Of a stretch of DNA of 64,000 nucleotides, positions 1-64,000 are shown in pieces. The notes under the pieces were generated by a model, which worked only from the letters and a program-made list of their open reading frames with translations, made no database searches and was not told where the DNA came from. Source of the stretch: Aquila chrysaetos chrysaetos (Eukaryota > Chordata > Aves > Accipitriformes > Accipitridae); NCBI RefSeq assembly GCF_900496995.4, contig NC_044018.1, positions 29,554,047-29,618,046 on the forward strand. Reading direction: 5' to 3'. The position numbers were made by a program, and so were the translations under genes. Every line of letters begins with the position of its first letter. Position 1 is the stretch's first letter.

Positions 1-980
1 ATGACACTTGGAGGTCATTCTCATTGCTGCTGTATCAGGATTTGCCCTGAGGGCACATTTTGCCTGCTGGAGTTTGAGGCAGGCAACCCAGAGGTGTTTA
101 AGACGTTGCGTGATTGCAGGGTTGCAAGGGAAAGCACCACCCTTTCCTCCAGGGATCGCTTTGCAGGCTGGCAGCTTGGTTGGGACATGGCTTCTCAGCA
201 CGTCCTTGGAGATGGTCACCTTCCTGGCTGGAGCAAAGGGATGCCAAGAAAGCCATGCCCTGGCTGCCTGCTGTCCCGTTCCTCCCATCAGAAGCTGATG
301 GGCAGCACAGAGGATAAGGCACCTTCCCTAAGCACGCTGTCTCTTAGTACAAACCCAACATCTTGGTCCCCTATGGCCCTTCTTTGCTTGATGGCAAGTG
401 TCCATCATCCATCTGAGACATGCTATTCAAAGCACAGCTTGAGTTGCTGCGTTATTTTTAGCTTTGCCACCATCTGTAATAAAGCACATGCTTGACGACA
501 CATTTGTCATATAAATAGCTCAGGAAGGAGTTCCCAGTTTTCCCAGCATTACAGAAAGAGCAATGGTGATATTGCAAATAAGGGTGTCTGGAATGTGGCA
601 GTCCTCCTCTGGCCCAGAGACGGTGGGACCTGGGGCACTCCTGCTAAGCCTGGCATTAAAAGGGTGAATCAGAAGGAGCAATTAATAGTGGGGAGCCAAG
701 AACATGTTTCCTGGTGTGAAATGGCCCTGACGTGGTGGATGACCATGGCCAAAGAGGGGTGACCCATGGAGATGTGCATCCTGAGGATTCAGCCGGCCAA
801 AATGCCATCCCTAAAGGCTGACAAAGGATCCCAAATAGCTCTGGGGTAGGAGCTTGTTCCTTCAGGCCGTCCCAGGAGGGGAACGAGGACAGAAGGAAGG
901 ATGCTCCCAGGTCGTAGACTGGCTAGGGCAGGGTGGTCGGTCCATCCTGAGGACCACGCTGTTGTTTCTTTCTCCCAAAG
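1..980 (+). other. ENDOU: ENDOU 5' intron (no exon recognised)
   Basis: No coding exon of ENDOU could be found here. The first exon in the window starts in phase 1 and corresponds to the second somatomedin-B domain of the mammalian protein, so the signal-peptide exon and first SMB exon are expected further left. Open frames in the first 500 bases have no recognisable domain and no convincing splice sites in the needed phase. An AATAAA at 478-483 sits in this stretch but nothing upstream supports a gene ending there. Confidence 0.5.
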
Positions 981-3900
981 ACCTGTACACAGCTCCTGAC
1001 TCCTGCGAGGGACGCTGCGAGGAGCCCTACAGCGAGGAGGACGAGTGCCACTGCAACGCCGAGTGCGAGAGGTACCGCAACTGCTGCGAGGATTACTACA
1101 GGCACTGCCAACCCGGTGAGCATCCCTGGGTAACGGGATGGGGTTCGGGGGGGCTGCTCTCCCCCTGAAGCTCCCAGAGCCCAGCTGTGGGGTGCAAAGG
1201 GGTTGGTTGCAAGCATGCGTCCACCCGTGTTGATGTGGATTTGTGTGTGTGGTCCTGGGCAGCCCCCAGCCCGCATCTCCATCACCTTGAGCGCCTTTTC
1301 CTTTGGCTCTGTGCAGGTGGAGAATGGACCAGGGAAGCAGCTCACACCCGCGGTGAGTAGCTCCGCTTCTGAGCAAGGGCAATAAACCACCACCCCGGTT
1401 TCACTCCGCGCACCTCGGGGCGGCTCGCTCCTCTGCCACCCGCGGCTCTTTGGGGATTGATGGCATTGGGGTGTCGTGCTGGTTTCTGGCCGTGTCCGTG
1501 CCCGTACCACCCCATCGCCAGCCGCTCCAAGCCACTGCGTGTCGTTGCTGAGCAGACGGTGCAGCGAGAGCCCCAGCATCGCCTGCCTGTTTACCAGCAG
1601 CATTATCTCCCTTCACCAGAGCCAGGTGAAGCAGGCAGGCGCAAAGCAGCCGGGGCAGGGGCGAGCTGCCGTTTGCATCCCCTGGTCACCGCGCACCTAA
1701 AATGTGGGAGATCGAGATGGTGCTGATCCCAGCGGACATGTTGCAAAGAGTGCCTGGGAGATGGGGACCAGTGCTTCCCAGCTCACCCCATGCTTAATGA
1801 AAGGCTGCTGTGCCTGCAGCCCCGTGGCCAGCTCTTGTCCCCAGGAGATGGGGTTGGTGAGGGTTGGGACCCCCCTGCCACCCCTGCACCCCTTAACCCT
1901 CCATGCTGAGCACCCGGCTCTCACGGCACCCCAGGATCATGACACCCGTGCATCGATGCAGCACCGGGTGCTGCATCACCCTCACTTCTCATGGGCAGCT
2001 AATCTGCAGCCCCGGGAGCTGCTGCCTGCTCTTGCCAGCCTCCTGCCTCTCCTTGCAGAGGGTTTCTCCAGCAGCCGGGATGCCATCACCGACGAGGACC
2101 TCCTGCGCATCTCGGAGCAGCTTTACAGGGCGGATCACAACAAAGCCCGGCCGACCGACATCGCCATTAACCCCCAGTACGAGGCCTCCCCCGACGAGAC
2201 GGATGACCAGGAGGACCGCTCCCCGCAGCCGTGAGTGTGCACCAGCATCCTCAGGAGGTGGCCAAGGGCCACCACGGCCAAGACCAACCAGCCAGGCAGG
2301 GTGCAGGGCTGGTTTTTGGAGGGGACCTCTGCTTCCCCGCTGAGCGCAGGATCCATTCTCTCCTAGGCTCTACAAATACGTCAATGAGGAGCTCTTCTCC
2401 AAACCCACCTACGCAAGCTTCATTAAACTGCTGGACAACTACCAGAGGGTGACTGGCAGGGAGGAGGACGTGACAGCGGAGGAGCTGAGGGAGCAGGACA
2501 ACTTCCTCAAGGAGGTGATGAAAACCGAGCTGATGAAGAAACTCTTCGCCTTCCTCCACAAAAAAAGTGAGTGTGGAGCAGGGCAGGGCTGACAGGGAGG
2601 AATGGGGCCCATGGATGTTGGGCATCTAAAAGGAAAGCCCCAGCTGGGTGGGAGATGACCTGGGAGGATGCAGACTGGAGGAGCACGGGAGTGGGCTCAC
2701 CAGAGCTGCCAGGACATGGGAGAATTGAGCAGGGCAAAGCTCAATTGTTCCTGAGGGAGAGGAGTGGGTCTGGGATGGGGGGGCAGTCCTGGCTCTGCCT
2801 CTCCCCATGCTCCCATCCTGGGATGCTGCTCCCACCTCTCCACCTCTCCACGCTGCCTTGCCTGCAGACCGCTACGGCTCCGAGCAGGAGTTTGTCGCCG
2901 ATTTGAAGGAGATGTGGTTCGGCCTCTATTCCAGAGGCGATGGCGAGCAGGACTCCAGTGGCTTCGAGCACGTCTTCTCAGGTAGAGCGCGCACCGGTGG
3001 GACGGGGGGTGCTGGGCAGTGCCGGGCTGGGGGCCTCACCCCAGGGTCTCATTTTTGTTTAGGGGAGGTAAAAAAAGGGAAAGTGTCTGGATTTCACAAC
3101 TGGATTCGCTTCTACCTCCTTGAAAAGCAGGGCATTGTCAACTACTTCAGCCACAACTTCAACGGGCCGGTAAGTGATCCTGTGGGGTGCACAGCTGGTG
3201 GTGCTGCACCAGCTGGCAGCATCCCAAATTGGCCTCATCCCAAATGGGGCGAATCGGTAGCATCAGAGATGCTCACCCTGCCGCATCCCCTCTGCCTCCC
3301 TGTGTGGACCCTGGGATGGAGGCAGGGTGGGAAGGTCCAGAAAAGATGATGCAATGGGCAAAAGGGGCTCCCAAACCACAAGCGAGAGATTTGAGACTGG
3401 GGGCTCTGTCTGGCAGCCCCTCAGACCAGCTGAAAGCTGCTCCGGATCTGTCCCTGGAGAGGGCACGAGGATGCCTGGCTTTGTATGCAGATGGGCTTTC
3501 CTTGAATTCCCTGCCCTGCTGCACCCAGAGCCAAGCGGAACTGGAGATCTGATCCCTGAACCCCCTTTCTTTAGTGGGACACCTACCCCGATGTGCTGGG
3601 GCTGCAGTTCAGCTGGGACGGCTTTTACAAGGAGGTGGGCTCTGCCTTCATCGGCTGCAGCCCCGAGTTTGAATTTGGCCTCTACACGTTGTGCTTCATT
3701 GCGCGTCCCGGGAGGGCGTAAGTACCGCACCCGTCTGCATCCGTCTGTCTGTCCTCTGGCCGTGGAGCCAGCAGTGCCCTCCTGATCCCGATCAACAGCA
3801 GGGTCAGACCCTGAGCCCGGCACAGCTTTGGGGCATTGCAGGTGGGGAGAGCTGGGGATGGAGCAGCGCTGGTGTGGGGATGCTGAGAGCATTTTGGAGA

Positions 3901-4198
3901 TGTGATTTTGGGGCTCAGGGGTGGAGCAGCGCTGGTGTGGGGATGCTGAGAGCATTTTGGAGATGTGATTTTGGGGCTCAGGGATGGAGCAGCACTGGTG
4001 TGCAGACACCAAGAGCACCCCAAAGATGTGATTGCGGGGCTCCAGGATGGAGCAAGGCTATGACACAGGCTGTGTCCCCACAGATGTCACCTGAGCCTGG
4101 GCAGCTACAGCCTCAGCATCCAGACCTACCCCTGGACCAAAACCACCTACGGCAACGGCAAGAAGTACATCGCCACCGCCTATGTGATCTCGCCCTGA
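981..4198 (+). CDS. ENDOU: Poly(U)-specific endoribonuclease (placental protein 11), 5'-partial
   Basis: Secreted or vesicular Mn2+-dependent RNase of the EndoU/XendoU family that cuts at uridylates and leaves 2',3'-cyclic phosphates (family knowledge). Proposed exons: 981-1115, 1317-1352, 2059-2230, 2367-2566, 2868-2981, 3063-3169, 3575-3717, 4084-4198; phases agree at every junction and the last exon ends in TGA. Exon 981-1115 is a phase 1-1 somatomedin-B module with eight cysteines ([17 protein letters not shown]). The catalytic domain follows: [19 protein letters not shown], then [11 protein letters not shown] and [10 protein letters not shown] with the two histidines expected in the active site, and [14 protein letters not shown] carrying the likely catalytic lysine. 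The C-terminus reads [16 protein letters not shown]. The 36-base exon 1317-1352 is the least certain; skipping it keeps frame. The upstream part (signal peptide, first SMB) is outside the window. Confidence 0.95.
3857..4058 (+). repeat. 63-bp tandem repeat in the last ENDOU intron
   Basis: The block starting gagcagcgctggtgtgg recurs at 3861, 3924, 3987 and, degenerate, 4050, giving an exact 63-base period with the first two copies nearly identical. Because 63 is a multiple of three it leaves long open frames on both strands that are not genes. Confidence 0.95.
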
Positions 4199-4504
4199 GG
4201 CTGGGAGGCGAGGGGTGACTGCAGCCCCGCTCTGGGGCCCTGGGCTGCCCCACGCCAGGAGCTCGTGGCACTGGTCAGGACTGGTCCTGCTGTGGGAGGT
4301 GGATGGCCGTGCTGCAGGACCAGTGCAGAGTACCGGAGGGAGCTGGGCAGGATGGTGGTGGCCGTGCCCTGCATGGAGGCAGCGAGGGGATGGAGGCAGC
4401 AGCCTCAGCACCCCCAAGTCCCATCAAATGTCGTGTTCCCCAGTCGCAGCAGAAGAACAGGGAGAAGGGGGGGACTTGCAGTGGAAAGTAGCACACCCGA
4501 GCAA

Positions 4505-4510
4505 AATAAA
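4505..4510 (+). terminator. ENDOU: ENDOU polyadenylation signal
   Basis: AATAAA about 305 bases after the ENDOU stop codon, in the right orientation, implying a 3'UTR of roughly 0.3 kb ending near 4530. Confidence 0.75.
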
Positions 4511-7500
4511 TACTGACCCTGGATGGAGAAGGGTTTAATTCCTCGGTGCAGGAGCTGTGGCTCGCCATGCAGCCTGCCCTCTGCCCCATCAGAAGCTCTC
4601 CCTCCCCACCACTTCTGTGCCAGGGACAGGGCAGGTACTGACCCAGGGTGGGTGTTGGGACCCCTGGGTGCTTCCAGGGCCGCATCCAGCCCATGGAGTG
4701 TAGCAGGATGGGCTGCATGTCCTTCCCCTCTTGCTGCAGCCTCCAGTGCTCCCCAGTAAGGCTGATGCAGCGAAGGACATGGAGCAAAGCCTGTGCCTGC
4801 AGTGATGATCCCACCACCCCTCCAGGAGTCCTGCCTGGGGTGGGGGGAGCGGGTGGGGGGGCTGCAGGGCTGCAATCCCCCCATTCCCTGCAGGCAGCTG
4901 GTCCTGCAGCCGTAAGATCGTGCTTGCAGCTTGCAGCGGCACTGCAGCCTGCCTGACAGGAGGGCACCCCACTGGGGAGCTGGCTCTTTTGGGGATCCCG
5001 GGGACAGGGGATGGCTGAGACTCCCCAGGGCTGGGCACGTTAACAGACAGGACCCTCATCCTCATTTATCTCCACTGCTTCCAGGGAGCAGCTCCTCATT
5101 GCTGTGGGTCTGCTGGTGTGGGACATTGGAGGGGTGGGCAAAGTGAGGTCCTGCCAGCCAGAGTCAGTGCCAACATCTGTGCCACTTACTCCTCCAGTGT
5201 GGCACCCAAAATTTGTCCCCTACCTTCCTTTATCCACCCCTGCACCCAGCTTCTCCGGATGCTGCAGGCTCGGCCTCACTCCCTGCTGCCTCTGAGCCCT
5301 GGGGTGCTGCTCATGGGTCCTGCCCCAAGGAATTGCCCAATTCGGGGACTGAGGAGATGGCTGAGCTGCTGGGCCCCTGGGGTCTCTGTCCCAGAGGCAG
5401 CCTTTCCCTGGGGACCATCACAAGGAAATTAGGGTTTGTGGTAGGTGCATCCTCCATCCTCGCCCAGCTGTGCTCTCTCTGGGGGCTGCGGGTCCCCAGA
5501 GACCCCCCCAACCCCGCACCCCAAGCTGGGACCGCTCAGGGCTCCAGGTGCTTTTCCCAGCACCGCGCTCTGGGGGACAAATCCAGACCCCCCTTGGGCA
5601 GCGGGACAGACAGCTTGGCGGCAGGACCCCCAGAATGACCCCCACCATAACTCCATTCACCGCCCCCCAGGCTGGTCCAGGCAAACGATGCCCCACGCTC
5701 GGGAGAAGACCCCTGCCAGCCCCATCGCTGCCTGACGATGCCAGCCCTACCCAAGAGCTCCCTGAGGCACTGGGATCCCCTCAGCCCCCCCATGCTCAGG
5801 CATGATTTGGGTAGGCAGCAGGCAGGACAGCCACCAGCTCCGGGCTGTTGCTTGCCCCCCAGCCCCCCCCCCGATCCTGCCTGTACCCCCCGTATTGGCA
5901 GAGCGGGCAGCAGCCGGGGTCCCAGGGTGAAGATGCTGCGCGGCAGCTCCCAGGCAGGACCGGGGAGATTTGAGCTGCCTGACAGATGGCCGGCTGCAAC
6001 AGTTCCTGGGGAAGGGGTGGGAGTCCCCGCACCATCTGCCAGGGGTCACAGGTGACCCCCCCAAACCCCGCCGCAGGGGAGGGGGGCATGCCAGAGCTTG
6101 ATTTATAGAAATGCACTGGGAAACTGGGGAAGAGGCAGTTCGGGAGGACCCGGGATGGGTGCGGGTCAGCTCCCTTCTCAGCAGCGTGGGCATCGCTCTT
6201 CTCCCATGCCCGGGAGCCGGGGCGCAGCAGGGTTTGATTGCAGGAGCCATGGGGGGGGTTAAGCTGTGGGTTCAAACGCTGCGGGGCAGCTCCGGGCCCC
6301 GGCCAAGGCGGCTTGTGCCAGCTGGTAGATGGTCTCATGGCAAGGCGGTTTGCAAGGGGCAGATTGCACAGGGCAGGGCACAGCCGGGCTGTGCGATGAG
6401 GATGCTCCAGGCACCTTCATCCTTGCTAGAGACTGTCCTGAAGGTTTGCACCAGAGCTATCAAGAGGCAGCGGGTGGTTGCTGCTCGCTGCAGGGCTGCA
6501 CTGGCACAGGACCCAGTTTCTCCTGCTGGTTCTCCATCTCTCAGCCCACTCCCGTTCCTGCCCACCTGTCTGCATCGCTGCCAGCCTCCTTGATGCCAAA
6601 CCTCTCCATCTAGAAGGATTCTGATGCTCCCGGGCATCACAGACAGTGCCGGTCCCCTGCTCACAGGTCGCCTGTGCCCCACAGTCACTGCCAGCCCCAT
6701 GCCCAGGGCTCAGAAGCTGCTTTTCCAGCACCCAGTTCTGGAGACAAAATCACACAGAGAAAGGTCGCCCACCCTGGCCCAGGTTGCTGCCGTGGTGGTG
6801 GGTGTAGCGTTGGGGGACTGGCCAGTGCTTGGAGATGCTCAGGTGATGCTGGGGAGCTGCTCTGCACTTTGTCTGCATCTTTGGTTGCCGCAAGCCGTGG
6901 GGAGAGCAAGGAGGGCCAAGGTGGGCACTTTCTGGGTGTCTGCTGGTCCGATGGATCCCCTGCCTGCATCCCTTCATGCTGTAGGGTGTGAGGCAGCAGC
7001 CTGCCAAAGGCAGGAGGCTTCAGGTCATATCCAGCCAGCCAGGCCAGGCGGAGCAAAGGAAAACTAGCCATCAGCAAGGCTCCCCATACCCCAAACTCCC
7101 TGCCCGCTGCTGGCAGGGATACCACAGCATCCTCCGCAGCATCACCCTCCATCCGAAGGACCTCCTGGTCCTCCCTGGGGCCAGCACATCCCTCCGCATC
7201 TTTCTGCCCTCGGGTCCAGCTCCCGGGACAGGCTCCCTATGGCCAAGTGGAGCAGCACGGCGGGACCCTCCGGCTTCACCCAAAGTGTCAGGAAATCAAA
7301 CAAAACGAGCGGAGAAGAAAGGGAAGGCCAGGAGAGGGGTGGAGAGGAGGGGCAGGTGTCAGCAAGCTGCCTCCAGCCATCTGTTGCCAGCTCAGGGACT
7401 CCGGGGCCCCCCCAGCTCTGTGCCTGACAGGGACAACGCTCGCTCTCGGGGGGGGGGGACACACCGCGCGGTCGCATCCCCCACCTGAGCGCAGCCGCGT

Positions 7501-9738
7501 AGAAGAGTTTCGGAGGGGGATGCTGGCCCTCCCGCCGTGGGGCTCGTGGACTGCCTGGGTGCCTTCGCCGCAGCTGAGCTCATGGGGAGGCTTGAGTGAC
7601 TGATGTCCCCCCCACTCCCTGCGTGGAGGGAATATTGGAGTATCCCCTCGGCTCCCCCTAAAACTGTCTGGCCAGATGTACCCCCTCCTTGCACATGGGA
7701 GAGGTGGGTACAGCGACCGCCTGCAAACCAGGGCCAGGGCTTGGGCCCCTTCACCTGATCTGGGCCAGCTGGGACCAAAAACCTCCAGGCAGCATCACTT
7801 TGGCCCTGCAGTGGAGACACTCCTGACTTACACCAATATTAGGACAGCTGGACCCCGGGCACAGCTCTGCAAGTGAGATTTTTGAGCCACTAGCACAAGG
7901 AGGGTGTTTTTCCCATATTTTCTGTTTTTCCCATGCTGTGCTGGGCACAGGGAACCGGGAGGAGAAGAAATGAGAGGCTGGCCATCGCAGCATCCCTTCC
8001 CTGCCCTGCCAGCACAGGGGCAGCAGTACTCCATCCATCCCTGGAGCCTAGTTTGTGCTCCCTACATCAAGGTTTATGCAAAGCCAAGATGAAGCACACC
8101 TGGATGAGCCGGTGTGCAGACACCAGGGCAAGGAGGGCTTCCCTTTGAGATGCCCGGGGTGCTGGGAGGCATCCACAGGGCTTGCAGTGCCAGGCTGCTG
8201 GAGGCCAGGCAGGACACCCCGAGCATCTCCCAGGACATCTGTGTGTGTGTTCCCAAATCATTCCCCTACCTCTGGGTAAGGTGAACTGCCCTGGGGAGAG
8301 GTGGGAGAGGTCCCTCATGTTTTGAAGGAAAGATGCTGAAAATTTGAGGTCCTGAGCAGAGGGATGCTCCATCACCCACAGGTCCTTGCCCCAGCTCATC
8401 TGCTGGGTCTCACCCTTGGAAATAGCTGAGCTTTCTGAAGGGATCCCTCCAGGATTTATCCTGGCAAGGACCATGGCAGCCCAGGCGTTACAACTGAGGG
8501 CTCTGGACAGCCACAGCCCTGGGTACCCCCACCAGCTCCAGGCCATTAGAGCTTTTGCAAAGTGAGGATGAAGAGGGTTACAGCTCCATCTGAGCCCCCG
8601 TAAGGCAAAGCTTGCTGCATTATATCCTAATCCGAGAGGCCTTGGGGACCGTGACTCTAAGTGGAGGCTCTCTAATCCCCTCCCGTAAACGATACGGCAC
8701 TAACTACCCCGATGGGACTCTGGCCGCATCTGGTAGGAGAGCCTGCCGGGAGTGCCCGGCTATACCTTTTGCTAAGAGGATGAGGATGCAGAGGGGAATA
8801 TACTAAACCATTTATGCCGCGGGCACTTTTTTATCCACTGCGATCAGATGTCTGAGCTGGCAGGACGGGATCTCCATCTGGATGTACGGCCCCAGCCCTC
8901 AGCTTGCTCCCGCAGCCTGGGCAGCATCCCTCCTCGCTGCCGGCCGCTGGAGAAGCACCGCTGGGCTACTCCTGCAAAAAGCCCAGTGTGGATGCAGCCA
9001 CCTCCCTTTTCCAGGGCTCAGCACCTTAAGCGGGGGCAGAAATGCCCCCCACCGATGAGCCCCGTGCTCTGCCCCATCCCTGGCACAGCTCGGCGCACAG
9101 CTGTGATACTCAGCTGTATGGTGAGGGAGATGCTGTCCTGCATATGGGAAACTCCGAGGTGGCTCAGAAACCCTCTGTCCCAGCCTTGAACACAAGTTAA
9201 CTGAGAAAATGACCCAAAACAACCCAGCCCTTGCGTGCACGGCAGGGTCTGTGAGCAACGGGCTGGAAGGGACCCCTGGGCAGCATCCCCATTCTCCCCC
9301 AGCCCACGGGGAATGCAGTGGAGAGGGGTCAAATCCTGCCACGGTTGGTGTAAGAGGCCAGCCAGGGTTTAGGTATGGTAAATCCTCCTTTTACACCGAT
9401 TCATCCTGTGGACGAAAGGGGTAGGGGAGAGCAGAGCCCCCCCTGACCCCCCCCCCGAGCAGCCAGGGAGGGTGCATGGAGCATCGCTGGCAGCTGGGCT
9501 GGGGGTCCACCCCCGGAGCAGAGGTTAATGAGCGAGTGGGGCTGGGAGCCGCCGCGGCAGCGGCCGTTAGCCCATATGGACACGCGAGCGCTGGCGGCAG
9601 CGGGGGGGGGGATCGGCACGTGCCGGCGTCCTGCCCCGCGTTTGGGGTGGCAGGGCCCCCCTCTCCTCTTGCGCTGCCACAAGTCACGCGAGATGCAGGG
9701 TTAGGTCATTGATGCCCCCAGCCGGAGCTGGTCCCCCC

Positions 9739-9820
9739 CATCCCTCCTGCATCCCTCCTGCATCCCTCCCGCATCCCTCCCGCATCCCTCCCGCATCCCT
9801 CCTGCATCCCTCCCATCCCA
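9739..9820 (+). repeat. 10-bp tandem repeat (GCATCCCTCC)n
   Basis: About eight consecutive copies of a decamer gcatccctcc/t, followed by degenerate ends. Confidence 0.9.
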
Positions 9821-12800
9821 GGGATGCTCTTCCTATGATCAAATAAATGCCACCGGGGAAAACCAGGACCACGGTGGGAGCACGGTGAGGACTGGCCGTC
9901 CACCCTGGCCACGGCACGGCGAGCGGGCAGGGATGCCTGTGCTGCCGGACCACAGCTGGGTCCGGCCGTTGGAGAGGCAAGCCGAGGGTCGCGTCCGTTG
10001 CCCCTGAGCTTCGGCTAACGGCCGGGAGCCCGCTGGGCCCCCTCCGCACCTTTCTCTTTGCTCCCCGCAGGGACGCCGAGCAGCCAACTGTTCCCCGCAG
10101 AGGCTGGCGGGCTGCAGCTCGGGCTAATCCAATCCATCAGGGGGGTAATGAGCTATGAAAGTGCGGATTCAATTAAGGGGGATTGCGACGGAAGGCAAAG
10201 CCCGGCGGCAGACGGAGAAAGGAGCCCGCTCCCCTCTGAAAGGGTCCATCTGTGCCGCCGTGTCCCGTCTTTGTGCTCCCTGAAAGAGCCGGCGTGGCAC
10301 AAAAGCGGCCGCGTCCCCGCCGGGCGCTGGCGCTGCATCAGGGTCCGGTGAGTCCGGCAGCCCTGCGGGGGAAACTGAGGCACGCCACGATTAAGGGAGC
10401 AGCTTATGGCACGCAGGGCAGGGGTTGGAGGGCAAAAGCGTGCAGCCAGCTCTCTCGATGCTGGCTGTAACCTCATTTGCAGGTGATTTAATTTTTTCCT
10501 TGTCAGTTAAGTGGGTTTTGTGCAGGGCTGCTTGCACAGGAGACCTCCTTTGAATAGCCCAGCCTGGCTGCTTGCTCAGGGCCTCATCTGGGGGGGCTGT
10601 GGGCAGCAGGATGAGCCCCCGAGCTTTGGGTTAGTTCTCAGGGCTGGGCTGGTCCTGGTGCCACCTGCCTTTCAGTGCCTATCCTCTGGCCTGGGGGGGG
10701 GAAATTCAAGCTTTTCTGGCCAGGTGACATCTCAGTGTCCCCCAGCCTGCAGGTACCTCCAGGGCTGATGCTGGCTTGGGCATCTTGTGGGCACGTGGCC
10801 GAATCCAGCAAGCTTAATCCTTTGCAGAAACTGGTCTCGAGTCACCACGCAGGAGGACAGCAAGAATCGGAGCCTCAGGGCTCACTGGGGTCCTTGCCCC
10901 AGTTTCCCCTCTGGGAAGGGCTGGAGAGGGTGGCAGTGCCCTGGGGGGGTGCATGTGGGGTCTTCGGCACCTGCCTGCCCTTGGCTCACATCTCTGGGAC
11001 TCCCCCTGCATCATTTGGGCTGGAAATACCCCCCGAGGCCTCTTCATCTGAGAGGCTCCTGCCTGATTACAACTTGGGAGGGATTGGGCCAGGGACGAGT
11101 TTAAAGACGGGATTATTCCTGTACAAATTCTGATTAAACCATCCCCAAACCCTCCTGCTACAAGATTAAGCCGAGCTCTAATCTCACCCGAGCAGCAAGA
11201 CTTCGTCAATAACTCCAAATCTCTCCGCTGTTAGTTTATCTGGTGGGGATTAAGCTGGGAGGTTCCTGAACTTGTATTATAATATAAAAAAAAAAACCCA
11301 ACCCTGTGTGTGTGTGTGCTGGCCAGTGCATGACAGCTGCCATCTCCCACGTCTCAGCCAGGGAAGGGGTTGAATGAAACGCCCGGTGCCACCCAGATGC
11401 CAGCGCGGGCTCCGGGGATTGCCCAGGGCTGCCTGTCCCTGCCTGTCCCTGCCTGCGCTGCTGCCAGTCCCGACGGAGCTGCTCAGCCACTGGGACGGGG
11501 CGTGCAGCCCTGGTCCCATCCCGCAGGCTGACTTTGGGATGTTCCAGGCTGCCAGCCCTTGCCGGGAGCCCAGATCCTTCCGTGCAGGACAGCGATGTGC
11601 TCCGGTCTTGCAGGACATGATTTACCACCCCAACAGCAGCCCGGCCGGTGACCGCAGCCCTCAGCAGAGCGGGCTGGGGGATGGCTGCGGGCTGGCACAG
11701 CTCCGGGATGAGCAGCCGCGTTCCCACGAGCTCTTCTGGTGGGCCAGGGTTTTTCTATCCCCTGTGCTGGCGCGTCAGGGCTCAGGTCCAAGTGACACCC
11801 CAGGAACACCCCTCAAACACGATCTCTGAAGCTTCCAGACCAGAGCAGATGGTGGGAGAGGGGGGAGAAGATTGAAGTGCCACGTGTGGCATCCTCTGAA
11901 GGGACCTCGTGGTCCTCCCTCATCCCGGCCACCGCTCCCTGCGAGCCCAGCCGGGGTAAGACTCAGTTCATGGTGACATCTGCATCCCCTTCTCTCTGCA
12001 TGGTCACGGCACTCTGGTTCCGCTCTGGACACCGAAGAGGGGCTCAGGAAGGAGAGGACTCTGTGAGAGGGTCCTTCTGCTGCTGGAAGCTGGCACAGGG
12101 TTAGTATTGCCCAGGTATCCATGGGTTCATCAGTCAGGGATGTCCTGAGACCCCCCAGAGTCCAGGGGAAGGGGTGACACCTCTCCCAGCTGCATGACAG
12201 TCCCTCTTTATCACCCTGAGCTCCCCTCGGGGTCAGCCAGCCCACCAGGACCTATGCCAGCCCTGGGGTAAGACCATGAGGTCCTCCACTACGAGCAGGA
12301 CCCTTTGCCAGCAGCGAAATCCCTTTGGGTGCCAGGAGGACACGCAGCACCTATGGAGCCAGCACGCTCCCTGGATCCCATGGCAGGGTGGGGGAAGGCT
12401 GGGAGAGCCGGGATGGCTCCCCCAGGCAAAGGATGCTCCGGCACTGGCTGCGGCTGGACCGAGCAGATGCCGGGGGAGCGTTTCCCCTAATCCCCTGGAC
12501 CGGTCCCCGCTGCGTAAACACTCTGTACAGCTTTGCAAACAGATTGAACCGCGGCTGATCTGGAGCGCAGCAAAGAGCTTAGGGGCTCGGCGGAGCCAGC
12601 GCCAGGATTTGTACGAATTACCCGCCCCGCACTGGTGGGAGGCTCCGGAGGAGCCGGCAGGATGGGGAGCCTGGTCCCATCTCCACCAGGCTGGATGTGG
12701 GAAGGGGACCTTGCCGTCCCCTGGGTCCCCTGGCCCGGGTAGGGTGCAGGGGGTGTAGCAGGGTGGTGGGGCAGCCACGGATCCCCGGTTAGATGGGTGA

Positions 12801-15164
12801 GGTTCAGCCTTGGAAAGCTCACAGGACACCACAGCTTGGGATGTGCTGCACTGCAGCTAAGGCTGGCCAGGCTCTTCTCCCAGGCATCCATCCCCACAGC
12901 ACATCCAAGGGGATCAATCTCCTGTGCTGTGGCATTGCCTGGTCCCATGCTCCAAGGACCCGGGTGGCCGGAGCTGCAAGCACACCGCTCCAGGGCTTGG
13001 TGGGATGCTGGGAGGATGGACTGGAGGATGCTGGATGCTGCAGGGATGGGGACAGCCCATGCACAGGAGTTACCCACCTGCACAACCATGTCCAGGAGCA
13101 ACAGCTTGGACTCATGGAAAGAAGAGACTGGTCCTGAAGGCTGCAAACATGTAAATGGTGGGTTGGTTTCCAACACACAGCGTGAGCCTGGGGGTCACGG
13201 CTTTGCACAAGCCCAATTTAACCCTCGATGCCTGCTGGGTGCAGACAAGCTGCGTCCTGGCACATCCCATTTTCCCCAGGGTCAAGCATGGTGCTACCAC
13301 GTTGATCCTCTTGGGGCCACGCATGGCTCCTCTCCCACTGTCCCACACTAATCAGCAAGAAAGTTAGTTGCCAAAATCTGATGTCCCCAAGGGGGAAAAG
13401 ACGATTAACTCAAGAATCAACAGTCTGATATTTCGGCTTAGTGGGAAAATCCTTGTGGTTTCCCAAGCTGGGCACATTAGGAGCTCAGTGGCTCACAGTG
13501 TTATCAGATTACAAACAATATCAGAATTACAGCTTTTAAATCTGGGGTTTAAAAAGACTTAGCAATTATAGAGCTCTGGGCACTCCCACCCCACTGTGGA
13601 AACCAGGGCGACTTGGAGTCAGGACCCTCGGAGCAAAGTGTTGCTCCCAACTGTGGTTTTCCCAAAGGTGGGGAGACCCATTCCATGGACACCACCACTG
13701 TTGACCAAGCCATGTGTCCAACTGGTGCTGGATGCCCCAACCGCTGCCATGGCAATACCTCATGTGGGATGGGGGATGAAGCATCCCTCCCTTGGGGTCT
13801 TCTCCACCTGCCAAGGGAGGGACGGTGTAGGAGGTTGTTCCCAGCTGGCCTTTTCAGATCTGATGGTCATCCTTCAGCTTGCACGTTCCCCAGACAGCTT
13901 TCTCCTTCCAGTATCCTTAAAAAAAAGAGTCCTGGTTTTCGGCCAGGTCCCCCAAGGATGGGGCTGGCTGCTGGGGTGCCAGAGAGGGTCTGGCTCTGCC
14001 ATCCAAGCCGACCTCCACATGGACCCAGATGGAGACCTTGGTGGAGTTAAAGCAAAGCTTTAGAAGTCCAAGAGATGTCCGGAGCTGTCTCTGCTCTGCA
14101 TCCAAAACCGATGCTCACCCAGCTATTGGAGATGCAGGAGCTGGAGCATGAGAAGACGATGGACCATCAGAGGTTCCCAATAGCTGCTCCAGCCTCCCTG
14201 GTCCTTCTTCCAGGAGAAAGAGCATCCTCTAATCCCATCTGTGTCATCTTGTAGGAAGGGGAGAGTCTTTAACAAGGGCTCCTTTGTCCTAGATGCTAAT
14301 TAGTCATCAAGGCTACCTAAGTGCAGCTGACGGACTCAGCTCCTGGGCACCACAGTGTTTCTGTGGGTCTTCACTAGGGCTGGTGAGAAGTGGGGTTACT
14401 GTCCCAGGTGCCCTTCCCAGCACCCAGACCCTGCCTGCCCCGTCCCCCTGCCCCAGCTGTGGGATCTCTCCCAGCCTCCCCCCACACTGGGAGGAGGTGG
14501 GGGGGGGGGGGGAGCTGCAGGAACCCACCGAGGCATGGGGTGGAGAGGGACCTCACCTGGGCCACCATCGGCTCCCAGGCTATGCCAGTGGTGGGGAGCG
14601 TGTGGTGCAGCGAGCACGTCAGTTCTCAGCTCCACACCATCCCAGCAGCCTCACCAGTGCCAAGCCCCCGCGTCCTGCAGAGACACGGGGGATTTAAACA
14701 AGCCCAAGTGCCAGCCAGCGGAGCCACAACCCCGGGGCTCCTCATGGACTGCTCACCCTGCGTGCACACACACTGGGGTATTCCCTCGCCCCCCGCACAC
14801 GTACCGGGGGGGGCCAGCTGTGCTCTCGCACGCCCGTGCACACACGCAGCCCCCCCAGGCGGGGCGGGGGGGGGTGGCAGAGCAGGAGCGGGGCAGTGTT
14901 TGCCCCAGCCTGGCACAATTCCCTGCCCTCTTGGCACAGGCTGGGGCTGCTGGAAGGGGCGATTCCCCTGCTGTCGGGCACACACGCGCCTGGGGGACCT
15001 GGCACAGAGCAGGGCTTGGCCACTGGCCAGCAAGCAAAGGGCCGGGGGGGGCGGACTGGGAAGGGGGGGGCCCGGGGGCACAGCTGGACCCTGGCACCAG
15101 CGGGCAGCCAGCCGCTGTCCTTATCCCGCTGCTCCCGGAGCATCGGTGTAAGGGTCACGCTGCC

Positions 15165-15440
15165 ATCGGGGATGTGTTTGTGGGTGCTCGCACACGCGTG
15201 CGTGTCCGGAGGTGCCCGGGGTGTGGGTGTAAGGGAGGCGTGTGGGTTTGCGTGCACGCGCGCGCGTTTGTGCACGGCCGTAGGTATCCAGCACAGCGCC
15301 GTGCAGGAGGGTCGTGAGCCTGTGTGTGCCCACACAGATGTTGTACTCATTTATTTGTGCGTGCAGCTGTCCCTGCGCGCATACGTGTGTAAGCGTTGGA
15401 GTGTTTTGGATGTGCGTGTGCATATATATGTCGTGCATAC
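15165..15440. repeat. Alternating purine-pyrimidine (CG/TG/CA) low-complexity tract
   Basis: Dense gtgtgcgcgcacgcgt-like words over some 275 bases, with potential to adopt Z-DNA. One of several similar tracts in the window. Confidence 0.8.
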
Positions 15441-15573
15441 GTGCTGGCAAGGGTCTCCCTGCTTCCACAGGCTGCAATAACTCCCAGCCCACGGCACAGA
15501 CCGGGGCAGGATAAGACCCATCCCCAGGTAGGTGCATCTCCAGCCCACTCCCCGCTTGCTGGGGGACACACAC

Positions 15574-15800
15574 GTAGAATCATAGAATAGAATCATAGAA
15601 TCATTTAGGTTGGAAAAGACCTTCATGATCATCGAGTCCAACCATCATCCATGCCCACTAAACCGTGTTCTGGAGTACCCCGTCTACGCGCTTTTTGAAC
15701 ACCTCCAGGGACGGTGACTCAACCACTTCCCTGGGCAGCCTGTTCCAATGCCTGACAACCCTCTCAGTAAAGAAATTTTTCCTAATATCCAAAATATACG
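15574..15800 (-). mobile_element. CR1 LINE, 5'-truncated 3' end
   Basis: Minus-strand orientation. The 3' terminus is marked by agaatcatag/aatagaatcatag, the inverted form of the ATTCTATG repeats that end CR1 elements. Before it comes the typical tail with ggttggaaaagacct and catcgagtccaacc. The upstream part still encodes the end of the CR1 ORF2 product on the minus strand, with DIRKNFFTERVVRHWNRLP and EVVESPSLEVFKKRVD. Homology stops abruptly near 15800, so only about 230 bp of a 4-5 kb element is present. This 5' truncation is normal for LINE insertions. Confidence 0.93.
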
Positions 15801-16980
15801 AGATCCCCTCTCCTCGCCAGCCCCCTGCCCTGCTCACACCTCCCGTGCGGCTCAACCCTGTCCCAGCTCGGAGCCGCAGCATCTCCCCCAGCCCTTTGCA
15901 GCACGGCTGCAGCTGCGGGTCCCCCCAGAGAGCCCCTCGCCCCGCACGGGCCAGCCACGTGCCGGGCACAGCTTGCGGGGACGAGGCACTCGGCAGTTCC
16001 CACCGGACTCCCGGCAGCAGCCGGCGTGCGAGGCTGGGGGGACGGAGAGGCACTGAGCTGTGCGAGGACACGTGGAGCGTGGGGTCCCCGTGCGAGGGGC
16101 CGCGGGGAGGAGAGGTTTCGATGGCAGCCAGAAGCTGTTTGGGGTTTTTAGCGCAGCTGGGAAATGAGGACTCATGGGTGCTGTTGGGGCAGAGTCACGC
16201 ACACCCCCGCTCTCGGTCGGGGGGACGGCGTAGAGGGGGTGAAGTCAGGACGCCCACGTCCCCTGTGCCTTGCTTTCACGGAGCAGGCGGGACGCGTCCC
16301 AATGTCTCTGCACGGCGCGGAGCCGACCCGCGTGTGCTTGCACGTGCACGTCTCCACGTGCGCATTTAGGCATTGCTCACAAGAGCGTGCGCACACGCAG
16401 ACCTGCACAGGACAACGCGTCGGCATGTATGTGCGCGGTGCGTCAGCGTGCACACGTGCAAAGGGTTGCCTGCACGCGTCTGTGCGTGTGCGCGTCACGT
16501 TCGTGTGTGCGTGCCTGTATGGGCACATCCATGTAGGTGCACACATGTGTGCGTGTCTGGGGCAGCACGTGTGTGTGACGGTGCATGTTTGCGTGTGTGT
16601 CTATGCCTGTGTGAGCATGTGTTCTTGACGTGCATCCCATGAAAGCCGGGGCCAGACAGGCAGAGCCCCGGGGCAGAGCCAGCAGCAGCTCCATGTTAAA
16701 ACGCACCCACCCTCGCCCCGCAGCTGAGCCCACCGCCACCCATCACCCCCCATGCCTCTGGAGATGACCTTCCCAGGGAGTCCCTTCCCAGGGAGTCCCA
16801 TTGGCCAGTGCTGGTCCCATGGCCAGCACTAGCCACCAGCAGCCAAGCCCTCGGGTCAGGGATCCCAGCTGGACCCCAGCACGGGTCATCTGCTTCCCCC
16901 CAAGCAACCCCTCACCACCACCACCATGCTCAAGACCACAGAAAAGGAGACGACAGCCCTGGGGCGATGCTGCTTGAAAC
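15801..16980. other. Intergenic, no gene recognised
   Basis: GC-rich sequence between the CR1 fragment and the end of NEUROD4. It contains a second alternating CG/CA tract at about 16320-16640. No gene seen. Confidence 0.6.
16320..16640. repeat. Alternating purine-pyrimidine (CACGTG/TGTGCG) tract
   Basis: About 320 bases dominated by acgtg, gtgtgcg and cacacg words, similar in character to the tract at 15.2 kb. Likely Z-DNA-prone. Not coding. Confidence 0.8.
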
Positions 16981-16991
16981 AAGACCACAAC

Positions 16992-16997
16992 TTTATT
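16992..16997 (-). terminator. NEUROD4: NEUROD4 polyadenylation signal
   Basis: tttatt on the plus strand is AATAAA on the minus strand. It lies about 1.6 kb beyond the NEUROD4 stop and marks a sharp change from AU-rich UTR-like sequence to GC-rich intergenic DNA. Confidence 0.7.
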
Positions 16998-18620
16998 TGA
17001 GCTAAAAACCCAATTCTGCTTTCTTTACAAAAGGATAAACATTTGCTCTCAGTACAAAAGGGAAGAAGCCCCAGGACCCAGGGGCTGGGAGGGACCCCTG
17101 GAGCTCAAGTCATCTCCAAATTCCCAACTCTATACAAAACACCTCTGCAAAACAGGGAGGTTTGGCCAGCCGGGCTCGCAAGGCCAGTGGGACATCAAAA
17201 ATAGTTGCCTGGATTTTCTTGAAAACAAAAATAGTTGCATAGCCTTTAAAAGTTATTGCTCATATAGAAATACAAGGGATGAGTTGGGAGCTGCTGGGCA
17301 CAATCAGCCTCCGAAATCCAAGAAATGGCCATGTTAAATATGTACTTCAACATTAAATATGTAACCCCTTGGTTAAATACTTGGTTTCATCAACAGAAAA
17401 TAGACCGTGAGGGCAGGAAGAAAATAAATTAAATAAATAATGGCTAATAAATAATCCTGGAGCAACAGCACTGCAAAAACCACACGTCTCCACAAAGCTA
17501 ACTCCAACTAAGCACTTGGAAGTCAATTGGAAAATGAGGAGGTTATTTAGCACATTCCACATTTCATGTAAAATGGAAGGAAATAAATTAGACCCCCCCA
17601 CACACAGTAAATAATAAATAAAACAGGAAATTAAGACACACTTCCTTTGGCAGGATGTCTTCAGGACACAGATCATGATAAATAACACTACAAACCGTAA
17701 GAAGATGTGGCCCTGGTCGGGGGCAAGGGTTCAGCTGAGAGCTCCTCATCCAGCCGGGATATTTGTGCTCTGAAAGATCAACAGTCCCTTAACGAGGTTT
17801 CAAGATCTGTGTGCTGATAATCTCATGCTGATTGTAGGGCACAGGCAAGGTCTGAGGCTGAGGAGAGGACGGGCAGCAGGGCTCAGCACAGGAGCAGAGC
17901 GGTGGAGGGATCATCACGGAGAAGCTCTGAGCCTGGCTGGACCATGCCATCCCTGGATGATACGGTGGCAGCAAGGATAAGGTTCTCCGTTGGGTGGGAA
18001 GCTTCAAGGAGGAGCAACCGTGTTGGTCTTCTGCGAGCGGTCCAGATCATTCCCACCTCTGCCAGCCTGCCTGGGCATGGCTGGACTGGGAAAACCACGA
18101 CCCCATCAGACCGTGTGGAAGGAGAACTGGTCATCCCAAGGGGCAGGAGGGGCTTGTCTCCACGTGATGCGAGACAGAGGTGTGCCCATGCCCCACCACC
18201 CCAAGGAGGGAGGAAAAGAAGCCGTAACATCTTGGCAATGGCGGATCCCAAGTGCTGGAGTGCGTTCGGGCAGAAAGTCCTGCAGGGTGAAGCCACCTTC
18301 ATGAGCATCTCTGGGGGAGAGGGAGCGGGAGGCAACAGCTCAGCTTTCAGCGGTGGCTGCTCAGAGTTCAGCTGTCGGGAAGGGTTCACGTGGCTCCTGG
18401 GGACAGCTCAGAAATCAGCAAGGTGGCACCAGTGCAGACGTGTTGGGAGAGGACAGGAGGGCCAGCTGAACCTTCCACAGCGATGTCCTGCAGAGATGCT
18501 CAGAAGTCTCTCACCCCGTAGTGGTGATATCCTCACTCCAGTTGTGTCCGTTCTAGAAACAGTTCCACGATGCAGCTGAACTTCTCTCTGCATCAAGAAT
18601 TTGGGTCTAACTCTGCTTTG
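16998..18620 (-). other. NEUROD4: NEUROD4 3' untranslated region
   Basis: Contiguous with the coding exon. The part from about 17200 to 17690 is strikingly AT-rich for this window and on the minus strand contains many ATTTA pentamers (taaat on the plus strand, e.g. around 17335-17460). This suggests AU-rich-element control of a short-lived mRNA, as expected for a proneural factor. No conserved coding frame. Confidence 0.65.
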
Positions 18621-19616
18621 CTATTCGTTGAAGATGGCGTTGAGCTGAGGCCCGGCCACGTGGTGTGGGTAGGACTCATAGCTCATGTCTATGGGGATCT
18701 CGTAGCGGGGCACTGTGTTTTGGAAGTGAGAGGCATGTCCATGTGCTCCAGCCAGGCTGACTGAGGGATAGTGGGCCATGAAGGTGTAGGATTTATCCAG
18801 GTCTGGAGACCCATCTTGCTTCAAGGAGAAGTTCCCGCTGATGCTCAGGGGCGGCGTCAGGGGACCCTCATAGGGGGGAGTGGTGCAGTCAGAGGGATGG
18901 TTTCCAAAGGAAGCATCCACCAAGCTCTTGAAGGTCGGAGGCTTTAAATGCAGCAGATGTGTTTCCATGGTCCCATAGGGTGGGCTTGGGAGCCCCGGGG
19001 ACTGGTAGGTGAAGGAGTGGCTGGATATGGCCGATTCACACACCGGGGACTTTTCTTCATGCTTCTCCAGGAACAAGGTCTGCGGTCCCAGCTGCAGACA
19101 GCCAGCCACCAGGTTGCTGGTGGGCTGGGACAAGCCCTTGCAGAGCATCTCCACAAAGCTCTTCCCTTCAGGAGTCTGCCCCGTTTCGAGCACCTCAGAC
19201 AGAGCCCAGATGTAGTTCCTTGCAAGCCTCAGTGTCTCAATCTTGGACAATTTCTGAGTCTTGGAGTAGCAGGGCATCACCCTCCTCAGGTTGTCAAGAG
19301 CATCATTCAGACCGTGCATCCGTGTGCGCTCCCGGGCATTGGCCTTCACCCGCCGGGCCCTGAACCGCTCCAGCCTCGCCTTGGTCATTTTCTTCTTCTT
19401 TGGTCCTCTTCTCTTCGGCTTTTCCCCATCATCCTCTTCCTCCTCTTCTTCCTCAATGCTGTCATGCTCTTCATTCAAGCCAGACATCAATCCAAAAGGA
19501 CCTTGCCTGCTGTCCTCTTCCTTCAGCTCATCTTTGGAGCTCAACGTTTCGTCCATCCAGGCTTGGGTGCTCACAAGCTCCGCCATCTCTTTGGGCTTGG
19601 CATACGTCTTGGTCAT
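18621..19616 (-). CDS. NEUROD4: Neurogenic differentiation factor 4 (NeuroM/ATH3), bHLH activator
   Basis: Nuclear E-box-binding transcription factor that dimerises with E proteins and drives neuronal differentiation, notably in retina and CNS (family knowledge). The single coding exon encodes 331 residues, the family's usual length. Acidic run around residues 54-63 ([10 protein letters not shown]), basic [11 protein letters not shown] at 66-76, then the bHLH at about 88-142: basic region [19 protein letters not shown], helix 2 [20 protein letters not shown]. The NeuroD-family C-terminal domain follows ([19 protein letters not shown]). It ends PQLNAIFNE. The ATG at 19614-19616 is the first in frame after a consensus acceptor (TTTGTTGCAG, exon start 19625), so only nine leader bases lie in this exon. 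Intact, no anomalies. Confidence 0.98.
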
Positions 19617-19625
19617 CTCTGATCT

Positions 19626-22470
19626 CTGCAACAAAGGGACAAGGAGACGTTAACGAATTCCAGCAGGAGAGTTGCTCAACATGTTGAGGGCATTAAGAAC
19701 TGAGGGCATTAAGAACTGACGTCAAAATCATCTTCCAGAAGCATCAACTGCTTTCTGTCCACCAGTGGTACCTACAGAATCTATTTATCCATCATCTACC
19801 TATTTAGCTATCTACAATAATTTCTGCTGAATTTTTGGGGGAGCCACTGAAGCCTCTCCCTGGGGCCCATCAGCTCTTTTCCAGGGCTCAGGGTCTCCAG
19901 CAATTCAATTTTGGGATTATTCCCAGTCATGAGTCCCTCCCCTCATGGCTTCAACCCTGATTGTCACATTGTGGGTTGCAAAAGGGAGCCTGAAACTAAA
20001 GGTCCTCTGCTGAGCTGCCTCTGGAGATTTTCCTGCCTGAGCTCTTCTAACCCGAGCACATTTGCTTGAACCTTCGTTTCCCTCTGCCATAACGAATGCA
20101 GTCACACCGCACAAACCAGCCTAGGTTTCATGTTAATCAGCTCCCCAAATCCTGTCATCGTGCCTGACTCATTTAATAAAGCTTAGCATCTAAGCAGCTT
20201 TGCTGAAAGTGTGCTGCCCAAGCCCTGGCTCCACTGCCCCTGTCCACCCCATTGGAAAATCCCACTTTTAATATGCGTGATGGGGCTTGAGGGCTGGATT
20301 AGGGTGTTAATTGCTGCGCACAGCCATCGTATCCCCAGAGGACCATGTGGCCCCAATTAGCTCTTCGGCAGAGTAATAGGGGTCTGTCAGATGCTGGGAA
20401 ATCTGGTGGGCGAAGGTGGTGAAGGACCATCTTTGGGACGAATGGATGGGTTTGGCTAAGCGGGGATGGAGCGGGTCCAAATACTTTCTGCCAGCATCCT
20501 GGTGGGACCGCAGGGCTGCACCTACCTTGTGTGCTGAGAGCAGCCCAGAAACAGCTTCAGATCTGCTCCAAAACCCCTCCAGGCTGCAGTCTGAGGGTTA
20601 CTTTCACTCCACCCTTGGGGACCTGTCCCAAATGCAGCATCCCTGCCTGCAGCTCTCATCCCTTGCTGGTCTTGTCCACCAGAATCCATCCCAGAAGAAA
20701 ATCACCAGGTTTGGGGCTCTGTTCAAGGAGCGAGCTCAGTGTCTTCCCCCCTTCCCTGCACTTTGTGGTGCAGTATTCCCATGGAAATGTTTCCAGAGGT
20801 TGTCTTTTTGAAAATCCAGTTTGAATTTGTAGGGATTTTGCTCTCTTTCTCCAGAATACTGATATTTTAAAAGGGGGGGGGGGGGGGGGGGGGGGGGAGT
20901 AGAAAGAGAGGGAATTGCCTGATGAAGTCACTCTGGTAGTTTCCCAGTTTCCCAAGTAAGGAGACGGTGGGAACCCACTGTGGAATGGGAAGTTTATCCA
21001 GCCCATTATTTTGGATACCTTTCATTTTCAAACATCTCCAGCCCACATTGTCTAAAAGAACCACAAAAAACCCATTGCAGGAAAAAGCCTGCCGTAGCAG
21101 GCTTGAAAATTTAATTCTCAAGTAGGGATGGCTCAGCTCAGAGCAGAGGCAGATGCTCTCTTTCCCTTTGTGTCACCAGGCACCGAGCTCCCATCCCGAA
21201 ACAAGTGGGTTCAATTCCCTCTCCTTTCCTGTAGGACCAGGAACTGGGTTTTAGCCCTCCACTGGTTTCCTTCCAATGGACTCAATCCCCCAAAGGAGGA
21301 CAGTTGGTTCAGGACAAAGACTCACCAACTCCAGCCCTGCACAGCCCCTGGCACGTAGACCCTGACCCCAGACACGGCCACCCAAAGCCGAAGAAACACA
21401 GAGGGCTGGGGACGGGGATGCAGGAAAGGTGCTGGCATGAGAGCCAGGGTCAAAGTGGGCAGCTGGGGCTCGGAATTCATCATGGAGAGGGGCAAGCGGA
21501 TCAAGACACCCCCAAGCAGACCATGAAAATTAGGATTTACTTGAGACCTCTGCACCGTATCCTGCCTGGGAACGCAGCAGGATGTGGCCCAGCTGTACGT
21601 GGAGCCAGTGGGCTCTGGCTGCAGGGCGGATTAAAACCCTACAGCTGCTCCATCAGCTCCAGCACAGCCAACGAGGTGGCTTTGGGGACACGGTGTCAGC
21701 TGAGTCCTGAACCAGGGGATGCCCAGAGCTCCCAGTCCCACTCATGGTCCCAGTCCCACCCTCAGCCAACTGGGGCAGGGGAGAGAGGATGGGCTGACAT
21801 TTTTTCGGAGGGGGGGAATCTGCTGAAGGGCAGTCCTGCAGCAACCACACAGACCTGGAAAAGGAGGAGGAAGGTGAGGGATGCTGCTTTCCTCCCTGCT
21901 GGGGTCCCAGCCCCGGGCAGGACTAGCTGGGGAAGGGGCTGTGCTTGCAGACCACCGGGTACCCTGACCGGGCTGCCCTCCCCGGGCTGCCCCCCCCCCC
22001 AGGAGCGGATTAACAAAAGCCGGGATTTGGGGCAGCTCCTTCATCACCTCCTTCACCTTCATCACCTCCAGCCCCAGCAAAAACCTAGCCCCGACGTGGC
22101 CAAGGGTGGCCGGCCCCGCTGCCAGCCAGTGCCCAGTTCCGAGGCAGGGAAGACCCCCCCCCAGCACCGGGGTGTCCCCCCCCCCGGCCCCGGGGCTACG
22201 GCTCCATCCCCGACGGCTGCGGGGAACCGGGGCGGGGAGGGCGGCTGGAGCTCGGGACCACCGGCTCCATCCCACCCGTCGCCCCGCACCCCTCGAAAGG
22301 CGCAGAGTCCCCCCGGGACGGGGTCCCACTGCTCCGCCGTCGGGGCAGACCCCCCCCCCGCCCCTTCCACCGTCCCGGAGGGTGGCCCGGGGAACCGGGA
22401 GCCCCGTCGAAGGGGTCGACACGTCCCTTCGGGTCCCCAAACACCCCCGGGGGTCCCGGTCCGCCCTTAC
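19626..22470 (-). other. NEUROD4: NEUROD4 first intron (inferred)
   Basis: Runs from the acceptor before the coding exon to a consensus donor at 22470 in the CpG island. The AT-richer part 19700-20360 next to the coding exon could hold regulatory sites; a 17-base duplication (gagggcattaagaact) lies at about 19687-19718. No coding exon seen. Confidence 0.45.
20873..20897 (+). repeat. Homopolymer run of 25 G
   Basis: Uninterrupted G25, the longest homopolymer in the window. G-quadruplex-prone and a likely site of length error or polymorphism. Confidence 0.95.
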
Positions 22471-22770
22471 CTGGGTACCGGAGCGAGTCCCCGTTGTCAC
22501 TTGCCCGGACGCATGGTGCCTCCAGCCCCGGGGGCGCGGGCAGCTCCCGCGGCGGTGGCGGTACCGGGAGCGGCACCGGGAGCGGCACCGGGAGCGGGGC
22601 AGCTCCGCTGTCGGCCGGTTTTGAGAGCTCCGCTCTGCCGGCGGCTCCTGCCCGGTCGCGGACCACGCGTGGCTCCTCCCACGGGGGGGAGGTGGCCGAG
22701 CCCGGCTCCTCCCGCCACCCCACCGGGGCCCCGACGGCAACCCCGGGCACCCCTGGATGCGTGTCCCCCC
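22080..22770. promoter_or_regulatory. NEUROD4: CpG island, probable NEUROD4 promoter
   Basis: Very high CpG density over about 700 bases, GC-box-like gggaggagcc words on the minus strand near 22675 and 22710, and a 12-bp repeat accgggagcggc at about 22560-22600. It directly precedes a good minus-strand splice donor. Assignment to NEUROD4 rests on strand and distance (2.8 kb intron). Confidence 0.5.
22471..22650 (-). other. NEUROD4: Probable non-coding exon 1 of NEUROD4
   Basis: On the minus strand the sequence reads GGTACCCAG then GTAAGGGC, a strong donor whose exon ends at 22471. Joined to the acceptor at 19625 it gives a 5'UTR. The exon would carry a tiny upstream ORF (MRPGK-stop) shortly before the donor. 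The 5' edge is a guess; NEUROD genes typically have one non-coding first exon and one coding exon. Confidence 0.45.
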
Positions 22771-22799
22771 CCCCCCGGTGGGCACCCCCGGTCCCTGGG

Positions 22800-23440
22800 C
22801 AACCTTGGATGGGTGTCCCTAGACAAGCATCCTCGAGCGGGTACGCTGGCCGGGTCCCCTGGATCGGCACCCTTGGGTGAGTATCCCTGGATCGGCACCC
22901 CTGGAGCAGCACCCTTGGATGAGCAGATGAACACCCTAGGATGGGCATCTCTAGATGAGCACCCCTGGATGGACGCTCCTAGATGGGTGACCCTTGATGG
23001 GCACCCTTGGGTGAGCATCCCTGGATCAGCATCCCTGGATGAGCATCCCTGGACCAGCACCCTTGGATGAGCACCCTGGGATGAACACCCTAGGATAGGC
23101 ATCCCTCGATGAGCACCCCTGGAGGAGCACCCTTGGGTGAGTGTCCCTGGATCAGCACCCTTGCATGAGCACCCTAGGATGGGCATCCCTAGATGAACAT
23201 CCTCAATGAGCACCCCCCGATGGGCACCCCTGGATGGACACTCCTAGATGGGTGCCTCTGGATGGGTGCCCCTTGATGGGCAACCCTAGATGGGCACCCT
23301 TGGGTGAGCATCTGTGGATCAGCATCCCTGGACCAGCACCCTTGGATGAGCACCCTGGGATGAACACCTTAAGATGGGCATCTCTAGATGAGCACCCCTG
23401 GATGGGCACCCATGGATGGGCACCCCTGGATGAGCACCCC
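22800..23440 (+). repeat. Degenerate 12-14 bp minisatellite (GATGGGCACCCCTG)n
   Basis: About 640 bases of permuted ggatgagcaccctt / gatgggcacccctg units, degenerate, with higher-order duplications. The unit lengths keep long open frames on both strands that mimic proteins but are simply the repeat. Confidence 0.9.
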
Positions 23441-24089
23441 AGCTTGCCCAGCACCAGGACAGACCCTGCCAACACAGCTCCCTCCACGGGGGGAGTCCCC
23501 CAGGGGGTCCCCATCCGACAGGGCACGGCCAAGCATGATGTGACAGTGACACGGGGCTGCCGGGGTCTCAGACTCGGGCATCATCACCCACCACCCCCCT
23601 TGGCCGGGCACTGCCGTGGCGATGCCGGTGCCGGGGAGAGCCGGGGGGGGCAGGCCCTGGGCAATGCTGGCTCCGGCCCAGGTGCTGGGGGTGGGTGCGG
23701 GGGCCGTAGCTCCCTCCCAGCTGTAATGAGAGTGCAAGGGGGAGTAATTAGTGGCTGGTAGGGCCAGAAGGGGCCCGGCTGAGCTCTCTGCCGCTCAGAC
23801 AAGAGAAGGGGCCCCAGGCTCCACAGCCCCCGGCCGATGAGAGGGGGCGATGGAAAAAGACCCCCCCATTAATTAAGGGACGGGCATTACGGGTTGCCAT
23901 GCTCTGCCCCCTGGCCTGGGGAAGGGGCTGGGCTGGGACCCTCTGCAACAGCAGGGCTGGAAGCGGGGGACAGCGGTGGCACCCCAAAAGTCTTGTCCCC
24001 CCCCCGCCTCCATCCCTGCCCGGACTCTGATCCCAGAGCTCAGCATCGCTGCGTGGGAGCCTCCCCGCACGCGCCAGCCCGCAGGACCC

Positions 24090-24260
24090 TTCACATTAAT
24101 TTAGAGCGCTTGCAATCATGTCTTTGGCAGCCTGGGATTACAGGGAATACTAATTAATTCATTAGTGGATTCATGGCTTACTTCCCACCGCCAGGCTGGG
24201 ACGGGCAGGGCAGGCAGGAACAGATTGCGGCCAATAAATCTGCCTGTTGCCACACTGCCC
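24090..24260. promoter_or_regulatory. AT-rich islet with homeodomain-type sites (candidate enhancer)
   Basis: Contains acattaattt and taattaattcattag (24151-24165) within GC-rich flanks. Two TAATTA-class cores in under 100 bases. Conservation cannot be judged from one sequence. Confidence 0.3.
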
Positions 24261-25552
24261 GGCTCGGCGACGGCTTCGTCCCCTCCCTGACAGATGGCTC
24301 CAACAGGTCCGGGCACCCGCACAAAGAGGCCGGTGGGCGCCCGAAGGAGGGGGGGGGGAAGACACGACGAAACCTCCCCCGGGGTTGGCGGTGGCCCTCA
24401 GATGCCGGGAGCAGGAATGACCCCCGGGAGCGAGCGGGGCGATGGCGGGTGTATTGTCTGCCGGCCTCGCCGCTTTTCAGCGCCCGGCCACGTGCCGCTC
24501 GCTAATCCCATTGTGCGGGGGTTTTGCATCTGTTGGGGTTACGGGCGGTTCTGGCCCCCCGGGACCGCTCTCGCAAGATGTTCAACCTTCCCGTTCCCGC
24601 CTCCGTCGCCAGCTCTGGGGTGGGCACCGCAAACCCGGGATGGGGACCTGGGTGGGCAGAGGATGGGGGGCTGCGGCTGGGGTGGAGGTGTCATCCCAGG
24701 TGGGTGCTGGGGGTCTCTGAGGTGGACGGGAGGGAAGCGCAGCCAGGCGTTACCGTTTACCAGCTGGGCTCAGCCCCACATCCAGCCCCCGGCAAACCAG
24801 GGCCACGCTGGTGAACCCCAAACCCCAAGCTGTGTCCACCCCACGAGCCTCCCGCCCCCATGTGTCCTTTCCTTGTGTCCCCCCCTCCCCAACGCCCCCC
24901 CGCGTAGCCCTTTCATCCCCCTCCATGTCTTTCCATCCCTCCCAGACATCCTCCATCCCTCATTTAACCCTCCCACCTCTCAGGGGTCATCCCCTCAGGT
25001 CTCCCATGCCCTGCAGGTCCCCCACATCTCATCCCACCCCCCCATCACCTTCACACCGTCCCACATCCCTCCCCAGCTCTCCATTCCCCAGGCACTGGTG
25101 GCTCCGGACACCGGCTCATTACCCCACACCCATCTCAGCTCAGGGGCACGGCTTGGGTCCCCATCACCCAGCATATTCCCACCCATGCCTGCTCATCCTG
25201 AGCCTCAGTTTCCCTCTCTGCTGTGGGGCTCCGAGCAGTGCAGACCATGAGGAACAGACTGCACTGTCCCCGTGACACCTAGAGAAGATGTGGCAGGTCC
25301 TGAGCTTGTCCACGTTACCCCCATCTGTTGGTCACACGCAAGATGTCCCTCACCCTGTCGCCCTTCCCTGGCACTGTGCAAGGAAATCTCCCTTGAAAGC
25401 ATCATCCTTCTCAGATGCTCCACATCCTGGGGCTGCGATCACAGAGGGGGGCAAGCTGCAATCCCGGTGGGGCTGGCACTATGGGGGGGACTCGGGGGGA
25501 CCTGGAGCAGGTTGTCCCAATGGCTGCAGGACTTGCCAAAAGGAGCTAGATT

Positions 25553-25730
25553 TGGAGTGCTCCACCTTGATGATGCTCCACCCTAGGATGCTCCATGTTG
25601 ATGATGCTCCACCTTGACGATGCTCTACCCTAGGATGCTCCACCTCGATGCTCCACCTTAGGATGCTCCACCTTGATGATGCTCCATCCTGAGATGTTCC
25701 ACCTCGATGATGCTCCACCTGGAAAGCAAA
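25553..25730 (+). repeat. Minisatellite (TTGATGATGCTCCACC)n
   Basis: Degenerate repeats of gatgctccaccttgatgat interrupted by ctaggatgctccac variants over about 180 bases. Confidence 0.9.
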
Positions 25731-25944
25731 TGAAGCCACCACTCAGATGCTCCGGGCAGGGCACAAACCTGCACATACAACGGGCAAAATTTGGGGATGA
25801 TGAGAAGGGGGGAGATACATCCCAACCCTGTCCCCGTGTCCCACCAGCACCCCAGGCCACAGCCGCCCACCCCAGCATTTCTCTCCGTCCCCTAACCCAC
25901 TTGCCAGCCCCTGGCCTCGGAGAGGCCACGGCCTGGAAGGGAGG

Positions 25945-26150
25945 GTAATTGCCAGAGTAAATATTGTGAAAGCCGATTGCCGCCCCGGTGCCGGCCGCCC
26001 ACCGCCCCCACGCCCGGGCTGGCATTCCTGGGCCTGTGCGGAAACGCAATTACCGCGTATTAACGGGGTCTAATTTAATCCCAGCAGCTGCGCCCGGGAC
26101 GGCTGATTTGCATGACACTGGGGAATGCAATTAAAGAGAAATCAGGGGCT
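25945..26150. promoter_or_regulatory. Octamer / E-box / homeodomain cluster (candidate enhancer)
   Basis: Within 200 bases: taatttaat (26071-26079), E-box cagctg (26085-26090), POU octamer atttgcat (26106-26113) and gcaattaaag further right. This mix suits a neural bHLH/POU enhancer near NEUROD4, but it is inference from motifs only. Confidence 0.35.
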
Positions 26151-28358
26151 GGGGGGCCCGGCGGGGCAGCGAGGGGCCGGGGAAGATGCGGCCAGCGCTC
26201 GCTGACCCGTGTTTGTCAACTTGAGCGATGGTGGCACTGGGGAGAGGTGGCGGGGGGGGGCTGTGACAAAGGGACACTGTCCCTGGGGTCCCCCGGCAGC
26301 TCCGTTTTGGGGGTCTCCCAAGCCCCACGAGCACTGTCCTGGTGGCCCAACCATGGGGTCCAGTTGGCTGCAGAGGGTGTTTCACCATCCTGGTGGCTGT
26401 TGGCACTGGAGAAGGGACATGTCAGGGGTTGGGGACACGCTGTGGGGACCAGCCGTGTCCCCAGCCCTCCTCCTGCCTGCTGGCTGCCTCCTCCCCCCCC
26501 CCCCACCAAAAACCCCCAGACATGGGGCACAGAGTACAGGGCACGTAGTGTGTCCCGATGCTTCAGGGTGCTCTGGAGATGTACGGGGCTGAGCCTCTCA
26601 CACGGCTCCCTGCCTCAGTTTCCCCTGCCCAGCCCAGGGCTGGTCCCCCGTCGAGGAGGCAGGTGTGGGAGGGATGCTGAATGCCCAGATGGACCGGGAG
26701 GCAGAGAGGGGCTCAAGTACCCCCAGCAAGAGGGGAGGGAAGGGTCACTACCCCGCTGTTCCCCCCCAGGAGCAAGCGTGGGAGCTGTTCCCAGAGCGGC
26801 TGCTGGCTCGCTGGGCTCCTGGCTGCCCGCAGGACGCGGCGGCTGCGGGCACAGCTGGGAAAGCCCAGATTCATTCCCGGTTGCCTCCGGCCCCATGGAG
26901 CTGGCAGGGATGCCCAGGCATCCTCCTCCCGAGAGCAGGGCTGGGCACACCCCGGAGCTGGGGGATGCTGGGGATGGTCCCTATTTAGGGAAGACATCTC
27001 CATCGCACGCAGGGGACAGCGAGTGACACCCCAGCCGTGCCATCACCGGGTGCATCAGTATGGGTGAAGCCAGGACGTCCCCACGGCTCAGTGGGGACCC
27101 CATTGCCAGAGGTCTCTGGAAAAGAGAGGGGTGCGATGCCCAGCACCTTCTCCAGAAAACGGTTTACCAGAGCAGGGAAAGAACCTTTTCCCCAGCCCTG
27201 CTGGGGCAGAAACCCCCTAAGGCTCAGCCCCGAGACGGGCTTTTCCTGCTGGGAGCGGGGCCGCACCAGCAGGTTCATAGTGGGGGTGTCCTGGGTGGGC
27301 TGGGGGACACATGAACCTGGCTGCTGAGGAGCAGGATCCAACCCACCACGTCCCAGTCCCCCTGCCCCACGCATGCACGTGCCAGGCAGGGTCCTGGGGG
27401 TCCCCACGCCGAGGGCAGCCAGCGTGGCACAGCGGTTCCTGCACAGAGGTGCCCCGGAGGGCACCGTCAAACTGGGGGTGCAGGCGAAGCACCCCGACCC
27501 GCTGCCGGGGTGCAGGTGTCTGGGACGAGCAGTCGGCGTGTCGTCCCCAGCCCCTGCTTTGCATCTCAATGAAGGCTCCCAGGTTGGCATAATTCGGCGG
27601 AGGGGACGCTGGGCGTGCGGGGGTTCAGGCGACATCTGCTCATGGGCCGGGGGCTGCTCATGGTCTGGGGGTGCTGGTCCAGCCCCGCTCCATCACTCCT
27701 CGACAGCTCGGGGTGGGGGGGGGTCTCCAGCCCCGGGCAGCCCTTCGCCCTCCCAGGCTGCCTGCAAGCAGCACCATCATTTTCCCCTTGCTCCTCTGCT
27801 TGCTCCAAAACTCTGCTCCCTGGGATGCTCAGCTCAGCGCCCAGCCCCTCCCCTGCAGGCTGTCATTTTAATAACGAGATATTTTCTTATATGACGTCTG
27901 CAGAGCAGCCCCAAACAGGCCCGAGTCACGAGCGGGAGCTGCCCAGCTCCCAGAGGAAAAGCCACGGACTGTCGCAGGTCGCTGCAGCGGTGATGGCACA
28001 CACGGCCCTGGGGCCGCTGCGTGACCCCCCCCCCCTTGCCCCTGGGGACCGTGACCTCCCACCCGGGGAAGGCTGCAGCTCCGTCACACGCGTGTGTGAG
28101 GGTGCAGAGCCAGAAGTGGAGCTGGGAGAACGCCGGCTGCGCATCCCCGGGCGGGAGCTGACATCTGCTGGTAAGAAACCTCAGCAGCCCACAGCCCCGT
28201 GGGGTACCCCACGTCCCGCTCGGGGTGCGAGCCGGGCCCGCGTCCAGGCGTCGCCACAAATTTGGGGGAAATGAGAGCCTGGCCACGCAGAGATCCTCGA
28301 GCGGGAGGGCTTGTGCAAACCTCTGCGTCCCCCAGCATGTAGGGTTGGAGGCAGCACA

Positions 28359-28886
28359 GTCCTGGGGGTGCTGGGCAGATCTGGGGGTCAGGACATGGGG
28401 TACAGCACAGTTCTGGGGTCACAGGACAGATTTGGGGTTCCAGGACGTGGGGTACAGCACAGTTCTGGGGTCACAGGACTGATTTGGGGTTCCAGGACCT
28501 GGGGTACAGCACAGTTCTGGGGTCACAGGACAGATTTGGGGGGCCAGGACATGGGGTACAGCACAGTCCTGTTGTCACAGGACAGATTTGGGTTTCCAGG
28601 ACATGGGGTACAGCACAGCCCCGGGGTCACAGGACTAATTTAAGGTTCCAGGACATGGGGTACAGCACAGCCCTGGGGTCACAGGAGTGATTTGGGGGGC
28701 CAGGACATGGGGTACAGCACAGCTCTGGGGTCACAGGAGAGATTTGGGGTTCCAGAACATGGGGTACAGCACAGTTCTGGGGTCACAGGACTGATTTGGG
28801 GGATGAGGACATGGGGTACAGCACAGTTCTGGGGTCACAGGAGAGATTTGGGGTTCCAGAACATGGGGTACAGCACAGCCCCAGGG
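28359..28886 (+). repeat. 52-bp minisatellite, about ten copies
   Basis: The unit contains ggggtcacaggacagattt and catggggtacagcacag. Landmark ttct recurs at 28411, 28463 and 28515 and the matching site at 28567 and 28619, an exact 52-base period. Copies are very similar, suggesting recent expansion. Confidence 0.97.
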
Positions 28887-29689
28887 CCCAGGACTTTGGG
28901 ATGGGCATTGCCCTGTGCACCGCACAGCCCCCCCATCCCTGCGTGCCCCCCTGCAGCATCCCCAGAGACACCCCCCCCCCGCAGCTGCCTGCGGCCACTT
29001 CCACCCCTTAAACCCTCAGGGTGGGGACAAAAGGACCCCGTGTGGGCATCGGCACGGTGGTCCTGGCCTCTTGGGACCAGATTCATCCCAGCAAAAACCC
29101 TCCTGGGGTCTGTCCAGAGCCTGCCCCAAAGTCCCCAGAGGCTGGCGGTTTGTCTTGGGTCCCCCTGGCCCTGGGCAGGCTCTGCAGGAGGAGGAGGAGG
29201 AGGAGGAGGAGGAGGAGGAAGATGCCTTGGCACAGGCGGTGACACTGCTGCCTGGACGGCGACCACGGGCCCCAGATGTTGAGCTGCGGGCACGGCTTTG
29301 CCGGGAGCCGCCGTCTCTGCCCGTTTGGCAACCTCCTCGCCCAGCTGCCGCCCCCTCTCCTCCGGCTGCCGTCCCCCCCGGAGCATCCCTGGACCATCCC
29401 TCGGGACCGACGACGGGCGAGGAGCTGCCGCGGCACCTGGTCCAGCTTGGCCCCGACCCAGACGTAGAGATTTGCTAGCATCCCCGGGAGGGCTGTATGG
29501 ATCTGCGCCGGCTCAGGGAAAGCATCCCTAGGGAAGAGGAGTCCGGGCACCTCTACGGACGCCAGGATCCAGCCAAGGGGTGACTTTGCTGGAGGAAGAA
29601 CAGAGGGGAATGTTCGCCAGGGTCAGGGCAGAGCATCCCCAAGGATGCCCGGCCTCCCTGGGGAGCAAGGGTTGCTCTTCGCGGGGAAC

Positions 29690-29870
29690 ATGGATTTTCT
29701 GAGAATTTACAAGTAAATCCATTAATTAGTTTATGAGCTAAAATTAATTAGAAATGGGTCCTCTAAGGGCTGCTGCTCCGTGTCGGGTCGTTAGGTCCGG
29801 CTGACAGTAATAGCAGTAAATCGAGTTAACTGAAATAATCGCGGTGACGTCTCTCAGCCAGCTGGGTTGG
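29690..29870. promoter_or_regulatory. AT-rich islet with paired TAATTA sites (candidate enhancer)
   Basis: attaattag at 29721-29729 and aattaattag at 29742-29751, followed by a CRE-like tgacgtc at 29845-29851. The islet stands out sharply from GC-rich flanks. Confidence 0.3.
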
Positions 29871-31416
29871 CTCCAGGCGCAGCACGGCTCCGAGCTCCAA
29901 ATTCAAACTGCACATGGAGGCTGCGGCCACGGGTTCTTCTGAGGGGACCGGAGCAGGAGGCGACGTCCTGGGACACTGCGGTGTCTCCTGATGCCATCTG
30001 CCTGCTCCTCAAAAGGATGGAGAGCCAAAGACCCTCTGCGAGCTGCGCCCCGGGACCACATCCATACCCATCTCCCACCTCCAGCTGCTTCAGATCCAGA
30101 AAAAAAAGATGCCCTGAAGCCTCAGAGCTGTTGGATGGACATTGGCCTCCAGATCCAGTACCCTCCCAGTGCCCCCCACTCCAGTTACTGGGAACCCCTC
30201 AGTCTTTTGGAGCCACCACCTCCCGGGAGGTGACATCCAGCCGGGCCCTTACAGCCCTGAGCATCTTTGCGCAGAGGTTTTCTGCTCAGCGAAAAACCAG
30301 TCCCTTTTTAAGGTCAATCCTCGAGGTTTAGGGACAACGCCACACCTCGCTTTGTGCGATAGGCAAACACGAGCGAGCCTTTCACGCCGAATTACACCGC
30401 CCAGCACAAACCCAGGAGGGCTCTGTCAGCCGGAGTCTCATTGAAGCTCCACTCCATCCCCAGCAAATCCATCGCTAATAACGCACTAACCCACCTCGGG
30501 GAACAATTACAGGGCGAGGAGCTGTCAGGAATAACTTGTGCTGTCTCCCCAGGGACATCCCACTCTGCGGAGAGTGGCAGCGCCGCCACGTCCCAGCTTT
30601 CGGCGTCCCCGTCAGGAGCCTTTTCCTGGGGAAAAAAAAAAAAAAAAAGCTGTTTTTTAAGCTGAGATTTATCTCACCTGCGGTGGGAAACTGGAGGTGG
30701 CTGCTGGAGTTGTCACTGCATACATTTATCCACCCCCAACGCTTCCCTTGGCCAGCTCGGAGGTGGACTTTGCCATCTGAAAGCTCCTATGCGCTTGCAC
30801 AACACACCTTTCCCCTGCGAAACCGTCAAAAAAAAAAAAAAAAAAAAAGTTTTATTTACTCAAAAAGCTGCCCAGAAATGCCAGGGGGGAGGTGGTGGTG
30901 AGATGTGCGCAGCAGCACGCACCCCTGAGCCCAACTGGAGGAAGAGCTGCCAGCCAAGAGGAGGAGGAGGAGGCAGCTCTTCGCACGGGGATGAGGCATT
31001 TGCCTGCTCCAGGAGGTGCTGGGTTTATTCCTAGAAGGAGTTTATTGGGGGGGAAATCATTCATTTAGGACATCCCACCACCGGTGGAGAGGTAAGATGG
31101 GGTGGTCATGGGCAACCAGGTTTTGTCTGTCCTCCAAGCAGAAGCAAAGACATGAGACTTTTCCCACTGGTCTGCCAAGGTGGAAACCAGTAAGCACTGG
31201 TTCAGCAGCATGCCCTGGTTGCATGCAGATTTGGGGGTACAACTACAAGCTGCACCCCATGGAGCTGAGACCTTCTCAGGACCGCTCCAGGCTTATCCCG
31301 AATGGAGCCGTGTCTCTCCGAAGCATCCCACGACTCCGAAAAGACACAGAGCTTCTTCCTCCCCCATGTCCCCGGGAAGATCACCCGCTTCCCACGGAGC
31401 TGCCAGCATCATCCTC

Positions 31417-31430
31417 ATTGCCATGGCAAC
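31417..31430. promoter_or_regulatory. RFX X-box-like palindrome
   Basis: attgccatggcaac matches the RFX consensus half sites (RYYNYY, 2-base spacer, RRNRAC) with a perfect ggcaac half. Functional relevance unknown. Confidence 0.35.
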
Positions 31431-32435
31431 CAGGCAGCCCCCCCCCCCCCCCCCCCAGCCCCGCCACAGGCAGGTTTTTGGCAGAGCAGGGGGGGATGTC
31501 AGAGCTGTAAATCCAACACGCCGGTCCCCACAGGACCTCCATGCGGGGTGGGGGGGTGGGCAGACACAGCTGCATTTTGGACCCGGGGCCATGGCCAGGG
31601 TGGTCCACAGCTGGGGACAAGGAGACCCTGGGCAGGAGAACCCCCCTCCCCAGGGCTGGTGACCACCCCCTCGATGATGAGTGACGGGAAAGGGGTGAAA
31701 GCCGTTAGCCCCAAGGAGGACAGAAGATGCTGGATGTGGCAGGGGTGGCCAGCCTGTCCCCATGCACGCCCCAGCCACCCAATGTCACCTTGTGTCCCAG
31801 CCCTACTCATACCCAGAGCACCAGGACCTCCCCAGAGCGTCATCATCATCCCCTGCACCAGAAGTGGGGACACCGAGCTGGGGACCACCAGCAGCCTGAG
31901 TGGCAGGTGTCAGTCGGGAAGGGGGAGGGAAGAGCCCCGGGAGCTAACGAACTCTGCTAATGAGGGACAGAGCGCCTGGCACTCAAGCCCTGTAAGGGGA
32001 ATGAGAGCTTGGGGACAGAGAAATCTTGTGGGTTGGGGTCTTGGGGTCTGTTTTTTGCAGGACAGGCTAAAGGCACAGCTGGGCACAGCTGGATCCAGCT
32101 GAGCCCCTGCAGTTGGAGGGGTCCCAGGAGGCCTGGGAAGCAGCGGGGTGGTCTCCATGCCAGATACGGACTGAAGACCGTGACCATAGGGCTGGTGGGT
32201 GTCCTGGGACCACCACGTGTGGGATGGGTCCCTGGGGCTCAGCTGGCACCAGTCCCCGCCACGGGCACCTGAACCGAGTCGAGGGAGACTCGGTTCATTT
32301 AAAGCAGCTGCTTCCATCTGGCAGCAGGATCGTACCCTGGACTAGACCACAGCTGGGCTGGCTTTCAATCCCTCACGGCCACAGGTTACAGGCAAACACC
32401 AGGCAGGATGAGACAGGCAGCAATTAGGGGTTTGC

Positions 32436-32441
32436 TTTATT
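32436..32441 (-). terminator. Possible polyadenylation signal of the small secreted gene
   Basis: AATAAA on the minus strand about 0.8 kb beyond the predicted stop. If used, the 3'UTR would include the 21-bp minisatellite at 32783-33017. Confidence 0.4.
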
Positions 32442-32782
32442 GGTAGCTTTGGTCTGGAGCGATGCATGCATGTGGTGCAAGAAGAGCCGTGGGATGAGCT
32501 GGGAGGCAACCAGACCTGGCGTCAGGGAGCTGCGCGATGCTTGTGCAGAGCCAGGGATGCTGGGAGGGAGGAGAGGGACGCATCCTGCTCCCCAGGGAGC
32601 ACGCTGGCACCCGGGGCCAACCCTGGGAGGGAGCCCAAATTGCACAATGGAGGGGGAGCCAGTCCTGGGTCCTCCACTGCCCCAAAACCTGCTCTGAGTC
32701 AGCCCTCCCAGCCCAGCGCTGACTCCAGACGAGCTGCCGTGACACACAGAGACGTGGAGGTCCCTGGTGTGGGATCAGGGGA

Positions 32783-33017
32783 GGGTTGGTGGGATAGCTG
32801 GGATGTCTGGTGGGATGGCAGGGTGGTTTGGTGGGATGGCAGGGAGGTTTGGTGGGATGGCAGGGAGGTTTGGTGGGATGGCAGGGAGTTTGGTGGGATG
32901 GCAGGGAGGTCTGGTGGGATGGCAGGGAGGTTTGGTGGGATGGCAGGGAGGTTTGGTGGGATGGCAGGGTGGCTTGGTGGGATGGCAGGGAGGTTTGGTG
33001 GGATGGCAGGGAGATTT
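32783..33017 (+). repeat. 21-bp minisatellite (GGTTTGGTGGGATGGCAGGGA)n
   Basis: About eleven copies of a 21-base unit, one shortened to 20. A multiple of three, it keeps frames open (NLPAIPP repeated on the minus strand); this is not taken as a protein. It lies between the last predicted exon of the small secreted gene and its possible poly(A) signal. Confidence 0.95.
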
Positions 33018-33224
33018 AGATGCTCAGTGCTCAGGGCAGGAGCAGAGAAGGAGCTGGGCACGGTCCTGGGCAGCCATGGGAGGTGGTGGGGGCTCCCAGT
33101 GCCCCCAGGAGAGCATCCCCCCACCCAACCCCCAGCCCTGGAGCTGCATCCCTGCCAGTGACAGGACACGCCGTGTCCCCAGACTCCCCCGGGAAGGAAG
33201 GGACTTACTGTGCTGGCTTGCTGG

Positions 33225-34318
33225 TCACCTGGAAGAGAGGAAACACCTAAGAGAGGAAACACCTAAGAGGTAAGACCTGGCCCAGTCCCACCATCCCACC
33301 CTCATGGGAGCACCCAGCCGGCCCCCCAGCACCCACCCCGCTACAACCCCCACCAGCACCCAGTGCAGCGGGGTGGGAAGGAGCCAGGGACGCCTCTCGG
33401 GGCGGCAGCATCGCCGTCCCCGCTGACTGCGGCAGAGCCCTCCCGTCCCCCATTGCTCCCCCTTCCCCACTCACCCGATGAGGCTGGAACTCAGACCCTT
33501 CACCAGTGTGTCCAGCAGGTCAACGGTTAGGGCCAGCACTCCTCCTTCACCCTCCTTGGCTGCCTCGACATCTGCGGGAAGAATCGGGGTTACCCGAGCA
33601 CCCCGATGTGCCACGAACAGGGCGCTCCTCCTCCCCTCCACGGTACCTCCCACCCACCCACCGAAACCGGTGGCCCTGACGCCCGGCGCGTCTTGACCCT
33701 TGCGCTGACACCCTGGCCAAGGCCACCAGCCCCAAGGGAGCTGCCTCTCGCTGCGGGGTCTGCAGGGAGCCGGAGCTGCTCAGACCCCATCTGTGCCATG
33801 CGGGTCCGACCCACACGTTTCCCCACCTGCCTAGGAGGGAAGAGAGGGATGCAGGAGCATCCTCACCCTCCAGGAACAACCCCACCTTCAGAACAAGAGA
33901 AAAAAACCAAAGATTTGCCATTTTTTGGAGCGCTCGGGGTCTTTGAGGGGGGGTCCCAAAGCTCTGCCTTGCAGCCTGGCCACCGGACCCCCTGGGTGAG
34001 CAGGATTCACATGCAGGACCCCTAACTCACCGGAGCTTCCTGAAGACGTCTCATCAAGAGGAACTGCAGGAGGAAGAGAGAGACGGCATCACCCACCTCG
34101 GTGGGGTGTCAGGACCCCCCACCGCACACAGGACACCCCCCACTCTGCACCCAGCCCCTTGCACACATCTGGATGGCCTGACCCCCCCCCCTCCTGCACC
34201 CCATCGGCGACCACCCCAGTGTCACCCCGCATTCCCGCGGGGACATGCCCGACTCACGGCCAGCAGCCAGGCTGCAGACGAGCCCGGCCAGCAGCAAGGT
34301 GACCCAGAGCTTCATCAT
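33225..34318 (-). CDS. Small secreted peptide, GLYCAM1/LACRT/DCD-like candidate (about 64 aa)
   Basis: Not recognised as a named avian gene. Minus-strand exons: 34258-34318, 34031-34063, 33475-33571 and 33225-33228; phases 1, 1 and 2 agree and donors are GTGAGT-like. The peptide begins MMKLWVTLLLAGLVCSLAAG, a clear signal peptide. A short acidic/Ser-rich linker follows (LPLDETSSGSS), then DVEAAKEGEGG and a C-terminal amphipathic helix (VLALTVDLLDTLVKGL) ending SSSLIG. No cysteine in the mature part. A TATA box lies 70 bases before the ATG. The last exon has two possible acceptors made by a duplicated pyrimidine tract; both give a stop within six codons (64 or 68 residues). Mammals have GLYCAM1, LACRT, DCD and MUCL1 between PPP1R1A and TESPA1: also signal peptide, acidic/Ser-Thr middle, amphipathic C-terminal helix, several tiny exons. 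Orthology is inference; the exon reading is direct. It could instead be an unrelated secreted peptide, and additional small exons may be missed. Confidence 0.6.
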
Positions 34319-34386
34319 CCCGGAGGATTTCAGGTGACGACCACAGCCGGGGGCCACCCAGGGATGAGCCGGGCTGGGGTCTGTCC

Positions 34387-34395
34387 CTTATAAAG
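34387..34395 (-). promoter_or_regulatory. TATA box of the small secreted gene
   Basis: cttataaag, 70 bases upstream of the predicted ATG, placing transcription start near 34360. A CCAAT motif lies at 34406-34410 on the plus strand. A TATA promoter without CpG island fits a tissue-restricted secretory product. Confidence 0.65.
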
Positions 34396-34907
34396 GCAGC
34401 AGGCACCAATCGGCCTGGACTGGGAGGGCTCGGAGGTGCATGGGATTTTCCAGGTGTGGGAAGATGCCCGTGCCCGGGCGCCCCGCCAGGGGCAGGATTA
34501 GCCCGGATTAGCCCCGCAGCCCCTCCGGGCAGCACAGCCGGTCCTGCTGCCAGCCCCAAGAGCACCCAAACCAGCCCCAGCCCCATTCCCAGGACTCCCA
34601 GCCCTCTATGTTCCAAGCAATTCCCGAGTCCTCAAAGCCCCAACAGCTCGTGTGGCTCCATGGCTCCCACTCCACATCATCCCAGTGCACTCCATACCAC
34701 CCCAGTACACTCCATAGTCCCCCAGTACACTCCTGTTCACCCCACAAGCCTCCCATGCCCTCCCACACACCCCATACTCTCCAAGCCCCCCCCAGCTCAC
34801 TCCATAGCCCCCTGCTCACTCCCCAGCCCCTATACGCTCCTCGACTGCCAGCCCCCCAGCCGCAGACCTTTCCTGCTCATCACAGAGCACTTTTTCGGCT
34901 CCAGCAC

Positions 34908-35074
34908 TTTATTTCTCACCACTTGACAGATAACAGACAGGGAGGGGATGTTCGGGAGCAGTGCAGTCGGGGGGGGCACATGAAGGCAGCCCGGTCCCAG
35001 CCCCAGGCAGGGAGTGGGGATGCACAGGGCAGGTGATGATGGGGATCATCACGCTGATACACGGCAGCCTCTGA
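34908..35074 (-). other. Orphan 3'-terminal exon candidate
   Basis: On the minus strand a strong acceptor (TCTCTGTGTTTCAG) is followed by about 150 bases and then AATAAA (34908-34913), the layout of a terminal exon. In phase 2 it would encode only GCRVSA before a stop. No matching upstream exons were found between 35.1 and 38.3 kb, so this may be a second small gene next to the secreted peptide gene or a chance arrangement. Confidence 0.25.
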
Positions 35075-38000
35075 AACACAGAGATAACACGAGGGGAGGA
35101 TGGCTCCGCTCGGGAATTGGGGCAGAGCTGTGCTCGCTGGGTGGCAGTGGGACAAGGATGCTGCGGGAGCATCCTGGTGGTCCAGTCTGGCCCCAGCTCC
35201 TCCTCATTTTGGGGATGAGTGGGCCAGAGCATCTCTCTCCCCTTTTGGGGATGTGGGCTGAGGTCAGAACCTCTTTACTGATTAAAGGGATTAGCTGAGC
35301 CAAAGGGGGTTGGTGCTTTGAGGCTAAGGGCATGGGCCGGAGCACGGGAGGGACCACGAGCCGCACGAGATGAGGACAAGCCATGGTTCTGCGGGGAGAG
35401 CCGAGGCTGCCGTGAACTGCAAAAAACCTGGATGAATAATCTCCCTGGCACTGCTTAGCAAACAAACCCCATCCGGAGCGTACGTGAGGCGGGGAGGGAG
35501 GGAGCCATGTCATGTCTTTCAAGACATGTAAGGCAGGAGGGAAGCACGGTGCCGGCACAGCCCGGCTCGACAGCCCTGCGTCAGCATCGCACCACGGCCC
35601 GGACGGATGGAGCAGCCGAGCATGACCTGCCGCGATGCCGGCACAGACAGCGCTGACGGCACGGCCGGGAGGGATTCGCCTGGGTGGTTTCAGACCTCCA
35701 GGCTGAAAACGCAGGGAAAAGGTTTAGGTGAAACTTTAGGGAAAGCTTTACGGAGGCACCGACAGCAGGTCCCTGGGCTGGCAGGGGGGGTACCGGGGGT
35801 GTACCCCAGGAGATGCTCCAGCAGGAGATGCTGGGTCCTGGATGGGGGGTGGATGGGGTGCTACTGCGGGGGTGGTGGGGTTCCGTAGCGTACCCAGATG
35901 TAGGACATGGTCGATGCTTGCAGCTCCTGCCCTCTCCCCTGCCATCTCAAACAGCTCATGCTCCCCGTGGGAAGGTGCTCCCACGGCTTGGCCGCATCAT
36001 TCCTTCAGCCCTTGGGCAAGCAAATGCTCCCAGCTCTTTTTGCATCAGGCTGTGGGTTGTTCATCCCTGAATTTAAATGCTCTGCACAGTCTCAAGTCTT
36101 TTATTTTCAGTCTAAAACCTGGAAAATCGCATTGTCCCTGCTCAGGTGGTGTCTCAGAAATTGCGTGGCATCTTTGCAAGAGCCCAGAGCTCAGACAAGA
36201 GGATACTTATCCATTTGCACCCATAAATCACTGTCCCTGGTCCCAGGCAGAGCTTTCGCTGCCTCTTGGCTTCAGAGATGGGGGATAAATCCTCGGTATT
36301 TTCCATGCATTTCTCCTGCCCAGTGCCCGAGGGAGGATCTGTGCCACTTACCCGGCTTCTCAGGGCACCCTGTTCATTCCCAGTGGGGAGAGGAGAACGT
36401 GGGAGTGCCCAGCTCTGCCCTGGGGTGGGATTTCAGGCACCCAGAAGCAGGATGCAGAGCCAAACCCTCCCGGGGGGGAGCAGGTCACAGCTGGGATCCT
36501 GGCTCAGGGAGACAATACCCAAATACCCCGACGTGGGGAGGCCAGGGAGCACGTGTGCTCACAAGTGTAACTTCATTTCGTACCGTTTACAAGGTACTCC
36601 ATCCCACTGGATTAATTCATCACCGCCCTAAAAACCCCCAGTTCTGGTCTCAGAAGCACCAAAGACTTCAACATTTGCATGAAACGTGATGAAACTGTTG
36701 CTCTCATTTCCCTGGATTTGGCAGCAAAGCTGGATGAAAATGTCACACCGTGTCCCCAGCCCCATCACCAGCTACTTGTTTCCAGTGGTTCTTCCATTCA
36801 CTGCACTGGTTTTCAGCCAGGTCCCGGTCTGGTTCCTGGTCGGGATGGGGCTGGCCTCGGGTGTCCCCAGGGATGGGGAACCCGGCCCTGAGCTCCAGCT
36901 GTGCTCCACCAAGGCTTTCTCAGGAGGCTTCAGACAGCCCCATGCAGGACCTGCCCGGCAAGTCCACGGACTGAGGTGGGTTTATTCCTCGGATGAGCTG
37001 GGGACGGGCAGAGCCAGGGGACCAGGAAGGTGCCTGGGGGTGACTGCCACAGCTCCAGGTTTAGAGGGTCCCCTGTGGACCCCTCTGCAGAGACCAAGGA
37101 GGAGGATAAAGCGCAGCCCTGAGCAGCTCAAACCAGCATGGAGCAGCCCTGGCAGGTTGGGACCGTTCCCCCCACCCCCCCCCCACGGGACCCACAGCAC
37201 AGCCAGGACGGGCTGTGGGAGCCAGCCTTGGTGCCGGAGGGGCCGTGGAGCTAATCCAGGATAATCCCGTCTTTGGCTGCTCTCCATGGGGAAGCCCTGG
37301 GGTTTGTTTATCCAACAGGACTTTTCTTTTCCAGTAACTCCAGCGCTGATGCCCTGGGGCTGGTGTCATCCTTGCACCCGACAGCGGAGGGTCATGGACC
37401 ACCGCTGTGGTGGGCAGCCGGGATGGGGACCGTGAGAGTCCAGGAAGGAGGGGAACCATGGTGGCTCCTTCCTAACCTCATGGAGCACTGGCCTGGGGTG
37501 ACCTGTGACCTGTCCCTGTCCCCTGGGTAGATCTGGAGGGGCAGGAGCAGAGCCGGACCCTGAATTTGTGGCTTGTGGCCACTTTGGGACGAGCCCCGCG
37601 GAAGGCTGCTGGGGTGCCCAGCCAGGACCCACCACCCTCCACCACCCAATTCAGGGCCGTGCCCGTGCTCGATGCCCACATCACCTAGGGCAAAAGCCAC
37701 CAATAAATCTGCCCGTGTCCTGCCTGGGCGTGCAGCGGCAGTGGCGCCGGAGGGGTTAAGGAGCTGCCGGCACAGACCCAGCATCATCTCAGTGCGGTTT
37801 CCTTCAGATGCCCAGATCGTGCGGAGGGGAAGAACATCGAGCCAGAAAGATAAAGTGGCAGGAAGATGAAGAGCAGGCTTGGAGCCATGAAGTACCCCGA
37901 TAAGGAGACAGAAGGGAGGCTCAGCAAGGGAGAGAGAAGATGGAGAGGCCAAAAAAGTCCCGAGCAGCACCCGCCACTCCAGTCCTACCCCCGGGCTTGC

Positions 38001-38306
38001 ACCCCAGCCGGGGCACACGTGTCCGTGGGAGGCACCGCAGGTCCCCAGCCCCACCGTGAGCCCTTGAGCAGGGGTGGGATGGTACGCGGGGTCTGTAGGG
38101 CAGGAACGCCCCAGCCTCGGTGGCAGCTCCTCTGTCCCCTGGGAAGACCCAGAGCTGAGCAGAGCCCCCCAGCTCAGGCCCCTTTGGGGCACTGGGAGGG
38201 CTTGTGCTGGGGGTTTCCACCCCAGAGGGGGTGGGCAGGGCTGGATTCCACACCCCCCCCCAGCAGTTCCAGGCAGGGACACAGCCACCATCATCCCTTT
38301 GGGAAC
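35075..38306. other. Intergenic region, no gene recognised
   Basis: About 3.2 kb between the orphan exon candidate and the end of TESPA1. A 400-residue minus-strand open frame at 37392-38594 is GC-driven and lacks any domain. A stretch near 35880-35980 on the minus strand encodes HELFEMAGERAGAASIDHV before a GTACGC donor but has no clear acceptor. Confidence 0.5.
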
Positions 38307-38312
38307 TTTATT
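38307..38312 (-). terminator. TESPA1: TESPA1 polyadenylation signal
   Basis: tttatt on the plus strand, AATAAA on the minus strand, about 420 bases beyond the TESPA1 stop codon. Confidence 0.75.
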
Positions 38313-38731
38313 TCCAGCGTGCTGCTGGCTCTGCCCAGCAAACCCCCGTCCTAGTGTTACAGGCACTGCAGCACGAGCGACCGACCGTGACCAAAGTGCG
38401 AGCGATGTCCCCAAGAGCAAGGCACGGGCGAGATGTCCCCGGCGCTTCTCCGGTGCAGCCGCAGCCCCAGCGCCGGCAGGCTGGGTGGAGGGGGGACGCA
38501 TGTGCCCCTTGGGGCAAAAGTCCTGAGTCAAAAGGTTTTCTGTGCCAAACACCCACATGTGCACCCACACACCCACACGTGCACGCACACCCACACGTGT
38601 ACACGCAGTGCTCAGCCCTCAGCTGAGGATGGTCTCTGTGTCCGAAACGCAGCGGTACGGCACGGTCCATCCGGCACGCAGCCGTGGCTCCTGCCGGAGC
38701 CGGGACAAACTCAGGTCCCTCTGCGGTGGCC

Positions 38732-41700
38732 TCAGGCCGTCTGGTCAGTGCCATGGAGCCGGGCAGCAGGCGGCTGGCCGGACACCGGCTCCTCCACGAA
38801 GCCGCTGCTGTCGGACTGCCCGCTGCTGGTGTGCAGCATGAAGCCTGGAGCAGGGGGACAGGGGGGACACGGTGGGGGACACACACACTGGCACCGGGCA
38901 CCCGCTGGGCTGGCAGCACTACTGCCCTTGGTGCCCCCCAAGAGGGTGGGAAACCCCCACAACTTACTTCTTCGGATCCCGATGGAGGGATGGAGGGACC
39001 GGACGGCTTCCTCGCGGGCATCGCCGTCATCATCATCCTCCTCCTCACTGGCGCTCAGCACCTGCAAGGCAGGACACGGCGGGGCTGGGTGAGGAGCTGC
39101 ACCGGGTGAGCATGTCAGTGCACAAGTATGCACGTGCAAAAGTGCATCAGCACGCGTGTGTACACCCATGCATCCCTCTGTGTGCGTGTGTGTGCGTGCA
39201 AGGATGCTTGTGCATGTGTGCGAGGATGCTTGTGTGTGTGTGCGAGCCCACGCAGGCGTGTGTGCGTGCGTGCGTGCACAAGAGCCGGCCATTGCGCCCG
39301 TGACCCCAGCTCCCCCCTGCAAGAGGCTCCATTTGAAGCTCTAAATCATTCAAACCTTAAAAGCCTGAGAACACTCCGGGGACATTTCCCGCTCCAGCTC
39401 CTTCCCACCGCACGCTGGCTCAGCCAGCGTCACCTGCCAGCCGAAGGGACCCCCTGTGCTGCTGCCCCCCTCTCCCAGCCCCCTCCTGCCCCCCACCCCT
39501 CTGCGCCCATCACCTGGGCATCGCACCCTCACCTCCTCCATCTCGAAGGAGTCCACAGGTTCCTGCCGGCTGGGACGGTGGGGCGAGGGGCCCTTCCCAA
39601 GGGTCTGCAGCCCCGATGCGTCGCCTTGTTGCCACCCGGCGTCCCTCAGGGGTCCCCCCCGGCGCCAGCCCCTGCTCCGCCGAGCCCGGTGACCTCCAGC
39701 TCTTGGTGTTTCTGAGCCGGGGGAACGTGCCCCAGCGGGGTCCAGGGGGTCATCCGGATGGCACCCACGGTACCCTGCCTTCCTCCTGGGAGAGGTCCCC
39801 CAGGAGCCGGAGCCGAAGCCGGAGTCCCCCTCGGATCCCAGCCCCTCTGGGTGCTCAGGGGTGACCCACATCTGGCCGGAGTGGGGGGCCACGGGAGCCG
39901 GCGTTGCGGACGAGGTGACATTCGCAGCGGCGTCTGGCTGGTTCTCCTCCGTGCTGATCCGTCCTGCTCCCACGGGGCACGGAGCATCCCCGGCCCCCTG
40001 AGCCAGCCCCGCAGGGCTGTCACCGCTCCCCCCGCCATGGGGACAGGACCGCTCCAGGTGTCCCCGTGCAGCACCCACCGGTGTCCCCGCTGGGGCTGGC
40101 CTCGGGGATGGCTCCCGCTCCCCTCCGCAGCACGCCAGGGCATCCACACCACCGTGACGGGGACACGCAGGGACGCCCTGCACCGGCCGCAGTGACGGTG
40201 GCACCGGGGGGGTCCCCTCTGCTCCCCGCTGGTGCTGCGCCATCCCGGCACCCCCATCCCTTCCCCAGCCCTCGAGGACATCGGCCGGATCGAACCGAAA
40301 CCTCTCCTCCCTCGCCCGCTCCAGCACCTCCTGCACCACCTTCCCCATGGCACTGGGCTGGCTGGTGGGCACGGTGGGCAGCCGGCTGGTCCCCCGTGGG
40401 CTGTCCTCGTCCCGCGGGGACGTGTAGAGGCACATGGTGGACACAGCCTTCTTCAGGCGCTCCACGGGCGAAAGGGTGCTGGGCTGGGTGGGAGCGACGC
40501 GGATAGCGGGGACGTCGGTACAAGCCCAGGCGAGGCGGGAGGGGGAGATGCGCTGCACGGGGGTCCGCGAGACGTAGGAGTAGAGGCAGAAGAAAGCGTC
40601 GGCCGTCGCAGCCAGAGCCTGGACCTGCTGGAAGCGACCTGGAGGGGCCAGAAGGAGTTGGGGGGGGGGGGGGTGTCGGGGGGGGGCTGTGGGGTGAGGG
40701 ACGCTCGGTGAGGCAGGGGGCTGCAGCAGGGGCAGGGTGGGCTGGGTGTGTTCTCCCAGCTCATGCATGGGGAAACTGAGGCACGGGAGCGTCTTTCCCA
40801 CCACCTCAAAAGAGCAAAGCCCGACCAGCACGGTGGATCCCACCCCATGTGTCGGTGTCTCCCCGGGCGGGGGGCCTGGGGACGCGGGTGTCACTCACTG
40901 GCCAGCATCAGGCAGGGATCCTCCATCTCCATGCGCCGCACTTGGGCCTTGAGGAAGAGCTGGAAGTCGATGCCTTTGGCACGGGAAGGAGCCGAGAAGA
41001 AGCGTGCGGGGATGCGGGCCACGGCCTCCGGCTCGCTCTGCACGAAGCCCAGGTTGTAGAGGATCTCCTCGGCGTCCGCCTGCCACCAGTCCAGGACCTC
41101 GGAGATGCTGCGGGGTGGGGGGGGGGGGGTAGCCCCAGCTCAGCCCCACAGGGACCGGTCTCATGAGGGGGTGACCCGACAACCCCCTCAGAGACCCTCC
41201 CAGCTCCTACCTGGAGCTGGTCTTAGTGGTGAGGCTGGAGAGGGCACTGGACGCCATGCTGTGCCCCAGGTTGAGGTGCTTGTCCCGCAGAGCTCTGCGG
41301 GCAGGGAGGGGGGACGAGGCTGAGCGAAGGGGATGCTGCCAGCGGGATGCACGGGGACGGTGCCCCCAGGCCCCCCGCCAGCCTCCCCCAGGCCCCCAAA
41401 CCTCACCTGCCCGTGGCCTTGTCGCTGCCCGGTAGCAAAAGAGCTGGGAAAAGGGAGCAGAGAGGCGGCAGGGAGTGAGACGGGGTGTTTTGGGGACTGG
41501 TCCCACACTCGCCACCCTGGGAGATGTTCTCCCCTGCAGCCACAGCCCGCAGCCCCAGGGGATGGAGAGCGTGGGGACAGTCCCCTCTGGGTCTGCTCCC
41601 GACTGTCCCCAGCTCCCCGGTCTCCGCCGGGTCAGCTCTGCCCGTGGGGTGACAGTGACACCGCAGGAGGGGACACCCCAGCGTGCCCGGAGGTGGTTGG

Positions 41701-42657
41701 TACCTTCAGCTCCCAGGGTCAAGTCATCCTCAAAGCTGGTCCCGTTGCTGCCACACACTGCAAGAGAGCAAAGCCTTGTGAGGTGCAGGGACATCCAGAG
41801 TTGGGGACAGGTCTCAAGGTCCTCAAAGACGTCCCTGCTCGTCGCCCTGCACCTCACACACACCCTGTGGGTAGTGGTCCACACAGGGACCACCAGCCTC
41901 AGCACTCTGGGAGACCCACGGGGGCAAAGCTGACGTACCGTAGGGGCCCGGCAAGCCCAGCTCCTCCGGTGGGACCTCCACCGATGACCTGTGCCAGAGC
42001 AAAACCCCGGTCACATCCCCCTGTCCCCGTACCAGGGGGGCTGGTGGTGGGACAGGAGACCTGAGTGCAGTGGGGCAGGCAGTGGGGACAGGGACGCAGA
42101 TGATGGAGTGCAGGGTGAGAGCAAAGGGACAGCGGCCGGGCTTGCAGGTGGGTGCGCCACGGTGGGATGCTCGGAAAGGGGGGTCCCCTTGGCAGACCCC
42201 CAATCCCAAGGAACCCAAACCCCCGGGAGACCCTGGAGACCAACTGTGAGCATTGTCCCACCACCCTCACCACCCCCGCGGTGACACTGAAATCCCCGTG
42301 GGAATGGCATCGCGGCAGAGGGACCCCCAGATCTGCCCTCGCCTGCCCCCCCCGGCTCACCCGCACTCCTGCAGCCACGTCTCTATCTTGCTGGAGGGGC
42401 TTCCTGGGGGGGGGGGGACAGAAACACCCGTGAGATGACCCCCAGCTCGTGGGGACCCCTGTCCCATGTGCAACCCTGGGGTCCCCCTGACCTTCGAGGA
42501 AGACGTCATCCAAGTGGGGTGGCTGCAGCTCGGGGACGTCCTGCATGGCGGCGGCCGCCTCCTCCTCCACCACGGTGGTCCGCCAGCACCGGCTCTGCCT
42601 GGCCCACGCACGCCGCTTCTCCCATGAGGAAGGGCTGAGCACCGACGAGCCCTCCAT
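38732..42657 (-). CDS. TESPA1: Thymocyte-expressed positive-selection-associated protein 1
   Basis: Cytosolic adaptor of the KRAP/ITPRID family that binds IP3 receptors and links T-cell-receptor signalling to Ca2+ release in thymocytes (family knowledge). Ten coding exons: 42492-42657, 42361-42403, 41939-41988, 41704-41757, 41407-41443, 41211-41294, 40899-41107, 39533-40638, 38968-39061, 38732-38844; phases close everywhere, giving 651 residues. N-terminus MEGSSVLSPSSWEKRRAWAR with LDDVFLEG and KIETWLQECG (residues 1-70); SFEDDLTLGAEG around 95; LNLGHSMASSALS around 125; the conserved core EILYNLGF, ARIPARFFS, AKGIDFQLFL, VRRMEMEDPCLML at about 155-215; VERLKKAVSTMCLYTSP near 285. The C-terminus SGQSDSSGFVEEPVSG is typical. 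Exon 8 alone encodes 369 residues, rich in P, G, R and S, which explains why the product is longer than my recollection of human (about 520). An acceptor at 42688 precedes the ATG, so a non-coding exon lies upstream. Confidence 0.95.
39110..39295. repeat. Alternating CG/TG/CA tract in the TESPA1 intron
   Basis: gtgtgcgtgtgtgtgcgtgca-type sequence between TESPA1 exons 8 and 9. Similar in type to the other Z-DNA-prone tracts in this window. Confidence 0.8.
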
Positions 42658-43317
42658 GGCCGCAGCACCGGCTGGGCCGGGGGTCTCCCTGCAGGGGACA
42701 GGAGAGCCGTGAAGATGGGGGGGGGGGTCTCCTCCACCTCCTGCCCATGGGGTGGGACCATTGGGTGCTCCACGGGCAGGTGCAGGGTGGGCTCTGGGCA
42801 TCCCAGGGATGCTCTGCCCCTGCCCAGGTATTGCCCTGGGTGCCGATGGGTGCCTGCTGCACCCAGGGGCTGGAGGGGGACAGGGACGGAGCTGCTGGAG
42901 CGAACGGAAGAGCTGCCGGGGCTGAGATAAGGCACACGGAGCTGCACCACGGCTTGGCACGCTTTGGGGCAGATGATGCAGATCTCCAGAACCCGGAGAT
43001 TCCCTGCTGGGCAACTGGCACCTCTCCCCCCTGGCTCCCTTAGGGAGCTGATTCACATCCCATCCTCATCCCACACCCTCCGAGCAAAGTGAGGGACCAT
43101 GTCCCCAGGGAGTCCCCTGTTCCTGAAGGACCTGAAGGATTCCAAGCTCCCGGCATCCAGCTCCTCCATGGCTCCATGGCACCCACTGAGGACACCTGGT
43201 CCCTCGTCCTCTGCCCTCCCCAGCACAGGTTCTGCCTGGGGACAAGGACCCCCCCCAGCCTGGGCAGACCCCCACCGCACCCCTGCAGCCACAGGGGACA
43301 GGTTACTTGAGCCACCC

Positions 43318-43475
43318 GCCTGCTCCAGCCACGCGTCCCCACGGTTGAGCACTGCCGGAGCGGGAGCATCCCGGTCCAGCCATCACCTAAGCGCTGCTGG
43401 AGCGGGAGCATCCCGGTCCAGCCATCACCCAAACGCTACTGGAGCAGGAGCATCCTGGTCCAGCCATCACCCACC
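43318..43475 (+). repeat. 42-bp tandem repeat, three copies
   Basis: gagcgggagcatcccggtcc recurs at 43358, 43400 and 43442, an exact 42-base period. It is a multiple of three, so frames stay open through it. Confidence 0.95.
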
Positions 43476-44212
43476 TCACCGATGGGAAGGGAAACCCTTT
43501 GCAGAGCCACCACGGTGCCGGCCCCTCAGCCCCAAGGCCAGCGCGGTTCATCCCCCACCCCACGGCACCGTGCCGCAGCTGCGCCGAAAGTCCCCGGCGG
43601 AGGGAGGGCACCTTGTCACCATTTCCCCATTTCACCTCTTGCCGGGCAGGGTGCGGGACGGGGTGAAGCCCCGGGCAGGACCCAGCAGCAGCACCCATCT
43701 GGGCCACCCCGGACCCCTGTGATGCTCAGGGCTGGGATGTCACCTCCGGGAATCAGGCCGGGGGGGGGGGGGGGCTGGGGGGGGGCTCAGGGAACAGTGG
43801 CCTTGTAGCCAAGCTCTTCATTGAGGCCACATCCAGCTCACCCAGGGCACGTGGCCGGGGGCTGGGACGCCAGGGCTTGTTTGTCCTGCCGCGTCCTGGA
43901 GCATCCCAGCCCCGTCCCCTGCCGCCCCCAGCCCCGTCCCCCTCGGCCCCTCTGGTCCCCACTCCGCTCCTTGTCCCTTTGCTGCCACGAAAGAGTTTTC
44001 CATTTGCTCCAGGTACAGGAATTGTCTCTCCCGGACGCCTGGAGTCCCCATCACCCCCATGGCCCTATCTCTTCCCCCCCAAACCCGGGTCCATCCACCT
44101 CCTGCTCTTCCGCCTTCCATCCCCACAGCCCCCCAGGCCCTCCCCCCTCCCCTGCAACCCCTCGTGGGGCAATAACCACCCCCAAATCCCTCCGTGTGGC
44201 TCCGGCACTTAC

Positions 44213-44335
44213 CAGCGCGGGGGGCAGCCGGGCAGCCCCACCGAGCGCTGCCTATCTCCGGCGAGGGGCCATCAGCCGTGGCATCCCGCCGCCCCACCGC
44301 CGCGCCCGGCCCCCGGCGGCATCTGTCGTCAGCAA
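44213..44335 (-). other. TESPA1: Probable non-coding exon 1 of TESPA1
   Basis: Minus-strand GCGCTG followed by GTAAGTGCCGG is a near-perfect donor, and the exon would splice to the acceptor at 42688. It lies in a small CpG-rich patch, with a GATA-type word (gagata on the minus strand, about 44252) that would suit a T-cell gene. The 5' edge is uncertain. Confidence 0.4.
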
Positions 44336-47300
44336 GGAGGGAGGAAACTCATCTGTTTTGAAGAGGAAATTAAAAAAATCAACAGCGAAACCTCAAACGT
44401 TGACCCACATCCGCTACCACAACGGGAAAAACTTAATGAGCTGCCGACGTGGGCGAGGGTGGCTAATAATAGCCCCGGTGCCAAGCAAGCCACCCAGGTC
44501 GCCCTTGCCGTGGGCGAGAGGGCACCCACCTTCTAGAGGGGTCCCCTGCACCCCGCCTGCTCCAAGGGTGGCTGGGACACCCCAATGGGGAGTCCCGAGG
44601 CCCCGAGGTCTCCTCGGTGGCCGGCACCGGGTCCCCAAACAGCACAAGGTGCCGGGTGGGCTTTGCACGGGGGGTGTGAGGAGGAGGAGGGTGCTCTGCT
44701 TCACACCCTGCAGCGCCCGGCTCCCTCCCGGCCGAGCATCCCAGGGTCCAGCACGCCGTGCCAAGCTGCCGATGCCACCGCTCCGTTAAAGGAGCGCTGG
44801 ACGGGCGTGTGGCACGCGTGGCTTATTGCCCGCTGGCCAGGCTAGCCCAGCGCGGCCCCGATAAGGGGACCCAAAGCAGCACTGCCCAGGGTTGGGCTGA
44901 TGGGGTGGCTCTTGGGGTGACGGGTGAAGCCACCCCAGGTTTGAAGGGTGACAAGGGGGTGATGGAGGCAGTTGTCCCCATGGGTTGTTTGCCAAGTCAG
45001 GATGGCACCTCCAATCCCACCCTCCAGCATCTCCTCCAGCACCGGGATAAAAGCACCCGGTGACAAGGACGGCCCCACCGAGGACATCCCTGATGCAGGG
45101 ACAGCACTCACCTCCAGCGGGGACATCACAGCCACCGAGGTGACATCCCTGGTCCCTCATCCGTCCCTCCGGGTCCCCCGGCAGCCGGGTTTCTGTGCTA
45201 ATCTCAGCCGGGAGCCCGGGCACTGCCCCGTCGTGAGCCACAATCCCGTCAAAAAAGGCAAGGAAGCACCCGGCACGGCGCTGGCTGGGAATGGTGCTGC
45301 CCGCGGGAGGGATATTTTTAGCCCGCGAGTGTTTGCGGATAAAGCCCTGAATTAACCGTTCCTTCAGCCTGCCCAGGGTTTCGGGGAGGGGGGAGCCCGG
45401 ATGACTCGGGAGTCGCTTCGCCCAGCACATCCCCTGCGAAGGATGGGCCACATGCCTGCTCAGCATCGCCCCTCGTCTGGCTCCGCTCCGGGGTGGGAGC
45501 GGGAAAAAGACCTCGTTCTGCTCCCTGGTCACATCCAGCGCCCACGACCAAGCAGGGATGCCTGGGGGGGGGGGGCACAGACCCCAAGGGCCAGGGGACA
45601 TTTCGTTTAATGGCCAAGGGACCCAGGATGCCACCAGGGTCTGAATATTGATATTTCTGGTGCTGATGGCATCCAAACCCCAAGCAGGAGTCGGCCCATG
45701 GACCATCCTCCATCTCGACCAGTTATTCCCCCCCCGCAAACGCCTTCGCTGGGTGCATGCAATGCTCTGAAGATGCTTTTACCTCCCCGCCGGCCCGCCC
45801 CAGCCTTTCCCCACCCCCCCCGCAGCAGCAGCCCCAGCCGTGGGGAGCCGGGATGCTTAGGCTGGATCGAAGCCGGGAAGGGTTTTCCCGTAAAAGCCCA
45901 TCGAGGAGCGAAATGGCTACGGGCAGAGCACGGGCGGGCAGAGGGATGCGCAGGGATGGGGACCCCCCCTCATCGTTCACCATAGGGGTCCCTGGGGAGG
46001 AGGGGGACCCCCCACCCAGAGGAGCAAGGACCCCAAAGGCAAAGCAGCCGAAGGGGCTTTGACCCTCAGGGTGGAGGAGAGGGTTGGCCGCTGCACGGAG
46101 CATCCCTGCGGGGAGACACCCAGGACCGGGCAGGATTAAACCCTGGGAGCAGGGACAGCCCATGGGGGGGGGGGGGTCACCAAGCAGAGCCGGAGGAGCG
46201 GGGGGAGACCGGGGGGGCTGCTGGTGCGGGGATCCAGGGGTGGGCACGGTGGCACGAAGCAGCTCTTCAGCGAGTGCTTTTTATATCAATAATTAACAGC
46301 GGCTGCATCACGGCGCAGCAGGACACCAGGACACGGCCCTGGGGAGCCACCGGGATAGGGGGGTGCAGAGGGGGGTCATGGGGGGTTTGGGGGGGTCCCG
46401 CTGCCTTTTCACCCCCTGGACCAGGCCAGGGAGCACCCCGCTCCTCCAACAGCAGCAGCACCCTTGCCCAGACACTCAGCACCCTGAGGCCACACGCTGC
46501 TGCCAGCATCCCCTTTCCACGATGCCCCGGTGCCCCCCTCCATGGGGACCCCCCCCCCCAGCACCCACTCTGTGCATGGTGGGGGGCACAGCCGGGGCAC
46601 CCAGGGGATCAAGCAGCCCTTGCCGCTGCCCCCCCCCCCCCCCGCCCCTCCTGCCTGACCTAGTTAGCAAATTCCTCCTGCCAGATCCCGGCAGCAGCCG
46701 CCCGGGCCTCCTGCCTGCATGAATAAGTGATGGGACACGCATTTATGGCTGTTGCGGGGGGGGGGGGGCCCTCCCCGACCCCCCCCGCATCCCCTGGGGC
46801 TCTCCCTTCCCTGCCCCAAGTCTTGGGGGCTTTGTTGGGGTTGGGGGGTTCTTAGGGGATGGGGGTGCATCACGCCTGGGGATGCAGCCCTATGCCGGAG
46901 ACCTGGGGCAGGGTGGGTGGCGGCAGCCCCCCGTGTGGGTGGGGGCACCCCGCAGACCCCCACCCCGCGGACCTCCCCCACCCTGTGCCCCCCCCAGGGA
47001 TGCTGCCCACCCCCACCCTGCCCTTAAATATCCTCTTTTTTAGGGCGTCCCCGCCAGCTCGCTGCCCACAGCATCCATATCCCCGGGATGCCCAAGCCCC
47101 AGCGTCCGTGTTGTCCCTCTGTCTGTCCGTCTGTCTGTCCCGGCCACCAGCACAGGGGCCGACCCACGTCCCCTCCCGGGCCATCGGGGCCAAACCACCG
47201 TCACCCCACCGCCATCCCTCCTCAGACGCAGCCGGCGGGGGGGGCCAACACCGCATCAAGCCCCCCCGCCCCGTTATCCTGCGATTAACGGCCTCATTAG

Positions 47301-47689
47301 GACAGACAGACGGACAAAGGGGCGCAGGGCTGGCCGGACACACAGTCCCCGAGAGCCGCTGGCCGTGTCCCCAACCCCGGGAGGCCGAGCGCGGGCGATC
47401 GATGCGAAAGCCGCCCCATGTCGAAACGGGCGCTGCCGGACTTTGCCCGCGCCCTGCCTGCACCCACCGGGGGCTGACGGAAAGTCCCGTGTGTGTCTCC
47501 CCCCCCCCCTCGGTGGGTGCCTGTCCCTGTCCTTGTCACCCACCCCGGGGAGGTGGCTCTGCCTCGTCCCTGCCAGGCTGCGACACGTGTGCGGGCACGG
47601 GGGTGCACGCGTGTGCACGCACGCGTGTCTGCACGTGTGCGTGTCCGAGTGTGCAAGAGCCTGCGCCCGCCTGTCGGCGTCTGTCCCTG

Positions 47690-48895
47690 TGTCCGTCTGT
47701 CCCGGTGTCCATCTGCCTGTGTCCGACTGTCCCGCTGCTCGTGTGTTTGTCCCCACGTGTCACCGAGTCCCGATGCCCATGTCCGGGTGCGTGTCCTGGT
47801 GTCTGGCAGTCCAGGTGTGTGCCCCTGTGTCCATGTCCCTGTCTGTGTGTCCGTCCCTGTGTCCGTGTGTCACCCACGGGTCTGTCCTGGTGTCCCTTTG
47901 TCCATGTGCCTCTGCGCCCCGGTGTCTGTCCCAGTGTCTGTCCTGCTGTCTCTCTGTCTGTCCCAGGGCCTGCCTGTGTGCCCGTCCTTGTTTCCCTTCT
48001 GTCCCCATGTCCTGGAGTTTATCCTTGTGTCCGTGTGTCCTGTCCCCTTGTCCCAGGGTCTGTCTGTGTGTCCATCCTTGTGTCTGTCCCTGTGTCCTGG
48101 ACTCTGTCCTTGTGCCTGTGTGTCTGTCCCTTTGTCCCGGGGTTTGTCCATGTGTCTGTCCTTGTGCCCACGTGTCTGTCCCCGTGTCCTGGGATCTGTC
48201 CCTGTGTCCGTCCTTGTGTCCATGTGCCTGTTCCTGTGTCACAGGGCCCATCCGTGTGTCCATCCTTGTGTCCGTGTGTCTGTCCCTGTGTCCTGGGGTC
48301 TGTCCGTGTGTCTGTCCTTGTGTCCGCGTGTCTGTCCCTGTGCCCAGGGCCTGTCTGTGTGTTCATCCTTGTGTCTGTGTGTCTGTCCCTGTGTCCAAGG
48401 TCTGTCCGTGTGTCTGTCCCTGTGCCCTGGGTGCATCCATGTGTCTGTCCTTGTGTCTGCATGTCTGTCCCTGTGTCCAGGGTCTGTCCCTGTGTCCATC
48501 CTTGTGTCTGTGTGTCCCTGTGTCCTGGGGTCTGTCCGTGTGTCTGTCCATGTGTCTGTGTGTCTGTCCCTGTGCCCAGGGTCTGTCCATGTGTCCATCC
48601 TTGCGTCTGCATGTCTGTCCCTTTGTCCTGCGGTCTGTCTGTGTGTCCGTCCATGTGTCTGCGTGTCTGTCCCTGTGCCCAGGGTCTGTCCGTGTGTCCA
48701 TCCTTGCGTTTGCGTGTCCGTCCCTGTGTCCAAGGTCTGTCCGTGTGTCTGTCCCTGTGCCCTGGGTGCACCCGTGTGTCTCTGTGTGTCCGTCCATGTG
48801 TCTGCGTGTCTGTCCCTGTGCCCAGGGTCTGTCCGCGTGTCCGTCCTTGCGTCCATGTGTCCATCCCAGTCTCCCAGCGCATGGTCCCAGTGTCC
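47690..48895 (+). repeat. Large ~51-52 bp minisatellite (GTCTGTCCCTGTGTCC-rich) upstream of PPP1R1A
   Basis: About 1.2 kb of tgtccgtgtgtctgtccttgtgtct-like units. Landmark tccgtgtgt recurs at 48251, 48303, 48354 (variant) and 48405, giving 51-52-base spacing, with some shortened copies. The strand is strongly asymmetric (pyrimidine/GT on plus). It ends only about 200 bases before the PPP1R1A ATG. The repeat explains open frames of several hundred codons on both strands. Confidence 0.95.
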
Positions 48896-48939
48896 ATCCC
48901 CGTGTCCCTGCGTCTCTCCCGGGGAGGTCCCACCGTCCG

Positions 48940-49099
48940 TCCGCGCGCGCCGCGGCGGGGACCGGGGACCGGGAGGGGACCGGGGGACCGGGGGCGGGGT
49001 CGGGGCTGGGCGGGGCCGGGGCGGGGCCGGGGCGGGGCGGCCCGGGCAGGGCCGGGAGCCGCCGGGAGCCGCCGGGAGCCGCCGGAGCCGCCGCCCGCC
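48940..49099 (+). promoter_or_regulatory. PPP1R1A: PPP1R1A promoter / 5'UTR, GC-box rich
   Basis: Repeated ggggcggggccgggg Sp1-type boxes immediately upstream of the ATG, within a CpG island that continues into intron 1. No TATA box. Transcription start probably lies between 49000 and 49060. Confidence 0.6.
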
Positions 49100-52000
49100 A
49101 TGGAACCCAACAGCCCCCGCAAGATCCAGTTCACGGTGCCGCTGCTGGAGCCGCACCTCGACCCGGAGGCGGCCGAGCAGGTGAGGGGGGGACCGGGGAC
49201 CGGGGACCGGGGACGACACCGGGGCTGCGCGGCTGGGGGAGAGCCGGGTGGTCCTGCCGGGGACCGGGCCGGGGCGCGGGGGGGGTGTACCGGGCGGTGT
49301 GGGAGGCTGCGGACACGGGAAGGGCACGGACCGGGGCGGGGGGGGGACGACAACCGAGCAGCCCCGGTGCGACCTCCCCGGTGTTGGGGCGGTGGGGGCA
49401 CCCCTGGGTGCGGTGGGTGACACGGGGACGGCTGCGGCGTGGAAGGACGCGCCTGGCTGCTGCCAGGTGGGTGCAGCCCCCCCACACCGCCCCCGGTACC
49501 GGGGACACCCCCGGTGCCACCCCCCCCCACCGCCCCCGCGGAGGAGCCCCCGCTGCACCCCAAGCACCTCCGTGGGCTCGGGGCTGCCTGATGCCGTGGG
49601 CAGGACGGGGTGGCCGTGGGGACCGGGGTGGCCGTGGGGACCGGGGTGGCAGTGCCAGGGCCATGTGCTGGCTCAGCACGATGCCTCCTGGGCCATCCCG
49701 GGGAGGGGGGGGGGGGTGTAGGGTTACGGGCCCCCCCCGGGGCCCTCCAGCCCTTGCTCAACCCCTGTTCCCGCTGGAGGGGATCCCAGAATAGCAGCGG
49801 GGACGGGACGGCCCGGCCGGGGGACACGGCAGAAATGCCCACAGGCAGCCGGGGACACCCCCCGCCCCGGGCAGCCCGACCCCCTCTCCTTGCCCACTTC
49901 ACCCCACTCTGGCTGTGCCCCCCAACCCTGGGGGCTGCAGGGGACAAGAGGGGTTTTGAAAGGACCACCCGGCCACACCACGGTCCCCATCATCACCAGG
50001 CGTGAGAAGCTCTGTGGGGGCTTGAGGATGCTGATGGTGGGGGGGGGGTCCCAGCCGTCCCCCCACCAGGCTGGGGGTCCCCGGCAGGCGGGTGGCTCCT
50101 GGCCGAGGAGCCCCTGCATGCCAGCGGCACGGAGGCGAGCGTGGGCCGCCTCCCCGGCGAGCATCTCACTGTCGCTAAATACGGCCACGCACCATCTGGG
50201 GCTGCCGCACGGCTCATTTGCAGCGCGGCCCCCCCAGGAGCGAGGGCGAGAGCCGGGGGGGGGGCTGCTGGGTGGTGGGCGTGAGACCCCCAGCACCCGC
50301 CTCGGCTGCAGTGAGGAGTACGGGTGCCCGCATCCCACCTCCCGTCATGGCCGGGTTACAGGGGGGCTTGGGCATGACCCTGCTCTGGGGAGTCCCCTGC
50401 CCATCCCTGCCTCAGTTTCCCCTCCCAGGGGAGTTCAGCCACTTCTCGGCGCCTGTCGGAGCCCCAGTTCGGGAGCACTTGGTGGTGTGGCAGGGCCCCG
50501 ACAGCCAGCCTCGGGCGGTGGCAGCAGGTGACGATGCTGATGTCCCCTCCCTGCGTTTACAGCTCCCCTTTTTTGGGGTGTCCCTGCAGGGGAAGACCTG
50601 ATGGGGGTTCCCCTCATCGGGGGCTCACACTGTTGGAGGGCTTGGCTGTGTCAGCCCCTTGCCAGGCTGTGGCACGGTGTCCCTGTGTCCTGCAGGGTTG
50701 TCCCCAAGCCTGTCCAGCCCCACCCTCCAAAAGGACCTCGTCCCCACGGACCTTCTGGAGTCCCCTGTGTGCCCACAGGCCCTGTGGCTCCTTGACCCCC
50801 ATCTCTGCCAAGAGCATCCATCTGCCCTGGCCCTCCTGGATGCCACCCATGGGTGCCAGGCCTGGCCCAGGGCTTTGTCCTGCATCTCTGCCTGGGTGCC
50901 CAACTCCACCCTCAGCACAGTGTGTCCCCAAGGCTGGAGGGGACGATCCAGGGGTGTTTGCTCCATCACGCTTAGAGATGAGCTGGGCCCATCCCGTTTC
51001 CATCCCTGATCCCATTCTGGTCTCCAATCCCGTTCCCATCCCAGCTCCGCCCTGGGATCAGCCCCCACCCCAGGCCCGGTGGGAGCAGCCCCCCAGCGAT
51101 GCTGTGCCCGCCGCAGGCTGCCAGGGCCGGGCTCCTGCCGCTCTCGGCCGTGGCGCTTCTTAATCGATGGTGGAGATTGATCTAAAAATAGCGGCAGCGG
51201 GAGAGCGCGATGCCCTGGCCAAGCTGGGAAGGGAGGGAGGGAGGGAGGGAAGGACGGAGGGAGGACCGGAGCATCCCTCCCCAGGGCGTCGGGGCGGGAG
51301 CCGCCCAGATGCCTGGGTCCCCCACCCAGTCCGGAGCGGGAAGGGGAGTGCAGCTTGGGGTGCTCAGCTCTATCTGGGTGACCTTGAGTGGGTGGCACCG
51401 TTGTCCCCCACTCCATCCCCAAGCCGGGGGGCTAGTCTGTGGGGCACAGCCCTGCCCCACACCTAGGGGAGACTTTGGAGGTGCTAGAGCAGCCCGGAGG
51501 TGGCTCTGGCTTCCCCGGGGTCCATCAGTAGGGGCTGCAGGGCCGGATCCAGCTCTGGGGGTTGCCTGACCCATCCCAGCCCCATCGCTGGGTGTCTGGG
51601 GGGGGCGGTGGTTGGACCCCAGCCCCGGAGTGGGGGGCTCGTCAGCAGGTCCCTGACGGGGAGAGGGCGATTCCGGGCAATTCCCGGCAATTCCCGGCTC
51701 CCTCTAATCTCCGTTTAAAATCCAGATCGCGGGTTTCTATGGCAACGGGGCCGACACGGAGAAGATGCTGCGGGGGGCCGGGGGTGGGCTGGGGCCGGGG
51801 GAGGTGGGGAGGGGGCTTCCTCCGCCCGCCCAGCCGCTCACCCGCCTCATTAGCATCTCATCAGCATTTCATTAGGCATTCCGCCTCATTAGGGAATCCT
51901 CGCTGGGAAATTCATTTTTTCGGAGCAACTCAGTTAGTGGGTCAGCGGGGAAAGGGGGCGAGGGAGCACCCGCAGGGCACCGTGTCACCGCTGTCACCGC

Positions 52001-54448
52001 TGCCACTCCTGCCACTGGACACGGCCACGCCACGGCCACCGAATCCTCCAACGGGGCCACAAAATCCCCCTGAAGGCGCTGAGCGGGGGACGTGGGGTGG
52101 GAGCAGCCCGGGATGCTCCAGGTGACCTTGGGCAAGGACACTGTGCCCGCAAAGGAAGGGCAGGGCCCCGGCAGTGTCACCACACCGATGTCCCCGAGCG
52201 CTTCCTGGGGCTGGGGTATAATTAGCTCCCGGCTGTCATTAGGGCTGGCCGGGAGATGGTGATTTAAAAGACACATGTGTCCGGCCACGGGAGCCGCTGG
52301 GCTCGGGGCCCTGGCCGGCATCCTCCATCCCCATGGGGCCACCACTGCCCCAGGGACGAGGACATCGGGGGGGGGGGGGGGTGTCTCGGTGCTGGTGGGG
52401 GTCCGGGTGGGCGCGATGGGATTCGGGGTACAGCCGCAGGTCCCGACTCTTTCCCGTCCGTCCCCCCCCCCAGATCCGGAGGCGCCGACCAACTCCTGCC
52501 AACCTGGTCCTGAGCAGCGACCAGTCGTCCCCAGGTGGGTCCTTGCGCGTGTCACCCTGTCACCCCAGGCTGCAGCCCACCCGGGGGTGCTCAGGGACCC
52601 CCATACATGATGCTCAGGGACCCCCATACATGATGCTGAGGTCCACAGCACACTGGTTGCAGCGGGACTCATCCTGCACCCTGCCACAACAGGACCCTGT
52701 GTCCCCCACCCTGGGACTGTCCCTGTGTGTCACCCAGCCCGGCTCAGCCCCTGCCCTCCCTGCTCCAGGGCTGCGTTTCCAGGATCCGGCCCCGGGTCTC
52801 GCTCAGCCCATCCATCTCTGGGAGAAGCAGCTGCCCGCGACACCGTGCCAGGGACACTGGGGACAACGGCACGGGGCCACCCCTGCTGGCACGGGGAGCA
52901 GGGGACACCAGCTGTGACATTTAAGATCTTCTCGGTCACTGGCCCGACCAGGCATGTGGCCTTTGGGGACGGGGTCTGACCCGGCTGGCAGCTGTGTCAT
53001 GGCCTCCCTGCCCCCCCCCCCCCCCCCCAGCTGGGGGTGGTATTATCTGTCCCCTGCTTTGGGGACACCCCGGTGGCTGGGAGACTCTGTCCCCAAGTGC
53101 CACCTCCAAACCCCGTACCCACTCGGGGCAGCAGGCTCCGGCTGGGAATAAATCAGCTCCACGGGGTTGAGCATCATCCCGGGGAAGGGGGGGGGGGGGG
53201 TGTGTCAGGATGCTGCCGGGGGGGGGGGCTGCCAGCCTGGTGGGGACAGGGACACAGCAGGGGACGGGATGCTGGTTCCCGTGGCAACGTGGGGGGCATG
53301 GCGATGCTGGGGGGGGGGGGGAGCGGGACTGTCCCAATGGCACCCACAGCCACGCCGAGCACCCACGGGTGATGGGCCGACCCAGCGGGGCCGGGTTCAC
53401 GTTGGGGGTGCAGGATGGAGCCCAGCACCCCGCTCCCGCCGCTGACCTCTGGTCCTTCTGCCCCCCCCCCCCCACCCCCCCGGCTGTCCCCCCCAGAGAT
53501 TGACGAGGACCGACTGCCTAACCCCCTGCTGAAGGTAGGTGCTGCTGCCATGGTGGGGGGCTGCGGGGAAGCCCCCAGCCCCTCGGGGTGCCCCCAGGGT
53601 GCCCCCCACTCACGCACCTCCCCTTCCCTCGCAGTCGGGTCTGGCCATGTCACCCAGGCAGAGGAAGAAAGTTTCCCGCACCACCCCGACCATGAAAGGT
53701 ATTTTGGGGGGGGGGGGGGGGGCGACACAGGGGGTGACGGTGTGTGTCCCCCCCCCCGGTGACGAGCGGGAGGGATGCCACCACCTTTGCGCTGGCCTTG
53801 GACCTGCTCAGCCGTGCCCAGGTCAGGAGCGTGGCTGTGCCCGTGGGCACACGGGGTCCAGCCGTGGCAAATGCCACCAGAGGGGACAGGAGGCCACCAA
53901 GCTTGCCGGGCTACATCTCCCCGGTGTCACCGGGAGCGTGGGGACGGTCACCGCGTCGTCGTCGTCCCCCCCACCGCCACCACCGCCACCACCACCCCAG
54001 CACCGCTCCCTGCCTGGCAGAGCTGCAGATGATGGTGGAGCATCACCTGTGCAAGCAGGCGCAGGGCGACGAGGAAGAGGAGGCAGCCGCCGCCGCCGCC
54101 GGCCAGGAGCGTGGCCCTGGCCGCTGCCACCACAGTGACACCGAGCACAGCCACAGTCCCGGTGGCACCTGCCCGCTGGCCACGCACGAGGGTGGCCCCG
54201 GTCCCGGCGAGCGTGAGTACCTCTCCTTCCCAGCCCCGCGAGCCTCCACGCACCCGGAATTGGGGGGTTTGGGGGTGCTGGGATGGTTTGTGGGGTGCAG
54301 CGGGGGGGGTGGGGGGGGCGCTGAGCTCACCCCCTGCCCCACGGCACCCGCAGGGACCCACGGAGACGAGCGGCAAAGCCTGGCCGAGGAGGGCACCCAT
54401 ATAGCACCGAAGGAGGCCAGCGGCAAGGGTGCTGCCAGCAGCCAGTAG
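49100..54448 (+). CDS. PPP1R1A: Protein phosphatase 1 regulatory subunit 1A (inhibitor-1)
   Basis: Cytosolic inhibitor that blocks PP1 catalytic subunit when phosphorylated by PKA (family knowledge). Six coding exons: 49100-49180, 52474-52534, 53497-53534, 53635-53698, 54021-54212, 54354-54448; frame closes, 176 residues (human about 171). MEPNSPRKIQFTVPLLEPHL begins the protein; KIQF (8-11) is the PP1 docking motif. IRRRRPTPAN places the PKA site at Thr34. MSPRQRKK places the CDK5-type Ser-Pro site at Ser66. TMKELQMMVEHHL follows, then a divergent Glu/Ala-rich tail ending GKGAASSQ. Intron 1 (49181-52473) is by far the largest. The stop TAG is directly followed by GTACGT, a consensus donor, so the 3'UTR probably lies in a further exon. 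Convergent with PDE1B. Confidence 0.97.
51733..51746. promoter_or_regulatory. RFX X-box-like site in PPP1R1A intron 1
   Basis: gtttctatggcaac fits the X-box consensus with a perfect ggcaac half. It sits in an AT-richer islet (51690-51930) in the intron, a plausible intronic enhancer. Confidence 0.35.
53275..53288. promoter_or_regulatory. RFX X-box-like site in PPP1R1A intron 2
   Basis: gttcccgtggcaac, a strong match to the X-box consensus, between coding exons 2 and 3. Confidence 0.35.
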
Positions 54449-54830
54449 GTACGTACTGGGGCACTGGGGGGGGTAACTGGGATGCTGTACTGGGGTACTG
54501 GGACACTCTGCTGGGGCACTGGGGAGGTACTGGGACACTGGGGGTGTACAGGGACACTGCTGGAGCACTGGGGAGGTACTGGGACACTGTACTAGGGCAC
54601 TGGGGGGTACTGGGACACTGTACTGGGGCACTGGGGGGGTACTGGGACACTGGGGGTGTACAGGGACACTCTGCTGGAGCACTGGGGAGGTACTGGGACA
54701 CTGTACTGGGGCACTGGTGGGGTACTGGGGGCACTGGGGGTGTACAGGGATACTCTGCTGGGACACTGCAGGGGATACTGGGCACTGGGGAAGGTACTGG
54801 GACACTATGGAGGTATCCTGGGCAGCATGC
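54449..54830 (+). repeat. Minisatellite (ACTGGGGCACTGGGGAGGT)n after the PPP1R1A stop
   Basis: About 380 bases of actggggcactggggaggtactgggacact units in a nested pattern, starting right after the coding exon. Likely intronic if the splice donor at the stop codon is used, otherwise 3'UTR. Confidence 0.92.
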
Positions 54831-54967
54831 CAGGGAAGGGGACAGTGACACGGGGCGCGGGTGGCACCGGGGACGTGGCTCTGGCATTGCTGGGGATGGG
54901 GCAGGGCTGGGGGGGGTCTTCGACCGCAGGGTGCCCGTCCCCCAGCACGGCTCCCCTCTGTCCCCAG

Positions 54968-55081
54968 GTGCCAGCGGCGGCAGGAACGAGGCCACGGCCG
55001 GGCCGAAGGAGCCAAACGCTGCATTATTTTTTTTATCTGATCGTTTTCTAAGATTTCGACGGCTGCTTTGGGGCTTCCGGA

Positions 55082-55110
<29 letters not shown>
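54968..55110 (+). other. PPP1R1A: Possible 3'UTR exon of PPP1R1A
   Basis: Acceptor ctgtccccag at 54958-54967 is followed by sequence with an AT-rich part (tgcattattttttttatctg) and a T-run at about 55087-55113. It would receive the donor that follows the stop codon. No AATAAA follows nearby; an ATTAAA variant is at 55659-55664. Confidence 0.3.
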
Positions 55111-55116
<6 letters not shown>

Positions 55117-55394
55117 GCCGCGGGCAGGTCCCCCCTGGGGGGGCTCTGGGGACGCTGGCAAGCCGGGCTGCCCACCCTGTCCCCTCGCCCTTCCCAGGTC
55201 CCCAGGGCAGGTGACGCTGGGGACACCGAGCAGCACCCCTGCAGCACGGCTCATGCCGCCCCCCCCCTCACTGCCAGCCCCGGGGTGTCCCCAGGGCCCC
55301 CCCCCGGCCACCCCGCTGTCACCACCACCACCCCCCCCCAGGCTGGGGGACGTGTGGCCCCGCTGCTCCCAGGGACACGGGGCGCTCCATCCTT

Positions 55395-55620
55395 CCCATG
55401 CACACGCATGTGTGCATGTACACGCTGGTAAGGTGTGCACGCTTGCACACGTGTGGCGGGGGGGTGCACATGCATGCACCCGCGGGGGAAACCCGGGCGT
55501 TTGCACGCACACACGTGTGCACATATGGACACGGGGGGCGGGGGGGGCAAGCCCGCGCACTTTGCACATGTGATTTGCATGCACGCCCATGTGCGTACAC
55601 ACAGAGCACGCGTGCACACG
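55395..55620. repeat. Alternating CACGTG/CATGCA tract between PPP1R1A and PDE1B
   Basis: Dense cacacgtgtgcacatatg-like words over 225 bases between the two convergent genes. Z-DNA-prone. Confidence 0.8.
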
Positions 55621-55951
55621 CCTGGGCGGGCGCGGGGACCCCCCCCGCTTCAGCCGGTATTAAAGGGATCCCTTCTCCCCACCGCGTCCTCCTTGCCTTC
55701 GCGCCGGGGGGGGGCATGGGACCCCCCCTTTGGGTGCTGGGGGGCAGCACCCGCCTCCGGGCTTCAGCCCCCCCCCCCAGGGGTCCAATCCAGCCGTGCC
55801 ACCCCCTCTGTCCCCCTCCCAGCCGTCCCCAGGCCCCGGCCACTGTCCCCCCAGGAGGGCATCCTGGCCCCCCATCACCCCCCCCAGCACTGGGGTCAAG
55901 CCAGGTCCCCCGGGCTGAGGGTGCAGGAGCCGGGCTGGTGGTGGTGTACTG

Positions 55952-55957
55952 TTTATT
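55952..55957 (-). terminator. PDE1B: Probable PDE1B polyadenylation signal
   Basis: AATAAA on the minus strand 1.55 kb beyond the PDE1B stop, the first such signal downstream. It marks the converging end with PPP1R1A. Confidence 0.5.
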
Positions 55958-57507
55958 AATTGCTCGTTAGCGGCGACGCTTGGTTTCACATGCGTGTGTG
56001 GGTGGGCGCGAGGTGTAGCTCTGCCAGCGGTGACCGGGTGGGGACACGACGCGTTACCGCAGGGTAGAAAAGTACAAACACAGACGGGCCGTGCCACGGC
56101 GGCTGGGCGATGGACGCGGCGGGGCAGGGCGGCCGGAGCTGGGATGCCGGAGCAGGAGGATGCCGGAGCTGGAAGATGCTCGAGGCACGCCGGAGCCAGG
56201 GATGCCGGAGGATGCGTGAGGCACACCAGAGCCAAGATGCCGGAGGATGCTCGAGGCACACCAGAGCCAAGATGCCGGAGGATGCTCGAGGCACGCTGGA
56301 GCCAGGGATGCCAGAGGATGCTCGAAGCACGCCGGAGCTGGGATGCCGGAGGATGCGTGAGGCACACCAGAGCCGAGATGCTGGAGGATGCTCGAGGCAC
56401 ACCGGGAGCTGGGATGCCAGAGGATGCTCAAGGCACACTGGAGCTGGGATGCCGGAGGCACAGCAAAGCCAGAGCAAGCAGGGGAGGGATACTGGGGGGG
56501 CATGCTGGAACTGAAGGATGCTGGAGACACGCTGGAGCCAGCGATGCTGGAAGCACACCGGAGCCAGAAGCTGCTAGAGGCACCCTGGAGCTGGGGGATG
56601 CCGGAGCCAGGGGCTGGCCCAATTCTGCCCTCCTGCTGTGCCCCAGCCCCAGCTCCCACCGCTACTCCTGCCCCACACATGCTGCCCCACCACCGCCTCG
56701 CTGCCCGCCCCCCCCCAGCTCCCAGCCTTGCCCACACCGCGTAGGGCAGGACCCCGAGGGGAAACTCTGAGGTGCCGTTGCGGCCAGCGGACCTGGGGAC
56801 AGGACCTACAGGGATGTGTCCCCAGCCCAGGTGACAAAAAGACACATATCCCAGGATAGGGATGCTTGGGACAGGTGGGGGGGGGGCACAGGGGGACATT
56901 AAGGGCCACCCATCACGGTGTCACCGGACAGCCCCAGCAGGCACAGAGGGGACTGCGGTGCTCTCAGGGTGACAGCGTGTCTGACATGGCTCCTCCATCC
57001 CTTGGTCCCCTGCTATCCCCAGGGCCACCATCATTGTCCCCAGCCCCCCCCCCCCCCCGCCTCCCCCAGCTCCCCAGTGGGGCAAAAAGAAGCTTTTTTA
57101 AAAAGCCGTAAGGACAAAACCCGGTGGGGGGAGGCGCCGGGCAGCCGCTGGCGTGGCAGTGAGAGGAGCGGCGTCACCGTCACCCGTGGCCCAAGGCCAC
57201 GCGGCTCGGTGGCCGATTTGGCACAGGCACCCGGAGCTGGCCGGGCTGGGGGGCTGCCGGCCCCGGGGATGCTCCTGGCGCGGAGGTTGGCACTGATCCT
57301 CCTGCGGCCCCGGGCGGCTCCTTCCCTGCAAATGGTGCTGAACTCGATGGCGTCGAAGACTTTGGGCGAGACGGCGTCACTCAGCTGGACGAGGACCTGC
57401 TGTCGGGAGGGACGGTCACGGCAATGCCACCAATCGCCCCACACACACACCTTCTACAGTTTGCCCCCCCCCCCCCCCGCCCCGTGCCCACCTCGCTCCT
57501 CCCGGTG
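55958..57507 (-). other. PDE1B: PDE1B 3'UTR (inferred)
   Basis: GC-rich sequence contiguous with the last coding exon. It includes a 35-bp minisatellite at about 56128-56600. No recognisable coding frame. Confidence 0.45.
56128..56600 (+). repeat. 35-bp minisatellite within the inferred PDE1B 3'UTR
   Basis: The unit contains gatgccggaggatgctcgag and gcacaccagagccaa. Landmark gatgccggag at 56236 and 56271 gives a 35-base period. About a dozen degenerate copies. Confidence 0.95.
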
Positions 57508-60500
57508 CTATTCCACGTCCCCGTTCTGCCTGTGCCGGCTGGGGGCCGCGGGCGACTGCTCCTCGCAGGGCGACAGCTCCTCGATGGACGCCTGGTTGGT
57601 GATGCCTGCGGCGGGACGTGGGGCTGGGGGGGGGTCGCTCCAACCACCCACGGGGGCTGCGACCCCCCCCCCAACTCATCTCCCCACCCGGGGGGGGGGG
57701 GGGGGTCACCCACTCTGTGCTTGGGCCACCTCCCCACCCAGGGATGCTCGGCACAGACCTGGTCCCACGTATCCCCGGGATGGTGCCCATCCCCTCCCCG
57801 ATGGCCGTGGTGGCCGTCACCTACCGCTGGCCGCCCGCTCCTTCCACTTCTGCTTGTTCTCCTGGATGTACTTGGTCCAGGTGGAGCGGAACCCAGCCAG
57901 GTCGGCTTTGATATCCCCCAGCTCCAGGTGCTCGTCCAGGGACGGCTGCCGCCACTGCGAGCTGCGGGGACGGGGACGGCTGAGAGCAGGGCAGAGCCAC
58001 CACTGCCACCTCCCAGGTCCCAAAATAAGCGGCTGTCCCCCACCCCCAGGCTGAACCCCACCACCTCCCCGTGGGGAAGGGGAAAACTGAGGCAGGCCGG
58101 CGCGGCTGACCTGGCCTGCTGGCCGGCCACCGGATTGCCCTTGGCTTTGGTGCCGTCCTCGGCGTTGGGCAGCACCATCTTCTCAGCCACATCGGTCAGC
58201 ACGGAGAAGGTGGGCTCCACGATGAAGTCGATGAAGCCTGCGGTGGGGAAGGGACACGGAGTCAATGGGGACACCCCCCCGCCGCCCCACGGCGAGGCTG
58301 GTGGCTGGGGACAGGGTGGGGACGGGGACCCACCACCACTCACCGATCTGGGACTGGGCCACCAGCGTGGAGGTGCGGTCGCAGAGGGGCGAGAAGGGCA
58401 GCCCCAGCTCAGCCTCCTTGTCCCCCTGGCAAGGCAAGGGAGACATGTCCCCAAGGGGTGGTCCCCACGTCCCACCGCCCATCCTGGGGGACGCGGGCGC
58501 CCTACCTGCCTGAAGAACTCCTCCATCAGGGCTTTGGTCCAGCGGCTGTGCACCGACCACTGCTTGGTGGGGTGGCTGATGTCGGCCGCGTGCAGCAGCA
58601 GCGACAGCACCTTGGACTTATCGATCCTGGGGAGGGGACCCCGGTGCTGAGGTTTGTCCCCAAAACCTCTGGGACACACACACAACCCCCCCACAACCCG
58701 GGTGGGCACCTGCACTCACCTCTCCAGCTGCTGCAGGGACGTCTTCATGGACTTCACCTGCTGGAAGTGGCAGGACATGTCGGTGGCCAGGACCATCTCG
58801 ATCACCAGCGCCCGCAGCTCCCTGCGCCCCAGGGAAGGGGGGAAACGCTGTCAGGGTCCCGCGTCCCAGCTGGGGACAGTCCCGGGGACAGGGACGGGGA
58901 CCTTACACAAACTCGTCCTTGGTGAGGTTGACAAAGATGTTCATCTCATCGTCCTGCATCATGCGGAAGACGGCGCTGATGTGGTGGTTCTCCAGCACCG
59001 AGCGGTCGTTGTAGAGGATGGCGCAGTCCGACCTGGGGACGCAGGGGACGGTGGGACCCCGGCACGGTGGCGGACGGGCTGACCCCCGCCCCGGGGAGAG
59101 GGATGTCCCCAGGGTGCCAGCACAGCTGTATCCCAGCTGTATCAGTGGCCCTGGGCGTCCCCAGGGTGCCAGCACAGCTGTATCCTGGCCGTATCGCTGG
59201 CACCGAGTGTCCCCAAGGTGCCAGCACATCTGTATTCCAGCCATCTAGGTGACACCAGGTGTCCTGGGTGTCCCCAGGGTGCTATTCAGTCCTTTCCATG
59301 CCCCACAGCGTCCCAAGTGTCCCCACAAGAGGGTCCCCAGCCCTGCCTGTTCTGTCCATGCTATGCCATGCTACCCACGCCATGCCACCCGCGCCGTGCC
59401 GTGCCACCCGCGCCGTGCCACCCGCCCTCACTTGGTCTGGATGTGGAAGCTGTTGGTGGTGCCCGTGTGCTCGTAGTCGTGGATAGCGGCAGCGAAGATG
59501 ATGGCCAGGACCTCGATCTCCGTCAGGTAGTGCTGGGGGGACGCGGGCGTCAGGGGGACGGGGACCGGCTGCTCCAGTGCCCCCCCGCGAGGGGCATGGG
59601 GCTGAACGGTTGTGGGGTCCTCCGTGTGCGTGTGTGTTTGCAGAACTGCGTGTGACTACACGCGTGCACGGCCACGCACACCTGTCCGGGACACGCGTGG
59701 GACACACCACGAGCGTGTGCATGCGCCTGTGACAAGCGTGATAGCCGTGCGGGGACGACAGGGCACACGCGTGTGCCAGGTGTTACCCCACGTGTGCCCA
59801 CCCGTCCCCCCCAAGCCGGGGGTCACCCTGTCCCCTCCATCAGCCCGGTGACATTTCCATGGTGACAGCACAGTCACTAGGTGGCACCGTCTCCGTGGCA
59901 ACAAGCATCGCCTGGACCAGCACCCAGCACCGGCCACTAGCCCAGGGCCCAGCCACGGCCCGGGACCCCCGTGGGACCCCCGTGGGTCCCCCCACGCCCC
60001 CGTACCAGCATGCCGGTGCGGAGAAGGAAGCAGTGGACGGTCTGGGTGACGTCGGCGGCGTGGACCTGGTTGTGATAAGGGTTCCGGTACTTCCCGTAGC
60101 CGGCCTCCAGCGCATCCAGCAGCGTCGTCAGGAAGACGGTGGGGATCTGCGGTACGGGCACACGCGCTCGCGGATGCACTCGCGCGTGCAAAGCCACCGG
60201 CACGTCCCAGGCACCCGGCCCGGGGGGTGGGGGGGGCACGGGCATGGGCGCACCTTGAAGCGGCTGTTGAGGTTGTGTCGGGTGAAGAGCTCGAAGACGA
60301 TGGTCCTCAGGGAGTGATCGTCCGTCACCCGGTTCAGCGCAAAGACATCGAAGCACCACAGGTCGAGGCTCTGGGGGCAGATGGGGGCATTACCCCAGCA
60401 GCGGGGCAAGCGCAATGCCCAGTGACACCCAGTGATGCCCAGTGACACCCAGCCGTGCCAGGCAATGCCCAGCCATGCCCCACAGCGCCGGGTGCCATCT

Positions 60501-62558
60501 CCCCTGGGCAACCCGGGCCATATCCTGCAAAGCCAGTGATGCGGATGGGGCAGCCGTGCCCAGGCGCTGCCAGGCCAGGGCAATGTGCCAGCGGGGCAGC
60601 ATCCCCGTGGGGTATTGGGGTGCCCCCCCCACCACCACCACCCCCCCGGTACCTTCAGGCAGTTCAGGACGGAGGTGGAGTAGCTGGGCCCCACGGCCGT
60701 GTACGTCCGCCGAAACATCCTGCAAGGGGGGGGTAAGTCAGGGCTGATGTGGGTGCTGGGGGACAGAGCTGGGTGCTTGGAGACCCACCTGGGTGGTCAG
60801 GGACAGACTTTGGGTGCCAGGGGACAAACCCTGGGGGGCAGGAGACAGACTTGGGTGCTCAGGGACTCAGCTGGGTGCTGGGGACAAACCTGGCTGCTGA
60901 GGACAGTCCGGGTGCTTGGGGACCCACCTGGGTGCTGGGCACAGCCCCTGGCTGCCATGGGACAGCTGGGGACCGCACTCCCACCCCCCCATCACCATCT
61001 CCATCCCAGCCATGCCCCCCCCCTCCTCAACTTCCCCATCCACCCGGGGGGGTGTGCCACCCAGCACCCACCTCTCCACGAAGATGCCAGCCTGGACGGC
61101 GTGAACGATGCTGCGAAATTTGGGTTTCTCCTCTGCCCGGCGCCCCTTGGCCCGCGCCTGCTGGGTGAAGGTGGCCGCCAACCAGTCCCGCACCTCCGAG
61201 GGCACCGCCGCGTCCGAGCCCATCTCCCGCAGCTCATCCTCTGTGTCCAGCATCTGCCTACGGGATGGCAACGGGGTGGGGGGGGGTGGCATCGGGGCGG
61301 GCATCATCCCCCCCCCGCCCCGTGTCCCCCTGTCGCCCCACGGCCCCTCGCCCGCACCTCGTCTCGTCGATGTAGACGGCCTCCAGCAGCGAGGCGGCGT
61401 ATTCCAAATTCCTCTTCAGCTCCTCCACGTTCACTTCACCCGTCTCCAGCTGCTTCACCATGTAACGCAGCCTGCGGGCAGCCGGGCACCCCGTTACCGG
61501 CCCCCCCCACACCCCGGGGATGGAGGTGGCAGCGGGGGGCAGCGGCAGGGGTCCCCAGCTGCCCTGCAAGTGGATGTGCCCACGCACACGCCCTGACACG
61601 CGTGGGCGGCACCTATAGGTAGGCGTGCACGTGTGTGCACGTGTCCCGTGTCAGTGCGGGGTGGTGGGCACCCGCCCAGGGGACCCCCCAAAGCGATGGT
61701 GGCAGCAAGGGGAGGGTCGAGGTGGGAGCGCGGCCATGGCACGGCTGGGGGGGGGATGCGGGGGGCAGCCAGAGCACCCAGCACCCTGTGTCCAAAAAGT
61801 GTCCTGCACCCAGTACCCAGCATCCTGCACCCAGAGCTCAGCCTGCACCGAAAACCCTTCAGCTTGCACCCACACAGCACCCAAAGCTCATCCTGCACGC
61901 AGCAGCCGGAGCTCAGCATCCAGCACCTAGAGCTTCTCCTGCACCCAGCACCCAGAGATCAGCACCCACGGCTCATCCTGCACTCAGCATCTGGAGCTCA
62001 GCACCCAGCGCTGGGGAGGGGGCACCCCCCCCCCCCCGTGGGAACTGGGCAGGGGCAAGGGCAAGGGTGCGGGCAGGGGTGCAGGCAGGGGGTGGCAGGT
62101 TTCCCCCCACACACTGGAGAAGCCCAAAAGGCCACAGGGCTCCCCCCAGCACCCCGAGCTCGGGGGTCACCCTGTCCCCAGCCCGGAGGGTGGCTGCCCC
62201 CACCACGTCACCCACCCTGGAGCCCCGGGTGACACCGGGCACAAAGTCCTCACCAGCCCACTGGGTCAGTGGGACCACGGTGGCAGCTGGGACGTCTGTG
62301 GGGACAGGGACAAACCCAGAAAGGGGGGGGACACACACAGCCTGGGGTGGGGGGGACTCCGTGGTGGGGTGGCTTTGCACTCTGGGGACCCACAGCGGGG
62401 TCAGGGTGCTCAGCACCCCCCAGGCCCTGCCGTGCCTCAGTTTCCCTCCCCCAGAAGCCTCCCCCACGTTGAGTGCCGAGGGTCCAGGGGTCCCCGGGGA
62501 CTCACCGCAGGATGGGGCCCCGCAGGTGGGCCCTGCGCAGGGTCACGGGCTCTGCCAT
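57508..62558 (-). CDS. PDE1B: Ca2+/calmodulin-dependent 3',5'-cyclic nucleotide phosphodiesterase 1B (PDE1B2-type start)
   Basis: Hydrolyses cGMP and cAMP and is activated by Ca2+/calmodulin; strong in striatal neurons (family knowledge). Fourteen coding exons: 62506-62558, 61358-61471, 61072-61257, 60653-60719, 60254-60370, 60006-60146, 59432-59532, 58907-59032, 58720-58821, 58506-58626, 58344-58425, 58111-58237, 57825-57961, 57508-57605; phases close, 523 residues. The start MAEPVTLRRAHLRGPILR resembles the mammalian PDE1B2 leader, then LRYMVKQLETGEVNVEELKR. Autoinhibitory/CaM region lies before about residue 120. Catalytic residues: general-acid His204 and metal ligand His208 in YHNQVHAADV, His244/Asp245 in IHDYEHTGTTNSFH, Asp351 in HAADISHPTKQW, invariant Gln402 in AQSQIGFIDF. 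C-terminus reads TNQASIEELSPCEE then ends QNGDVE. The PDE1B1-type alternative first exon was not seen and may lie right of the window. Confidence 0.97.
59105..59290 (+). repeat. 52-bp tandem repeat in a PDE1B intron
   Basis: gtccccagggtgccagcac recurs at 59105, 59157 and 59209 (52-base period), with a degenerate fourth copy at 59270. Lies between the exons ending at 59432 and starting at 59032. Confidence 0.93.
59853..59902. promoter_or_regulatory. Pair of RFX X-box-like sites in a PDE1B intron
   Basis: atttccatggtgac (59853-59866) and gtctccgtggcaac (59889-59902) both fit RYYNYY-NN-RRNRAC and start 36 bases apart, in the intron between 59532 and 60006. The second has the perfect ggcaac half. 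Confidence 0.35.
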
Positions 62559-62769
62559 GGGGGGGGGACGGCAGCAGCACCCACGGGTGCCCCAGCAGCA
62601 TGGGGATGTGGGGACAGGAGCCCATTGTGGCCGCCGCCTTCCCCCCTGCCAACTTGCAACACCTGCATGGGACAGGGGGATGGGGGGGACACGGGGACAT
62701 GGCAGCGTCCCAGCGCAGGGCCCTGGGGTGGCACGGGGACAAACCCTGGCAGAGAGAGCACCCAGATCT

Positions 62770-63165
62770 GCGCGCACAGCAAGCGTGCACACGTATGTGC
62801 ACGCACACGTACATGCCTGAATGCACACGTACAACGTGTGTGCACACAGGCATGCACACACGCGCTTGCCCAACAATGCACACACACGCACACATATGGT
62901 GCACACAAGCACACATATGCACACTTGGCACAGCCACACGCGCACCGCATGTGCCCACACCTGCAAATACCCACCCACAGTACGCACACACGCGCGCGCA
63001 CACACGCGTGCACACCAGCACACGGGTGCACAGCTTTCCCCCAATGCGGACGCGTGCACGCAGCACACACGTGCACACGGGGGTACGCTCCTTTCCCCAG
63101 TTCCCCCCCCCCTGCCCCGGGGCAAGCCCTCCCCGTCTGACACACGCCTGAACACGCATGTGCCT
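62770..63165. repeat. Alternating CACACG/CGTGCA tract
   Basis: About 400 bases dominated by gcacacacgcgcgcgcacacac-like words, the longest of this class in the window, about 200 bases upstream of the PDE1B start codon. Confidence 0.85.
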
Positions 63166-63497
63166 GCAGCCGGCCGGCCCCCGGCCATCTGTCTGTGTGT
63201 CCGTGTGTCTGTCGTGGCGCGGGGGGAGCGGAGGCGGTGGCGGGGAGGGGAGGGGGAATCCCATCTGGCTGCCCGGGAAAGCGTCGCCCCCGCAGCCATG
63301 TCTCCCGCTGCAGCCGCCTTGCTCGCACACCGGCTGGCACGGCTGGCACGGCCCCCCAGGGCTCTGCCAGCTCCCTCCCAGGCTGGGACGAGGGATGGTG
63401 GGGGGGGGGGGGGGGACAGGGCAGCGGCTGGCCCCTGGTGGGACGCTGGTCCCTGTCCCGGTCCGGCTGAGCCCTCCAGCCACCCTATCCCCTCGCA

Positions 63498-63905
63498 GAG
63501 GCCTCGCTGTCACTGCTACCCAGCACCCAACAGGTCCCCACTGGTATCTACTGGGTCCCCATCACTGCCCACCTGGCACCCAGCAGGTCCCCATCACTGC
63601 CACCAGCACCCAACAGGTCCCCACTGGTATCTACTGGGTCCCCATCACTGCCCACCTGGCACCCAGCAGGTCCCCATCACTGCCACCAGCACCCAACAGG
63701 TCCCCATCGATACCCGCTGGTCCCCATCGCTGCCACACAGCACCCACTGGGTCTCCATCAGGACCCACTGGTCCCCATTGCTGCCCACCTGGCACCCAAC
63801 AGGTCCCCACTGGTATCTACTGGGTCCCCATCACTGCCCACCTGGCACCCAGCAGGTCCCCACTGGTATCTACTGGGTCCCCATCACTGCCCACCTGGCC
63901 CCCAC
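63498..63905 (+). repeat. Compound minisatellite (GGTCCCCATCACTGCC...)n
   Basis: Alternating blocks of about 30 and 53 bases built from caggtccccactggtatc, tactgggtccccatcac and tgcccacctggcaccca. Several blocks are near-identical, indicating recent expansion. Confidence 0.95.
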
Positions 63906-64000
63906 TGAGTCCCCACCACCCGGGTGCACAGTCCCCAAGGCTGGTGGCATCTGTCCCCGCTGCCAGCAGTTTCCCGTGACGCTGCCAGCCCAGCCCGCAG

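Follow-up and report, generated by a model that had tools for sequence, protein, structure and literature searches.

The window analysed here (C15:29554047-29618046 of a 1.23 Gb genome) comprises 64,000 nucleotides and contains, in order, NEUROD4 on the minus strand, a putative gene for a small secreted peptide on the minus strand, TESPA1 on the minus strand and PPP1R1A on the plus strand. The names of the three neighbours rest on their Pfam families and on what we take to be their usual neighbourhoods. An earlier note on this DNA had placed the peptide gene between PPP1R1A and TESPA1. This was not borne out; TESPA1 separates the peptide gene from PPP1R1A, and the interval in question is thus that from NEUROD4 to TESPA1. 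Both TESPA1 and the peptide gene are read from the minus strand and the latter lies at lower coordinates, i.e. 3' of TESPA1. The features of the locus are the following, in positions of the window.

18624..19649, minus strand: NEUROD4 open frame, the neighbour on the other side
32420..32559 (end approximate), minus strand: possible terminal exon, with acceptor 32559 (score 6.8) and AATAAA at 32441-32436, then a T/G-rich stretch
33209..33228, minus strand: exon 4, noncoding after the TGA; possible donor ACA/GTAAGT
33475..33571, minus strand: exon 3, 97 nt, phase 1 to 2, encoding DVEAAKEGEGG and the amphipathic helix VLALTVDLLDTLVKGLSSSLIG; the TGA comes next in the 64-residue model
34031..34063, minus strand: exon 2, 33 nt, phase 1 to 1, encoding LPLDETSSGSS
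34258..34318, minus strand: coding part of exon 1, with signal peptide MMKLWVTLLLAGLVCSLAAG and a phase 1 donor, GCC/GTGAGT
34388..34392, minus strand: TATA box (TATAA), 74 nt 5' of the ATG
34406..34410, minus strand: inverted CCAAT box (ATTGG), putatively functional
34442..34451, minus strand: kappaB-like motif GGAAAATCCC, putatively functional, may be chance
34495..34511, minus strand: two CTAATCC motifs, starts ten bases apart, putatively functional
40514..41115, minus strand: TESPA1, KRAP_IP3R_bind exons 41115-40894 and 40639-40514 (Pfam)
49103..52536, plus strand: PPP1R1A, exons 49103-49186 (first) and 52471-52536 (Pfam DARPP-32)

Some further elements of the window deserve mention. Exons of a XendoU-type endoribonuclease are located left of NEUROD4 at 1701-3346 (Pfam XendoU, one frame with E 1e-24 and one below cut-off). 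A minus-strand frame at 15661-16194 carries RHWNRLPREVVESPSLEVFKKRVD near its end, and is presumably the tail of a CR1-type LINE, an element common in birds. On the plus strand, an open frame of 854 residues (46856-49420) with repeats rich in V, C, S, L and P runs into exon 1 of PPP1R1A; there is a strong AT skew at 48001-50000, and the frame seems to be a GC-rich repeat rather than a gene. A search of the window against Rfam at gathering scores gave no match.

Gene model and alternative 3' ends

Translation from the ATG at 34318 through the coding exons 34318-34258, 34063-34031 and 33571-33475 gives an intact open frame of 64 residues, MMKLWVTLLLAGLVCSLAAGLPLDETSSGSSDVEAAKEGEGGVLALTVDLLDTLVKGLSSSLIG, followed by a stop, which agrees with the length of about 64 residues proposed in the earlier note. 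The product begins with a signal peptide, continues with a Ser-rich acidic stretch and ends in an amphipathic helix of 22 residues. The junctions are 34258/34063, 34031/33571 and 33475/33228, and the intron phases are 1, 1 and 2. The same stop is reached whether the last intron is spliced at 33228 or retained, so that three exons suffice for the coding part. Splice sites were scored using home-made tables of consensus frequencies, not a trained model, which gave 6.9, 4.3 and 10.1 for the acceptors and 0.5, 6.3 and 6.4 for the donors. The junctions and matching phases of the four tiny exons described earlier are confirmed. The description of their splice sites as good is generous for exon 1, since its donor, with an intron side that is perfect, has a C at -1 and reaches only the lowest of the three donor scores.

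The previously noticed TATA box is present (34392-34388). Upstream of it, the two CTAATCC copies occupy 34511-34505 and 34501-34495, and it is possible that this pair is a K50 homeodomain control site; the names K50 homeodomain-like and kappaB-like are those we take to apply to such motifs.

Exon 3 can be joined to three acceptors, giving products of 64 (33228), 70 (33246) or 108 residues (32559), and the C-terminus is uncertain for this reason. The 70-residue form, which appends CFLSSR, is less favoured because acceptor 33228 outscores 33246 (10.1 versus 6.9). In the 108-residue form exon 3 is joined directly to 32559, a pyrimidine-rich acceptor with AATAAA 118 nt past it; this form is less favoured because the AATAAA would sit within its coding frame. 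The 64-residue form is the one we favour, tentatively on sequence alone. The candidate terminal exon at 32420..32559 would accordingly be either noncoding or the final 44 residues of the 108-residue form. A noncoding 3' end is plausible, in which the donor ACA/GTAAGT at 33209/33208 (score 2.96) would be spliced to acceptor 32559 ahead of the AATAAA at 32441. Both longer splice forms are nevertheless possible, and the 108-residue one would be close in length to dermcidin, which has 110 residues.

Directly downstream of the peptide gene lies a 21-base minisatellite (32779-33017, 11.4 copies). It has long open stretches in minus-strand frames, with heptads resembling SLPSHQT or LPAIPPN, and is probably noncoding; one frame of it was compared with Pfam and gave no match. 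A coding extension into this array was considered and rejected, as exon 3 continued through either of the two stronger acceptors ahead of the array, 33246 or 33228, stops before the array is reached.

Evidence for a gene

Every ATG on both strands of the window (128,000 strand-bases) was scanned for a signal peptide, using a home-made score and not SignalP. The classic signal peptide claimed earlier was recovered with the highest score in the window, 40, at two adjacent ATGs of the peptide gene. Seven starts passed a score of 26, and among these only the two ATGs of the peptide gene are followed by an in-frame donor and preceded by a TATA box. In 120 simulated windows (third-order Markov, 128 kb each, signal-peptide cut-off 30 or more), no signal peptide with both a GTRAGT donor and a TATA box arose, and a signal peptide with such a donor arose twice (0.017 per window). 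As a control from real DNA, 20 stretches of 10 kb flanking the window on both sides were scanned; these 400,000 strand-bases held 13 signal-peptide-like starts, none with the GTRAGT donor. With exon 1 fixed, two further exons that form an in-phase chain like exons 2 and 3 within 850 nt (GTRAGT donors, acceptors scoring 4.2 or more) were found in 2 of 4000 simulations, and for none of the 75 alternative donor/phase starts that the window offers. The thresholds of these tests were fixed after the candidate was known, and the chance figures are consequently guides and not exact probabilities. A loose start-codon pattern searched against the whole genome matched 330 places and was uninformative.

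The amphipathic C-terminal helix suggested earlier withstood the hydrophobic-moment check proposed with it. The maximal moment of the helix region, residues 43-64, exceeds that of 4945 of 5000 self-shuffles, the remaining 55 reaching it. Its polar side, as read from the letters, consists of D49, D52, T53, K56 and S59-S60, and its apolar side of V48, L51, L54-V55, L58 and L62.

It is unlikely that GC-rich DNA acquired a TATA box, splice-like sites and a run of codons resembling a signal peptide by chance alone: the exon side of donor 1 is weak, several 3' splicings are allowed and the gene is known here from the sequence of one genome alone, but the simulations of start, donor and TATA box, the neighbouring stretches, the exon-chain test and the helix test, which address partly different features, each argue against it. 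From these sequence features we consider the locus very likely to be a real gene, and its reading as a gene for a small secreted amphipathic peptide to be well supported.

Probable inversion of TESPA1 and possible origins of the peptide gene

Searches for relatives of the gene product gave no match in Pfam or PDB (both with E up to 10) and, as expected, none in the viral and prokaryote collections. Within its own genome the product matched two places, both of them exons of the peptide gene itself, and a tblastn search of the window returned these exons first, followed among the matches listed by others from E 0.14 upward. The Pfam GLYCAM-1 family found no match in the whole genome, a search in which the controls were silent as well. 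The Dermcidin family matched a single stretch at chance level (E 0.55) on another contig, leaving the locus unmatched. When the mature peptide was aligned locally with mature LACRT, DCD, cow GLYCAM1, mouse GLYCAM1 and MUCL1, the scores were equalled or bettered by 646, 416, 1016, 869 and 950 of 2000 shuffles, respectively, although a similarity missed in such short peptides does not prove a separate origin. As no sequence kinship was found, the peptide gene is not filed in the GLYCAM1/LACRT/DCD/MUCL1 family. Of the earlier proposal that it may be the sauropsid counterpart of GLYCAM1, LACRT and DCD, the part that describes a small secreted amphipathic-peptide gene stands, whereas the orthology is left without sequence support.

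The setting of the gene can be compared with paralogous blocks elsewhere in the genome, where the paralogues are named as we presume them to be. On C6, a NEUROD1-like gene (26.472 Mb, plus) is accompanied by an ITPRID2-like gene (26.383-26.363 Mb, minus) and a PPP1R1C-like gene (26.343 Mb, minus). C3 has a NEUROD6-like gene (31.185 Mb, minus) and an ITPRID1-like gene (31.269 Mb, plus), and C8 a NEUROD2-like gene (1.632 Mb, plus) and a PPP1R1B-like gene (1.618-1.616 Mb, minus). The C8 block yielded no ITPRID match. NEUROD4 and PPP1R1A are divergent in the window, as are the NEUROD and PPP1R1 genes on C6 and C8. The ITPRID gene, on the other hand, faces away from NEUROD on C6 and C3, while TESPA1 in the window faces toward NEUROD4. 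The matched ITPRID stretch on C3 contains three stop codons (intron or decay), which makes C6 the better witness. Given the orientation of ITPRID on C6 and C3, the simplest reading is that the inversion of TESPA1 is derived in this lineage.

In human, LACRT and DCD presumably lie 3' of TESPA1 on its strand, between TESPA1 and PPP1R1A, and MUCL1 on the other strand. A single inversion carrying both TESPA1 and the peptide gene would explain how the location found here can be reconciled with that arrangement. A peptide gene inside the inversion would formerly have been placed between TESPA1 and PPP1R1A, on the strand of TESPA1. It could also have been born after the inversion.

That the gene is lineage-specific, having originated within the NEUROD4-TESPA1 interval in birds or a single order of them and resembling the mammalian peptides by convergence only, we regard as a serious possibility which falls a little short of being probable. 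It is consistent with the lack of any sequence kinship found and with an interval unlike the mammalian one, and short amphipathic secreted peptides are generally known to arise often. The neighbour and the strand relation to TESPA1 do, however, match those presumed for LACRT and DCD.

Common ancestry with the mammalian GLYCAM1/LACRT/DCD group, located 3' of TESPA1, with one inversion having flipped both genes between NEUROD4 and PPP1R1A, is a credible alternative, held here with reserve. Of the features of the mammalian cluster, the peptide gene shares the position 3' of TESPA1 on TESPA1's strand, presumably that of LACRT and DCD, and the general plan of a signal peptide, an acidic Ser/Thr part and a C-terminal amphipathic helix, a plan that convergence also yields. 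It shares neither the present location between PPP1R1A and TESPA1, to which undoing the flip would return it, nor a detectable similarity to a member. Against common ancestry stand the alignments that do not rise above shuffles, the silence of GLYCAM-1 and the chance-level Dermcidin match, a 64-residue form that is shorter than every mammalian member, and the chance that the gene postdates the inversion. The C3 block is moreover the weaker witness on account of the stops in its ITPRID match, and the C8 block has no ITPRID. The small orphan milk peptide of koala, found together with a LACRT/DCD-like gene near TESPA1, speaks for a shared origin (PMC5054531); the same paper places this peptide 'upstream' of TESPA1, which, if meant in the direction of TESPA1, is the 5' side and misfits the 3' pattern.

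We speculate that an ancestral peptide gene 3' of TESPA1 might predate the split between mammals and sauropsids, having been flipped here with TESPA1 to leave a single tiny survivor and expanded in mammals to GLYCAM1, LACRT, DCD, MUCL1 and MM1; we offer this as a tentative scenario. If the origin is shared, lacritin, dermcidin and lactophorin would go back to genes older than lactation and sweating, and the surroundings of TESPA1 would have given rise to surface peptides over a long period. This can be addressed in crocodiles, turtles and birds by searching 3' of TESPA1 on its strand, beyond the TESPA1-PPP1R1A interval. Among the matches listed, and in open-access titles and the starts of abstracts, there was no member of the cluster from a bird or reptile, which is weak evidence of absence. 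Partial texts of locus lists for pig and cattle (PMC8227816, PMC8505495) and of a camel milk paper (PMC6350295) held nothing decisive. The peptide gene itself, if real, encodes a secreted peptide of a kind that annotation by homology is prone to overlook.

The mature peptide and known secreted peptides

A TATA promoter would drive a short multi-exon transcript, and the signal peptide would direct the product into the secretory pathway with cleavage at about residue 19 or 20. Counted after residue 20, the mature peptide of the 64-residue form has 44 residues, a net charge of -6 and no Cys. Its front half, acidic and Ser-rich, is probably disordered; its back half may form an amphipathic helix on contact with a lipid surface. 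The most likely role would be in the film on an epithelial surface (tears, or secretions of skin, mouth, airway or oviduct); there the helix may adsorb to lipid and either steady the film or disturb microbial membranes, as the C-terminal pieces of lacritin do in tears. Given its negative charge, the peptide is less likely to be a classical cationic pore-former. What the sequence displays is an unbroken frame with splice signals, a promoter box and a helical periodicity; that the gene is transcribed and spliced and its product secreted is predicted, as are the tissue and the action. We lean, with moderate confidence, towards a functional gene that encodes a very small secreted surface peptide.

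Trypsin is predicted to release LPLDETSSGSSDVEAAK, EGEGGVLALTVDLLDTLVK and GLSSSLIG from the gene product. A mass-spectrometric survey of hawk tears, searched against known bird proteins, contains neither the word lacritin nor the word dermcidin in its main text (PMC7412644). The excerpted account of tear composition in birds and reptiles (PMC7256680) adds nothing decisive.

Other families of small secreted proteins do not accommodate the peptide. Secretoglobins have conserved Cys residues in the mature chain and a Pfam domain, while the 64-residue form has no Cys past its signal peptide and no Pfam match at E 10. The genes of SCPP secretory phosphoproteins have phase-0 introns only, compared to phases 1, 1 and 2 here. 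Defensins and cathelicidins are cationic peptides with a Cys pattern or a cathelin domain, and are set aside by the lack of Cys, the net charge of -6 and the lack of a Pfam match.

By analogy, the peptide probably works like those of the GLYCAM1/LACRT/DCD group. We take KIAA0748 to be TESPA1. A list of the human interval, given without strands, comprises PPP1R1A, LACRT, DCD, GLYCAM1, KIAA0748 and MUCL1 (gene list of PMC2997777). Dermcidin resembles the peptide in being secreted, with a helical C-terminus and from the same neighbourhood as far as that list goes, and differs in that its similarity does not exceed that of shuffles and the Pfam family has no match at the locus. GLYCAM1 and the marsupial VELP are likewise small secreted gland peptides; according to PMC5054531, their genes have four exons in cow, mouse, koala and devil, and eutherian GLYCAM1 has 141-164 residues as opposed to 64.

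Lacritin presumably has an acidic, Ser/Thr-rich front, like the peptide, and a length of 138 residues, compared with the 64 found here. There is no alignable sequence between the two; seen from PPP1R1A, the peptide gene is found beyond TESPA1. Lacritin is also a secreted protein with C-terminal amphipathic helices, pieces of which stabilise tear lipid films; these pieces are cationic, in contrast to the single anionic helix region described here (PMC7948570 for lacritin).

Marsupial milk 1 (MM1) differs from the peptide in being marsupial, in having 98-99 residues and in being said to lie upstream of TESPA1 (PMC5054531). The koala gene is reported about 8 kb upstream of TESPA1 and adjoining the LACRT/DCD-like gene, and the authors of that paper found no sequence homologue. 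Like the peptide, MM1 is a short orphan secreted peptide encoded near TESPA1, and a similar antimicrobial role has been proposed for koala MM1 from its surroundings (PMC5054531).
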